This document shows, in pieces, positions 1-49,859 of a stretch of 49,859 nucleotides of DNA. The stretch is from a virus. Within the stretch, counting starts at the first letter, position 1; each line of letters begins with the position of its first letter. The translations under genes and the position numbers were made by a program. Below the pieces are notes generated by a model. The model was given only the letters and a program-made list of their open reading frames with translations, ran no database searches and had not been told where the DNA came from. The DNA lies in IMG/VR virus record IMGVR_UViG_3300025165_000008, positions 1 through 49,859 of that record, one strand, 5' to 3'.

Positions 1-649
1 GCGGCGGGTATACTCTGGATAATACGATAGTAACAACGCCGCTAAACGGTTTTTATTCTTAGGTCTATGAGCGAGCTATAGGCGAGCGAATGGCTCTTTC
101 TTAGATTATAGTGATTGATAAGGGTACAGTAGAGCGGGGTATGATATATTTAGAGACGTACCTGGACAACCGCCTTTCATACTCTATATTAGCATTAGAC
201 TTGGTACTTAGACTGGTACTAGCATCGCCAATGAAGGAGCTATGGTCAGACAACACACTCTTACTCCCTACTCCAAGGACCAGGGCGGGGCATCCAACTC
301 TGCACATATACACACATACACACACACACAGTAACCTACAATGTGCGGCGGGCTTATTACCCTGACCATCCAACCCTATTCGATCGATTATGGGGGGTAG
401 GTACCATGAGGGGGGCGGTGTGTATGGGTGCGTGATCTGGCTTATTGGTAACATATTACGGTTTATTCGGTATTTGGGCGGACTACCCCTTACGTTCCTC
501 TGAGACCCAAATTACCATGTTGCGGCCTTTTTCGTTAACTATTTGAGGGCGGGGTCGAACTATGGAATTTGGGTCCCATATTGGGTAATATAAGTTCGTA
601 CTTGACACAATTACCGAAGTATGATACTCTATAAGTATAGGAGAGATAG
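1..649. other. Leader/intergenic region without a convincing gene
   Basis: No reading frame here has both a ribosome binding site and protein-like composition. Two overlapping opposite frames around 101-454 look random. The stretch contains a CA-rich microsatellite (about 302-330), G-rich runs (about 391-420), a 10-bp inverted repeat (GACCCAAATT at 504-513 against AATTTGGGTC at 566-575) and a promoter at its right end. All genes to its right run forward. If the molecule were circular or permuted, this would lie near the divergence from the leftward genes at the far end. It could be an origin, a terminus or a control region; the sequence does not decide. Confidence 0.5.
602..630 (+). promoter_or_regulatory. 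Putative sigma70-type promoter for the first forward operon
   Basis: TTGACA at 602-607, a 17-nt spacer and TACTCT at 625-630 preceded by TG (622-623) form an extended -10 arrangement. It sits about 20 nt upstream of the first forward gene (650), whose ribosome binding site AGGAGAG follows directly. The -35 is perfect and the -10 is weak. Confidence 0.5.
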
Positions 650-835
650 ATGAGCAAACTTTTTGACCGCTATTTCGACTGGCTCTTTTCTGATGATCGA
701 TCCACTCTTACTGTTATAATGCTGATATTCCCTACCCTCTTGGGGTTACTTTTCCTGACACTTTTGCCAATCGGCATTGTCGTAGCGATCGGCGCAGGGG
801 TACTGGCGATAGTGGGGACCTGGATAGGATATTAA
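650..835 (+). CDS. Small membrane protein
   Basis: This is a 61-residue protein of unknown function. An AGGAGAGAT ribosome binding site lies just before the ATG. The N-terminal ~20 residues are polar with aromatic and acidic residues. Residues ~22-60 are almost entirely hydrophobic and rich in Ile, Leu, Val and Gly, which fits one long or two short membrane segments joined by a tight Pro-Ile-Gly turn. It is the first gene after the promoter at 602. It could be a holin-like or host-membrane protein, but position and composition alone do not decide. Confidence 0.7.
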   Translation: MSKLFDRYFDWLFSDDRSTLTVIMLIFPTLLGLLFLTLLPIGIVVAIGAGVLAIVGTWIGY

Positions 836-836
836 C

Positions 837-1067
837 ATGGATCATCACCCAAGAGTCCGAATTCGTAAGTCCAACTATGGGGATTGGATGGTTGAAGAAT
901 GGGCCTACTCCAGTTGGAAAGACACAAAAGACTGGGTACGTTCTGCGGAGTACTCGGGAATGTTTGCAAAGACTCGTGCTTATAACGACTATAACGAACG
1001 ACTAGAAAGATTTGGAAGGGCAACAAAATCCCAGTCTGCTGTGTGGCATGTAGTGGAGGAACAATGA
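837..1067 (+). CDS. Hypothetical protein
   Basis: This 76-residue protein is rich in Arg, Lys, Trp and Tyr and has no recognised family. It starts one base after the preceding stop, with AGGATA about 8 nt upstream. Its stop overlaps the next start (ATGA). The charged and aromatic composition suggests a small soluble protein. Confidence 0.65.
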   Translation: MDHHPRVRIRKSNYGDWMVEEWAYSSWKDTKDWVRSAEYSGMFAKTRAYNDYNERLERFGRATKSQSAVWHVVEEQ

Positions 1068-1354
1068 GCCACTGGACACCCGGATTAGTTCGCAGATTTC
1101 ATGTTGAGAATGGAGTGCTGCCAAAGATCGTAGCCGGTGATACTTTCCATTTTCGTAGTGCTCATTGGGGTCATCCACACAACGGAATTATCCAACAAGA
1201 CCTGGACGCGGCGGCTGTGCTCAACATGGCCTCTATTGGCTGTGATCCAATAGATAGTTCTGCTACTGAGTGGTGGCAGACGGTATTGGCGGTGGTGGCT
1301 ACTTTGGCTATGTTCTTGGGGCCGGTCATCTTGGCAACAATCTGGTTAAGATAG
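1064..1354 (+). CDS. Small protein with C-terminal membrane anchor
   Basis: This 96-residue protein starts at the ATG that overlaps the previous stop, preceded by GTGGAGGA. A GTG 21 nt upstream is in frame but has no better site. The first ~70 residues are soluble-looking with several His and Trp. The last ~25 residues form one hydrophobic segment ending in Arg, typical of a C-terminal transmembrane anchor. Function unknown. Confidence 0.65.
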   Translation: MSHWTPGLVRRFHVENGVLPKIVAGDTFHFRSAHWGHPHNGIIQQDLDAAAVLNMASIGCDPIDSSATEWWQTVLAVVATLAMFLGPVILATIWLR

Positions 1355-1362
1355 GAGAGATA

Positions 1363-1635
1363 ATGAGAACCTTTACTATTATCCAAAAAGATGCGGCGGA
1401 GCGAGATATACTTATTGATCCTCTTAGGGGCAGTTATGAGGGGGTAGACATCGAATATAACTCTCTTGGAATGAAGTGGGAGCGCGGCGGGTATCAGTAT
1501 GGTTTTTGGTTAGAATATGCGGAAGGGCATTTCTTTGAAGCACTTCAGGCGCTTATTGACTATTATATACTAAACCCAGAAATAGAGTCGTTAGACAGTC
1601 CGAGCTTCGATGGGCCAATAGCGAGGATCGAGTAG
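1363..1635 (+). CDS. Hypothetical protein
   Basis: The start is the ATG at 1363 with TAGGAGAGATA before it, the same leader seen at the first gene of the operon. An in-frame GTG 93 nt upstream lies inside the previous gene and is not needed. The product is 90 residues, acidic, rich in Tyr and Gly, with no family I recognise. Confidence 0.65.
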   Translation: MRTFTIIQKDAAERDILIDPLRGSYEGVDIEYNSLGMKWERGGYQYGFWLEYAEGHFFEALQALIDYYILNPEIESLDSPSFDGPIARIE

Positions 1636-1636
1636 T

Positions 1637-1819
1637 ATGGATTGGTATGCTTTATGTCCAATCTGTCAGGGTATTGTGTTGCCAAACGTTGGGCATATAT
1701 GTTCGACATACAATAACAGTAACGTGATGTCGGGGACAGAAGAATATTCGGATACCGAACGATTGGCCGAAATAGATCGCAAATTAGATGTGATTATTAG
1801 GTGGATACAGTCACAATGA
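1637..1819 (+). CDS. Small zinc-ribbon-like protein
   Basis: This 60-residue protein has a possible metal site in its first 25 residues: CPIC (7-10), then a His and a Cys near residues 20-22. A charged helix follows, which could be a short coiled coil. It starts one base after the preceding stop and its own stop overlaps the next start. Function unknown. Confidence 0.6.
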   Translation: MDWYALCPICQGIVLPNVGHICSTYNNSNVMSGTEEYSDTERLAEIDRKLDVIIRWIQSQ

Positions 1820-2121
1820 AGAAACCACGACTTGTCTATATAAAGTGGCGAGACCCCGTTTCTTTAGTTGCATGGGCAACAGAGAAGGAAATCTTAGAGT
1901 GGGCCGCAGCGGCAGCTATGGATGGGGGAATGATTGAATCCGTAGGTTGGATTTTCTTTGTATCAGACAACTATGTAGTTTTTGCCCCGCATCGGGCACT
2001 TGGAGCAGACCAAACGGATCAACCCAATATGTCCGATGCACATAAGATACCCCTAACGAACATCCTGGAAGTCCGAACACTGTCGATTGGAGACAAGTGG
2101 AACGGCTGGAGACCAAAATGA
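1816..2121 (+). CDS. Hypothetical protein
   Basis: This 101-residue protein starts at the ATG overlapping the previous stop. An in-frame GTG 15 nt upstream is less likely. It contains an Ala-rich helix around residues 25-40 and a hydrophobic beta-like stretch near residues 45-60. It resembles small single-domain phage proteins but no family is recognised. Its stop overlaps the next gene (ATGA). Confidence 0.6.
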   Translation: MKKPRLVYIKWRDPVSLVAWATEKEILEWAAAAAMDGGMIESVGWIFFVSDNYVVFAPHRALGADQTDQPNMSDAHKIPLTNILEVRTLSIGDKWNGWRPK

Positions 2122-2270
2122 GCAAGAAAAAAATAGAACCCATTAAGAAGTTTCTTTTTCCAGATAAGACAGATCAGCCGTTTGATACTTGGAACGAGAT
2201 TTGGCTGGCTTGGATTGGGATAATGCTAACTTCATTGGTGATTATAGCTATTTTGAGTATGCTAAAGTAA
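2118..2270 (+). CDS. 50-residue single-pass membrane protein
   Basis: This frame is short but well placed. The ATG overlaps the previous stop (ATGA) and the TAA overlaps the next ATG (TAATG), so it fills an otherwise empty gap exactly. The product has a Lys-rich N terminus (residues 3-11), a polar stretch with Trp, then about 20 hydrophobic residues (~29-48) ending in Lys, which is a single transmembrane helix with a cytoplasmic basic end. Function unknown. Confidence 0.6.
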   Translation: MSKKKIEPIKKFLFPDKTDQPFDTWNEIWLAWIGIMLTSLVIIAILSMLK

Positions 2271-2518
2271 TGAATATTTATGCAGTTGATTTGGATAGCC
2301 CCGGCCAGTGGCGAGAAGCGGAACGTCGATTGGCTGTTCTCCTGCAAATGGGCGCTGTTGTAGACGCTGCCGAGTGTATATGTCCTAAATGTAGTAGATA
2401 TATGGGGCATCACCATAGAGAATATTGGGAAGACTCCCGGCCAAGATGGGCAACCCCAGTATGTCCGAGCGGTGAACGAGATTTTGGTGGATTTATAGAT
2501 CATACGAGGCATAAATGA
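2270..2518 (+). CDS. Small putative metal-binding protein
   Basis: The start is the ATG overlapping the preceding TAA; an upstream in-frame start at 2189 would lie inside the previous gene. The 82-residue product has C-I-C-P-K-C around residues 36-41 followed by a His cluster, and a further Cys near residue 65, which could bind zinc. It shows no Shine-Dalgarno match, so translation is probably coupled to the upstream gene. Confidence 0.55.
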   Translation: MNIYAVDLDSPGQWREAERRLAVLLQMGAVVDAAECICPKCSRYMGHHHREYWEDSRPRWATPVCPSGERDFGGFIDHTRHK

Positions 2519-3240
2519 AAACCGTTCAAATCAATTTTGACTTTACCCGCCCTGAAATTCGCATTCCAGGTGCTGATTTTTGGTCTTGCAATGGTCTGCA
2601 TGTCCTTACGGAGCCCGTGGGCATAGTTCCGAATGCTTGGTTTCAGATACACCGGCTGGAAGATTTGCAAAAAGAGAAGCAAGAGCACCTTGATTGGCTC
2701 TTTTCCGAGCATAGTTTTCCAATCTTAGTGCAACCAGAGGTAGAAAAGGCATACGCTGATAATCCAGAGTTCAATTTTTGGGCACTACCGCTAGTAGAAC
2801 TGGATCATTTGTGGCGTTGGCCGTTTCCAGTGGGCTATTCTTGTACTTTCTCATACCAAATGGCCATGGCGATCCTCTTAAAGTTCAATACGATTGACAT
2901 TTCCGATGTTCGACTATCTTCTTTACGTGAAAAGAACCTCGAAGCCCCAAATGTACTGCTTTGGGCGGGTGAAGCACACCGCCGGGGCATCGAAGTCTTA
3001 CTTTCTGATGAATTTTGCTATCCGTTCAAGTATGGACAGGTAGAAAGATTGACAGATATTCCGTATTGGGCAAGTACAGAGGTTGTTAATGATATGTTCC
3101 CGGGCTGGAGCAGGGAAACTCGCGCGTTCTTCAGTGAATACCAGAAAAAGCACTCACAATGGGAGGGAGAACGCAATGAACGATGGCAACAGACAAGACA
3201 GAATATCGCTGAAAGAAACTCTGCAGTGGGTCACGGTTAG
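2515..3240 (+). CDS. DUF115/GT42-fold-like protein, paralogue of the 24179 gene
   Basis: This 241-residue protein shares collinear landmarks with the N-terminal half of the protein at 24179-25648: WFQ(I/M)H then E-D; an E-H-x-F-P-I block followed by Gln; an aromatic then (S/T)-(C/S)-T-F helix rich in Ala and Met; and a late G-(I/V)-x-V/L-x-(I/L) strand followed by Asp. In the paralogue these flank motifs typical of phage proteins with a Rossmann-like sialyltransferase/DUF115 fold. Here the N-terminal nucleotide-binding glycine motif is not evident and the SEYxYQ-type motif is replaced, so it may be a degenerate or non-catalytic member. It could transfer or bind a sugar; this is inference. Confidence 0.5.
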   Translation: MKTVQINFDFTRPEIRIPGADFWSCNGLHVLTEPVGIVPNAWFQIHRLEDLQKEKQEHLDWLFSEHSFPILVQPEVEKAYADNPEFNFWALPLVELDHLWRWPFPVGYSCTFSYQMAMAILLKFNTIDISDVRLSSLREKNLEAPNVLLWAGEAHRRGIEVLLSDEFCYPFKYGQVERLTDIPYWASTEVVNDMFPGWSRETRAFFSEYQKKHSQWEGERNERWQQTRQNIAERNSAVGHG

Positions 3241-3391
3241 TTTACTGCCCCGTTGGTTGATAGAATGGTGTTTAATTCGGGCGTGGGCGGAGTTTAAACC
3301 AGAATATACTTGGGAGCAACATGAAACCGTTTCATATTGGCGTGTGTACGCCCGATGGATGGGGGATAGACATAATAGTGAAGATGACTGA
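3176..3391 (+). CDS. Small hypothetical protein, long start overlap
   Basis: The 71-residue frame starts at an ATG with an excellent GGGAGGGAGA site, 65 nt inside the previous gene, so that stretch is read in two frames. It holds a central hydrophobic, Trp-rich segment (residues ~15-40) that may associate with a membrane. No family is recognised. Confidence 0.6.
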   Translation: MNDGNRQDRISLKETLQWVTVSLLPRWLIEWCLIRAWAEFKPEYTWEQHETVSYWRVYARWMGDRHNSEDD

Positions 3392-3542
3392 GGGGGCCGG
3401 CTTTGGTAATATCCTTTATCTTCAGTTACCTAAACTCTATCTGAGCTTCTTATTTCTAGTGTTCGTCATGCAGATCACGATCGGAGATATCCGGGAGGAA
3501 CGCGATGCCGCCATCAAAGCCATCGGAGGGTCTGAGCGTTAG
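3384..3542 (+). CDS. Small membrane protein
   Basis: This protein is 52 residues long if the ATG at 3384 is used, which overlaps the preceding stop by 8 nt. An in-frame ATG at 3321 would give 73 residues. Residues ~10-32 are hydrophobic (Leu, Phe, Val), forming one membrane helix, followed by a charged tail rich in Arg and Glu. Function unknown. Confidence 0.5.
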   Translation: MTEGAGFGNILYLQLPKLYLSFLFLVFVMQITIGDIREERDAAIKAIGGSER

Positions 3543-3810
3543 TTATCTCGTAAATCACCTAGAAGATGGGTGGAGTACGATGAGTGCCCAATGGGAAAAG
3601 AATGGACATCCTGTTGGAGTGTTTGTTAAATATGGCCCTAATGTGAGCCATAGATATGCCTATTCTGTTCTTCAGCAAGGCGTATGGCGAGGAATGCAGG
3701 ACCCGGATAAATTTGATATTAGCAGAGATAAGTTCTCAACCCCGGATGGGAATCCAGAACCATTTGCCATCCTTACAATGGAACCAGAGGTACCTAATGC
3801 CAAAGACTAG
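3505..3810 (+). CDS. Hypothetical protein
   Basis: This 101-residue protein is preceded by a strong GGGAGGAACGCG site, 38 nt inside the preceding gene. It looks like a compact soluble domain with several Tyr, Trp and Asp-Pro turns. No family is recognised. Confidence 0.6.
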   Translation: MPPSKPSEGLSVSYLVNHLEDGWSTMSAQWEKNGHPVGVFVKYGPNVSHRYAYSVLQQGVWRGMQDPDKFDISRDKFSTPDGNPEPFAILTMEPEVPNAKD

Positions 3811-4111
3811 TGCACCCTACGATTCACCCGCCGGAAAGAAATGGTGTGCAAGACATAATGGGGGCAAGGGAGCCTTCTTGCCTGTTGATCGTTTTCCACC
3901 AAAGTATGGTTATTGCTTCGATTGCAAGCGAGAATACCAGCGAGAATGGGATAAGACCGTGCGAGTCCGGCCCGAGAAAGTTGCCGTTCCAGAGGCCCGG
4001 TTGTCTAAGTCTCAGACGACTATTATCATCCACCTGCCTAATGATGAGAAGGGTCGGAATTTAACTCGAATGGTTTTAGAGCATTACCCAGAAGGAAATT
4101 CTTATTTATGA
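3797..4111 (+). CDS. Putative zinc-finger protein
   Basis: The start is the ATG at 3797 with GAGGTACC upstream. The 104-residue product has W-C-x2-H near residue 18 and C-x2-C near residue 43, spaced like a small zinc finger, inside a basic region rich in Lys and Arg. This suggests nucleic-acid binding. Its stop overlaps the start of the methyltransferase-like gene (ATGA). An upstream in-frame start at 3656 lies inside the previous gene and has no site. Confidence 0.6.
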   Translation: MPKTSAPYDSPAGKKWCARHNGGKGAFLPVDRFPPKYGYCFDCKREYQREWDKTVRVRPEKVAVPEARLSKSQTTIIIHLPNDEKGRNLTRMVLEHYPEGNSYL

Positions 4112-4644
4112 GTCCGCGTTACATCCCCAATTTTCAGGGAAATTTGTATGCAACTTTGGACTTCATTGGGCGATTATACACTGGAGATCACATAGAAGTT
4201 GGAACTAGGCATGGAGCTAGTGCCCTAAAGGTAGCTGTAGCCCGCCCACTGGGAAACATATACTGTATTGATCCTCTAGAAAATCAGATGTTTAATCAAG
4301 AATACGGAAATGCGTCTGAAACAGGACATTCTGCAACACTTACTGCGATAATAGAGCGAGAAGGATTTGCAGATAGAATAAGGTTAATTCAGACATATTC
4401 TCAACCCTGGCCCTTACCGCCAGAACAAAGATTTGTTACTGGTTTAATTGATGGCTGTCATATTCACCCTGTTCCCATGTGGGATTGGGATGCTATGTGT
4501 AAAGTTGTAGACAATGCCATAGTTCTTGACAATGTTGATCTTCCTGGGCTTATTGGATGTCTTACTCGAATTCGTATGAATCCTGAATGGTTACTTAAAA
4601 GTACTAGTAAAAGGACAGCTATAGCATGGAAACTGCCGTTATAA
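4108..4644 (+). CDS. Class I SAM-dependent methyltransferase-like protein
   Basis: This 178-residue protein has a Rossmann-type core resembling the Methyltransf_24 group. Motif I is IEVGTRHGAS (residues ~29-38), with Glu30 before the glycines. A CIDP strand end (Asp55) would contact the SAM ribose. A later L-I-D-G-C-H block is followed by an LDNVDLPG block. The same blocks occur in the 205-residue protein at 5336, so the two are paralogues. It overlaps the DUF115-like gene by 19 nt and heads the sugar-related block, so a sugar or glycan methyltransferase is plausible. The substrate is unknown, and some members of this fold are not methyltransferases. Confidence 0.65.
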   Translation: MSPRYIPNFQGNLYATLDFIGRLYTGDHIEVGTRHGASALKVAVARPLGNIYCIDPLENQMFNQEYGNASETGHSATLTAIIEREGFADRIRLIQTYSQPWPLPPEQRFVTGLIDGCHIHPVPMWDWDAMCKVVDNAIVLDNVDLPGLIGCLTRIRMNPEWLLKSTSKRTAIAWKLPL

Positions 4645-5336
4645 TCTGCAATGGGCCGTCCCTTAAGGCGGTTCCCAATGAATGGCTAGATCGATTCTAC
4701 ACCTTTGGGGCGAATCGGGTATTCTTGAAGTATACTCCGAAGCATATGACCGTTGTGGACGTTAAGATGGTTCATACCGCCAAACTTCAGAAAGAAATGG
4801 TGGTTGGATTGGCCGGGGCAGAGGAAGTCTGTCTTTCTGTTGATTCTTCAAAGATGCTGGCTAAACGATATCCCGATGGCTTTCCCCCAAACTTCGAAAT
4901 CTTAGAGTGGTGGAATTACTATGATGCTGAGCACGAAAATAGGCTTTTACCTGTTTTTGCGCAGAAGGCCGGAGAGCCCTTGGTTTCTGGTGGTACCGTA
5001 ACTTATGGGATGTTACAGCTAGCATGGCGGCGTGGCTTCAAACGAATATTACTTGTGGGCCTTAATCATACATTTAGAGACCCACGCGGCGACCACTTTG
5101 ATCCACGCTATAATGAGGGTGTCGGTATCCCCTATGATAAAGAGAATACCAAAGATGGGGAGTTTGGACGAGGCGCAGGTAAGTGGTGGTGGAGCGAGAA
5201 ACAGTTTGTAGCCAAGACCAACATGTTTTACACCGTGGCCAAACAATTCTATGCACAGAATGGTGGGGAAATTATTAACTGTACCCCTGACACTAAATGC
5301 CCCATTTTTCCAATAGATGACTGGAGAGCATACTAA
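4626..5336 (+). CDS. DUF115/GT42 (sialyltransferase-fold)-like protein
   Basis: This 236-residue protein opens with VIICNGPSL (residues 5-13), the N-terminal strand and glycine loop seen in GT42 sialyltransferases and in DUF115 proteins such as the Maf flagellin glycosylation factors. Residues ~121-145 (SGGTVTYG, then GFKRILLVGLNHTF) match the second conserved DUF115 block, a Gly-Gly-(S/T) helix start followed by a strand ending in Gly-(L/V)-(D/N). Maf proteins are needed to add nonulosonic acids to flagellin. A NeuB-type synthase lies 800 nt downstream in the same operon, so transfer of a nonulosonic acid is a reasonable hypothesis. Catalysis is not shown by the sequence alone. Confidence 0.65.
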   Translation: METAVIICNGPSLKAVPNEWLDRFYTFGANRVFLKYTPKHMTVVDVKMVHTAKLQKEMVVGLAGAEEVCLSVDSSKMLAKRYPDGFPPNFEILEWWNYYDAEHENRLLPVFAQKAGEPLVSGGTVTYGMLQLAWRRGFKRILLVGLNHTFRDPRGDHFDPRYNEGVGIPYDKENTKDGEFGRGAGKWWWSEKQFVAKTNMFYTVAKQFYAQNGGEIINCTPDTKCPIFPIDDWRAY

Positions 5337-5953
5337 TGAGTGAATCTACTCTTAATAAGTCCACAGTGTCCCTTAGAGGGGAGTTTGTTCAAGGTTCTTT
5401 AGCCGGAGTGAAAATTGGGGCGGTTATTGGGTCTCTTGGGTTTGCAGAGGGACCGATAACTAGCCCAATGACTTGTGGATACATCATTCAGGCTCTTACT
5501 TTATTCCCGGGAGACTATATTGAGACGGGTACGCGATATGGCGGCAGCGCATTATTGGCGGCGCTATTTGCGAAATCTGTTATTACTATTGATCCCGCGT
5601 ATGAGGAAGAGTTCAAAAAAGTGATGGCAGAAGCAAAGTCTGACGTTGTAGAGAAAATTACTCGTATTGGGAAAAAGGCAGAAGAAGTAAAGAGGTTGCC
5701 CAAGCGAAAATATACGGTAGGATTCATTGATGGTTCCCACGAATATGATGACGTACTAATAGATTTCCATTTGTTTAAGGATAGAGTATCTAACTTCTTA
5801 ATCTTCGATGATGTAGATTTGTCAGGGGTCTATGATGCACTAAAAACCATCGTCTCAACGCAAGATGTCTGGCGATTGGCGGCATTTCAGCATCCTACTA
5901 CTGCCGTACTCGCTAAGGATTTCAATCTAGAAACAACAATAGGACCATTCTAA
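5336..5953 (+). CDS. Class I SAM-dependent methyltransferase-like protein
   Basis: This 205-residue protein carries YIETGTRYGGS (residues ~61-71, Glu63 in motif I), an ITIDP strand end (Asp86), and GFIDGSHEYDDV (Asp132, His135) followed by FDDVDLSG. The arrangement is that of Methyltransf_24-type proteins and parallels the paralogue at 4108. Its start shares one base with the preceding stop and its stop shares one base with the next start, so it belongs to a tight operon with the DUF115-like and NeuB genes. It probably modifies a sugar or small metabolite, but no substrate can be assigned. Confidence 0.7.
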   Translation: MSESTLNKSTVSLRGEFVQGSLAGVKIGAVIGSLGFAEGPITSPMTCGYIIQALTLFPGDYIETGTRYGGSALLAALFAKSVITIDPAYEEEFKKVMAEAKSDVVEKITRIGKKAEEVKRLPKRKYTVGFIDGSHEYDDVLIDFHLFKDRVSNFLIFDDVDLSGVYDALKTIVSTQDVWRLAAFQHPTTAVLAKDFNLETTIGPF

Positions 5954-6150
5954 TGCCTACATACCCCTACCTGTGTCCATACTGTGGACATCTAAATGAT
6001 ATAGTAATGTCTATTGCAGATTACGAGACCGTTGAGGCGGTTTGGTGTGGTCGATGTTTGCAGTTTGACTTGGATACAGAAATGGTACGGGTTTACACAC
6101 CTTTGGCGTTCCAGTTTGAGGGAGGGAAGCCAAGTGCGCGTAGGGACTAG
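5953..6150 (+). CDS. FmdB-type zinc-ribbon protein
   Basis: This 65-residue protein begins MPTYPYLCPYCGH, the signature opening of FmdB-family zinc ribbons. A second CxxC (C-G-R-C) lies near residues 32-35, giving four zinc ligands. Such proteins are often uncharacterised or proposed regulators. It overlaps the next gene by 17 nt. Confidence 0.65.
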   Translation: MPTYPYLCPYCGHLNDIVMSIADYETVEAVWCGRCLQFDLDTEMVRVYTPLAFQFEGGKPSARRD

Positions 6151-7039
6151 AGAGATTGGGCCGGGCCACCCTTGCTATATCATTGCTGAAATCGGCATCA
6201 ATCACAATGGGGATGTGGAGATTGCTAAGCAGTTGATGCGCGCCGCCGCCGAGGCTGGGGTTGACGCAGTTAAGTTTCAGGTTCGACGAGCACTGGAAGA
6301 GTCTGTACCTAAGCATATGTGGGATATGCGTAAGGAAACTCCATGGGGGGAAATGTCCTACATGGAGTACAAAGAACGATTGGAGTTACCCAATGAGATT
6401 TATAGGGATGTTCTTTATCCGCTTGCTCGGGAACTGAATATCCATGTTGGCGTTAGTGTTTGGGACAGGTGGGCGGCACAACAGGTAGCCAATATTTGTA
6501 GACCGGATTTATATACAAGCATTTTTGATTTTTTGAAAGTGCCCTCTGCGCATATGAGCAATGAAACGGTAATGCACCACACCGCAACCCGGGGTCTACC
6601 CTTCTTTTGGTCCACGGGTATGCACGATCTTGGAGAGATACAACGGACGATTCGCTGGTTGGAGGATTACGGGTGTGATAACTGGGGTATTTTTCATTGC
6701 AATTCTTCTTATCCTGCGTCGAATAATGAGCTTAATCTCCGTGTGGTGTCTTCGTTTCAGCTATGGCGGACCCTTGCTGGGCACCCCGTTGGCTACTCTG
6801 GCCATGAAACTGGACTGGCTACGACTGTGGCTGCTGTGGCTCTTGGAGCACACATGGTTGAGAGGCATATTACTCTTGATCGGTCTATGTGGGGTACTGA
6901 CCATGCGGCCAGTGTGGAGCCGCAGGGTTTCGAGCGCCTTGTTAAGGACATTCGGGCAGTTGAAGAGGCCCTAGGTGACGGTATAAAGGTAGTCTTCCCT
7001 TCTGAGCTAGGGGTCCGTAAGAAACTAAGCTTGACGTAG
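6134..7039 (+). CDS. neuB: N-acetylneuraminate (nonulosonate) synthase, NeuB/SpsE family
   Basis: NeuB-type enzymes condense phosphoenolpyruvate with a six-carbon N-acetylated sugar such as ManNAc to make a nine-carbon nonulosonic acid. The 301-residue product has the TIM-barrel signature: IAEIGINHNG (residues 17-26), AVKFQ (45-49), GYSGHE (His224) and VERHITLD (Glu243, His245), then TDHAAS. In bacterial NeuB the equivalent histidines bind the metal and the Glu is catalytic. All are kept, though the usual SDHT reads SGHE. The C-terminal SAF (antifreeze-like) domain of cellular NeuB is absent; the protein stops just after the barrel. The GTG start has GAGGGAGGG upstream; an in-frame start at 6014 lies inside the zinc-ribbon gene. 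No NeuC epimerase or NeuA CMP-transferase is visible here, so precursor and activation would come from the host. Legionaminic- or pseudaminic-type substrates cannot be excluded. Confidence 0.88.
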   Translation: MRVGTREIGPGHPCYIIAEIGINHNGDVEIAKQLMRAAAEAGVDAVKFQVRRALEESVPKHMWDMRKETPWGEMSYMEYKERLELPNEIYRDVLYPLARELNIHVGVSVWDRWAAQQVANICRPDLYTSIFDFLKVPSAHMSNETVMHHTATRGLPFFWSTGMHDLGEIQRTIRWLEDYGCDNWGIFHCNSSYPASNNELNLRVVSSFQLWRTLAGHPVGYSGHETGLATTVAAVALGAHMVERHITLDRSMWGTDHAASVEPQGFERLVKDIRAVEEALGDGIKVVFPSELGVRKKLSLT

Positions 7040-7060
7040 CCTCTCGACGGGTGCTATAAT
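7031..7060 (+). promoter_or_regulatory. Strong extended -10 promoter for the packaging/virion operon
   Basis: TTGACG at 7031-7036, an 18-nt spacer and a perfect TATAAT at 7055-7060 preceded by TGC (extended -10) make this the best promoter in the window. The -35 overlaps the last codons of the NeuB gene. Transcription would begin at about 7067, inside the palindrome at 7066-7083. Confidence 0.8.
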
Positions 7061-7065
7061 AAAAA

Positions 7066-7083
7066 TACGGGTATATACCCGTA
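7066..7083. promoter_or_regulatory. 18-bp perfect palindrome at the transcription start (candidate operator)
   Basis: TACGGGTATATACCCGTA is a perfect 18-bp palindrome that begins 6 bp after the -10 box, so it covers the expected transcription start. This is the classic place for a dimeric repressor to block initiation. The half-site CGGGTATA recurs at positions 5-12. No repressor gene is recognised in the window, so the binding protein would be host-encoded or lie elsewhere. A hairpin role in the leader RNA is also possible. Confidence 0.5.
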
Positions 7084-7107
7084 ATTTGGTATTTCAGAGA
7101 GGTTACT

Positions 7108-7752
7108 ATGCCTATTGCACCCCCAGGTTCTGGTGGAGTTCCGCCCGGCGGAAACCTCGGCCAGACACTTTTAAATGCCCTTAATGAACTTTCTAGAATC
7201 AAGTCATTAAATTTACCAGACAGTCTAAGAAATAGACAACTGCTACAACAGGCTGAACAAGCGGTAGCACAAGCACGACTTGCTATTCAAATGGCTACAG
7301 GTTCTCAGCAAGGAATGGCTGCGGGAGCCGGTGGTGCGGGTTTGGGTGGTGCAGGTCAGGCCGGTTTTATTACTCCCTCAACGATTGGGAGTGTAGCCGG
7401 AGGGGCGGCGCTCGTTGGCGCTGGCGGTTTACTTCTGGGTGGAAGTAACCCTCGGTATACTTCTGAAGAGTTAGCGGCACGGGGATTAGGTTCAGCAATG
7501 CAAAGACCCAGTGTACTGCCGGGCACCTTCACATCATCGTACTTACAATCACCTTCTCAATCGCTTTCACCCCTTCCTTCGCGAGCAACTTCTTCTGAGG
7601 CTACAGTTGCTGCCAGTGAGGGTAGAAGATTAATTGCCACTCCACCACCTAATCCTACTTCACCCAACCTAACGGATATTCTTAATAGCCGCAAGCCGAT
7701 GACAAAATATTTCAAGTCGCGCGGCGTTAACCCTAGAGTTAGAGCTAAGTAA
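7108..7752 (+). CDS. Gly/Ala-rich hypothetical protein upstream of terminase
   Basis: This 214-residue protein starts at an ATG with AGAGAGGT upstream and is the first gene after the 7031 promoter. Residues ~18-60 form a predicted helix with Leu, Gln and Ala. Residues ~65-112 are Gly/Ala-rich and hydrophobic and may insert in a membrane. The remainder is Ser/Pro-rich and ends in a basic tail. The position just before the large terminase is where a small terminase often sits, but no DNA-binding domain is visible. A minor virion protein is equally possible. Confidence 0.6.
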   Translation: MPIAPPGSGGVPPGGNLGQTLLNALNELSRIKSLNLPDSLRNRQLLQQAEQAVAQARLAIQMATGSQQGMAAGAGGAGLGGAGQAGFITPSTIGSVAGGAALVGAGGLLLGGSNPRYTSEELAARGLGSAMQRPSVLPGTFTSSYLQSPSQSLSPLPSRATSSEATVAASEGRRLIATPPPNPTSPNLTDILNSRKPMTKYFKSRGVNPRVRAK

Positions 7753-8003
7753 TGGCTGGCGTATCGACGATCACTCAAAGTTTTACTCTAGATAGCCGCC
7801 GCCAAATGGGATGCGTAACGGCTACTGATTATGGCGATTTACAAACTCTAATGATCGACATTATGAGTTTAGCGGATGACCTAACTGGCAAGGGTGGATG
7901 GGAAATGAGTCAACTAATTATCCATCCAATTACGATGGGCGCAAACGTTAAATGGTTTGCTTGTCTTTGTTTCTTATTCGACAAAGATACAAGTATCTTT
8001 TAA
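7752..8003 (+). CDS. Hypothetical protein
   Basis: This 83-residue protein's start overlaps the preceding stop (TAATG). It looks like a small alpha/beta domain with a hydrophobic C-terminal strand containing two Cys. It lies directly before the terminase. No family is recognised. Confidence 0.6.
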   Translation: MAGVSTITQSFTLDSRRQMGCVTATDYGDLQTLMIDIMSLADDLTGKGGWEMSQLIIHPITMGANVKWFACLCFLFDKDTSIF

Positions 8004-8012
8004 GGAGTAAAT

Positions 8013-9665
8013 TTGAAGCCTTACGTAAAGTGGATCGAGGAAGGCAATTTCTGGATTCGCGGGGCCTATGATCCAGTTACCGATCTGGAAACACCGACGG
8101 GACCTCTAAAACTGGTTGTACACCAGAAGAGGATTCTTGCGCATTGTCTTACTCCATATCAGGAAAATGGGGTATGGAAGTTACCGTATACAACTGTTAT
8201 CTACTCTTGTCCAAAGAAGTCGGGGAAGACAACGATTGGCGCGAGTGTAGGTGGCTGGTTTAGTTCGGAAGCGGTGGATAACACGGAGAGTTTCTGCCTA
8301 GCGGGTGACTACGAACATGCTATGGGCCGAATGTTTGACGACCTCCTGTTTGACGCCACATACGGTAGGGACGATTTTCCAAACGGCAAGTTGTCCGAGA
8401 AGCCAAACAGAGACTTGCTGGTGTATCCCGGCGACAAGAGTATCCAGGCTATTGCACAAGAGTATAAGACCGCTTCTGGTTCTCGACACGCCTTGACCCT
8501 CTGGGACGAGTTGTGGACCTACACGTCAGAGGCATCCAATCGTTTGTGGGTAGAAATGACGCCGATCAAGATTCCCGGCGTCCCGATCTCGCTACGATTC
8601 GTTAGTACCTATGCTGGATTCGAGGGACAGTCGGACCTTCTGTGGAGTCTATATGAGCAGATTGTTCTGAATGGTGAACCAGTACCAGAATTGATCGACA
8701 TAACACATGCGAGCGGCGAGCCGACCTGCTGGAAAAATGGTCGTATGTTCGCTTACTGGGATAGTGCACACAGGATGCCATGGCAGACTGAGGACTACTA
8801 CCTAGAACAGCTTGCATCGGGAATGAAGCCGAACGAGTATGCCCGTCTGCATGAGAACAGATGGACAACTGGCTCGGAGCCATTCATGCCGATCTCTTGG
8901 TGGGATACGGTGGCGGTGCTTAAAGGGTCCTTGGAGTATGACACTAAGAATCCTCGCCGACAACTTCCCGTGGTCATTGGCTGTGATGCCTCTACTAAGC
9001 ATGACTCTACGGCGGTGGTTGGTGTGCAATATGACTATGAAGAGGACATGTTGTATGTGGCCTTCCACAAGATTTGGAGACCGTCTCCCACGGAGCCAAT
9101 GGACTTTGAACACACGTTGGAACGGTATATCCTAGAGCGCCATAACGAAGGCTTCCAGATTGCGGCAATAGTGTATGATCCAACCCAACTACACCGCTCT
9201 ATGACCCGTCTGGGTGTGACAATCCAGGGCGTTACTGAGTTTCCACAGACCCTGCGCAATATGACTGCAGCCAGCGAGACGCTGTATGGGTTGTTTAAGA
9301 ATCAGAAAATCCTGACTTATAAGGATGAAGAGTTCCGTGCCCATATGCAATACGCTATGGCAGAAGAAAAAGGTAAGGGTTTTCGCATCGTAAAGCCACC
9401 GCGAGCTTCGGCGCACCACACTGATGCGGCTATCGCCCTAGCGATGGCAACGTTCTATGCCTATAAGACACACGGTTACGACGTAAGTAAGCCCATTCAA
9501 ATCGAAGTACCGTTTGCTGAGGGCTCCCAGTTTCAAGAAAAATCTCCAGAACAGATACAGGAGGAGACTAATCTGCCCCCGCAACTTCGTTCTGGCGGAC
9601 TCACAGAAGAAGAGTTCGATGCACAATGGAAAAAGCATGTCAAACGTGAGGGCCTAAATGCCTGA
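8013..9665 (+). CDS. terL: Terminase large subunit
   Basis: This protein packages phage DNA, using an ATPase motor and a nuclease. The 550-residue product shows a Walker A-type loop CPKKSGKTT (residues ~66-74) and a Walker B ending LWDELW (near residue 168) with the catalytic Glu. The RNase H-like nuclease follows, with GCDAS (near residue 325) as the first metal-binding Asp and HHTDAAIA near residue 470 as the last. This layout and length fit the Terminase_1 group. It starts at TTG, supported by AAGGAG 7 nt upstream. It overlaps the portal gene by 8 nt. Confidence 0.92.
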   Translation: MKPYVKWIEEGNFWIRGAYDPVTDLETPTGPLKLVVHQKRILAHCLTPYQENGVWKLPYTTVIYSCPKKSGKTTIGASVGGWFSSEAVDNTESFCLAGDYEHAMGRMFDDLLFDATYGRDDFPNGKLSEKPNRDLLVYPGDKSIQAIAQEYKTASGSRHALTLWDELWTYTSEASNRLWVEMTPIKIPGVPISLRFVSTYAGFEGQSDLLWSLYEQIVLNGEPVPELIDITHASGEPTCWKNGRMFAYWDSAHRMPWQTEDYYLEQLASGMKPNEYARLHENRWTTGSEPFMPISWWDTVAVLKGSLEYDTKNPRRQLPVVIGCDASTKHDSTAVVGVQYDYEEDMLYVAFHKIWRPSPTEPMDFEHTLERYILERHNEGFQIAAIVYDPTQLHRSMTRLGVTIQGVTEFPQTLRNMTAASETLYGLFKNQKILTYKDEEFRAHMQYAMAEEKGKGFRIVKPPRASAHHTDAAIALAMATFYAYKTHGYDVSKPIQIEVPFAEGSQFQEKSPEQIQEETNLPPQLRSGGLTEEEFDAQWKKHVKREGLNA

Positions 9666-11514
9666 AGAAACCTTAGTTAATGAAACGTTACCCGTAATTC
9701 TTGATCGGTATAGACGCGCCAAAACTATGGCGATGCCTTGGCATAACCAGATCAAGCGTTGGCGGGATTTTTATGACCAGTCCCACTACAAAGCGCGGGC
9801 TAAGATTAACGAGACACAGTATCCCGATCCTACGCCCACTAATGTCGTTGATGTTGCTGTTGGTGTTCTTGGGTCTCATCCCCTAGAGTTTAAGGCAGTG
9901 GGGTGGTCTCCATCTTCAGAAGAGCAGAAGGCCACAGATAACGTAGAGAAGTTTCTTAATGGTGCTATTGATGTAGCCAACGATCGAGAGGATATGCTTA
10001 TTCCTTACATGGTGAATATGCACATGGTTCGAGACGGGGCCGCAGTAGTTAAGAGCGTCTGGGACCCTTACTTAGCAAATCGACACGCCGCCCTAATTCA
10101 ATTACCTAATCCCGATGCAGAGTTGGGAGCACCCCAGTCTATACCTATGCGGGCGTTCCTGGAACTGCCGCTTAGAACTCAGGTTATTGATCCGCTAGAG
10201 GTCTATATTGTCCCTGGCGGTAGACAGCGATGGCTTTATCTTTTTCACGCAACTCGCATGTCTGTGTATGACGCAGAAACCTTATACAACTTTAGAGACG
10301 AGACCTTTACCGGACGGGAAGCTGAGAAGATGTATGTGGAGTATGACCTAATTGATTATTGGCGGGTCGCACACTACCCTGACGGCGATTACATTATTAA
10401 TGCTGTTCTATTCAATGAGAAGTTCATTCCTGGGTTCACTCCCCGAGTTATGGAGGGTTACGAAGAACTTCCATTTACCATTGGATTCTTTAAGCCAGTA
10501 GACCTGAAAGAACCTGATAAGTGGGGGCACGGAGTTATCCGCCCACTTGAGCCTTCTATTGTGATGATCGAGCGGAACGTCAACCGGCGACAGCGCCAGA
10601 TTGATGTTTATAGCTCGTTACCTATGTTTGTTAAGGCCTTACCGGGCCGATCCGTGACGGTTGACTCTGGATTTGGAAAGTCAATTAGCCTAAGCGTAGA
10701 CGAAGAGATTGGGTTCCCAACATGGCCGGGTAATGCCCCGGACTCGAATCTGCAGATTGATTATTTGCGATCTCGTCTACAGCAATCTGGGTTCAGCGAT
10801 ATCCTGTTTGGTATGGAAGGACAGGGGGCCGGGTTTGCTATCAGCCAGATGACTGACCAGAACCGCATTCGCCTGATTGAGCCTATTCGACAGATCGAAT
10901 TGTTTTGGTCGAAGTGGGCGCATAAGGCGCTTAAATTGGTTCGCAATTTTGCTTCTAACTCTATGCTGCGGGTTTACGGGACCTTTAAAGGCAAGAACTT
11001 TGCCGACCAGATGATTGGTAGAGAGATTGCTGACTATAAGGTAACGGCCAAGATCAAGGCCGAGTTCCCTAATCAGCAAGTAACAAACGCTGCGCTATCA
11101 ACACAGTCCGCAGATACTCTATCTCTACGAACTAGGATGGAGCGATACTGGGATGTGGATCAGCCCGGCGATGAGTGGCAGCAGCGTATGATGGAAATGG
11201 CGGAACAACATCCGTCTATGGTTCAGTATGGGATTTTGATTGAACTACAAAAGCGCGCCGCAATGGGGGATCAGGCCGCCATGATGGTTATTCAGTTGAT
11301 GATGAATCAACAGGGCCAGAATGGAGGAAGACCGGCAGAGGGTGGGGGTGGAACGGCCCCAGGTAACGCGTTGGGTACGGCTAGTGCTACTGGCGCAAGA
11401 ACTCCACAGGAAGCCGGATTCCCCGCACCGGGTCAATCAACCCTTGATACAGTTAACCGACTTTCTAACCAACAACCGGGCCTTGATGGCTCGATAGGAG
11501 GAGCAATTGGGTAA
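9658..11514 (+). CDS. Portal protein
   Basis: The portal is the dodecameric ring at one capsid vertex through which DNA enters and leaves. The 618-residue size, its place directly after the terminase with an 8-nt overlap, and its features fit: an N-terminal helical region, a central crown with a VVKSVWDP strand, a stem with SDILFGMEGQGAG, and a helix with repeated Arg/Gln preceding a C-terminal region. The last ~80 residues are Gln/Gly/Pro-rich and probably disordered. No single catalytic motif is expected in a portal, so the call rests on context, size and general resemblance. Confidence 0.85.
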   Translation: MPEETLVNETLPVILDRYRRAKTMAMPWHNQIKRWRDFYDQSHYKARAKINETQYPDPTPTNVVDVAVGVLGSHPLEFKAVGWSPSSEEQKATDNVEKFLNGAIDVANDREDMLIPYMVNMHMVRDGAAVVKSVWDPYLANRHAALIQLPNPDAELGAPQSIPMRAFLELPLRTQVIDPLEVYIVPGGRQRWLYLFHATRMSVYDAETLYNFRDETFTGREAEKMYVEYDLIDYWRVAHYPDGDYIINAVLFNEKFIPGFTPRVMEGYEELPFTIGFFKPVDLKEPDKWGHGVIRPLEPSIVMIERNVNRRQRQIDVYSSLPMFVKALPGRSVTVDSGFGKSISLSVDEEIGFPTWPGNAPDSNLQIDYLRSRLQQSGFSDILFGMEGQGAGFAISQMTDQNRIRLIEPIRQIELFWSKWAHKALKLVRNFASNSMLRVYGTFKGKNFADQMIGREIADYKVTAKIKAEFPNQQVTNAALSTQSADTLSLRTRMERYWDVDQPGDEWQQRMMEMAEQHPSMVQYGILIELQKRAAMGDQAAMMVIQLMMNQQGQNGGRPAEGGGGTAPGNALGTASATGARTPQEAGFPAPGQSTLDTVNRLSNQQPGLDGSIGGAIG

Positions 11515-11713
11515 TCCATTTGAGCAGGCAATGAAGAACACGTTGGATCGCGTTGGGGCGGAGACCGACCCAGCGTTGATTCAGTACAGCAAATTGCAAA
11601 ATACACACTTCCGGGCACTACAACGTCGTTTTGGATTTGACCATGTTCAGCGGTACATTAGAGTAATGGAAGCTAAACGAGCGGGCATTCCACGTCTGTT
11701 CGGGAGAAAGTAA
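11507..11713 (+). CDS. Small protein between portal and virion genes
   Basis: This 68-residue basic helical protein has a TTG start supported by a strong AGGAGGAG site and overlaps the portal end by 8 nt. It is rich in Arg, Phe and Gln. It may be a minor head or adaptor protein, but no family is recognised. Confidence 0.6.
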   Translation: MGNPFEQAMKNTLDRVGAETDPALIQYSKLQNTHFRALQRRFGFDHVQRYIRVMEAKRAGIPRLFGRK

Positions 11714-11714
11714 C

Positions 11715-12686
11715 GTGCCCTACGGAATTAGCGATCAGGTTTGGCAGTATCTCGATCCCCAAACACAACAAGGTATAATTGATGCTTATGGAGGATCAAC
11801 TCAAGTAGGAGGTTCTGGTGGTGCTGTTCCAGGTAGCTGGCCCGACGACCAGCCGCTTCCTGATCCTTACCTTCTTGACTTAGGATATTCAACACCCGAG
11901 TCTCAGCAGCAGGCATTAGCCGAGATTATGGGCGCAGGATATACTTACGATCAGTTTATTGAGGAATTCTTTGGATCGGGTACATCAACATCTACTCAAT
12001 CGGGGAGTAGTGGCGGCGGCGGTGGGTTTATCCAGGATATTGGTCCCGCCGGCCCGCTTGCTCCGATATCTGCTACATTTAGTCCATACGAGCACCAGAT
12101 CGCGAGCGCGCCTGAGTGGTGGAAGGCTTTGGCACCGGATGTCATAAACCCAGTATCGGAATACCAGACTCTTTCTAACTTGCTGATTCCGTTTTTGAGT
12201 CCAGAAGACCAGAGAACCGTGGCGACGAACCTCTATCAATCTAACCCTACACAGTTCTCGCACTTGAATCCAGAACTCTTAGAAGGACTTCAGCCAGCCA
12301 CAGAAATTACCCCCCAACTTCGTACTCAATTCTTCACTGGGGAACGCGCACAGAACGCATTGACTGCATTTGATGAGCTTTTGAGTATTTCTGGAAAGAG
12401 CCCGGATGACTTTGGGCCGGGGTACAACTTCTTGCGGGGTCTAGCAGATACTGTTAAAGACTACAGGTTGACTTCTGGAGCTTCTCAACTAACTGAGACT
12501 CAGCAAGGACAATTGTTATCGGCTCTTGATCCGATGTTGGCACAGACTGAGAGTAGAGAATTAAGTGCGTTCGGGCCGTTAGCTCGAAGCTTTGTTAATC
12601 CGTTCTTTTCTGCCGGTTCCCTAACCGGACAGGTTCGAAACAAGTTTGGTGATTTGATTCGTCCGCCCAACCCTAGATACTTCTAA
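11715..12686 (+). CDS. Putative minor virion protein
   Basis: This 323-residue protein has a GTG start with GGGAGAAAG upstream. It has an N-terminal helical part (residues 1-80), a Ser/Gly-rich linker with a run of Gly near residue 100, then a mostly helical Leu/Gln/Ser-rich part ending PPNPRYF. A similar SNPR(Y) phrase occurs in the 7108 gene product. It sits between the portal and the giant protein, so an internal head or ejection-related role is plausible but not shown. Confidence 0.55.
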   Translation: MPYGISDQVWQYLDPQTQQGIIDAYGGSTQVGGSGGAVPGSWPDDQPLPDPYLLDLGYSTPESQQQALAEIMGAGYTYDQFIEEFFGSGTSTSTQSGSSGGGGGFIQDIGPAGPLAPISATFSPYEHQIASAPEWWKALAPDVINPVSEYQTLSNLLIPFLSPEDQRTVATNLYQSNPTQFSHLNPELLEGLQPATEITPQLRTQFFTGERAQNALTAFDELLSISGKSPDDFGPGYNFLRGLADTVKDYRLTSGASQLTETQQGQLLSALDPMLAQTESRELSAFGPLARSFVNPFFSAGSLTGQVRNKFGDLIRPPNPRYF

Positions 12687-12695
12687 GGAGATAAC

Positions 12696-12962
12696 ATGAA
12701 AGAGTATAAGTTTGCAAGTATAGGCGCTGGAGAGGTTGATATAGTTTGCAACAAGTGGTCCCGAGAGGGATGGGCTGTTGATAAACTATATAAAGAGAAT
12801 AACAAGTTCTACGTTTTGTTTATTCGAGAGGCCCTAGAAGACCCAGCATATGTGCCAAATCCTCCAAAGCCTCTGGCACCGAGAGGTAGACCAAGAATTA
12901 AGGCTGCCGAAGAGCAGGCCATGGATTTAGAAATAGGTGCTGAATCAATAATCGAGGGCTAA
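12696..12962 (+). CDS. DUF4177-like small protein
   Basis: This 88-residue protein is preceded by a very good AAGGAGATAAC site. Residues 1-50 form a compact alpha/beta unit with W-x-REGWAV near residues 22-30 and a following beta strand, reminiscent of DUF4177. The tail contains RGRPRIK (near residue 65), an AT-hook-like element, then an acidic end. It directly precedes the giant gene with no gap. Confidence 0.5.
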   Translation: MKEYKFASIGAGEVDIVCNKWSREGWAVDKLYKENNKFYVLFIREALEDPAYVPNPPKPLAPRGRPRIKAAEEQAMDLEIGAESIIEG

Positions 12963-15900
12963 TTGCCAACCTATCCTCCAACTTCTACCCCACCTCCGCC
13001 ATCATTTTCTACCACTAGTCCCGAAGATGTCTTTAGTCGTGCCTCAGCTATAACGGGCAGACAACCGGCATTCGGGGGAGGCGGCGGCGGAGATTTGCCC
13101 CCTCGCCAGAGTAACGAAGGTAGTGATATCTACTTCGTTACCCCTGGTGATTCTTGGGGTTCTATCGCTCTTCGAATATATGGAGACGAGCGGTACAAGG
13201 TAGACCTTCAGGGTTCTAACCCGGGCCGTCAAGTATTGCACCCAGGTATGACCTTGGTGCTGCCAGATAGAGTAGAAGACCCCCGAGTACCTACACTAGA
13301 GAGAGAAGATTTCTGGAATACTGACGCATTTGCGGATACTGTTAATGCCGCAGAAGAGACGCGTCAGATTTTGCCTATCTGGAGACACGCAGAGCAGAAG
13401 TGGCCGGAGTACGGAAATATTGTATTCCTGGGTTTTGATGAGAATAATGATCCGTACCCAACCACTGATCCGACCGGCATGCCCCTATTCTGGGACCCTA
13501 AGCAGCAAACATGGTCTATAGAAGACACCGGCATTTCCTACACAATGGGAATGATCGAGAATGATTTCATTAAGCCCCTGACTCTACAAGAGCGCCAAGA
13601 TTTGTACATAATGGGAGTAGAGCAGAAGCTGCAAGGAATTGAGCTTGGTGCCTATGATGCTGGTGGTACTCAAATGTGGCAGGATTCTATTACTAGAAAT
13701 CTACCCCAAGACACCGCGTTTGTTCCTACTCTGCATGATGTTCCACAACCTACTCCACTGAAACTTGCTTGGTGGGAAAGTGCTTTTGATGCCCTTAGAC
13801 TATTGGAAGAGCCAGTTCGCGGTTTAGCCAATGTTACAACCCGAGAATCAGAGGAAGGGCGTCCGGGTATTTCTCACATGGAGTTGGCGTGGGCCGGTAT
13901 TACAAGTCTTGGGAAGGTATTTGTTACCGGCTTAGGATATGAGTATGCCAATATGCGAGAGGTTGGCGCGGGCATATTTGGACAAGAGATTAAGCCATAT
14001 GGCGTTGATAAAGACACGAACACTAAGTATACAGAAGATGAAATAGACACACTCATCGCTAGTGGACGGGCCGATGAGATTACTTGGGTTACTCCCCCAG
14101 ATTATTGGCGGGGTGAGTTCGACCGCTCTATGGAAACCATGCTTGCCATTTATAGCCGCGGAGGCTTAAGTGGTCGAGTTGGGGACATGGGGATTTATCG
14201 AGATACCTTTGACTCTGATGAAGAGTTTGATGCCTACGTTCAGGGCATCTTTAACGCTGAACCTGGGTTACAACAAGAGGCCTTAGCGAGAAGTAATCGG
14301 GATAGAGATAGAATGGAAGAGACTCGCAAGGAAGCTCTCCATGAGAAGTCGAATTTAGAGTCGCAGGCGCATGCTGCTCTGGCAGAAGGAAAGGGGGGAT
14401 TAGCAGTTAGCCTTATGACCGAGGCTAAGCAGCTTGAACTTCGCGCGGCACATTGGTATAGCCCATTCTTTATGTGGTCTAGACTGGATGAGCCTTGGAG
14501 AGAGGAAGCCTTCCTTAAGGCCGTGGCTATAGCGGAACTTGAGAATATGGGTCCACTAGACCCGCGCGTAATTCGTACCATACGAGATAATTACGAACAT
14601 GCGGGCGTAAACCTTGCCATGGGTATTGCTTTCGACATATCCAACTTCATGGGCATTGGCACAGGGAAAAAGATTCTTTCAGAGGTGGGTGGAGGAATCG
14701 GTGATCTATTTAGACTAGGTGGCCGGGCGGTTAGGTCTACGGGCGTGCTTGAGACTAAGCCCATCAGAACTGTGCTAGATTTCTTCTTTGCAGAGGCTCA
14801 TAGCTCTGTTGCTGGAGTTTATAAGAGAAATGCAAGTAACTTGATTCAGAAGCTGGCGCAAGGTACTGAACAAACCTTGACAGGGCCTATTGGTACAACC
14901 CGTGGTTTAGACCAGATGATTGAAGTTTTGGCTTCGGCTGCTAAAGGCAACCCAGACGCAATCGCAGAATTACCTGCGAGTGTGACGCGAAGATGGCAAG
15001 TTCTTGCGCGCGGTTTACAGGACTTATACAATCCTAATATGTCCGAAGCATGGATGCAGCGCATTAACCCAGACAACTGGGGACAACTTATTGACGATGC
15101 CTATAACATCATCTTTCAGCGCAGTTATGACCGTGCGATCCGGGACACCATTCGAGATTTCCCTAATCTGCCAGTAGCTCAGCAGGTAAGTAAGGCTAAG
15201 GCTATTGCAGAAGAAATCGCATCTAAGCCACGTCTCGTTGCTGGTGAGTTTGCACAGAACTTTGAAACTGTCTATAGACGATTGCATGAAACAAAGCTAG
15301 GTCCAGAGACTTTGGACGACAACCCTATTTGGCAGTTTATGAAGCGCATTGGCGTGAATATGGAAGGCGACATGGAGTTGGGTCGCGGCGCGTTTAAACT
15401 GTTCTACGGATTCAGAAACCACTTGTTTGAGTGGTGGTTGGGATTGCGTCCGGGCTGGACGGCTATTAACTACCTGGATTCTACTGTACGTTTCTTGCTC
15501 TCGGGCGGTAAGTTGTATGATGACATGGGCACTCTACATAGCATCAATACTCGTCGATTGCTTGGTCGTAATCTTCTTCGAGAAGAATTTAAGACGGCAT
15601 TTAGTCGTGCTATCCACGAACTAGAAGGGGAATTAGATTACGTTGAACCCATTGTGGAGAGAGCACTGCAGGGCCAACGGTTTAAGTATGGTCCACTAAG
15701 TCTTCTAACTGACGCTCGGCGACAAATTATTGCAGAGAAGAGAGCAGTACGGCAGGCGCGCAGCGCAACAGATAACTTGTTGCAGAAGATTTTGCGCTGG
15801 TCTTGGGATCAAGTAGGTATGACCAAGAACATTCTAGCGCGTGGGGCAGTCAATACAAATGCACTGATAGAATTCGGGCTTCGAACTAGATTGTCTATCC

Positions 15901-18900
15901 AGAAGTTTGATTCTGTATTCTGGACAATGGATCAGTTTAATTTGGAGAAGATCGTCGATGACATGGTTCAACTGGGTGCGACTCCCGATACCATTTCTGC
16001 TTTTCGTAAAGCATGGTTAGCGTCCGCTGATGATGTAGAGAAAGCCGCAGAGTTTATGAACATACTGGGTGGCTCAGGTAGACGAAGCGAGCGTTTATTC
16101 TCGCAGATACTTCCAGATAACTGGGAAGATATACTTCAAAAGAACGGAGTGGACCGCCGGATGCGGGCGCTCATCTTCCGGCCTATTGTCGAGGATATTG
16201 AAGATGTACTGCGCAAGGTAAAGCCAGAAGGCAGAGTTCAAGCCGTCACAGAGTATGTAGATGAGGCAATCTACAAGATCAACTCAGAGTTAGTTGATCG
16301 TAGTAATGACCCAGCCCTAAGATCGCTTGCTGATGATATGCGACCGGGCGGCACTGCGGGCACTACACGACCAATCCCTGGAGTAGTAGAACCAGTAGTT
16401 ATTGACCGAACGCGCAGTGGTGCGGTTCGTGTTGGTGATGATTGGTGGCGTCCAGTAAAGGATGGTGAAGTATTCGAACCTGGACATGAATTTCGCATGG
16501 GGCTTGGCGACGGCGAGCAGACTTGGGTAAAGATGACTCCCGAGGAAGCTCGGGATGCCGTACGTACTCGTGGGTCCGGCGGCGTTCGGCTCGGCGTACA
16601 GGAAGGAGAAGTACGCCTAGGACTGGAAGGTGAGGAACTAACCGTAACTACCGAGCAAATGCGAGTAGGCAAGAAGATTGTCTACACCATGAGCGAGGAT
16701 TACTACCGCCTTGGAGAACTGCAACGTGAGTCTACCGCCCGGCTATTCGATGCCGAACGACAAATCTCTGAAGCCATAGACACGGCGGCTGGGACCGCTG
16801 AGGCACTTGCAAAGGGCACACAAAACCTTGCAGTTGCTAAAGCTCTGTTGCATCATGATGCACAACTTCGTCTCATTCGAGATAATGTTAAGAAGTTTTT
16901 CCTGCGCGTCTTCCCTGGTCCCTTAAGACTTGATCCAGGTCCTCTTCGAGCAGCGGCGTGGGAACATTTTGATCGCCTTGGTCAGCAAGTTTACGAAGCC
17001 ATCATCACTTTCAATGATGAGGCTATCGAAGCCGCTCTCCGGGGAGAGATCGTGGAAGTGCCGGGTCTTCGAGACATCCTGTTTAAGGCTGGCGTTGACC
17101 TAGACTTTGAGAATGGGGCACTGCGGGCTATTCGTCTAACCGACGCAGGCGCGGGTACGCGTGTGTCTTTTAGTTCTTGGCGGGGTACGGTGTACCTACG
17201 CAAACACCTGATTCAAAGCTTCTTTGGAAGAAACGTAACTATCAAGAACGCGGAAGCGGCCTTTAACGCCGCCTTTACTGCACAGCATGTAGCGTCTACT
17301 AGCGCGGCTCAGACCACCGCGGACGTAGCAAAGGTTGTGGCTAAGGAGTTTGGAGAGAACGCCGGGCAGGTTATTGACGATGCTACTCAACACGCAGATA
17401 ACTTGTGGGAAGCCTTCGCTACTCAGGCTGATGATGGTGGAGAGTCGCTACGAAGTCGCTGGGGGGCAGAAGCCACTCAAACTCGTCAGGGATTCATTGA
17501 CTTCTTAGAACAAGAAGTTGCTCGTCTAAGTGGCCTTTCAGATCAATTATTTGTTCAGGGTGAAGCATTAGGAAGATATGCTTCTGGATACATGTCCAGA
17601 TCGCAAATAGAAACTCGTTTAGCGCAAATAACAAGTGAAATCTTTGACATGCCAGCGGGCTCTTCAGAACTTCAATGGGCAAGAGCAGAACAGGGCGCAC
17701 TAAATGATGCTTTACGACGAGGGATTACAGAAGCAGCGGCACCTCCCGTACATCAAGATACCATTGGAGCCCTACGTCGCCTACAGGACGAAGCCCGAGC
17801 CCTGGCCGTGTCTATTGACATCGCTACTCTGCCCCCAGAATTAGTGGGGCACGCGGCGGGTCCGATCCCTCGCTGGATGCTATCTGACGGTATTCAGTCC
17901 TGGTTGCGAATTACGAATGACATCACTGCCCAGAGATCGGCGCTTACAAGAAGCTTGGAAGAACTGAAGCAGGGCATAGTAAAGGGCCTCGCTGACGGCA
18001 CAATGGATTTTGCCAACATCCCAGCCGACCAGAGAACGCTTATTCGGGGAATCCTTGATGAGGCTATTTGGCGAAAGGGAGCGGCACACGACGTTGCTAT
18101 GGATGGAACCAAGGCAATTGCGGATGTTAATCCAGGCCGTCTAGAAGAACTTTCAGCGATGACTAATGCTGCCACGGGCACAGACACATTTGAGGGGGCA
18201 GTTAAGTTTACGCAGGACCGGATGTTGGAATACGGTAGGAACTATCGTATTGACAACATGATAAAATCTGTCTCCCCATTCTGGATGTTCCAGAGTCGTG
18301 GACCGATATTTTGGATTAAGGCTTTTGCGCAGCACCCAGAATATTTGGCGTGGTGGAGTCGATATCAGAGAACCCAACGCAAGCACCAGATTGACAACGG
18401 TGCGACCGATAGTGCAGGCCGACCATTGCGCAGCCTATACGGATACTTTCGATTGCCCGGTACTGATCTATGGTTCAACCCAATATACTTTTCTTCGGGT
18501 AAATACGTATTGCCGCGGCCTTCTCCATATGCTGGAGAGTTTCCTGACAACATTGGACCATATGAAGAGGCTCTTAACTATGCTTACGAGTATGGACAGA
18601 TGTTTGGTTTCCGACCGGCCCCATGGATTCAATTCCTCTTGATTCAGGGAGGAATGCTTGATACTCAGAGATACCCTGTGGGCTCTTTGATTTCACAAGT
18701 GGATGTGGTAGTTCCTCCATGGATTCAGCGGGACATTCGACGCGCGCTTCGCCAGTCTCGTTACCCAGGAGACCCTGGCCTGTTTACTGAGGATGTAGGA
18801 TGGATGGACTTCTTGGTAGAACAGGAAATATATATGCGCGCCCTGCAGGAGCTTACGGAGAATCCAGATAATCTTGCCAAAGTGCAGAGCGAGATTTACA

Positions 18901-21041
18901 ATGCTCTTGGTTTCGTGGTTACTGGCTATGATGAATTTGGTGCGCCGACCTTTGATAAAGAACACATTACACGTAATCGAGAAAATCCTCGATGGATAGC
19001 GGCTCGCGACCATATCGAGCAAACCCAGTACTACTCACAGCTTCTGGGCTTCTTTACTGGAATCTATCCAAAGGAATTTTCAGACGCCGAAGCTCAGCTC
19101 ATGGCGGTTCGAGATAACCTTAACTTCTTGAAGGATTCTATTAATAACGTAACTGGTACCGCGATCTTCCAACTTGATCCTGTACCAGAGACTCGTATGG
19201 AGATTTACCAGAATATGAAGTGGGAAACCCCAGAGGGGTGGGTTTCTCAGCTTTATGGCGCTTCACGTTGGGTAGAGACGCAGGGCGGCGGACAGGCTTA
19301 TGGACAAGAGCGTATTGAACTCATGGCTCAGAGAATTCATGAGAATGAAGTCACTCAAGCCTACTATGATTCCTTGGCCTTGGCACACGATCAGCTTAAT
19401 GAGTGTCAGCTTAGCGGCGGTATTGGTTCAGACTCCGCGGTACGCCGAACCTGCTTTAAGAACTATTTCCGTACCCGCAAGGCTCTGGACGATCATCCTG
19501 CTTATGCTGTGGCACAGCGAGATTGGATCGTTGGCTACAAGACTGAAAAGACGATTGCAGATAACTTTGAACGGATGTGGTGGAGTTACATTGATGCCAC
19601 GATGCCTAAGTGGTATGTTGAAGATGAGGAACCATATGACAGTTGGGTTGCGCGCGTAGAGGCGTGGAAGGAAGACTTACCTGGAGTCGGAACCGATCTA
19701 GCTGGCGCATTCTTGGTTCACGAAGTTGCGGGTCGCGCTGGTTTTGAGGATGGCGAGAATCCATTAGAGATTCCGGGCCATCGAATAATCGTACCGGAGG
19801 CCGTGGTTAAAGGACTATTGAAGCAGACAAATGCCGAAGGCTATGACGCATATCGCTTAAAGAACGATACGGCATTTGAGGCCATGAATAACGCATTCAA
19901 GGCTCTACAGTGGGACCCATATATGGCTAAGCAGAAAGAATGGGAATCTTTGAACTCTTATGAGCAAGAAACTGCTGAGCAAGAATGGTTAGAAAAGGCT
20001 AAGGGTCTTGGGCTACCAGAACTTCAACGATGGATATTGGAGAATTACCCAGAGGGTAAGTTTACGCCAGCGCAGTTGGCGGAAGTCTTTGGTGCTACAT
20101 CCCTAAAGACTATTGAGGAAAGAAATCTTCCGAATAGTGAACGGGGAGTTGTAGAAAGCGAAGTGTGGGAAATGTTGGCAGCGATCGGCCCGGGCGAGAA
20201 CTTCGATGTATTCAAGGAAGCTTTCGTAAAGGCGGGCGGTGAGACTGACAGCATTACTGCTTGGTATGAAACCGGCGGCGGGTTTGAGGACTACGCTAAG
20301 CTTCAAGAGTTGCATGGCATAGTCAAGAAGACTGCCGAGGCCATGGGAGTAGGTACACCCACTCAGGCACAGTTAGTCGAGTGGGGAGCGGCCAAGCGGC
20401 TAAACGATGATTTCTGGAAGGGAATAACCAATACCTTCGGTGAGGATTTCCGACACCTATTGGCTGTATATGGCGTTCTATCTGGAGCCGATAAAAAGGC
20501 ATACAGAAAGGACAACCCAGAGATTGACGAATACTACGATATGCGAGACGCCTATGGCGAAGACAACCAACTTTGGGCTAAGTACTACAATCCAGAAGCC
20601 TACACAACCCAGACTGGCTTGGCCGGAGAAGGCGCAGAGAAGCGTGGAACTTCTGGTGGGGGTGGTGGCGGTGGAGGCCGAAGACAGACTTCCTTTAGTG
20701 GTGGTGGGGGTGGTAGCTTTACTCCAAGAGAAACAATGGTGGGGCAGGGTTATCGCTCTACCTATGATACTAATCGGCTGGCCGATCCTCGAATCTTGGG
20801 TTCTGGCGGCGTAGCAGGGTCTCCGTTCTGGCCGGCTGGGTTCGGCAAGGGTACTCCAAAGGGTGTATTGAATGAGATCGTGGACCTAAAGGCTGAGGGT
20901 AAGCCGCTATCTGGTCCAGCTTTGGCCTACTTGGGGGCCGTAAAGGCAGGGGAATGGGCCGCTTACATAGCCGAACTTATTGCCGAGAGCCAGAAGGCTG
21001 CAACAAAGGGTGGGGGCGGCGGCGTAGTTACGAAGGTCTAG
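12963..21041 (+). CDS. Giant 2,692-residue LysM-containing virion-associated protein
   Basis: This gene occupies 16% of the window. The TTG start follows the previous stop directly, with GAGGG 5 nt upstream. Residues 1-50 are Pro/Ser/Gly-rich. Residues ~56-101 form a LysM domain (VTPGDSW, then HPGMTLVLPD), which binds peptidoglycan. A charged coiled-coil-like stretch lies near 430-500. Hydrophobic Trp/Phe-rich segments near 820-860 and 1765-1900 look like membrane-active or large polyvalent-protein regions. Long helical Ala/Glu-rich regions lie between and after these. Near 2564-2590 are two Gly runs around a basic patch. No lytic transglycosylase, peptidase or ADP-ribosyltransferase motif is evident. 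Its place between portal and scaffold suggests a protein packed in the head and ejected with the DNA, or a tape-measure substitute. It has no internal stop or frameshift. Confidence 0.8.
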   Translation: MPTYPPTSTPPPPSFSTTSPEDVFSRASAITGRQPAFGGGGGGDLPPRQSNEGSDIYFVTPGDSWGSIALRIYGDERYKVDLQGSNPGRQVLHPGMTLVLPDRVEDPRVPTLEREDFWNTDAFADTVNAAEETRQILPIWRHAEQKWPEYGNIVFLGFDENNDPYPTTDPTGMPLFWDPKQQTWSIEDTGISYTMGMIENDFIKPLTLQERQDLYIMGVEQKLQGIELGAYDAGGTQMWQDSITRNLPQDTAFVPTLHDVPQPTPLKLAWWESAFDALRLLEEPVRGLANVTTRESEEGRPGISHMELAWAGITSLGKVFVTGLGYEYANMREVGAGIFGQEIKPYGVDKDTNTKYTEDEIDTLIASGRADEITWVTPPDYWRGEFDRSMETMLAIYSRGGLSGRVGDMGIYRDTFDSDEEFDAYVQGIFNAEPGLQQEALARSNRDRDRMEETRKEALHEKSNLESQAHAALAEGKGGLAVSLMTEAKQLELRAAHWYSPFFMWSRLDEPWREEAFLKAVAIAELENMGPLDPRVIRTIRDNYEHAGVNLAMGIAFDISNFMGIGTGKKILSEVGGGIGDLFRLGGRAVRSTGVLETKPIRTVLDFFFAEAHSSVAGVYKRNASNLIQKLAQGTEQTLTGPIGTTRGLDQMIEVLASAAKGNPDAIAELPASVTRRWQVLARGLQDLYNPNMSEAWMQRINPDNWGQLIDDAYNIIFQRSYDRAIRDTIRDFPNLPVAQQVSKAKAIAEEIASKPRLVAGEFAQNFETVYRRLHETKLGPETLDDNPIWQFMKRIGVNMEGDMELGRGAFKLFYGFRNHLFEWWLGLRPGWTAINYLDSTVRFLLSGGKLYDDMGTLHSINTRRLLGRNLLREEFKTAFSRAIHELEGELDYVEPIVERALQGQRFKYGPLSLLTDARRQIIAEKRAVRQARSATDNLLQKILRWSWDQVGMTKNILARGAVNTNALIEFGLRTRLSIQKFDSVFWTMDQFNLEKIVDDMVQLGATPDTISAFRKAWLASADDVEKAAEFMNILGGSGRRSERLFSQILPDNWEDILQKNGVDRRMRALIFRPIVEDIEDVLRKVKPEGRVQAVTEYVDEAIYKINSELVDRSNDPALRSLADDMRPGGTAGTTRPIPGVVEPVVIDRTRSGAVRVGDDWWRPVKDGEVFEPGHEFRMGLGDGEQTWVKMTPEEARDAVRTRGSGGVRLGVQEGEVRLGLEGEELTVTTEQMRVGKKIVYTMSEDYYRLGELQRESTARLFDAERQISEAIDTAAGTAEALAKGTQNLAVAKALLHHDAQLRLIRDNVKKFFLRVFPGPLRLDPGPLRAAAWEHFDRLGQQVYEAIITFNDEAIEAALRGEIVEVPGLRDILFKAGVDLDFENGALRAIRLTDAGAGTRVSFSSWRGTVYLRKHLIQSFFGRNVTIKNAEAAFNAAFTAQHVASTSAAQTTADVAKVVAKEFGENAGQVIDDATQHADNLWEAFATQADDGGESLRSRWGAEATQTRQGFIDFLEQEVARLSGLSDQLFVQGEALGRYASGYMSRSQIETRLAQITSEIFDMPAGSSELQWARAEQGALNDALRRGITEAAAPPVHQDTIGALRRLQDEARALAVSIDIATLPPELVGHAAGPIPRWMLSDGIQSWLRITNDITAQRSALTRSLEELKQGIVKGLADGTMDFANIPADQRTLIRGILDEAIWRKGAAHDVAMDGTKAIADVNPGRLEELSAMTNAATGTDTFEGAVKFTQDRMLEYGRNYRIDNMIKSVSPFWMFQSRGPIFWIKAFAQHPEYLAWWSRYQRTQRKHQIDNGATDSAGRPLRSLYGYFRLPGTDLWFNPIYFSSGKYVLPRPSPYAGEFPDNIGPYEEALNYAYEYGQMFGFRPAPWIQFLLIQGGMLDTQRYPVGSLISQVDVVVPPWIQRDIRRALRQSRYPGDPGLFTEDVGWMDFLVEQEIYMRALQELTENPDNLAKVQSEIYNALGFVVTGYDEFGAPTFDKEHITRNRENPRWIAARDHIEQTQYYSQLLGFFTGIYPKEFSDAEAQLMAVRDNLNFLKDSINNVTGTAIFQLDPVPETRMEIYQNMKWETPEGWVSQLYGASRWVETQGGGQAYGQERIELMAQRIHENEVTQAYYDSLALAHDQLNECQLSGGIGSDSAVRRTCFKNYFRTRKALDDHPAYAVAQRDWIVGYKTEKTIADNFERMWWSYIDATMPKWYVEDEEPYDSWVARVEAWKEDLPGVGTDLAGAFLVHEVAGRAGFEDGENPLEIPGHRIIVPEAVVKGLLKQTNAEGYDAYRLKNDTAFEAMNNAFKALQWDPYMAKQKEWESLNSYEQETAEQEWLEKAKGLGLPELQRWILENYPEGKFTPAQLAEVFGATSLKTIEERNLPNSERGVVESEVWEMLAAIGPGENFDVFKEAFVKAGGETDSITAWYETGGGFEDYAKLQELHGIVKKTAEAMGVGTPTQAQLVEWGAAKRLNDDFWKGITNTFGEDFRHLLAVYGVLSGADKKAYRKDNPEIDEYYDMRDAYGEDNQLWAKYYNPEAYTTQTGLAGEGAEKRGTSGGGGGGGGRRQTSFSGGGGGSFTPRETMVGQGYRSTYDTNRLADPRILGSGGVAGSPFWPAGFGKGTPKGVLNEIVDLKAEGKPLSGPALAYLGAVKAGEWAAYIAELIAESQKAATKGGGGGVVTKV

Positions 21042-21044
21042 CAC

Positions 21045-21074
21045 TTGACATGGGATGGTTCGTTTTGGTATTAT
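21045..21074 (+). promoter_or_regulatory. Promoter for the scaffold/capsid operon
   Basis: TTGACA at 21045-21050, an 18-nt spacer and TATTAT at 21069-21074 preceded by TGG (extended -10) lie just after the giant gene's stop. It would give the capsid genes their own transcription, which fits the high copy number of capsid protein. Confidence 0.75.
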
Positions 21075-21086
21075 TAGGACAGTGGG

Positions 21087-21155
21087 CGTAAAGCTCGCTA
21101 TTTTTACGTACAACAATCTAATGGTAGACGGCACCCTTTAGCCGTCCGTGGAGGT
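21087..21155 (+). promoter_or_regulatory. Structured leader RNA before the scaffold gene
   Basis: Two hairpins can form in the expected leader. CGTAAA (21087-21092) pairs with TTTACG (21103-21108), and GACGGC (21127-21132) pairs with GCCGTC (21141-21146). The second ends 3 nt before the GGAGGT ribosome binding site (21150-21155). This may stabilise the mRNA or tune initiation. No riboswitch class is recognised. Confidence 0.4.
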
Positions 21156-21159
21156 AAGA

Positions 21160-21996
21160 ATGGAGCCAGAAATGGTAGCCAATTCTGCCGCACCGGGCAC
21201 ACAGCCCGTAGGCGGCGAAGCCGCGGACAAGGTAGACTGGGCAGCTCAAGCGGCGGAACTTAAGAGCACACTTGAAGCAACTCAGACTTCTCTTAACGCG
21301 ATGAAGACTGAGAATGATCGAAACCTGAGACGGCTGCAAAGCACGTATCAAGGGCAGATCAACTCTCTAAGTGCACAATCTGAAGAAGAGAAGGCACGAT
21401 GGGAAGAGGCTTACCACCGGGAGAAGATGGCCGGAATGGAAGAAGCCGAAGCGTTGCGTTACGATAACTCTCGCCTTTCTAAGTTAGTAGAAGAGCGCGA
21501 GTTTCGAATGCGCGCAATACAGCAGCAAGCGGCAGATGCCCAGGCAGCGGCTGGTTATCTGCAGCAATTTACCGCACTGGGCGTTCCTGTAACCAGTCTA
21601 AACACCAGTGGGTCCCTACAGGACCTTGCTGATAGTGGATGGAATGGACTGCAGGCAGTACGTGCTCAGGAACGTAAGACGATCACTGAGTACGACGGTA
21701 AGTTGTCGGCAATCCAGGCTCAGCTTGATACCTTAAAGAAGGGCAGCGAATCCTTGGACCCGAACGCGATTGCTCAACGTGCTGGGGACTTGACTCCTCC
21801 AAACGTGGCAACTCTTACTCACGGGAACCCAACAGTTCCTCGAACGGAGTTGCAGGCGCTGGAAGCAGCAGCCCAGTATTTCGGCGGCGTAAAGCCGACT
21901 TTGGAACAACTGTATCGTGCCGTTGAGACGAGACAGCTACCCGCATCAGTATTGCCGGGATTAGAGGGTATGCCCCTAGAAGAACCAAAGAGATAA
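21160..21996 (+). CDS. Scaffold-like capsid assembly protein
   Basis: The start is the ATG at 21160, 4 nt after GGAGGT; an in-frame GTG at 21148 overlaps the site. The 278-residue product is charged and Gln/Ala/Glu-rich, with a long predicted coiled coil (residues ~25-130) and a second helix near 175-200. The C-terminal third has Pro-rich loops and a helix. Position just before the major capsid gene, size and composition match phage scaffolding proteins, which guide shell assembly and leave the mature head. No protease domain is seen. Confidence 0.75.
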   Translation: MEPEMVANSAAPGTQPVGGEAADKVDWAAQAAELKSTLEATQTSLNAMKTENDRNLRRLQSTYQGQINSLSAQSEEEKARWEEAYHREKMAGMEEAEALRYDNSRLSKLVEEREFRMRAIQQQAADAQAAAGYLQQFTALGVPVTSLNTSGSLQDLADSGWNGLQAVRAQERKTITEYDGKLSAIQAQLDTLKKGSESLDPNAIAQRAGDLTPPNVATLTHGNPTVPRTELQALEAAAQYFGGVKPTLEQLYRAVETRQLPASVLPGLEGMPLEEPKR

Positions 21997-22049
21997 CGCA
22001 ATCTCTTCTTCGTAAGGATGCCATCTAAGCCTAGGCACAAGAGGCTAAA

Positions 22050-23054
22050 ATGGCGCAAGCAAGTGTTGCAAATTATGCAGGCGCGGTTAAGACAAACTTT
22101 TCCCGCCGACTCCTAAGCCGAGCACTACCTCGTTTAGTGCACGGTCGTTGGGCTACCCCAGCCACCCTAACTGGCTATGGTACTCTAGAGCTTCGCAGAT
22201 ACGAGTCACTTTCAGCCATCACAGTTCCGCTAGCACAGGAAGGTGTGACCCCGGTTGAAGGTTCTGCACCTACCTTGACTCAGCTTACAGTGACCCCTGT
22301 GTACTACGGTACATGGATGGGTTACACCCAGCGGATCGTAGAGCAGGGTTACGACCCTATTCTATCTGAAATGGTGGGTGTGCTAGGCGAGCAGGCAGGT
22401 CTTTCTGCGGATACTCTGCTTCGAAACGACTTGACAGACGGTGCAACCACTGACTTCTCAGCAGGTCAGACTGCAAGAACTTCTTTGGACAGCACCTTGT
22501 CACACGAAATCACGTTCGACGACATCCTAATTCAGCTTGCTGAGTTGGAGAATCAGAACGCGAGACCCGTGGAGGGTGGTCGCTTCGCATGTGTTCTACA
22601 CCCTTACACCTGGAAGAACCTGCTACAGGATGACACCTTCATGGCGGCATTCGTACAGGAAGCTCCGAACACCGCTATCCGATCGGGTATGCTGGGAACG
22701 CTTATGAACTGTGTATTCTACATGAGTTCAAACGCCCGCATCTACGTTGACGGTGGCGCAACGAACACGGATGTCTACGACATGCTGTTCATCGGCGCCG
22801 ACTCCCACGGTGTTGCCGGATTTGCAAGCCAGATGCCGAATCTAAACCCAACGGCTGCTCCTGCGGACTACAACCCAGGTGGAAACACCGGGGGCGGAGT
22901 TAACAGCGTGGAGATCATCCGCAAGGGCCTTGGTGAGACGGGCTTCGACCCATTGAACCAGCGAGGTACCTTGGCTTGGAAGTTCGCGTTCGACGTTCTA
23001 GTAACGCAGGCCAACTGGCTTCGAAACCTAGAGCACTGCAACGACTTCAGCTAA
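22050..23054 (+). CDS. Major capsid protein (HK97 fold, N4-gp56/P22-like)
   Basis: This protein forms the icosahedral shell. The 334-residue sequence has the order seen in N4-gp56-type coat proteins: an N-terminal Arg-rich arm with L-x-R-x-L, a VPLAQEGVTP strand with the Glu-Gly turn, a GTWMGYTQRI block, a long helix with LGEQAG, a central FACVLHPYTW strand, and a late LAWKFAFDV strand. AAGAGG precedes the ATG. It is followed by two small proteins with near-identical ribosome binding sites, which suggests a highly expressed capsid operon from the 21045 promoter. Confidence 0.88.
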   Translation: MAQASVANYAGAVKTNFSRRLLSRALPRLVHGRWATPATLTGYGTLELRRYESLSAITVPLAQEGVTPVEGSAPTLTQLTVTPVYYGTWMGYTQRIVEQGYDPILSEMVGVLGEQAGLSADTLLRNDLTDGATTDFSAGQTARTSLDSTLSHEITFDDILIQLAELENQNARPVEGGRFACVLHPYTWKNLLQDDTFMAAFVQEAPNTAIRSGMLGTLMNCVFYMSSNARIYVDGGATNTDVYDMLFIGADSHGVAGFASQMPNLNPTAAPADYNPGGNTGGGVNSVEIIRKGLGETGFDPLNQRGTLAWKFAFDVLVTQANWLRNLEHCNDFS

Positions 23055-23087
23055 ACCTGAGTCAAATCCTGAATGAGGTAAACTAAT

Positions 23088-23618
23088 ATGGCTAGCAAGC
23101 AAATCCCTGTGGTGGGTGAGGCCTTTCTAGGTTCTGACCCACTAGTCCAGAAGATGATCCGAATTACCTTCGGTAGCTCGGGTTTCTCTGGCTCAAATGA
23201 TGTTGATGTTACTACGGCGTCTGTAGCCGCGGGTGTGGGTACTCTAGGTGTTGGTCAGCTTTTGACCTTTGCCGACAGCAACTATCGCCTACTTAACATC
23301 ATCTTCAACGTTGTTGAGGTGTTCTCTGTTGGAGCAATCAACGTTGGAGTAGACTCTGACCCAGTAGCGTTCGCTTCGGACACTGGTGCACATGCGGCAG
23401 ACTTTACCGCAGCAAGCATCTTCGATCTTCGCTATGGACAGAGCACTGGCGTTGGCGCGGGAATCCCGCTTTCAACGGTTTCCGTGCTATTCGGCGGAGC
23501 ATGGCCTGCGGACAGTGATGACTTCATCTCTTTGTCATTCTCTGGTGCCGCAACTCTGGGAACTGAAGGACACTGCGAAATGTATGTGTTCTACCTAGAA
23601 GTTCCAGACCAGCCGTAA
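23088..23618 (+). CDS. Probable capsid decoration or minor virion protein
   Basis: This 176-residue protein is rich in Ser, Gly, Val, Ala and Asp with little charge, the profile of a beta-sandwich virion protein. Its leader (GAGGTAAACTAA-T before ATGGCT) is nearly identical to that of the next gene, suggesting coordinated high expression. It directly follows the major capsid gene, where decoration proteins commonly lie. No family is recognised. Confidence 0.6.
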   Translation: MASKQIPVVGEAFLGSDPLVQKMIRITFGSSGFSGSNDVDVTTASVAAGVGTLGVGQLLTFADSNYRLLNIIFNVVEVFSVGAINVGVDSDPVAFASDTGAHAADFTAASIFDLRYGQSTGVGAGIPLSTVSVLFGGAWPADSDDFISLSFSGAATLGTEGHCEMYVFYLEVPDQP

Positions 23619-23638
23619 TCTAGACGAGGTAAACTAAA

Positions 23639-24112
23639 ATGGCTGCAAGAAAGATTCCTGCGTGGCCGAAAGGCATCGCTGGTAACGTATGGGCCAATAA
23701 GTTGGCAGACGCAAGTTTGTACGCTATTGAGTCCGACGTTATCAACTTTGACACGGGCACAGCCGTAAGAATTTTCTCCATCCCAGAGGATACAATCCTT
23801 TGGGCTGCCGGACTAGAGATCGTTACTGCCTTTAACAAACCTAACGGTTCCATTGTTCTTCGGGATACCGAGGTTGCCTTAGCAACTTTTGCTGGTCCTT
23901 CTATTGAGGCTACTGGTTTTGTTGAGCAGGTTCTACTAAAGCGATATGCTAGGTTTGCTGGAAGCGGCGTAGGTTCAGTCGGACTTCCTGGTAGACAACA
24001 GCGTGAACTTCAGGTAGACGTTAACGGTGGAGCCGGAACAACGGGCATAGCTCGTTGTTGGATCGTGATTAAGCCTAATCGGGCAGACGCTTTCCGCAAG
24101 GACTATGTTTAA
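23639..24112 (+). CDS. Probable virion protein
   Basis: This 157-residue protein is preceded by GAGGTAAACTAAA. It has beta-rich composition with a Gly-rich loop near residue 115 and a basic C terminus. It sits between the capsid/decoration genes and a hairpin at 24130-24150. It may be a head-fibre, decoration or head-completion protein. No family is recognised. Confidence 0.55.
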   Translation: MAARKIPAWPKGIAGNVWANKLADASLYAIESDVINFDTGTAVRIFSIPEDTILWAAGLEIVTAFNKPNGSIVLRDTEVALATFAGPSIEATGFVEQVLLKRYARFAGSGVGSVGLPGRQQRELQVDVNGGAGTTGIARCWIVIKPNRADAFRKDYV

Positions 24113-24129
24113 TCTGAGTTAACAATCTA

Positions 24130-24150
24130 GGGGGCGGAACAACCGCCCCT
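24130..24150 (+). other. GC-rich hairpin after the capsid operon
   Basis: GGGGCGG (24131-24137) pairs with CCGCCCC (24143-24149) over a 5-nt loop, extended by a G-T pair. It lies in the gap after the capsid-operon genes. The following bases (ACTCACACTC) are not a U tract, so it is not a standard intrinsic terminator. It could protect the 3' end of capsid mRNA or cause partial attenuation. Confidence 0.4.
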
Positions 24151-24178
24151 ACTCACACTCGATGAAGGAGTTGATAAA

Positions 24179-25648
24179 GTGACTGAGACAGAAAACTCAA
24201 GTACGTCCGAGAATAGGGGCAATCTGGACGCGCCAACCCTTAAATGGGAAGACACGATATCCGCATTGCGCAAGACTCGGTTAACCGTACCGAAGACTGT
24301 GGCGTTATGCGGATTTGCTCTTTCTTCCAGACATCTTGCTCCATATGACAAGCGGAGCGTAGAAATCTGGGGCTGTAACGAAGCCTATAACGCCGACTAT
24401 ATGAAAACCAAGGGCGGCCTTTTTCGGGCTGATCGTTGGTTTCAAATGCACACTGAAGAAGATTGGGGCCGCAACAATAACCCAAATGATTTACGGCACC
24501 CGGAATGGTTAGGACTTGAACATAATTTTCCTATCGTTATGCAGGATAAGTTCGCTGTTGTGCCTAACGCAGAGTCCTTCCCGCTTAAAGAAGCAGATGA
24601 AATGTTCTTTAGTAACGTGTGGACAGTTGATCTAAGAACAGGAAAACGACGAAAGTGGTTAGACATCTACAAACACGGATATTATACTAGTACCTTTGCA
24701 TGGATGCTGGCTTATGCTCTTTGGCAGCGGAAATGGGAAATGGTAGAAGTTTGGGGCTTTAACATGGGAACTCAATCTGAGTACATGTATCAGAAGCCCG
24801 GCGCGGAATTCTGGGTAGGACAGGCTATGGCTCTGGGCGTGGGCCTAGCAATAGCAGATAATTCCCCACTCTTGAAGGGCAAGCTTTATGGGTATGAGAT
24901 TGCAAATGTTCTTCTACCTTCTCACTTACTTGCTCGAAAAGAAGAGATACAAAAAGAACTTTTGCCCCTAAAGGACAAGGCTATGCAGCAGCATGGGGCA
25001 AGACAGATGATAGAGCATTTACAGACTAAGCCTGAGTTTGTAACTCAGGCCGTGGAACTACAGAAGCAAGTTGAGATACAACATCAGGCCGAATTGGCTT
25101 CAACCGCTACAGTTAATTTCTACTTAGGTGCAAATCATCTTATTGAAATGTACCTACTTAATGTACATACCAGACATGGTGATGGTAAGACGGGCTTCAT
25201 TGATCGACTTACCCTAGAAGTACAAAAAGTTAAGTATCTAGATGAAGTAGAGGAAGCAAGAACATACATGGACGCTGTAGCCGGTGCGAAGATGGAAGTA
25301 TACAGAAATCTTGAGTTGTATACGCAGGACCCCGAGGCAATAGCCTCATGGAAAAATAGACTCCGAGCTTTACGAAACAAGGAAATCTATTGGACGGGAA
25401 TATTGAGTTTAGCCATGGGGCGTTTAAGTCAAGTTCAACAATTCATATTTGTATCTGAGAATAGAAATGCTAATATGATAGATGAACGGGATTACTCTAC
25501 CGTCATTGTGCCAGATTTGTATGCCAGAGATTCAGATGTTTTGAAATTAGGAGAAAAGAAAAATGACACGCAGAAGACGGAGCCGATCGCGACGCCGGAC
25601 GTTAGCGGAACAGGCGGAAATCCTAGCAAGTCCAGCCAGTCCGCATAA
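24179..25648 (+). CDS. DUF115/GT42-fold-like protein with helical C-terminal extension
   Basis: The GTG start is supported by AAGGAG. In the 489-residue product, residues ~40-230 carry landmarks of a phage family with a sialyltransferase/DUF115-like Rossmann fold: a VALCGFALSS glycine-loop strand, VEIWGCNEAY, WFQMH, a YYTSTFAW helix start, VEVWGFNMG, and QSEYMYQKPGAEFWVG near residue 210, then G-V-G-L-A-I. The equivalent SEYxYQRP motif is very recurrent in phage homologues. Residues ~250-489 are long charged helices of unknown role, perhaps anchoring the domain to the virion. A sugar-transfer or sugar-binding role is plausible given the NeuB gene in this genome. Gene order (capsid operon) suggests the protein acts on or in the virion. 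This is inference. Confidence 0.6.
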   Translation: MTETENSSTSENRGNLDAPTLKWEDTISALRKTRLTVPKTVALCGFALSSRHLAPYDKRSVEIWGCNEAYNADYMKTKGGLFRADRWFQMHTEEDWGRNNNPNDLRHPEWLGLEHNFPIVMQDKFAVVPNAESFPLKEADEMFFSNVWTVDLRTGKRRKWLDIYKHGYYTSTFAWMLAYALWQRKWEMVEVWGFNMGTQSEYMYQKPGAEFWVGQAMALGVGLAIADNSPLLKGKLYGYEIANVLLPSHLLARKEEIQKELLPLKDKAMQQHGARQMIEHLQTKPEFVTQAVELQKQVEIQHQAELASTATVNFYLGANHLIEMYLLNVHTRHGDGKTGFIDRLTLEVQKVKYLDEVEEARTYMDAVAGAKMEVYRNLELYTQDPEAIASWKNRLRALRNKEIYWTGILSLAMGRLSQVQQFIFVSENRNANMIDERDYSTVIVPDLYARDSDVLKLGEKKNDTQKTEPIATPDVSGTGGNPSKSSQSA

Positions 25649-26381
25649 CGATCCTTTAGTCAAGGCCCTGTACGAGAAGCTACCTACTGCTACGAACTTA
25701 GAAGCAGCGCAGATTGGTTTGGCTTTACAGCGGGTTATTCGTGGGGAAAATTTGGAAGACACGAACCCAGATGCTGCTAACGCATATAAGCAGTTCATGG
25801 CTAATGCAGATAAGACTGCAGAGGCATATGAGCGGGATAAGGCGCGGTTCATTATTTCTAGCCTGGATGAGGCATTACAGTTAACAGACAAGCAGAAAGC
25901 ACGGCTTAACGAAGTAACTGGTCAAAGATATAAAGAAATCAAGAAGAAAGTTAGAACTAACACTAACCAAAAGAAACTGTGGATGCAGGATCAGATTAAG
26001 AATGGCCCGAAGGTTGAGGTGTATGTCGAACCCAAGCTTCAGATGGGTCGTGTTGGGGATGCCCAGACTATTCAAATGGAAGGAATTGTCATCGGGCTTA
26101 ACGGAGTCCGTCTATACTTCCCACCGGGGAAGAACATGATGCACCCTCTATTTGCTGAACGCTATGCACAGATAAAGAAGAGTAAAGAAGAAGCACTTAG
26201 ACGAAAAGCCGTACTACAAGGTACGATTGGCAGCGATGTAAATTGGCGGCCCGGGCAACCAGACGGCTGGTCAACCGTGGCCCAAGAAATGAACAAGATT
26301 AATAAGGAATACGGATCAAGTAGCGGCTCTGGAGAACAAGGAGATCGCTGGGATACGCCCGATTTGGGCGGTAATTTCTAA
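25563..26381 (+). CDS. Basic helical protein, probable head or nucleic-acid-binding protein
   Basis: This 272-residue protein starts with TAGGAG upstream, 86 nt inside the previous gene, so that stretch is read in two frames. The first 12 residues are mostly Arg, followed by helices rich in Ala, Lys and Gln (residues ~13-150) and a beta region with an IVIGLNGVRLYFPPG block (near 175-190). The last ~40 residues are Gly/Ser/Asp-rich and look disordered. The Arg-rich start suggests DNA contact in the head. Function unknown. Confidence 0.6.
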   Translation: MTRRRRSRSRRRTLAEQAEILASPASPHNDPLVKALYEKLPTATNLEAAQIGLALQRVIRGENLEDTNPDAANAYKQFMANADKTAEAYERDKARFIISSLDEALQLTDKQKARLNEVTGQRYKEIKKKVRTNTNQKKLWMQDQIKNGPKVEVYVEPKLQMGRVGDAQTIQMEGIVIGLNGVRLYFPPGKNMMHPLFAERYAQIKKSKEEALRRKAVLQGTIGSDVNWRPGQPDGWSTVAQEMNKINKEYGSSSGSGEQGDRWDTPDLGGNF

Positions 26382-26392
26382 GAGGATAAACT

Positions 26393-26761
26393 ATGTTAGA
26401 TATGCAGCGTGGTAGAACTCTAGTAGCGGTTAGTACCGCCGCACAAGCCCAAGTAACCCTAACCGCCGTGGCAGGACAGCGGTGGAGTATTGGTGGTTTT
26501 GCTTGGAGTTATGAGGGTGGAACTTTGTCAACAGATGCAGAGTTGAATATCTGGGGAGGCTCAACCGCGGCGTCTACTGCTGGCGGTGCTCCCGATAGCA
26601 ACATCATGTTTACTATTGACATTAATGATGACGGAGCGGGATTCATTATTCCTTCCGAACCGATCAAGTTCCCAGCCAACATGACCATTATCTTTGAACT
26701 GACAAGCGGCGGTACCGCAGTCGTTGGAAAGATCAACGTCTTAGGCGCTAAGTTAGTTTAA
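26393..26761 (+). CDS. Small beta-rich virion protein
   Basis: This 122-residue protein is low in charge and rich in Thr, Ala, Val and Gly, with alternating hydrophobic residues, typical of a beta-sandwich tail or decoration protein. AGAGGATAAACT precedes the ATG. No family is recognised. Confidence 0.55.
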   Translation: MLDMQRGRTLVAVSTAAQAQVTLTAVAGQRWSIGGFAWSYEGGTLSTDAELNIWGGSTAASTAGGAPDSNIMFTIDINDDGAGFIIPSEPIKFPANMTIIFELTSGGTAVVGKINVLGAKLV

Positions 26762-26773
26762 GGAAGGCTTCCT

Positions 26774-28033
26774 ATGGGCGGACTTGGCGGCCTTGGCGGA
26801 TTGGGTGGTTCTGGTGGTGTCTTTAGAGATACGACGTTTTATTCCGTTTTAGATTCTTTTACTGATACGGATGCTACTGCTATTGCTTCTCATTCCCCTT
26901 CAATAGGAGGAGCATGGACTAGTGTTACTGGTGCCGCCACAATTGAATCCAATAAACTAAGTGATAATGGTGCAGATATTCAAGCCACCGTAAGCTCAGG
27001 TTTGGCCGACTGTACTATAGAAGTTAACCTAACAGCAAATAATGATGATTTTCAAGGCATACTTTTCAGGAAAGTTGACGCAAGTAATTACTACATTGTT
27101 GGATTAGACAACGATAATAATGTTCGTGTTTGGCGTCAGATTGCTGGAGTATGGAGTAATACCAATTCTTCTGCCCTTACTATAAATAGTGGCACTGTTT
27201 ATGCACTAAAGGCCGTACTTTCTGGAAATACCTTAACTTTTTCAGTTGATGGTACCGTTATTTTTGATGCTATATCGGTACCAAGTTTTACTTGGGCTAC
27301 TATTCATGGAGTGTATACCGACGGGATTACTTGGGATGGAGATGTTTTGTTTGATGATTTTAAGATTTCTAGATCAGACTCTTCTGATCTTCGTGTTCAA
27401 CTAGATAGTGCTTTAATCTGGCTAAAGGCAGATAGCCTAACTGGAGCCGATGGATCGGCTGTTACTACTTGGGCTAATGAAGGTACTGGACAAGATTTTA
27501 CTCAAGCCACTGCTGGCAATAAGCCAACTCTTCAAACTGCAGAATTGAATGGTTTAAGTGTGGTTAGATTTGATGGAACTGACGATGTTCTTCTGTCTGC
27601 TGCAGCTATGTCTGCCGATCAGCCATGTACTTTTTATTGTGTGGCAAAGAGAACAGGTAATCTTGCTGCCTATAATGTAATTCTAACTCAAGACCCAGAA
27701 GTTATAGCCGCAGGATATGCCAACTCCGCCAATGTTTGGTATGTGTATACTGGTACTGCTCTGACAACACAGGCTGCAACCGATTCTGCTTTTCATTACT
27801 TAACCGGCACATACAACGTAGCGGCTTCCATAATGCGGGCAGATGGAACCGCCGCTACCGTTACTTTAGATGATAGTGAAGTTACAGCAGATACCTGGGC
27901 TGTGGGTGCCACCAATGCCGCGGCGGCTCCGCTTGCTGGAGACATAGCTGAAATCTTGTTATTTACTGTTCTACATACTGCTTCACAAATAGCCGTGGTA
28001 CAAAATTACTTAAAAACCAAGTGGGGACTGTAA
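26774..28033 (+). CDS. Two-domain concanavalin/LamG-like virion protein (adhesin candidate)
   Basis: This 419-residue protein starts with a Gly-Gly-Leu repeat (residues 1-15). Residues ~25-200 read as one jelly-roll with F-x-G-I-L-F-R, YYIVGLDNDN and LKAVLSGNTLTFSVDG, the usual phrases of LamG/concanavalin-like glycan-binding domains. Residues ~205-419 form a second such unit with ALIWLKADSL, VVRFDGTDDVL and a final AEILLFTVLHTA, ending in a helix. Virion proteins with these domains commonly bind surface glycans. The gene is AT-richer than the packaging genes, which hints at separate acquisition. Confidence 0.7.
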   Translation: MGGLGGLGGLGGSGGVFRDTTFYSVLDSFTDTDATAIASHSPSIGGAWTSVTGAATIESNKLSDNGADIQATVSSGLADCTIEVNLTANNDDFQGILFRKVDASNYYIVGLDNDNNVRVWRQIAGVWSNTNSSALTINSGTVYALKAVLSGNTLTFSVDGTVIFDAISVPSFTWATIHGVYTDGITWDGDVLFDDFKISRSDSSDLRVQLDSALIWLKADSLTGADGSAVTTWANEGTGQDFTQATAGNKPTLQTAELNGLSVVRFDGTDDVLLSAAAMSADQPCTFYCVAKRTGNLAAYNVILTQDPEVIAAGYANSANVWYVYTGTALTTQAATDSAFHYLTGTYNVAASIMRADGTAATVTLDDSEVTADTWAVGATNAAAAPLAGDIAEILLFTVLHTASQIAVVQNYLKTKWGL

Positions 28034-29200
28034 ATGGCTGAGCCACTAACCTCCCGAGTAACCCTACGAAGAGAAATAGCCCGCGATCTGGGTATGCCAT
28101 TCTTCCGTCGGTTCCCGAGCGGTATTACTGTTCAGGACTCCGCGACCTCTGGTCTATCTAGTGGATCGGATAGCGCTGGCATTCGGGACTCACGCCTAAA
28201 CCAGCCGCGCGAATACTGGAAGAATACCTGGATTTACGACCCAGTACAGGCCGAGCAGCGCAAGGTCATAGATTTTATTCGCGACGCAAAGAAGCTTCTT
28301 GTGGAGTTTCCTTTCACTGTCGCGCCTACGACCGCTACGGCAATCGAAATCTTTAGCATTCACACGCCAGAAGAAATACACTTGGCGATTAATGATGCCA
28401 TTACTGACGCCTTCCCTGCGTTCTATGATGTCGTGACCTACGAGAGCATGATCGTAGAGGAAGACAAATTAGAGTATGAATTAGCAACGAATAACACGGA
28501 TGGTCGGGGAGTCCTAACCAATCCGTACAGAATTAAGAATGTCTGGATAGAGCGTACTGGCAGCGGCGGAACACATCAAGCCACCGCCGGGGATACATTA
28601 AGCATTTCAGATTCGGACGCAGACTTTAGTGGCGTCGATACTGGATGGAGTGTTGGTATTTACACAGGCGCGGGCGCGGGTCAATACGCCGTAGTTAGCA
28701 GCATAGACACTGCCAGCGGTAAGTTAAATGTTACCGGCGGCTGGCTGGTTTCTCCTAGCACGGCTTCTAAGTTCCGTGCATGGGATCGACTAGCTGAACT
28801 ATATCCTTGGGAGCCATTGACTGCTCTGGAGTTTGACGCCAAGGATTATCCAAACAAGATGCGACTGCTGGAGCGTATGCCGGACAAGGTTGGTTTGCGC
28901 TTCCGCATCCAATATGTAGGACAGCCGCAGGCTCTTACTGTGGACACCGCTGAAACCGCAGTTCCAAAGCAGTACGTCAAGCACGCAGTTATCGGTAAAC
29001 TGTTGGCCCAGCGTGCAAGATCAAAGCCCGGTGAGATCGAAAAGTACACTGGCTTGGCCCAGATTGAAGTCCAAATGGCAGAGAAGTATAAGCAGGATTT
29101 TGCCTTTGATCTTCCTGACCAGACTCTGTGGACGGAACAGACGCATAGCATGCGCGGACGCGCTGACTTCTTTGATGCTGATAACCCAATGGATTGGTAA
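28034..29200 (+). CDS. Probable head-tail connector or tail protein
   Basis: This 388-residue protein begins with a helical region with Arg pairs, has a central beta insertion with Gly/Ser/Asp repeats (residues ~180-250), and resumes with an amphipathic helical C terminus (AVIGKLLAQRARS). Helical ends around a beta middle, together with a position before the large tail protein, resemble adaptors that join portal and tail. No specific family is recognised. Confidence 0.5.
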   Translation: MAEPLTSRVTLRREIARDLGMPFFRRFPSGITVQDSATSGLSSGSDSAGIRDSRLNQPREYWKNTWIYDPVQAEQRKVIDFIRDAKKLLVEFPFTVAPTTATAIEIFSIHTPEEIHLAINDAITDAFPAFYDVVTYESMIVEEDKLEYELATNNTDGRGVLTNPYRIKNVWIERTGSGGTHQATAGDTLSISDSDADFSGVDTGWSVGIYTGAGAGQYAVVSSIDTASGKLNVTGGWLVSPSTASKFRAWDRLAELYPWEPLTALEFDAKDYPNKMRLLERMPDKVGLRFRIQYVGQPQALTVDTAETAVPKQYVKHAVIGKLLAQRARSKPGEIEKYTGLAQIEVQMAEKYKQDFAFDLPDQTLWTEQTHSMRGRADFFDADNPMDW

Positions 29201-29203
29201 GCG

Positions 29204-31747
29204 ATGCAGACTCTAGGTGCATTTCCAATTAGGTTGGATGATGTTCCATACTCTATTATCATCGAGAGTTGGAAGGCTAGAGACATTACAGACTTTAGCC
29301 CAAAGACAAACGTACCGGGTACCGGCGCAGTCTTCGGGGACCTAAAGCTGCACCAACCGATCGCCATGAATAATTGGCAGCACGGTCTTGGCTATATTTG
29401 GCACGACGATGAAATGGGATATCTATCGTCTGAAGGCAACGTAGACACAAGACACAAGAACGCGGCTATGCTCTATACCAATACAACTTCTTCCGATACC
29501 AACAACAATATAAAGGAAGAAGGCATAGTTTTCAATGCGACTTTCTTTACTCGCGGTGATGCCGGTATTCGATACTACAGCGGTGGCTCTTGGACAGCCC
29601 TAAGTATTCAACGTCCTATATTTGATGCGGCTAGTGAGGGCAGCACTACTGCCGTTGCTACTGCCGGAACCGTTACAGTGTCACATACCGTAACTACTGA
29701 GGGCACTAACCGGGCGCTGTTTGTTGGGGTTATAATTGAAGATGCCACAAACGTAACGAACGTCACCGCCACCTATGCCGCAGTGGCTATGACATTAGTA
29801 ACTTCAAGTTCAGTAGGCACTACTCCTAACGTCCGGGCCTTTGTCCTGGTAGCCCCAACTACTGGGGCCAATAATATTGTAGTTACTTATACGCTGTCGT
29901 CAGGTACTGTGGAAACAGTTGTGCTGGGCGCATCCTTTATCTATGTTAACCAGGCTACTCCGTATGATGCTGTATCTACAGAAAATCCGACAGCAGTAAC
30001 AACGAACACAATCAGTCCTACCGCCACGGCCCGGGAGAATGTACTTGACTTCTTAGCTAAAGATGGTTCGGAGTCTGGGGATGCGGCATCCGTACAAAGC
30101 ACAGGCCAAGTACAGATCGCCCAAGACGACATGACTACGGCTAATGACATTCATGCGTGTGCTTCATACTTACTTGCTACTGCTGCAGATACTACTCCAG
30201 ACCTTCAATGGAATTGGACCAATGCTCGGGATATCGCACACGTAGGTATTCCTATTAACCCAATAGCAGAGACAACAATTACTCTCTTATTTGAAAATGG
30301 AGAGTACATCTTTGCGCAGCCTTCGGGACAGAGACTTCTAAAGTCTGTTACTGGAACTGGAGACTGGACTCCCGCAGGACTTAATAACGCATCCAACGAC
30401 TATTCTTGGCTTGAAATGCACGGTGGTTATATTTACGCTGGTAAGGTTTCTGAGGCACAAGTTTACTTTGATTCTAACTCAGACCTGTCTGCTCTGGCTG
30501 GTGATCCCGCCGATGATTCTGATGAGTTGGTGGCCGGACCCGGGACAGTAGGCACAAAGATTGGAATCTCATTCTTGGAAAAGTTGGCCGTATCTAGACA
30601 GGATGGATTATGGACGATAGATACGGACGACTCAACAACTACAAATTGGATTTCTAAGCGTACTCTAAACTTCAGAAATCTTAGACATGCTAATAACTTC
30701 CGTTCTACAGCAACGCATGGTGGTAGCTTATACTTTACACTACAGGATAGAATCCTATTCGAGTGGAACGGAGCGCGGCTACAAAACATTACCCCCGGCC
30801 CGATCACGGATAGTTGGGAGTACGTTAACTACTATCGCTTTGACAATCTAACCCCGTTCGGGGATTGGCTTCTATTCTCTGCTCGGACATCTGAGACTAC
30901 ATATACAGAATCTATCTTTGCCTGGGACGGCGTGGGTATTCACAAACTGCTGGACCCAATCACAGATGGCGATGGCTCAATAACCTTTATATCCATCGAC
31001 ACAAATAACTCTTATATCTGGTATCACGTAAACAAACCTACGGCTAACACTAATGTAACCTATTATCTAGAGTACCAGACTGCAACTGACTTTCCGTTTG
31101 CTAATTTTCCCACAACAGGAACACACAGAATTACCACAAGTCGAATTCACGCCGGCTACCGTCGAGTTGACAAGTCCATGCCGGCGCTATGGTTGGAGAC
31201 CGACAACTGCACGGCTACTCGGACCATACGAGTAGAATATGCCTTAGATACGGGCAGCTTCGTAGAGTGGGATACAATTACGTCTGATGGTGAACATCTT
31301 CTATACTTACCGCAGAATAAGAAGACGGAAGAATTTAAATACATCCGACTACGGTTTACTTTCGTAACTGCTACCGCCACTGAAACGCCTGTACTAGAAG
31401 GTTTCGCAATGATGGTTATGATGCGCCCAGACTTCTTAATGGGATACTCATTCAGCATCATCGGCGGTACCAATACTACTTCAGGAATGTTTGAAGACGA
31501 ACGAACCGGCTGGAGCATAATGCAGGACCTTAGAGCCGTTAGAGATCGCAAGGATACCATTTCTCTTATTACTCCTTTTGGGGACGAAGTTCACGGGTAC
31601 CTAACATCCATAACAGAAGAAGCCCTAGAATGGGAGCCAGAAGACTATGAGGGTGGCAAAGTCAATATCCTGCAGATTATTCACTGCAACTTTGCTGAAT
31701 CTATGCAGGTAGCGGGAACGGAGTTAGATGCCTTCCCAGAGTTTTAA
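29204..31747 (+). CDS. Large tail protein with inserted beta-sandwich module
   Basis: This 847-residue protein probably forms part of the tail or nozzle. The N-terminal ~135 residues and residues ~360-600 contain repeated strand phrases typical of a beta-propeller (LLFENGEYIFAQPSG, LEMHGGYIYAGK, EKLAVSRQDGLWTI, LYFTLQDRILFEWNG). Between them, residues ~140-355 hold a beta-sandwich module also present in the 32856 and 35113 proteins (ATYAAVAMTL, then FVLVAPTTGANN). The module appears to interrupt the propeller. The last ~150 residues form another beta domain. T7 gp12-like tail proteins have similar size and position, but homology is not established. Confidence 0.6.
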   Translation: MQTLGAFPIRLDDVPYSIIIESWKARDITDFSPKTNVPGTGAVFGDLKLHQPIAMNNWQHGLGYIWHDDEMGYLSSEGNVDTRHKNAAMLYTNTTSSDTNNNIKEEGIVFNATFFTRGDAGIRYYSGGSWTALSIQRPIFDAASEGSTTAVATAGTVTVSHTVTTEGTNRALFVGVIIEDATNVTNVTATYAAVAMTLVTSSSVGTTPNVRAFVLVAPTTGANNIVVTYTLSSGTVETVVLGASFIYVNQATPYDAVSTENPTAVTTNTISPTATARENVLDFLAKDGSESGDAASVQSTGQVQIAQDDMTTANDIHACASYLLATAADTTPDLQWNWTNARDIAHVGIPINPIAETTITLLFENGEYIFAQPSGQRLLKSVTGTGDWTPAGLNNASNDYSWLEMHGGYIYAGKVSEAQVYFDSNSDLSALAGDPADDSDELVAGPGTVGTKIGISFLEKLAVSRQDGLWTIDTDDSTTTNWISKRTLNFRNLRHANNFRSTATHGGSLYFTLQDRILFEWNGARLQNITPGPITDSWEYVNYYRFDNLTPFGDWLLFSARTSETTYTESIFAWDGVGIHKLLDPITDGDGSITFISIDTNNSYIWYHVNKPTANTNVTYYLEYQTATDFPFANFPTTGTHRITTSRIHAGYRRVDKSMPALWLETDNCTATRTIRVEYALDTGSFVEWDTITSDGEHLLYLPQNKKTEEFKYIRLRFTFVTATATETPVLEGFAMMVMMRPDFLMGYSFSIIGGTNTTSGMFEDERTGWSIMQDLRAVRDRKDTISLITPFGDEVHGYLTSITEEALEWEPEDYEGGKVNILQIIHCNFAESMQVAGTELDAFPEF

Positions 31748-31750
31748 TAA

Positions 31751-32392
31751 ATGCCGCCGGTAGGGAAGAAGCCGCAGTATTTTAGGGTAAAGAAATGGTT
31801 GCCCCAGAACCGGGTGCAACAGCAACGAATTCCTTTACCAAAGCTCGCCTATCGCCCGATCAGGATGAAGCGCCGCGACGTAGTTATGCGTGGCAGACTT
31901 AAGATGAGACCGGAATGGTTTACACTGCATCGCAGATTCTTTCCGGGGGATAGAATTAATCTTCAGAACGACCCCCTGGAAGCGCGGGCTATGCCGAAAT
32001 GGATGGTTAAGGGGTATCTTGAGGAACGTATAATCTACAAAGAACTATTGAAGCGCCGGTTTGTGCCGGGCATCGACTTCACCTTTCAGTCTTCTGCTGA
32101 AGGGGGAAGGACGGAATTGGGCGGAATCGTTGTAGACTTTCTGCTAGAGTTTCATCGCCTGATAATCCAGGTAGATGGTCCAACACACCAAACTGTCATT
32201 GGACGCGCGAGAGATAGAGAGCAGGCCGGCATTCTGGCTTCTATGGGATTTACGGTACTAAGCATTAATACAAACTTAATACACGATGCCGGTCGGCTAG
32301 AAGACTGGTTTCGTCAGCACGTTGATCCCGGGGTTGTGGACATTGGTGATCCTTTTGACACCTATGTCGATGAGGTAATTGCTTATGGCTAG
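31751..32392 (+). CDS. Vsr/DUF559-type endonuclease-fold protein
   Basis: In this 213-residue protein, residues ~85-200 fit the DUF559/Vsr PD-(D/E)xK fold: an early E near the LEERIIYKELL helix, GGIVVDFLL (Asp in the first core strand), IIQVDGPTHQ in the second, then a helix with RDREQ, and a final GFTVLSIN strand. Typical members have E-V-D in the second motif. Here it is Q-V-D, so the active site may be altered. The N-terminal ~80 residues are very basic. It lies among tail genes, where such a domain could cut host DNA or be a degenerate structural reuse. Confidence 0.6.
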   Translation: MPPVGKKPQYFRVKKWLPQNRVQQQRIPLPKLAYRPIRMKRRDVVMRGRLKMRPEWFTLHRRFFPGDRINLQNDPLEARAMPKWMVKGYLEERIIYKELLKRRFVPGIDFTFQSSAEGGRTELGGIVVDFLLEFHRLIIQVDGPTHQTVIGRARDREQAGILASMGFTVLSINTNLIHDAGRLEDWFRQHVDPGVVDIGDPFDTYVDEVIAYG

Positions 32393-32855
32393 TGGACTGA
32401 CTAACAGAGGAAAAATCAGACTGTTGGAAATGGCGTTCCGCAATACTAAGGATACCGCCGCTGTTGACACGTCTCCTTTGTTTATTGCTCTAGTAACCAG
32501 CGCGGCCTCTTTGAGTGCCGAGACCACTACTTTCGACACTACCGTAGAGATTGCTGCTGGTAATGGATATGCCACTGGTGGCCTTGACCTTGACCGGGAT
32601 ACTATCGATTGGGACACATTAGCAATTTCGACGGCAACCGCCTATGGCTATATCCGTCTGAAGGATATTGTGTGGACGGCATCCGGTGGGTCAATCCCAA
32701 CCTCGGGTAACGGCGCTGCCTATGCTATCATTACTGATGACAACGCAACCGTGGGAAGCAGACAGGTATATGCCTGGATTGATCTAACAACCGCTCGAAC
32801 TATTGGCAATGGGGCAACTCTGACACTACAAGATATTGAAATCAGGTTGACTTAA
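32385..32855 (+). CDS. Probable tail-fibre-associated protein
   Basis: This protein is 156 residues from the ATG at 32385, with GAGG about 9 nt upstream; an in-frame TTG two codons earlier is less likely. The start (LTNRGKIRLLEMAF, then PLFIALVTS) is a recurring phage tail-protein opening. The rest is Thr/Ala/Ile-rich and beta-like. It overlaps the preceding gene by 8 nt. Confidence 0.55.
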   Translation: MASGLTNRGKIRLLEMAFRNTKDTAAVDTSPLFIALVTSAASLSAETTTFDTTVEIAAGNGYATGGLDLDRDTIDWDTLAISTATAYGYIRLKDIVWTASGGSIPTSGNGAAYAIITDDNATVGSRQVYAWIDLTTARTIGNGATLTLQDIEIRLT

Positions 32856-33710
32856 ATGGCCGATCCAGCATTTGCTAATTATAGCACACAAAGCTGGCAG
32901 GGGTACGGCGGTGCTAACTTTGCTCATAGTGTAGGAACAACTGACTATAGAATTCTCATTGTCTATTATGAGAGTTCGGATTGGGTCAACATAGCATTAA
33001 CTACAGCTACTTATGCTGGTGTAGCAATGACACTGCAGTTTTCGGGAATCACAAACTATGGTGGTACTCGACCAAGCGCAATAGCAGTATTTTATCTGGT
33101 TTCTCCAACTAGTGGGGAAAATACTGTAATAGTTAACACCAATGGCGGAAACTCAACTGGCCGACATTCTGCTGCTGCAGTTACTTATACTGGGGCTAGT
33201 ACAGATTCTTCTAATGTATTTAAGAGTGGACAAGAGAAAAGTACAGCCTTTGCAGATAACTCTACTGCATCTTTTTCACACTCACCAACTGCCGATGATA
33301 GTAGTCTAGTTGTAAATGCCTGGGCCACTATTTGGGCAAGCGGTCATGATGGTCGGGAGGCTGGGCAAACAGAAAGATTAGAGATTGGGGATGGTGGGGC
33401 GGGCGGTCTCTCTGTTACCGATAGAGACGGCACAGCGGCGGCAGTTACTGTATCGGGTAGCGATGGGTCTAGTGATGATGGAATTGCAGCATATTCCTGG
33501 TCGCACGTACTTCTTCCTCCGCAAAATGTAACGGTGGATGCTAGTGCTGTGCCCGCGTCCGTAGCGACTGCCGCGGCTATTGGGGCTGTAGATGATGGGA
33601 ACATTGGAATCAATGCAGATTTCCTTCGGGGGACTTTGAGTGTCACTATAGGAAGCATTACTGAAAGACCGCCCATTGAGGCGGATATGGTCGTGAGGAA
33701 CATAACATAA
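32856..33710 (+). CDS. Virion protein with repeated beta-sandwich module
   Basis: This 284-residue protein carries the module shared with 29204 and 35113 across residues ~1-215: RILIVYYE, TATYAGVAMTL, VFYLVSPTSGENTV, then an AVTYTGAS strand. A shorter C-terminal part (residues ~220-284) is beta-like and ends in an acidic stretch. Low charge and many Ser, Thr, Gly suggest an exposed tail-fibre or adhesin protein. It is AT-richer than the core genes. Confidence 0.6.
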   Translation: MADPAFANYSTQSWQGYGGANFAHSVGTTDYRILIVYYESSDWVNIALTTATYAGVAMTLQFSGITNYGGTRPSAIAVFYLVSPTSGENTVIVNTNGGNSTGRHSAAAVTYTGASTDSSNVFKSGQEKSTAFADNSTASFSHSPTADDSSLVVNAWATIWASGHDGREAGQTERLEIGDGGAGGLSVTDRDGTAAAVTVSGSDGSSDDGIAAYSWSHVLLPPQNVTVDASAVPASVATAAAIGAVDDGNIGINADFLRGTLSVTIGSITERPPIEADMVVRNIT

Positions 33711-34061
33711 ATGCCAACTTCACAAGGCAACATCGGTGTTATTAGAGGCGTGGCTGTAGGAAGCTATGGTCAAACCATTTTAGTTACGCTCAAGGACTTT
33801 GACGGGGTAGCGCAGAACCTGTCTGCTTATACTGGTACCCGGTCGGCTATTGCTTTGTCTCCGGACGGGGGCAAACGAGTTACTGCGACTGTATCATTTA
33901 GTACTGATGGCACAGATGGAATCATATCTTGGACTTGGGCCGCTGGAGACATAGATCGGCCCGGAGATTGGCAAGTCCAGGTTACATTGAATTCGGGTTC
34001 TGCCCGAATTAAGACTTATATTGCACAAATGCCAGTGATACCGGCGTTGGCGGAGGACTAA
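33711..34061 (+). CDS. BppU-like N-terminal domain protein
   Basis: This 116-residue beta-rich protein resembles the N-terminal domain of baseplate upper proteins (BppU). It has ILVTLKDFDGVAQNLSAYT, in which a strand is followed by a D-x-x-G turn, then TDGIISWTWAAGD and DWQVQVTL. Such domains anchor receptor-binding proteins to the tail. GAGGAAC precedes the ATG. Confidence 0.55.
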   Translation: MPTSQGNIGVIRGVAVGSYGQTILVTLKDFDGVAQNLSAYTGTRSAIALSPDGGKRVTATVSFSTDGTDGIISWTWAAGDIDRPGDWQVQVTLNSGSARIKTYIAQMPVIPALAED

Positions 34062-34063
34062 CT

Positions 34064-34675
34064 ATGAACAGCACTATTGGACTGAAAGGAAGTCTTACTT
34101 GTAGGAAATTTAAGACCCATAGCATGGCTCCCTTTTCTTGGAAACTTAGAAATATTCTACGCTGGGCATACCTCCGCGGAGAAATTGCTTGGTATATCGG
34201 GCGGCCAATTGCTAAGGCACTTGGTCTAGTGTCTGTGATTGGTGAACTTCGGGCAATACACATTCGCAGAGATGGTACAACTGTTGACTATGGGCTACTG
34301 GGACGACGTAGCGTAACTACAGCATTTTGTGCATTTGCTGTGGATCAGCTACAGACAGAAACCTCCGTATGGGGGGACTTCAAGTTCCACGACTCTGGCG
34401 TGGGTACGACCGCTGAGAACGTGGCTAACACCGATATGGAAACCACAGATGGCGAGTCCCGGGCAACTGGTACCCAGACCGAAGGTACTAGCGTTGAATA
34501 CAAGAGCGTGGGCACAATCTCCTACACCACGACCAAGGCGATCACAGAGCACGGGTTGTTCAATGCGTCCACAGGTGTCACGCTGCTTGATCGCACGGTG
34601 TTCACCGCGCTTAACGTAGTTAACGGGGACAGCATTCAGTTCACATATACACTAACTTGGACCGCTGGTGGCTAA
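34064..34675 (+). CDS. Probable tail protein with C-terminal beta domain
   Basis: In this 203-residue protein, residues 1-60 are basic and partly helical with a hydrophobic stretch. Residues ~65-203 match a common phage domain: WGDFKFHDSG, a Thr/Glu-rich loop, EHGLFNASTGVTLLDR, then NGDSIQFTYTLTW. This domain occurs in tail or decoration proteins of many phages. GGAGG precedes the ATG. Confidence 0.55.
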   Translation: MNSTIGLKGSLTCRKFKTHSMAPFSWKLRNILRWAYLRGEIAWYIGRPIAKALGLVSVIGELRAIHIRRDGTTVDYGLLGRRSVTTAFCAFAVDQLQTETSVWGDFKFHDSGVGTTAENVANTDMETTDGESRATGTQTEGTSVEYKSVGTISYTTTKAITEHGLFNASTGVTLLDRTVFTALNVVNGDSIQFTYTLTWTAGG

Positions 34676-35126
34676 TCACTTTACATATAAGGATAGTGTG
34701 GCGCGCTTACGCCGATGGTCTTTGGATAATCCTACACTTATTGAGGCAGTAGAAAAGTTTGGAACTGGGGATGCAGGACCCTGGCTGCTGTTAGATGGTC
34801 GCTGGCTGACCTGCCCTATGCCTCACCATGTTGTTGGTGATCCACACAAGTTCATGGAAAAGACAGGATCAATACGATGGTTCTTAGCGGTAGATAAGAG
34901 TTTTGCGGCAGTAGAGTTCATAGGACCGCCGACAGTATCTCAGATCATTCAACTGAATGGTGTACTGCCATACTATCGAACCGAGGTTGACTTAACCTAT
35001 TATAGTCTACATACAGAGTTGGCTAGACTATTAGATACGACGATACTAGATCATCCCGCGCTTGGGGACTTAAATGACTTCTGGGTGTGGGTAGAGCGAG
35101 GGTTTAACATTTATGCCAACTTTTGA
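34668..35126 (+). CDS. Hypothetical protein in the tail region
   Basis: This 152-residue protein starts at a GTG overlapping the previous stop by 8 nt. It is a mixed alpha/beta protein with many Trp and Leu (RWFLAVDKS, LNDFWVWVERG). It could be a tail-fibre chaperone or a small structural protein. No family is recognised. Confidence 0.5.
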   Translation: MANHFTYKDSVARLRRWSLDNPTLIEAVEKFGTGDAGPWLLLDGRWLTCPMPHHVVGDPHKFMEKTGSIRWFLAVDKSFAAVEFIGPPTVSQIIQLNGVLPYYRTEVDLTYYSLHTELARLLDTTILDHPALGDLNDFWVWVERGFNIYANF

Positions 35127-36051
35127 TGCTGCGGCTTCTGGTGGCCACGATGTTGGATTAACTTGGTCTCATACGGTAGCCGTTCAGAATAACCGTATTC
35201 TTCTTGTATATCTTATTGACAATGATGGCTCGGGCGCGGCAACTAGTGTTGATTATAATGGCGACGCGATGACTCGTATACTCACGGCTGATTTTAGCTT
35301 TGAGAGTATTGATGTTTGGTATTTACTTGCCCCGGATACTGGAACAAATACGGTAACAGTTGTTGCAGGTAACTGGAATGGGAGCGCGCGAGGTTTTGTT
35401 TCCTTAAGCTATTATGGGGTAAACCAAACTACTCCATATTCAGATAGTGATAGTACAAATGGTCCTACTTCTCTGACCACTACCTTAACTACCAATTCAA
35501 CGGATATGTGTGTAAAAGTATATGGTCAAAGTGATAACGTTAATCAGTGGAATGAAGCTGCTCATGGTGCGGGCGAAACCGCTCGCGTGCACACCCACAC
35601 TGACCCAGGAAACCCTACAGGCTCCGCTTCTCTAGAAATAGTAGCATCAGAAAAGGCATCAACCACAACATCTACAGCTATGACTACGACTGTTGGACAA
35701 GATAGTGCCAACCAAGTAGTTATATCATTAGTGAAAGATATAATAGCCCAGGCTGCAGCAGGTGCTATCTCGTTTACTGGTACAGTTGTAAAGTCAACCA
35801 GCAAGGTAGTAGCCGGTGCACAAACTTTCACGGGAGTAATCACTAAAGCTATTACTCGAAGCTTTACTGGTGCTATCACATTTACAGGTGCTCTGGTACG
35901 CCAAGCTAATAAAGTAATAGCGGGAGCCATCAGTTTTATAGGTGCTCTTGTTCGACTAAGAAATACGGAAGATATCCCTAGCGTCTATCTGGATGTTAGC
36001 ATAAGCGCCGACGCGGTGGCTAGGGTCCAGCCCATCAATGAGGATGATTAA
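35113..36051 (+). CDS. Virion protein: beta-sandwich module plus four 18-residue repeats
   Basis: In this 312-residue protein, residues ~1-212 are the third copy of the module shared with 29204 and 32856 (NNRILLVYL, VDYNGDAMTR, VWYLLAPDTGTNTV, SYYGVNQTTPYS). Residues 216-287 are four tandem 18-residue units of the form x-G-A-x-(S/T)-F-x-G-x-(L/V)-(V/T)-(R/K). The last 25 residues are acidic. It is probably a tail-tip or fibre protein. It overlaps the previous gene by 14 nt and lies directly before the endolysin. Confidence 0.6.
   Translation: MPTFDAAASGGHDVGLTWSHTVAVQNNRILLVYLIDNDGSGAATSVDYNGDAMTRILTADFSFESIDVWYLLAPDTGTNTVTVVAGNWNGSARGFVSLSYYGVNQTTPYSDSDSTNGPTSLTTTLTTNSTDMCVKVYGQSDNVNQWNEAAHGAGETARVHTHTDPGNPTGSASLEIVASEKASTTTSTAMTTTVGQDSANQVVISLVKDIIAQAAAGAISFTGTVVKSTSKVVAGAQTFTGVITKAITRSFTGAITFTGALVRQANKVIAGAISFIGALVRLRNTEDIPSVYLDVSISADAVARVQPINEDD
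35758..35973 (+). repeat. Four tandem 54-bp (18-codon) repeats
   Basis: The units at 35758-35811, 35812-35865, 35866-35919 and 35920-35973 each encode 18 residues starting (A/T)-G-A followed by a F-x-G strand. DNA identity has drifted more than protein pattern, so the repeats are old and selected. Alternating hydrophobic and small residues suggest a repeated beta hairpin or stalk. Confidence 0.75.
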
Positions 36052-36755
36052 TGGACATACAAATTCTTGATGCAAGATATTGGAACGGAGCGATCCCGCC
36101 GGGCTATGAATACATCAAGGGGTACATCGCTAAGGTATCCGATGGGGATTACTTTACCAGTCCAAATTTTGCCAACCAATACCGCGCCGCCGAAGAGTTG
36201 TTTGGAATGGCCCGTAGCGCGTGGTCCTTCTTTAAAGGGGTCAGTGACCCAGTTAAGGCAGCAAAACGCTACCACGACGCAATGGTGGCCTCTGGGGGCT
36301 ATGGTGGCATACCTCCGATACTGGATATAGAAGATCGGTTTGCGGTTAAAGGCAAAGTAACAGTAGATAAGGCTTGGGTGCAGCTTCAGGAAATGGAGCA
36401 GCTTTCAGGCAGAGAAGTTATGGTATATAGCGCCGGGTGGTACTGGGACAGTTGGTGTTCTCCGTTCGTACCTCTATCACACTCTATCTATACTCGGGAC
36501 TTGTGGGAATCGGACCCCGCGCCGGATACTCCGATCAGGGGATGGCCCAATGGTGGGATTATGGTTCAGACAATTCTGGACTGGCGCGCGCCGGGATTCA
36601 TTGACACTGCCGGAAATCCTGGACTCATAGACATCAGTGATGTATCCGAAGAGGTGTTTAATACGTGGGTGGGGCCGGTGGCTCCTCCCGTACAAACTAA
36701 AACTATTACGTTATCTTTGTCCGCTTACGAGGAACTTAAAAGGGCGCTACAATGA
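36051..36755 (+). CDS. GH25 endolysin (muramidase)
   Basis: This protein cuts the glycan strand of peptidoglycan at lysis. Residues 1-205 of the 234-residue product fit the GH25 barrel: Asp7 in QILDARYWNG, YIAKVSDGD (residues ~25-33), WSFFKG (~59-63), PPILDIED (88-95, holding the catalytic Asp-x-Glu pair D92/E94), MVYSAGWYW, and a final Trp/Gln strand. A short Pro linker and a ~20-residue helix close the protein, with no recognised wall-binding domain. The next two genes encode holin-sized membrane proteins. Confidence 0.85.
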   Translation: MDIQILDARYWNGAIPPGYEYIKGYIAKVSDGDYFTSPNFANQYRAAEELFGMARSAWSFFKGVSDPVKAAKRYHDAMVASGGYGGIPPILDIEDRFAVKGKVTVDKAWVQLQEMEQLSGREVMVYSAGWYWDSWCSPFVPLSHSIYTRDLWESDPAPDTPIRGWPNGGIMVQTILDWRAPGFIDTAGNPGLIDISDVSEEVFNTWVGPVAPPVQTKTITLSLSAYEELKRALQ

Positions 36756-36865
36756 ACAAGTCATCAGAACCAAAACTAACGAACGCGCAAGTCCTAGTAC
36801 AACTATGGGCTGGCATTTTTATTGCCTATGTCGCGTGGCGAATCATAGAGGTTATTTTGAAATGA
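36752..36865 (+). CDS. 37-residue single-pass membrane protein of the lysis cassette
   Basis: The ATG overlaps the endolysin stop (ATGA) and the TGA overlaps the next ATG, so the frame fits exactly between two coding genes. It has a polar N terminus (residues 1-12) and one hydrophobic helix (residues ~14-35) ending in Lys. It may be a pinholin, spanin-like or antiholin element. Short, but well placed. Confidence 0.6.
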   Translation: MNKSSEPKLTNAQVLVQLWAGIFIAYVAWRIIEVILK

Positions 36866-37011
36866 GCGCAAAATATTGGATAGCACTGTTTGCAATTGCT
36901 GTGATCGGTGGACTTGAGGCTTATGCTTTGTCTCAAGGGATTGATGGTACCTTGTTTAGTACCGCCGCCGCGGGTATCGGCGGCATCGCGGGTTACGTTT
37001 TAAAGAAGTAA
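36862..37011 (+). CDS. Small two-helix holin-like protein
   Basis: This protein is 49 residues from the ATG overlapping the previous stop. It has two hydrophobic segments (residues ~5-22 and ~30-46) separated by a short polar loop, ending in two Lys. This is the topology of small class II holins, and the gene ends the rightward operon next to the endolysin. Confidence 0.6.
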   Translation: MSAKYWIALFAIAVIGGLEAYALSQGIDGTLFSTAAAGIGGIAGYVLKK

Positions 37012-37028
37012 TCCATACACATGAAATG

Positions 37029-37060
37029 AAAAGGCCCACTTCATTCAAGGTGGGCCTTTT
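37029..37060. terminator. Bidirectional intrinsic terminator between convergent operons
   Basis: AAAAGGCCCAC (37029-37039) pairs perfectly with GTGGGCCTTTT (37050-37060), an 11-bp stem with a 10-nt loop. Forward transcripts end in TTTTGTTTT. Reverse transcripts end in TTTTCATTTC. It lies between the lysis genes and the leftward block. Confidence 0.9.
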
Positions 37061-37082
37061 GTTTTCCGGGGAGGCCAGTTAC

Positions 37083-37940
37083 CTACAATGAGTTGCGCTT
37101 GGCACTAAAGTAAGGTAACAAAATCTTGTAGATTCCTTCTAGGTCCATTACATCTCGATCATTATGGTCGAGAACATAACCGAGCGCCGCCGGTTCGCCT
37201 AGACGTGCGCGATTCCATATCTCCATATTCACATGGTTCTTATAGGTATTTTCCTTCAGCAAGAATGCCCCTACTGCGGCCTGACTCTTGCGGTGAGTCT
37301 TCAATAACTTGCGGGCCTTGTAGAACATATCGACATGGTGCTTCTGCCCAAAAGTTGGGAAGGGTAGCCCCCACCATAAACATCTGGATAACATATATGG
37401 AACGTCTGTCTTGGTTGAATAATATCCAACCAGAGTATCTATGTCTTCGATTTCTTCTAGAAACTCTTCACAAAGACGACGATCCAGTTTGTCGTAGTTA
37501 ATTGCTTCGTCTCGGGTGATTACGCTGTGCACGATTGCTCCATCTAGATACTTGATACTCCAGCTAAGAAGAAAACCGAAGTCAGCGTCAAAGTTATAGA
37601 ACTCCAAATCGAAGAACGCTACGCGCTCATCCCGAAGCCATGCATTGTTACCAGCACCGGCCAACACTTCCGCGCGAGCTTTTAGGGCATCGATGGTGTA
37701 GCCCGGGAAAGCGGGTAGCATTTGTATATAAGTGTTACCGGCAATCCTCGCTCGAAGGATTCGAATGTCATCGCCCAATTGTCCATTCTCATCCTGCTCT
37801 GCCCGCCAAAATGCGCTCTCGCAACTCTTAGCGGTTTCTCCTAGCTCTTCTCCTACAGCAACCCAATTGATTCCTAGTGATCCAACGTTACGGGCCGCGG
37901 CGGTTACTAAGAGTGTCCGCTTTTCTTTCCATTTATTCAT
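37083..37940 (-). CDS. RNase H-like DEDD 3'-5' exonuclease with N-terminal helical domain
   Basis: In this 285-residue protein, residues ~108-275 form an exonuclease of the YprB/PolB-proofreading type: VAFFDLEF (the Asp-x-Glu of motif I), VGYYSTKTDVPY (motif II Asp) and HNDRDVMDLE (motif III Asp). Residues 1-60 are helical with a possible helix-turn-helix (INWVAVGEELG), which could bind DNA. It is the last gene of the leftward operon. A role in replication, repair or host DNA turnover is likely; the substrate is unknown. Confidence 0.75.
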   Translation of the reverse strand: MNKWKEKRTLLVTAAARNVGSLGINWVAVGEELGETAKSCESAFWRAEQDENGQLGDDIRILRARIAGNTYIQMLPAFPGYTIDALKARAEVLAGAGNNAWLRDERVAFFDLEFYNFDADFGFLLSWSIKYLDGAIVHSVITRDEAINYDKLDRRLCEEFLEEIEDIDTLVGYYSTKTDVPYMLSRCLWWGLPFPTFGQKHHVDMFYKARKLLKTHRKSQAAVGAFLLKENTYKNHVNMEIWNRARLGEPAALGYVLDHNDRDVMDLEGIYKILLPYFSAKRNSL

Positions 37941-38000
37941 TAGTATCCTCGTATATCGGATAAGTTGGGGGCGAGGTTTTAGGCCCCGCCCCCTATTTCC

Positions 38001-38354
38001 TTACTCCGGGCTCAAGTCCTCTGATGAGAAACTTGCATCCGGGAACAGCCGGCTCAGGATCGGCTTAGCAAGATACTGATAACCATTAGCCGCGGCTGAG
38101 ACCGCTAACACTGTGGCGTATACGATCATACCCACTGGAATGAAGACCGGGAAGAAATACGCGGCCACCACCAGTGCGCCCTCAACGCCAGCAATTGCTA
38201 GGGCGATTCGGCCTGTAACCACCGGGTCATTCGCTACCCCCAAGACCTTTAGGGCCTGTGTGAGTGCGAAGATTCCCAGCGCCATAGCTCCGGCCAGGGC
38301 TACTACTGCATCGCCATCTACTTGTAGCGATGCCACCAACTCTGCTAGACTCAT
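38001..38354 (-). CDS. Membrane protein, holin candidate
   Basis: This 117-residue protein has a very strong AGGAGGT site. Three hydrophobic segments are visible (residues ~16-38, ~48-66, ~70-90), followed by a polar, acidic tail. Size and topology fit a phage holin of the three-helix kind. It is on the opposite strand to the endolysin, about 1 kb away. A GC-rich hairpin (37967-37993) lies between it and the next gene. Confidence 0.6.
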   Translation of the reverse strand: MSLAELVASLQVDGDAVVALAGAMALGIFALTQALKVLGVANDPVVTGRIALAIAGVEGALVVAAYFFPVFIPVGMIVYATVLAVSAAANGYQYLAKPILSRLFPDASFSSEDLSPE

Positions 38355-38374
38355 AGTTTTACCTCCTATTTGTC

Positions 38375-38848
38375 TTAGCTACGGTCGTACCGATTCATAA
38401 GGACAGCCAGCACCCGAGCAGCATTCCACGCATCATCCTCGGCATGGTGCTGGCTTCCATAGAATCTTCCAGTTGTAATCTCTGCCGCCGCTTTAAGTCT
38501 AATGGGGCGGTCGAGACCATATAATGCGGCATACATTGGAGCGATGTCAATATGAAAGTAGCCGACGGGCATCGCTAACATCGCGTCTTCTGTCTGCCGC
38601 TTTAGCTCGTGGCGGTCGTTGGTTCCCCAACTCGCCCACATACGCTTCTCTGCACCCATGTTCTTTATCATTTCACATGCCTCGAACAGGGAGTGCTTTG
38701 GTGATTCCCCAAGTCGAATAAGATGGTTCGACTCAGGCTTTGCTGCTAGATACTTACCTTCTTCTGTTTCGATTACTAGGGCTACTCCAATTTCCTTGAT
38801 GTCGCCACTTTGACGATACTCTAGATCAAGGACGTAAATCGGCTGCAA
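38375..38848 (-). CDS. DnaQ/RNase T-type DEDDh exonuclease
   Basis: In this 157-residue protein, Y-V-L-D-L-E (Asp8, Glu10) forms motif I, an HIDIAP block lies in the middle, and HHAEDDAWNAARV gives the motif III His and Asp. This is the DEDDh 3'-5' exonuclease set. It starts at TTG with AGGAG 9 nt upstream and overlaps the RuvC gene by 23 nt. It may trim DNA or RNA ends during replication or recombination. Confidence 0.75.
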   Translation of the reverse strand: MQPIYVLDLEYRQSGDIKEIGVALVIETEEGKYLAAKPESNHLIRLGESPKHSLFEACEMIKNMGAEKRMWASWGTNDRHELKRQTEDAMLAMPVGYFHIDIAPMYAALYGLDRPIRLKAAAEITTGRFYGSQHHAEDDAWNAARVLAVLMNRYDRS

Positions 38849-39407
38849 GTGTCTGATCTCCTTTGGTTAATCCAGCCGCATAGAGCGCAATCGCGAGCGC
38901 ATCCGCAGCATTGTGGTTAATTTCCGGCCAGACTTCAAGCCCGCCCAGCTTCCCACTTCCAAGCGCCGCAGCGCGTATCGTAGCAGGGGGCGCAATAGCA
39001 ACAGAAACCCCAGTGTAGTGTAAGCCAAGAACAAAGCCCATACGTATGTGAGCCAAATCCGGTTGTCCATACGGTTCATTAAACGCTGCTCCTTCAACTA
39101 CCGCGGGTCCTTTCCCATGAAAGCGAGTGGGGTTGCTCATTAGTTCATACGCCGCAATCCCATATCGCCATTTCTCGTTTGGTTCTTCTTTGGGTAAGGC
39201 GCCCTGGAATATCCAGACCTCTCTCCCGTCTAGTGTAGCTATTCCGAAGTTCCTGCCCGGGTCTACCCCAACTCCTATCCACTTGCGCATTCCAGGAATC
39301 TTGGAGTAGGAAACCGTGACCTTAACTTCCCCCGAGGGGATTTGCCATACCTTCTCGCTAACGGTCTCAAACTTGAATTCGTCCAAGGCCAATGGTTTAG
39401 CTGTCAT
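38826..39407 (-). CDS. RuvC-like Holliday junction resolvase
   Basis: This 193-residue protein resembles RuvC, which cuts four-way junctions. It has GVDPGRNFGIATLD (Asp49), VVEGAAF (Glu105), APPATIRAAALGSGK with the RuvC-type Pro and Lys, and HNAADALAIAL (His165, Asp169). A ~40-residue N-terminal extension precedes the core. Phages use such enzymes to resolve branched DNA before packaging. Its start overlaps the upstream stop by 11 nt. Confidence 0.82.
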   Translation of the reverse strand: MTAKPLALDEFKFETVSEKVWQIPSGEVKVTVSYSKIPGMRKWIGVGVDPGRNFGIATLDGREVWIFQGALPKEEPNEKWRYGIAAYELMSNPTRFHGKGPAVVEGAAFNEPYGQPDLAHIRMGFVLGLHYTGVSVAIAPPATIRAAALGSGKLGGLEVWPEINHNAADALAIALYAAGLTKGDQTLAADLRP

Positions 39408-39846
39408 CCGCCAATCTTAGGAGTGCGGCAACCAACGCCATTTCTGCCTTAGAGACTCCAAGCTCTTCCATGATCGACACTACGTTCTTGTCAGCTTCGT
39501 AGTACGCTTCCTTGGTTGTGTTACGTTCCTTCATAAGTTCTTGAAAGGCTGTATTCTCCTGAATCAAGAAGTTAGCAAGCATAGTACGATACTGTGCTTC
39601 ATACTCCGGCATTGGGGTAGTGCCGTCAGCCAGCAATACCGGGTTTGGGTTCTGCCATTTGATCTCAGGATTCTGCTGTAGGTTGGTGTAGATAAACGCC
39701 TGTAGGTCTTGGAGCCGCTGCTCGGCATCCTCGTAGGCATACTTAGCCTCAGCTTGTTTTGTGCGCGCGATCTTGACATCCACAAGCAGGGTCTCGACGC
39801 GCTTCATCAGTTCCCCTGCACGATTCTGCAATCCAGCTACATTCAT
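39397..39846 (-). CDS. Coiled-coil hypothetical protein
   Basis: This 149-residue protein is almost wholly helical, with two coiled-coil stretches (residues ~1-60 and ~90-145) around a Pro/Asn-rich middle. It lies between the nuclease and RuvC genes with ATGA-type overlap upstream, so it may be a structural or accessory partner in recombination. No family is recognised. Confidence 0.6.
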   Translation of the reverse strand: MNVAGLQNRAGELMKRVETLLVDVKIARTKQAEAKYAYEDAEQRLQDLQAFIYTNLQQNPEIKWQNPNPVLLADGTTPMPEYEAQYRTMLANFLIQENTAFQELMKERNTTKEAYYEADKNVVSIMEELGVSKAEMALVAALLRLADDS

Positions 39847-40652
39847 TCTTCGTCTCCTCTTCTACGTTCGGTATAGTATTTTTCCCATCCGGGAATTTGC
39901 CAGCACACGTGTTTAAAATCACAACTGTTACAGGTATAGGTTCCGATATTTTTGGGGTAGTTACCTGTATCACGTGCATGCTTCATTAGCCCCGCCGCGG
40001 CTACCAAAGCTTGGTCGTCGTCGGCACTCTTGTAGTAGTCGTAAGCTTCGACAGTTTCGTACTCTGGAATGACCACATATTTCATCTTGTTTGGCCACTC
40101 TTTTAGTATATCACTCTTATAGGGTGGTGTCAAGTAAATAGGTCCCTGCCACCCTTTGGCCCCCACGTAAATGAGTTCCCCGCCGGGCAATTTGGTGGTA
40201 TTCCAGAGTTTACTACTCGTCTTCCAATCTATCAGGACACTCTCGCCTTCGGGAGTCTCGGCTATTACATCTATGATCCCAAAGAGTTGCATGTCTTCAG
40301 TCAGCGGCGCTATGTGCTTGACCTCAGTGGCGAGAATGCGATAGCCCTTTTTCTCTATCCAATTAAGTGCACGTTCAGCCCGCGTCATTACTTCCATCGA
40401 CGGTATAGATTCATAAGTTATGGCTACTGGAGGCTTGCCTTGCTCAAGACTTTTCTCGATAACCTCATGCACAGCTATGCCAAACTTCATGGGCGCGGGC
40501 ATGAACTCAGGCTTCAAACTCCAATGCCGATAGAGATATGCGCGGTATGCACATCCGCTGAAGAACTTCTCTAATGAAGACTTACTTACTGTGAACATCT
40601 GTTGAGACAACTCCTCTTCCAATTGTTGCTCCCAAAGCTTATGGAAAGGCAT
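39843..40652 (-). CDS. Cas4/RecB-type PD-(D/E)xK nuclease with Fe-S cysteines
   Basis: This protein is 269 residues from the ATG at 40652, which follows the RecA stop by one base; longer frames would overlap that gene. The catalytic set is visible: His62 (GIAVHE), Asp128 (IIDVI), Asp142 and Lys144 (LIDWKTS). Cys34 in FFSGC together with Cys241, Cys244 and Cys250 match the four ligands of a 4Fe-4S cluster in Cas4 and AddB. Such phage nucleases act with recombinases or helicases in end resection. No CRISPR array or other Cas gene is present, so a CRISPR role is not supported. Confidence 0.82.
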   Translation of the reverse strand: MPFHKLWEQQLEEELSQQMFTVSKSSLEKFFSGCAYRAYLYRHWSLKPEFMPAPMKFGIAVHEVIEKSLEQGKPPVAITYESIPSMEVMTRAERALNWIEKKGYRILATEVKHIAPLTEDMQLFGIIDVIAETPEGESVLIDWKTSSKLWNTTKLPGGELIYVGAKGWQGPIYLTPPYKSDILKEWPNKMKYVVIPEYETVEAYDYYKSADDDQALVAAAGLMKHARDTGNYPKNIGTYTCNSCDFKHVCWQIPGWEKYYTERRRGDEE

Positions 40653-40653
40653 G

Positions 40654-41688
40654 TCACACTGGGTTCTCCTTATTGTATCGAGCCAACGCTTCATAGAAGG
40701 GCTCAAAGGTCTTCTGATGCTTCTCTGGTTCTAGTGCCTGCTCCGCCAGCGTACCAATCCTACCCTGTGACATCCATTTCCACTCTTTGTCGTCGCCATC
40801 CATAACTTCAAGTTTGATTGTATTATCAGCCTTCGCCAGCCCCAGCTTGATACAATCAGTTACGGCAGTCATTTCCCGACTAATCCCAAAGCCCGGGATA
40901 AAATATACCCAGCCCTTGCGGCCCTTGGCCCCATACTTTAACTTTTGTATGGCAACCTCGGCCACAAAGTTTCCGGTATCCTTTGGCCAGTCGCTCTCTA
41001 TGCGTCGAATCCACGCCCGCACAATAGCTAGGTACTTGGTCTTTCTGCCGCCGGGCGTAGAGAACCCCTGTCCACCGATATTGGGGCTGGTATGGTTGAT
41101 TACGAAGTACCACTTCGGGTCCTCGTTCAAGCGCAGCCACGTGTTAACTCGCTTGGCTACATCGTTTAGGGTCTTGGCTTCCTGTCCCATGGTACGTTCT
41201 CCAATTGGCTTGGCCCGAGCTACTTCGCTTGCAAATGCACCATAGGAGTCTACAATAGCTCCAGATACCTCGTCGTCCAGCAGATAGTCCACCGTTTCCT
41301 GTACCATCTTTTCATGGGGGCGGGGTACTTCCTGCTTCTTCTCAGTCTCCGTATAGTCCACCAAGAAAATCTCGCCGGTATGTCCAGCATTGTGGGTTAC
41401 GGCCTCAACATATTCTTTATTTATGGATGCTTCTAAGTCACAAACTACTATTCGTTTGTTCCCCGCACGACGTCCCACAAGATAGTAAGCAAGAGTGCTT
41501 TTTCCTGTGTGCTCATCCCCGTAGAGTTCAATAATTCCTCTAGACGGTGTTCCCAATTCGCCGCGGAATCCAACGGCCCGATCGAAGGACCAGAGACCGG
41601 ACGCAGTGCGTTCGACTGGCCGGAAATTCCCAATGACTCTTTCCGCGCGTCTTCGTATTTCTTCCATTCCTCGTATTTCATCGTTCAT
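40654..41688 (-). CDS. RecA/RadA-like recombination ATPase
   Basis: This 344-residue protein has Walker A (GDEHTGKST, residues 57-65) and a Walker B strand ending near Asp145 (AIVDSYGAF), followed by FVINHTSPNIGG, the helical region with a conserved Asn, then a loop region with a Gly-rich FSTPGGRK. This is the RecA core as found in phage UvsX/Sak4-type proteins. It lies directly upstream of the Cas4-like nuclease in the operon. It probably promotes strand exchange or annealing in phage replication. Confidence 0.8.
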   Translation of the reverse strand: MNDEIRGMEEIRRRAERVIGNFRPVERTASGLWSFDRAVGFRGELGTPSRGIIELYGDEHTGKSTLAYYLVGRRAGNKRIVVCDLEASINKEYVEAVTHNAGHTGEIFLVDYTETEKKQEVPRPHEKMVQETVDYLLDDEVSGAIVDSYGAFASEVARAKPIGERTMGQEAKTLNDVAKRVNTWLRLNEDPKWYFVINHTSPNIGGQGFSTPGGRKTKYLAIVRAWIRRIESDWPKDTGNFVAEVAIQKLKYGAKGRKGWVYFIPGFGISREMTAVTDCIKLGLAKADNTIKLEVMDGDDKEWKWMSQGRIGTLAEQALEPEKHQKTFEPFYEALARYNKENPV

Positions 41689-42032
41689 TCCTCCACGCTC
41701 CGCCCAAGGGCTAGTTCAAGCAACATCGCCTGAACGTTGAATAGGATGGCACATAGTAGTGCCACAAGTTCCTTCGTGTTCTCTGGATCAGCCCGCCACG
41801 TGAACCACAAGTCCCAAGCATGTCGAACTAAACTCTTTATAAGTTGTCGGCGGGGCATCCCCTTCTGCCAATTGTCTGCGGTTCTTAGGGTTCCATCGGC
41901 CTGCAACCTATGCTTGTGCATGTATTCTGCGAATACCCGCATTGCTATTGGAGAAATAAATCCTTCCCAATCTAGCTTATTTTCATCGGTGTCGCGGGTG
42001 GCCCCGCTTACGAATGTTCTAATTTCTCCCAT
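41685..42032 (-). CDS. DUF5664/dATP-dGTP diphosphohydrolase N-terminal-like protein
   Basis: This 115-residue helical protein shows the recurrent pattern of this phage family: SGATRDTDENKLDWEG near residues 9-24, TADNWQKGMP near 51-60, then SLVRHAWDLW and a C-terminal FN-x-Q-A helix. It is also reminiscent of MazG-like nucleotide pyrophosphohydrolases. Related proteins have been linked to dNTP-pool control, but catalytic residues cannot be confirmed here. It overlaps the HAD gene by 14 nt. Confidence 0.55.
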   Translation of the reverse strand: MGEIRTFVSGATRDTDENKLDWEGFISPIAMRVFAEYMHKHRLQADGTLRTADNWQKGMPRRQLIKSLVRHAWDLWFTWRADPENTKELVALLCAILFNVQAMLLELALGRSVEE

Positions 42033-42555
42033 CGTTAATAGCTCCTAACAGTTGATATAGGTCAGACCAGCTATTACCCCGCTTGTCCTGATTCCATGGC
42101 CATGCAAGATAGTGTACATCACAATCTTTAGATAAGGCAAAGTCAATGGTTATAGGTGAATCATCAATAACCAAACAACCTCGTTCAACAAATTCTTTCT
42201 TATTATGTCCAGTATATACCATCGAGTAGGGCTTTAGTTCATTTATTTCTAGCCACTTGGACAATAGGTGGGCGGTATTTTCCGCTCTATGTGAGGCTAC
42301 GCAAATTTCATACTCTTTTTGATTTAGGACATTGAACAGTTCTGTGGCACCTGAAAATGCTGGATAGTTTATTTGTGTCATATGAACTATATCAACTGCG
42401 GCATAGAACTGCTCCTTTGTCATATACTCAAGGAACCAGTTCCAGTTTGACATATCTGTGCCTATTGTTTCTGGGTACAACTTTTGTAGTAACTCAGTTA
42501 GTGGATAGTACAGATTCCAGAGAATTCCATCTACGTCTACTATAGCTCGTTTCAT
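42019..42555 (-). CDS. HAD-family 5'(3')-deoxyribonucleotidase-like protein
   Basis: This 178-residue protein has IVDVDGILW (Asp7 and Asp9, the HAD nucleophile and acid), ICVASHR (motif II Ser), a possible motif III Lys near HNKKEF, and CLVIDDSP (motif IV Asp pair). Small phage HAD proteins of this kind dephosphorylate deoxynucleoside monophosphates. The gene is AT-richer than its neighbours. Its ATGA overlap upstream and the DUF5664-like gene downstream suggest a nucleotide-metabolism pair. Confidence 0.7.
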   Translation of the reverse strand: MKRAIVDVDGILWNLYYPLTELLQKLYPETIGTDMSNWNWFLEYMTKEQFYAAVDIVHMTQINYPAFSGATELFNVLNQKEYEICVASHRAENTAHLLSKWLEINELKPYSMVYTGHNKKEFVERGCLVIDDSPITIDFALSKDCDVHYLAWPWNQDKRGNSWSDLYQLLGAINDGRN

Positions 42556-43193
42556 TGATCGTGTATCCCCGACGCTAGTGTAGTTGCTACTGCGGCGTCT
42601 ATATCTTCATCTCCCGTTTCCGGGACAAGGAATCCAAACTGTTTAATCTTTCCGCGCGGGCCACGCTTGCAATAAAGCGTACCTTCCGGCGTTCTCCATC
42701 TATGAAGACGAGTATTACCAGAAGTATGAGTATCCCGAACCCGATCCCGTATTTCCAACATCGCTTTAACATCTGGAGCCATTTCGAGATCATCCCAATC
42801 CTCCTCTTCAAAGTCGCCCTCACGCGCCGCGGCGATCAACTTGATAAGCCCCTCAATTGGCTTGCCAGCCAACCTAGGATGGTCTAGGACAACGTACTGA
42901 AAAGCGTTAGCATACTTCATGAACGTGTCTTTGGGCACACCCATTTCCCGTTCAACCGCATCCTCTACTCGATCTCCGCCGGTTTCAAACTTGGGCCAAG
43001 CCCGCTTAAGTTCATAGAAGAGTTTGGCTAACTTAACTCCTTTGATACGCCCCTCTCGTATGATATTGCGCCCAAACTCAAATGCTACTTCCGGTGTTCC
43101 CGAGAGCAGTGAGAGTTCTATTGCGCGATCTGTGGTCTCTACTAGTTCCTCCCACTCGTTATTTGAAAGGAACAACGCCGCGTCATTTGCCAT
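42552..43193 (-). CDS. Hypothetical protein
   Basis: This 213-residue protein has GGAGAAATGACAC before its ATG. Residues 1-125 are helical. Residues ~130-150 are strongly acidic (D/E-rich). The C-terminal ~65 residues include LHRWRTPEGTLYCKRG, a small beta domain. It sits between the UDG-like and HAD genes. No family is recognised. Confidence 0.55.
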   Translation of the reverse strand: MANDAALFLSNNEWEELVETTDRAIELSLLSGTPEVAFEFGRNIIREGRIKGVKLAKLFYELKRAWPKFETGGDRVEDAVEREMGVPKDTFMKYANAFQYVVLDHPRLAGKPIEGLIKLIAAAREGDFEEEDWDDLEMAPDVKAMLEIRDRVRDTHTSGNTRLHRWRTPEGTLYCKRGPRGKIKQFGFLVPETGDEDIDAAVATTLASGIHDQ

Positions 43194-43698
43194 GTGTCAT
43201 TTCTCCAAATCGGGTTATGGCTAACCTAACCTCGCCCAGCATATCGAATCCTGTAGAGGCCTTGACCATTGCCATAGCTTGTACATTGGCGGGCAAGACT
43301 TCCCTTGGTATCGGCAATCCATTAAACTCTGCAGCAGAAATGTTCTCTCCTAACAAGACCTGTAACGGATCAGTGCCGGCGATCAGGGCAAACTCTACGC
43401 GTAGTAACTCATTCATAAAGGCCGTAGCGTGAAACCCTGGCTCACATTCCCCCTTCTTCTTCTTGCCGTGTAACCAGAGGTTTGTGAATCTAACCCGTGC
43501 CGGGTTGATGCTCGCCCGTTCAAGCTCTCCCGCTATGATGTTCCCCGCTCGCACTTTCTTGTCTCCGCCACAGAAGGGTGTACCCATTAGCACGTCGAAC
43601 CAGTCAGGATAATCCCCAACTACTAGAATGTTAGTATTGATCGGGCCACGGGAAGACAGTAGAAAGTCTCCACAGTGTGGACACTGTTCTTTAGGCAT
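43183..43698 (-). CDS. Uracil-DNA-glycosylase-like protein
   Basis: This 171-residue protein begins with a CPHCG zinc-knuckle half. ILVVGDYPDWFD, GTPFCGGDK and RAGNII match motif A of family 4/5 UDG-like proteins (G-x-x-P...D...G-x-P-F-x-G). FTNLWLHG matches the T-N region, and IAGTDPLQVLLG the late strand. The usual C-terminal H-P-S catalytic block is not visible and the four Fe-S cysteines of family 4 are not all present. It may therefore be a non-glycosylase member that binds DNA. It overlaps the polA gene by 8 nt. Confidence 0.65.
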   Translation of the reverse strand: MPKEQCPHCGDFLLSSRGPINTNILVVGDYPDWFDVLMGTPFCGGDKKVRAGNIIAGELERASINPARVRFTNLWLHGKKKKGECEPGFHATAFMNELLRVEFALIAGTDPLQVLLGENISAAEFNGLPIPREVLPANVQAMAMVKASTGFDMLGEVRLAITRFGEMTHGK

Positions 43699-45352
43699 TA
43701 AGGTCTCTCCAATTCGGTCCCGTTTTGATTACTAGTTTCGTCGGGACATTTGGCATAAGCTTATGTCCTGCCTCTAACCACGCTTCCGTTACGATTTCCC
43801 TGTACTGTGGTATCAGGCCTTTTGGTACATCCAATACCATTTCATCGTGTACCATAATGTTTACCAGAAATTCTAGTCCTTTGGCCTTGCATAATTCCCG
43901 GGTGTAGACCAGAGCCAACTTCGTGTGGTCTGCTGCCGACCCTTGTATTGGGCCGTTTATTGCGTTCCGTGATGACTGATGGTTGTAAGGGTTTGTCCAA
44001 ACCCTGCGGCCCGTTACGGTGTTTACGTAATTTACCCGCTCGGCCTGCCGCTTCTGTCTGTCCATCCAAGCGTGATACTCAGGATAGTGCTGTCGGCGTT
44101 TTCGTAGGCCGTCCTCTACTTCCTCTATATCTAGGTTATGCTCTGTTGCCAATCCCCAGGCGCTCTTGCCATAGTTCAGGCTTAAGTGAATCTTCTTGCC
44201 GCGGTCCCGATCTACTCGGAACAAATCGGCATTTACTTGATGCAGGTCTATTCCATCAATGAGTTCTTGTCGTAGAGTCTTATCCCTAGACAACTGTGCA
44301 CTATAGCAGGGTTCCTGCTGGTTCTGGTCTACAACCAATAACTCGTTGCCCGGGCTTGCCAAGAAGTATGAGCGGTAAACCAATCCCTCATCCTTCTTTG
44401 GAATGTTCATCATGTTTGGGTCCGAGCAAGCCATACGGCCAGTCTCAGGTCCTGTAGTCTTCCAGTCCGGGTAAATCAAATTCCCTTCTTCTACATTGGT
44501 GGCAACAAACTTAGGACCATACTTGGCATAGGCGTCTCGGCAATGCCGCGCCCGCAAAATTCCATTTAGGAGTGTAGTCTGATGCTCATTAGCCCCCTTT
44601 AGCCAGCCCTCTAAGGACTCTTGATCGCAGGATGAATCCTTACGAATCTTCTTAATGCCCGCAGCCTTGAGCGCCGCCTGCACTTGTGGTTGGGATTTCA
44701 CGTTGAAGCCCAACCCTTCCTGTATCCGATGCCCTTCTTCTAATAGAGCTTCGGCGTTTGCAATCCATCCATCTACATCCATGCGAATGGGCTTCATATT
44801 CATTACTGCCCACATCGCCGGTTGATCTATCTCCCAATACCACGGGAACTCATTGGCATACTCATTATAGACTATTTTCCATTGTGCCAGAGCTACCTGT
44901 CGAGTTACATCAGCGTCTTGTATAGCGTACTGTGCCATATCTGGCGTAAGCTCTGTAGCATCCACAAATTCGTTCCGAATATCCTTCTCTAGGTACAGTC
45001 TAAGATGTCTCCGTGCTAGGGCCTGGAGGCTGAAGCTCTGATACCATCCCCCGAATAGGTCCTGCTCCACCATCATTGTGTCCCATACTGCCGGCTCCCA
45101 TCCCATCGGCCAAATCCCGTGATGGGTTAATTGGCGTATGTCGTAAATTGCATTCTGAAGTGCAATTACACCATCGTACTCCTTCAAGGCCAAAAGGTAC
45201 TTCTGGCTCTCTTCCTTGTCGGCAGATAGAAAATTGTTTGTCGGGACCCCCAAACCAGATGTTGTTAGACATGCAAATTTACCTCCTGGTCTATGTAAAT
45301 TTCCATAGTGTTGAAACCATTCTGTATCTAATCCAACTAAGTTAACTGACAT
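43691..45352 (-). CDS. polA: Family A DNA polymerase with 3'-5' exonuclease
   Basis: This is the replicative phage polymerase. In the 553-residue product, exonuclease residues are Asp9 and Glu11 (GLDTEW), Asp71 (IYDIR) and Asp148 (IQDADVT). Polymerase motif A is LLVVDQNQQEP (Asp342), motif B spans residues 382-395 with Arg382, Lys386 and Tyr394 in the O-helix positions, and motif C is MVHDE (His502, Asp503, Glu504). Residue 390, equivalent to Phe762 of E. coli Pol I, is Leu. There is no 5'-3' exonuclease domain. The start overlaps the homing endonuclease stop by 11 nt and lacks a clear ribosome binding site. Confidence 0.93.
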   Translation of the reverse strand: MSVNLVGLDTEWFQHYGNLHRPGGKFACLTTSGLGVPTNNFLSADKEESQKYLLALKEYDGVIALQNAIYDIRQLTHHGIWPMGWEPAVWDTMMVEQDLFGGWYQSFSLQALARRHLRLYLEKDIRNEFVDATELTPDMAQYAIQDADVTRQVALAQWKIVYNEYANEFPWYWEIDQPAMWAVMNMKPIRMDVDGWIANAEALLEEGHRIQEGLGFNVKSQPQVQAALKAAGIKKIRKDSSCDQESLEGWLKGANEHQTTLLNGILRARHCRDAYAKYGPKFVATNVEEGNLIYPDWKTTGPETGRMACSDPNMMNIPKKDEGLVYRSYFLASPGNELLVVDQNQQEPCYSAQLSRDKTLRQELIDGIDLHQVNADLFRVDRDRGKKIHLSLNYGKSAWGLATEHNLDIEEVEDGLRKRRQHYPEYHAWMDRQKRQAERVNYVNTVTGRRVWTNPYNHQSSRNAINGPIQGSAADHTKLALVYTRELCKAKGLEFLVNIMVHDEMVLDVPKGLIPQYREIVTEAWLEAGHKLMPNVPTKLVIKTGPNWRDLNA

Positions 45353-45809
45353 GGGACCAGGACTTTCTATTGACTATTTTTCCCACGTTTGAACGGCATA
45401 CTCTAAACATTTTTCCTATTATATCGTGTGTAATTCTAATCTTAGCAAGTCTTCGGATTTCTCTAATGTCTTTTTCAGTAAGTTTGGCTTGCCCATTTAG
45501 CATTCCAATTGTGCCGCCTGGACGGCGTAACCATTCCTCTACTGACTTTTTGATTTGTTGTTTTCGTCTTGCACTCATTAAAGGATATAGCATAACCATC
45601 CATTGATATGCCAATATGCCATGAATTTGTACTGTATAGAATGTTCTTCCTGTTGGGGTATGTCCACTAGTTAAGTTTCCCCGTATTTTTTGTGTTACTT
45701 TATTTGCAGAATCTAAATCTACAGTACCATAGCGTAGGCGTAACGAGTTAGCAAGATCAAAACTTCCTTCTCCCTCTAATAGCCCCACTAACCAATATAG
45801 AGTTTTCAT
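45342..45809 (-). CDS. LAGLIDADG-type homing endonuclease
   Basis: In this 155-residue protein, LVGLLEGEGSF (residues 7-17) is a LAGLIDADG motif with the acidic catalytic residue. One motif implies a homodimer. Residues ~105-150 form a C-terminal helix-turn-helix (ITHDIIGKMFRV, then SNVGKIVNRKSW), which would add DNA specificity. The gene is free-standing between the helicase and polA, has no visible ribosome binding site, and is clearly AT-richer than both neighbours, which fits a mobile gene inserted in a replication operon. Confidence 0.75.
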   Translation of the reverse strand: MKTLYWLVGLLEGEGSFDLANSLRLRYGTVDLDSANKVTQKIRGNLTSGHTPTGRTFYTVQIHGILAYQWMVMLYPLMSARRKQQIKKSVEEWLRRPGGTIGMLNGQAKLTEKDIREIRRLAKIRITHDIIGKMFRVCRSNVGKIVNRKSWSHVS

Positions 45810-45813
45810 GTTG

Positions 45814-46974
45814 TCAACCAGAGTAGTGAGGGTACCATTCTAAAGTCCGGGAACCCCAAGTTCCATTTTCATCATTCCATCGAACTTGTGCGGCTCCGAG
45901 ACTGCCCCGCTTTAGTCCCAGCCGACTGGCCCCAAACTTTAGGTAGCCCATTCCAGGTACATAAGGAAGCCCCGCCTTGTTCTTGCTGCTCATGTCTATA
46001 TCAAGTAGTGCCGGGTTGTGAACAATGATAATTAGGGATGCCTCATGTTCTGCGATGCCAGAATACCAAATTGAACTTACATCTGCTTCTCCGCCGACAT
46101 AGTTTCTAGATACTCCAGCGATCAGAAGGGTGGGTATTTCACTGTTCTTAGACAGGTCGCCCATGCCCATGTAAATACTACTCATTGACTCTACGCCCGG
46201 CGGTCTACCATACAGCATCTTGCTGGCATAGTCTACGCCTATTAGCTTCAAGTCATATTCCGATGCCAGCCGCATCGCTTCGCTCTGGACTCGGGCCTCA
46301 TTCATTGGTTCATCTATGATACGAATGAAGTCCATCTGTTCATTAGTTAGACCTTCTACTTGAAGCAGTCGGGCCTTCGCTAGTTCCTTTCTCATTTCCA
46401 GCGAGAAGAACGCCGAATATAGTCCGCGCTTTGCGTTCTCTGCGAGTAATCGGAGTAGAAGGGTTGTCTTACCAAGCTTCGCTGGTCCTGATACAATCGT
46501 GAGCCCAGCATAAGGAAGCCCGCCGGCATTCGCGTCAATAGGTTCGTAGCCACAGGGAGCCCAAATCTCGTCTTCCCTAAGAAGAGCAACGTCCGCCATG
46601 CTAACAAAGCCGCTCTCCCCTCTATCCAGTTGTGATGCAAGTTGTAGAATCTTGTTGCTATCCTCACCCTCTCCCTCCTTCAACTTCTCCCCTATTCGAA
46701 CAAGCCGTTTTCCTACGTCCGCCTGAACAGCGCGGGTCTGCAATAGTCGTGCCCAATCTGCGGCTTCATCAATGCTAATGCCCTCTGCTGCTAGTTCTGC
46801 AGTCCGCATAGCATCAAAGCCATGGTTGGCCTTTAGCTCAGGAAGCCCCATCCGCCCCACATCTTGCAGGGCGGAGTTGTAGGGCTCAGAGAAATGCTCA
46901 GGGTTGAAGACGCCCGGCTCGGCCCCCTTTAGGACCAAACCAAAGCATACCTCGCTTGTTCTGCGCTGGTTCAT
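45814..46974 (-). CDS. DnaB-like replicative helicase
   Basis: This protein unwinds DNA at the fork. In the 386-residue product, residues 1-120 resemble the helical N-terminal primase-interaction domain. Walker A is SGPAKLGKTT (162-171), FFSLEM follows the first strand, and the Walker B strand ends LIGVDYAS near 240. A late LIIIVHNP strand corresponds to motif H4. It is shorter than bacterial DnaB but typical for phages. It is followed after 4 nt by the homing endonuclease. Confidence 0.8.
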   Translation of the reverse strand: MNQRRTSEVCFGLVLKGAEPGVFNPEHFSEPYNSALQDVGRMGLPELKANHGFDAMRTAELAAEGISIDEAADWARLLQTRAVQADVGKRLVRIGEKLKEGEGEDSNKILQLASQLDRGESGFVSMADVALLREDEIWAPCGYEPIDANAGGLPYAGLTIVSGPAKLGKTTLLLRLLAENAKRGLYSAFFSLEMRKELAKARLLQVEGLTNEQMDFIRIIDEPMNEARVQSEAMRLASEYDLKLIGVDYASKMLYGRPPGVESMSSIYMGMGDLSKNSEIPTLLIAGVSRNYVGGEADVSSIWYSGIAEHEASLIIIVHNPALLDIDMSSKNKAGLPYVPGMGYLKFGASRLGLKRGSLGAAQVRWNDENGTWGSRTLEWYPHYSG

Positions 46975-46977
46975 AAG

Positions 46978-47235
46978 TTACTTTTTCTTCTTCTTTGCTG
47001 GTGGTTTATAGATGCCAAGTGACTTTAGAATGAAGGCTTCAAAATCTGAGTCTCTAGAGAACAGAACGTCATTAATGGCATCTGCCCAATAGACTTCCTT
47101 AAAGCCTTCGATTATTCCCTGTTCTATAGCTTTCTCGATTTGTGGGGCTACTCTAGTTGCTATTGCCTCAATATCAATCTTGTTCAAAACCTTCTTTGCA
47201 ACTGCATCGTTTACTGCCTGTTCTACTGATTTCAT
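46978..47235 (-). CDS. Small hypothetical protein with Lys tail
   Basis: This 85-residue protein is preceded by AAGGAGAGAAC and by the leftward promoter at 47256-47284, so it is the first gene of that transcript. It is mostly helical and acidic in the middle, ending in a run of five Lys after Pro-Pro-Ala. It may bind nucleic acid or a replication partner. No family is recognised. Confidence 0.6.
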   Translation of the reverse strand: MKSVEQAVNDAVAKKVLNKIDIEAIATRVAPQIEKAIEQGIIEGFKEVYWADAINDVLFSRDSDFEAFILKSLGIYKPPAKKKKK

Positions 47236-47255
47236 GTTGTTCTCTCCTTAACTAT

Positions 47256-47284
47256 ATACTAGCACACATGTCAAGGTTTGTCAA
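47256..47284 (-). promoter_or_regulatory. Leftward promoter for the helicase/polymerase operon
   Basis: On the minus strand TTGACA (47284-47279), a 17-nt spacer and TAGTAT (47261-47256) preceded by TGC form an extended -10 promoter. Its -35 region overlaps the last codons of the 47271-47513 gene. It directs transcription into the helicase, homing endonuclease and polymerase genes. Confidence 0.75.
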
Positions 47285-47513
47285 GTGCCTCTTGGGCGGC
47301 AACCCGACGACGAAATTCATTTCGTATGCTGGGCGGCAAACGCCTAATTTCTCTATCCATCGCCTCCAGCTTGGCTTCTAGGGCGGCGACGGACTCGCTC
47401 AACTTAATAAGTAACACAATCTCGGGCATCAGATAGGTGTCATCCGAATATCTGGCTTTCTCTTCTATCTGCAGAATAAGACGAAATAACTTAGTGCTGG
47501 CTGATTCAGTCAT
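47271..47513 (-). CDS. Small coiled-coil protein
   Basis: This 80-residue protein has AGGAG upstream. Residues ~30-60 form an amphipathic helix with Leu and Glu heptads, followed by an Arg-rich stretch. Its last codons lie under the promoter for the next operon. No family is recognised. Confidence 0.6.
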   Translation of the reverse strand: MTESASTKLFRLILQIEEKARYSDDTYLMPEIVLLIKLSESVAALEAKLEAMDREIRRLPPSIRNEFRRRVAAQEALDKP

Positions 47514-47532
47514 TCTCCCTGCTCCTTTGTAA

Positions 47533-47552
47533 GAAGTGAAATCTCGCGGACG
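47533..47552 (+). repeat. Left arm of 20-bp inverted repeat around the lipoprotein gene
   Basis: GAAGTGAAATCTCGCGGACG here is the exact reverse complement of 47972-47991. The arm lies in the gap between the lipoprotein gene and the next gene. The two arms enclose a segment of 419 bp that holds the complete lipoprotein gene with its ribosome binding site. Confidence 0.85.
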
Positions 47553-47560
47553 AAGTTTAC

Positions 47561-47947
47561 CTACGGTAAGTCTACTTCTGCATCCGGGATGATTGTTGAT
47601 GGACGGAAGATCACCCGGTAGTGGTATAAATCAGTGTCGGCACTTTCGATTTGTTCGGCAAAGTAAGTCACGTTGTCAGATAGGCCTAGGAAGTGCTTCT
47701 TGAATGCGTTAGGTCCAGTCTGACATGTTACAGATAACTCACCCACTGCATCGTAATTCCCTAATGAGCATGTACCTTCAATCACCAGAATGTAATCACC
47801 ATTGATGCCATTATAAAACACAATGCGTCTGGTAATCTGAAAGTTATCGGCAGCAAGCGATAGATTGCGAGACGCCACGTCCGCTGGCTGGGCACACCCT
47901 ACAAGAAATGCTGTAAACAACGCTACTGCAATCAACATCTTCTTCAT
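47561..47947 (-). CDS. Phage beta-sandwich lipoprotein
   Basis: In this 128-residue protein, residues 1-18 are a lipoprotein signal peptide: basic start, hydrophobic core, and LVGC lipobox with Cys18 as the lipidated residue. The mature part has SRNLSLAADNF, RRIVFYNG, KKHFLGLSDNVTYF and YHYRVIFRPSTIIPD, phrases shared by a widespread family of small phage lipoproteins. A membrane-anchored, exported phage protein expressed with replication genes could mediate superinfection exclusion, but this is not shown. AGGAG precedes the ATG. The gene is bracketed by a perfect 20-bp inverted repeat. Confidence 0.78.
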   Translation of the reverse strand: MKKMLIAVALFTAFLVGCAQPADVASRNLSLAADNFQITRRIVFYNGINGDYILVIEGTCSLGNYDAVGELSVTCQTGPNAFKKHFLGLSDNVTYFAEQIESADTDLYHYRVIFRPSTIIPDAEVDLP

Positions 47948-48144
47948 TCTATGTTCTCCTCTAGTTTAATCCGTCCGCGAGATTTCACTTCCTGCAAAAG
48001 TGTTTCTGGATCATCGTATGCCATCTGTACATGTACAGGACATAACGGCATAAAGGGTAGGTTTTCTATTCCATGTAATGCCGTTGAGCGCCCCGGACAA
48101 GCTGCACACTTAGGCATAGTGAAGACTTCCTTCCCGTCAGACAC
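47944..48144 (-). CDS. Small zinc-knuckle-like protein
   Basis: This 66-residue protein starts at GTG with GGGAG upstream; an in-frame ATG nine codons later is an alternative. CAAC (residues 13-16) and C-P-V-H (near 35-38) could form a zinc site. Its last 15 codons include the right arm of the inverted repeat that encloses the lipoprotein gene. It overlaps the primase by 8 nt. Confidence 0.55.
   Translation of the reverse strand: MSDGKEVFTMPKCAACPGRSTALHGIENLPFMPLCPVHVQMAYDDPETLLQEVKSRGRIKLEENIE
47972..47991 (-). repeat. Right arm of 20-bp inverted repeat around the lipoprotein gene
   Basis: CGTCCGCGAGATTTCACTTC (plus strand) is the exact reverse complement of 47533-47552. It lies inside the 3' end of the 47944-48144 gene, encoding its E-V-K-S-R-G residues. 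The lipoprotein ribosome binding site (about 47954-47960) lies between the arms, so gene and site would move together in an inversion. Confidence 0.85.
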
Positions 48145-49003
48145 CGATTAACTCCCTTAATAGTTGATCTGATTTACCGGCCATGGCATAGTCGTTAGGG
48201 TCTTTAAATCCGTCAGGATAGGCAAGCAGTTTCACGTGCCCTCTCCAATCTAACCCAGCGGCAAGTTCATATGCCTGTGATTCCTCGCCTTTATCTGGAA
48301 TTATCATTATTTTCTTCGAGTATTTGTTTAACCACTTCGGATCGAAACTCTTGGCTCCACCTGTTGTAGTTAGGACTGGCAAACGTAATTCGGATAGCGT
48401 CAGTGCGTCTATCATACCAAACACTATGTATAACGGCCCAGGGTCCCGCAAAGTCAAACTCCAATCTGGGCAATAAACCATTGATCTCTGTCCTGACGGT
48501 TGAGAAAAACGTATTCCTGTTAGCTTCTCCGCTTGCGGTCCAGACCGAATAATTATCCCAATTATCTCGTTGTCCTCCGATTTTACGGGCAAAACGAGCC
48601 AACCTTCGTGCCAACCAAGTTCGCATGGTTCTATTCTCCCTTCAATGCCGCGCGTCTCAGGATACCATCTAAACGACGCATTGCGGGTTAAGACTGAATG
48701 TGCTTTAGTCACAAACTCTACCTGCTCTTCCTCGGTCGTAGGCAGGTATGGGGGACGGCCAATTGGAATGTCCCGTCGGCCTCTCGCTGTAGTGCCGGGA
48801 CTGGATAACTCCGCATACAGCTTGTAGTTTGGGCCGTGGGTTGCACATTCTCCCAAACACACCCACCAGCCATCCGGGTAAACAAGTAGGCTTGCCTCTC
48901 GATCGTCATGCCAGGGGCAATTGGTCAGCAAATACCCGGCACTCATCAAATCGGCGTTCTCGCCGAGTAGTTCTCGAATTTGCTCAAATGTTACTTTGCT
49001 CAC
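48137..49003 (-). CDS. DNA primase (CHC2 zinc + Toprim-like)
   Basis: This protein makes RNA primers at the fork. It is 288 residues from the GTG at 49003, which overlaps the previous TAG (TAGTG); an in-frame TTG at 49015 is possible. A CHC2-type zinc site is visible: Cys29, His32, Cys49, Cys53. A Toprim-like region follows (IVFGMIDALTL near residue 200, then KIMIIPDKGEES near 243). The usual catalytic Glu of the first Toprim motif (E-G-x-x-D) is replaced by Phe, and the second D-x-D motif reads PDKG, so catalysis may differ from the standard enzyme. There is no helicase domain; the DnaB-like protein is separate. Confidence 0.75.
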   Translation of the reverse strand: MSKVTFEQIRELLGENADLMSAGYLLTNCPWHDDREASLLVYPDGWWVCLGECATHGPNYKLYAELSSPGTTARGRRDIPIGRPPYLPTTEEEQVEFVTKAHSVLTRNASFRWYPETRGIEGRIEPCELGWHEGWLVLPVKSEDNEIIGIIIRSGPQAEKLTGIRFSQPSGQRSMVYCPDWSLTLRDPGPLYIVFGMIDALTLSELRLPVLTTTGGAKSFDPKWLNKYSKKIMIIPDKGEESQAYELAAGLDWRGHVKLLAYPDGFKDPNDYAMAGKSDQLLRELIGV

Positions 49004-49173
49004 TAAGGACCCCAATTTTCAGATTGAAACATAAGAGCGTTTTGTAAACGCTCTAAAGCTGCACTGCCCGGTGTTACAATTGATTCATCCATAAGCATAC
49101 CAATTGCTTCTTCTAAAGCTTCTCTAGCTATGTTTCGTTCTTCAATAGCCGCTTCAGTACAGTTATCACACAT
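49003..49173 (-). CDS. Small CxxC helical protein
   Basis: This protein is 56 residues from the ATG at 49173, which has GGAG 6 nt upstream; longer in-frame starts lack a site. It begins M-C-D-N-C, then forms a Glu/Ala-rich amphipathic helix. It directly precedes the primase with a 1-nt overlap. Function unknown. Confidence 0.55.
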   Translation of the reverse strand: MCDNCTEAAIEERNIAREALEEAIGMLMDESIVTPGSAALERLQNALMFQSENWGP

Positions 49174-49208
49174 GTTAGTCTCCATTGGGGAGCAGCCAAG
49201 CTCCCAAT

Positions 49209-49859
49209 TTAGATTTCTACCCCAATAGGGGCGTCTGCTAATTCTCGTTGTAGCCAACCATCCGCGAAGGTACCACGAAATGCCACATTTCGCCCTTGCA
49301 GAATGTTCTGTAACTCGCCCAGCACATTTTCGCTTGGCGTCAGAGAGTCAGCATCAAAGTCGTAGCCGGTGACAGTAAGGAAGTTGATTAGCTGATCGTA
49401 CCAGAACTTGCGGTCCCATACGATGTCAACCAATCCGGTCTGTGGGTTACGTTCGAACATGTAAACCAGAGGCCGCACGGCTTCCATACCGGCCAGTTCC
49501 GTTTCCTTGCCGATCTCTGTTGCTTCCACTCGCAGTATCGCATAGAACTCGGAGTGCGGAGGGTTAGTCCAAGATGCTCCAGTTGCCGGGATAGTAACCC
49601 GCTCTGCATCCTTATTCTTGATGGTTGGAGCTAATGCCTGTCCGGTTTCTGCGTCAACTCGGGCAGCAAATCTAGAGAAGCGTAGGAGAAAGGTTCCCTC
49701 CAGCGGTCTCACTGACTTGATGTTGTCTTCCTCTGCCGTTAGCTCGATGAACACATCGTTGATGGGTTTCAATATCCAGCTTCCAAACTCCCGCGTTACG
49801 TCTGCGGGGTCCAGACGGAAGACTTCCTTAAAGCCTTCCTTGTCGAAAATTGTAACCTT
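49209..49859 (-). CDS. Hypothetical protein, truncated at the window edge
   Basis: The frame is open to the right edge and reads as real protein throughout (for example FDKEGFKEVFRLDPADVT before residue 30 of the visible part), so the gene starts outside the window. A TTG at 49772 is internal, not a start. The visible 216 residues are a mixed alpha/beta protein, rich in Glu and Asp, with WTNPPHSEFYAILRVEAT in the middle and RNVAFRGTF near the end. It could be a DNA-binding or replication-accessory protein. No family is recognised. Confidence 0.6.
   Translation of the reverse strand, partial: KVTIFDKEGFKEVFRLDPADVTREFGSWILKPINDVFIELTAEEDNIKSVRPLEGTFLLRFSRFAARVDAETGQALAPTIKNKDAERVTIPATGASWTNPPHSEFYAILRVEATEIGKETELAGMEAVRPLVYMFERNPQTGLVDIVWDRKFWYDQLINFLTVTGYDFDADSLTPSENVLGELQNILQGRNVAFRGTFADGWLQRELADAPIGVEI

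Follow-up and report, generated by a model that had tools for sequence, protein, structure and literature searches.

We conclude that the window, a 49,859-nucleotide stretch of viral DNA (the whole of IMG/VR record IMGVR_UViG_3300025165_000008), probably encodes, at odds of roughly two in three, a giant protein that resides inside the phage head and is ejected with or ahead of the DNA. We favour this reading because of the position of the gene, the size of the protein, its scarcity of cysteine, and the polyvalent-type domains of its relatives. The giant would be packed into the capsid and, with or before the DNA, would pass down the tail to reach the envelope and interior of the host cell. Two conserved helical blocks would form the scaffold for packaging and delivery, and the stretch between them would be exchangeable cargo: an ADP-ribosyltransferase, a GGDEF cyclase or a zincin peptidase in relatives, and a short stretch with no recognised enzyme in the window phage. 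In the window phage and one relative, a LysM domain would bind the peptidoglycan that the giant must pass, with this binding function placed where T7 gp16 has a transglycosylase.

The giant gene occupies positions 12963..21041 of the + strand, on which all features described below also lie. The frame is open across all 2,692 codons without an internal stop, and the TTG start codon abuts the stop codon of the preceding ORF. Upstream are genes for the terminase large subunit (TerL; 8013..9665; phrog_9, E 1.5e-30), the portal (9658..11514; phrog_332, 'head-tail adaptor', E 0.0018, with a conserved portal-like family and position), a cysteine-free protein of 323 aa that always lies between portal and giant (11715..12686), and an 88-aa protein directly before the giant (12696..12962), where most relatives have an ORF of ~75-125 aa. 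Downstream are a cysteine-free, scaffold-like protein of 282 aa that belongs to a conserved family and precedes the capsid gene (21148..21996), the major capsid protein (22050..23054; phrog_1357, E 2.3e-35), and two conserved tail-region proteins (28034..29200 and 29204..31747, the latter 847 aa here and 600-850 aa across the family), each homologous to part of an 882-aa protein of phage L010 (see below). Names of genes other than the giant are based on PHROGs and position. The open frame and the neighbouring genes bear out the claim of an earlier note on this DNA that an ~8-kb, 2,692-residue ORF lies between portal and scaffold. As side observations, the relatives' versions of the 12696-12962 ORF resemble DUF4177-type proteins by eye, although Pfam searches returned nothing, and the capsid gene is followed by two tandem paralogous ORFs (23088-24112) that are present in two or three copies in relatives.

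The giant is intact in two more contigs, from a phage that is identical to that of the window or almost so. One of these, G001 (contig 3300009285_006111; loci L016-L018), and the window are overlapping, circularly permuted pieces of one genome; G001 adds 23 kb, giving a genome size of ~73 kb. Relative to the window, G001 has an insertion of ~320 bp near position 38360. The near-identical contigs differ by a single substitution in the giant gene, too few changes to give a substitution test any power. An IMG/VR search with the window protein as query found the same phage only, and tblastn of the protein against phages matched the LysM region only. Searches of Pfam, PHROGs and the PDB with the giant gave nothing informative beyond the LysM match.

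Relatives were reached only via TerL, a profile of which identified 56 IMG/VR loci. In loci with a sufficiently close TerL, the portal gene is followed by a gene of ~350 aa and then by a very long ORF, the product of which is 25-32% identical to the window giant over ~1,000 C-terminal residues. A profile of the conserved C-terminal block (C-block) brought in five further complete members, with L103 and L104 treated as a single one. In total, we read 14 complete copies, of 2,515-3,849 aa, all in IMG/VR phages; incomplete copies are found in G012 (at both ends of the contig), in G014 (broken into two ORFs) and as several fragments. The ORFs of G014 (L092 2478-10603; 2,072 and 632 aa) have a repeated segment at the break, suggestive of either a tandem duplication or an assembly chimera. 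Wherever the contigs reach, the gene order is TerL, portal, ~350-aa protein, (~80-aa protein), giant, scaffold, capsid, and the neighbours belong to the same families. The family alignments are shallow, at 10-16 sequences. GTDB genomes searched for proviruses with the C-block yielded none, TerL relatives in MAG contigs had no giant within the available stretch, and we found no phage group with such a protein described in the literature. Judged by sequence comparison, the giants form a protein family of uncultured bacterial viruses that Pfam, PHROGs and the PDB do not cover.

Two conserved blocks make up most of the giant. The N-terminal block (N-block; residues ~418-1137; 14214..16373; alignment A4) includes the motif L..RPG.T..N..D (residues ~826-839; 15438..15479), which consists of invariant columns of the alignment. 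The C-block (residues ~1735-2545; 18165..20597; alignments A3 and A9) carries the signature PFWMFQSRGPIFW (18270..18320; family consensus PFWMFPSRSxPFW..HP). It is followed by a Gly-rich linker (residues 2550-2588; 20610..20726) and by a conserved tail of ~100 residues with the pattern G.RST.D...L..LG.GG....WP (20727..21038), such that the conserved C-terminal region as a whole spans residues 1735-2692. Profiles built from ten or eleven members match all five independent members for both blocks (E 1e-63 to 3e-87 for the N-block, 1e-208 to 1e-288 for the C-block), and the two blocks co-occur in every complete copy. Trp, Pro, Gly, Phe and Asn dominate the invariant columns of the blocks, which show no obvious catalytic set of Asp, Glu or His. 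The length of the giants varies mostly between the blocks.

Several structural impressions of the earlier note can be refined on this basis. Its hydrophobic Trp/Phe-rich segments are real and conserved, as in the PFW motif; however, a hydropathy scan of the giant stayed below the transmembrane range in every 19-residue window (maximum Kyte-Doolittle (KD) value 1.25) and so predicted no transmembrane helix. The two Gly-rich hinges that it described correspond to two genuine glycine runs, but both lie inside the one ~39-residue linker, and a third run is at the end of the protein. Long helices are supported by the AlphaFold model of the C-block, which consists almost entirely of helices (modest confidence, pLDDT 62). 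The N-block model is of low confidence (pLDDT 52) and too poor for a fold search. The segment-wise structure prediction that had been proposed delivered a helical C-block but no fold match: Foldseek and VIA-align searches with the modest C-block model found nothing above noise. Note that profile matches of the C-block to PDB entries were to the glycine-serine linkers of scFv fragments; these are an artefact of the Gly-rich linker, vanish once it is trimmed, and were rejected.

The variable middle between the blocks (16374..18164 in the window) bears enzyme domains in relatives. ART-PolyVal scores above the Pfam cut-off in the middle of G020, L103 and L113, and GGDEF does so in the middle of G012 and L103. 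A zincin motif, HE[LM]xH, is present in G005, G017, G020, L103 and L105; these five occurrences compare with only 0.055 expected from shuffled sequences. Thus, L103 (ART, GGDEF and zincin) and G020 (ART and zincin) combine several effector domains in one polypeptide, unlike the window copy, in which Pfam recognised no enzyme domain. Phage proteins that have such domains and are encoded near virion genes have been described as polyvalent proteins, likely to be packaged and injected (Iyer et al. 2017, PMC5512222). The giant gene likewise sits within the late virion genes of a phage of the portal-terminase type, and its relatives share the ART-PolyVal, GGDEF and zincin domains; by contrast with polyvalent proteins, the giants consist mostly of two big conserved helical blocks outside Pfam, and the window copy has no recognised effector. 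We tentatively suggest that the family may be a dedicated delivery chassis, in which the two blocks would be packaged, thread the portal and enter the cell, and the centre would be an exchangeable slot for effectors such as an ADP-ribosyltransferase, a cyclic-dinucleotide cyclase or a peptidase. Its logic would recall that of polymorphic toxin carriers, with the phage head as the point of departure. The enzyme domains of several relatives would also fit a cytoplasmic polyvalent or multi-enzyme protein that is encoded in the structural cluster by chance. We regard this as very unlikely given the near absence of cysteine, the fixed position beside the portal, the two large blocks without evident catalytic residues, and the several copies, that of the window included, with no recognised enzyme.

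Cysteine is strikingly depleted from the family: we counted 12 cysteines in 50,129 residues (0.02%), as compared with 1.09% in the other ORFs of the same contigs, 1.06% in TerL, 0.31% in portals and 0.63% in the capsid protein. The depletion gives p-values of 2e-113 against the other same-contig ORFs and 4e-15 against portals, to be taken as measures of effect size rather than as a strict test, since residues within one genome family are not independent. Among proteins of classical phages, we found no cysteine in T7 gp15 and gp16, P22 gp7, gp16 and gp20, N4 gp51 and gp52, the N4 virion RNA polymerase (vRNAP; 3,341 residues read) or the lambda tape measure, and one in T7 gp14; portals, terminases, T7 gp12 and lambda J have several. 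Proteins that travel through the tail channel tend to lack cysteine, and the giant family looks like them. Cysteine scarcity cannot, however, tell an ejection protein apart from a tape measure or a scaffold. One such alternative is an internal core or scaffold that would shape the procapsid and stay behind at ejection: the giant gene adjoins the scaffold gene, and the scaffold-like proteins of these phages are equally cysteine-free. We consider it improbable, as the relatives have a separate scaffold-like gene, and LysM and enzyme domains are ill-suited to a scaffold.

The earlier note had also raised the possibility of a tape measure placed unusually early, that is, a protein acting as the ruler of a long tail and leaving the virion ahead of the DNA. 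The giant is very long, mostly helical and cysteine-free like lambda gpH, and neither the window nor the further 23 kb of G001 holds another large helical ORF that could be a tape measure, in agreement with the note's statement that no tape-measure gene is recognisable elsewhere. Moreover, L094:4446-6950, a relative of the 29204-31747 gene, matches minor tail proteins in PHROGs, which is compatible with a longer tail. Nonetheless, the balance of the evidence disfavours a tape measure, and we rate it as unlikely. The gene lies before the scaffold and capsid genes in all relatives, rather than downstream of tail-tube genes; the tape-measure families PF10145 and PF20155 are absent (0/11 genomes); ART, GGDEF and zincin domains would fall in the middle of the ruler; and, at the usual tape-measure scale of 0.15 nm per residue, proteins of 2,515-3,849 aa would imply tails of ~400-600 nm. 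There is also no convincing conserved tail-tube gene, the sole match being a weak one to phrog_4574 (E 0.022, at 32379) in an ORF conserved in only a minority of the relatives. Finally, the named relatives of the capsid protein are podophages, with the family profile matching the capsid of Bacillus podophage Page (E 2e-49), from which we infer a podovirus morphology for the window phage. Separately, we observed within the tail-gene region a 213-aa ORF (31751-32392), the C-terminal half of which resembles a DUF559/Vsr-type nuclease by eye; its family is found within the tail-gene region of eight relatives and forms part of a 492-aa ORF in L113.

The N-terminal LysM domain proposed by the earlier note (residues ~55-102; 13125..13268) is real. 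It matches phrog_46, a LysM/baseplate-hub family (E 7e-4), and contains the ~45-residue LysM pattern Y.V..GDS...IA...YG....L...N.....PG..L.LP. Its Pfam LysM score of 14.6 bits is below the cut-off of 20.9; we consider the assignment secure because the domain is homologous (blastp 1.5e-8) to a LysM ORF of L010 that passes the cut-off (21.9 vs 20.9), and because a LysM domain is present at the same N-terminal place in L019, the nearest relative (TerL 65% identical). LysM was not found in the other relatives, limiting it to this phage and L019. In the distant phage L010 (MW202608, Podoviridae sp. ctptF532), LysM is encoded by an ORF of its own, immediately upstream of one of 2,156 aa; searches among a few dozen proteins matched the latter to the C-block profile at E 1e-6 to 2e-7. 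L010 thus shares with the window the order TerL, portal, LysM, giant, scaffold, capsid, but has LysM and giant in separate genes, and its giant is mostly not alignable. These look like a fused and a split arrangement of apparently the same LysM-giant pair. The LysM domain makes contact of the window giant with the wall plausible; most relatives have no LysM.

An alternative that overlaps with ejection is that the giant itself is the DNA channel, with several copies refolding into a trans-wall tube like T7 gp15/gp16. The large, helical nature of the protein, its conserved amphipathic Trp/Phe motifs, the LysM domain of the window phage and the lack of another obvious channel protein are consistent with this idea. 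On the other hand, the giant has no transmembrane segment, and there is no gp14-like membrane partner beside it: the neighbouring proteins of 323 aa (maximum KD 0.77) and 88 aa (maximum KD 0.25) have no transmembrane segment either. We did not observe at the giant locus an operon of the T7/DEV type, with a gp14-like membrane protein of ~200 aa and a gp15-like protein, and the weak structural model gave no fold match to gp15/gp16 or DEV gp72. In N4, few copies of the giant vRNAP are present, and they leave through a channel built by gp51 and gp52 (PMC12633501), which also counts against a giant that forms the channel. We therefore regard channel formation as doubtful; of the two parts of the earlier note's proposal, an ejected internal protein and a DNA channel, the position, cysteine scarcity, helical C-block, size and relatives' domains indirectly support the former, and the lack of a transmembrane helix, of a gp14-like partner and of an informative fold match weakens the latter.

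For an ejected head protein of this size there is a precedent in the vRNAP of DEV and N4, an ejection protein of ~3,400 aa that is packed in the virion (PMC10925440, PMC12633501). In this protein (Schitoviridae gp50/gp71), an N-terminal domain and a large C-terminal domain flank a central enzyme (PMC10925440, PMC12633501), and a metallopeptidase domain is almost always fused to N4-type vRNAP (Iyer et al., PMC5512222). The vRNAPs resemble the giants in length (~3,400-3,500 aa) and in being cysteine-free in the part read; they are also packed in the virion and ejected, as is proposed for the giant. The giant shares neither sequence similarity nor an RNA polymerase domain or motif with them; it also differs in gene position, in its exchangeable centre and, in two lineages, in the presence of LysM. 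No Pfam RNA polymerase match was detected in the giant at E<=1, and there is no shared catalytic motif. We rejected the giant as an N4-type RNA polymerase, since its DxDxD motifs are scattered and not conserved. The ejection proteins of T7 (gp14/15/16) and P22 (gp7/20/16) are likewise nearly cysteine-free, helical and encoded among structural genes, and T7 gp16 also has a peptidoglycan-acting domain. These systems differ in having three proteins rather than one giant, in including a gp14-like membrane protein, and in showing no detectable homology to the giant, which has no sequence match to known ejection proteins. Unlike the T7 gp16 transglycosylase, the LysM domain of the giant is predicted to bind peptidoglycan rather than cut it.

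It is not settled how a phage loads into its head, and then delivers, proteins that exceed its tail channel in size; work on this has centred on N4-like phages and crassviruses. The giants would provide a second family, without recognisable relation to the N4-like and crassvirus proteins, and a likely role for one of the largest genes in an uncultured phage group. Comparison among the giants would then allow delivery and cargo parts to be told apart, given clearly conserved putative delivery blocks, an enzyme slot that some natural copies fill and others leave nearly empty, and a wall-binding domain that only some copies have. We also noted two features in the extra part of G001. At L017 ~7171-12848, amidoligase, ATP-grasp ligase and glutamine amidotransferase-like genes, identified by eye, are clustered, possibly as a peptide-ligation cluster. 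At L017 ~4455-5210, a protein of secreted type carries TPTPTE repeats, as is common in Chloroflexota, which may be read as a hint of the host only.
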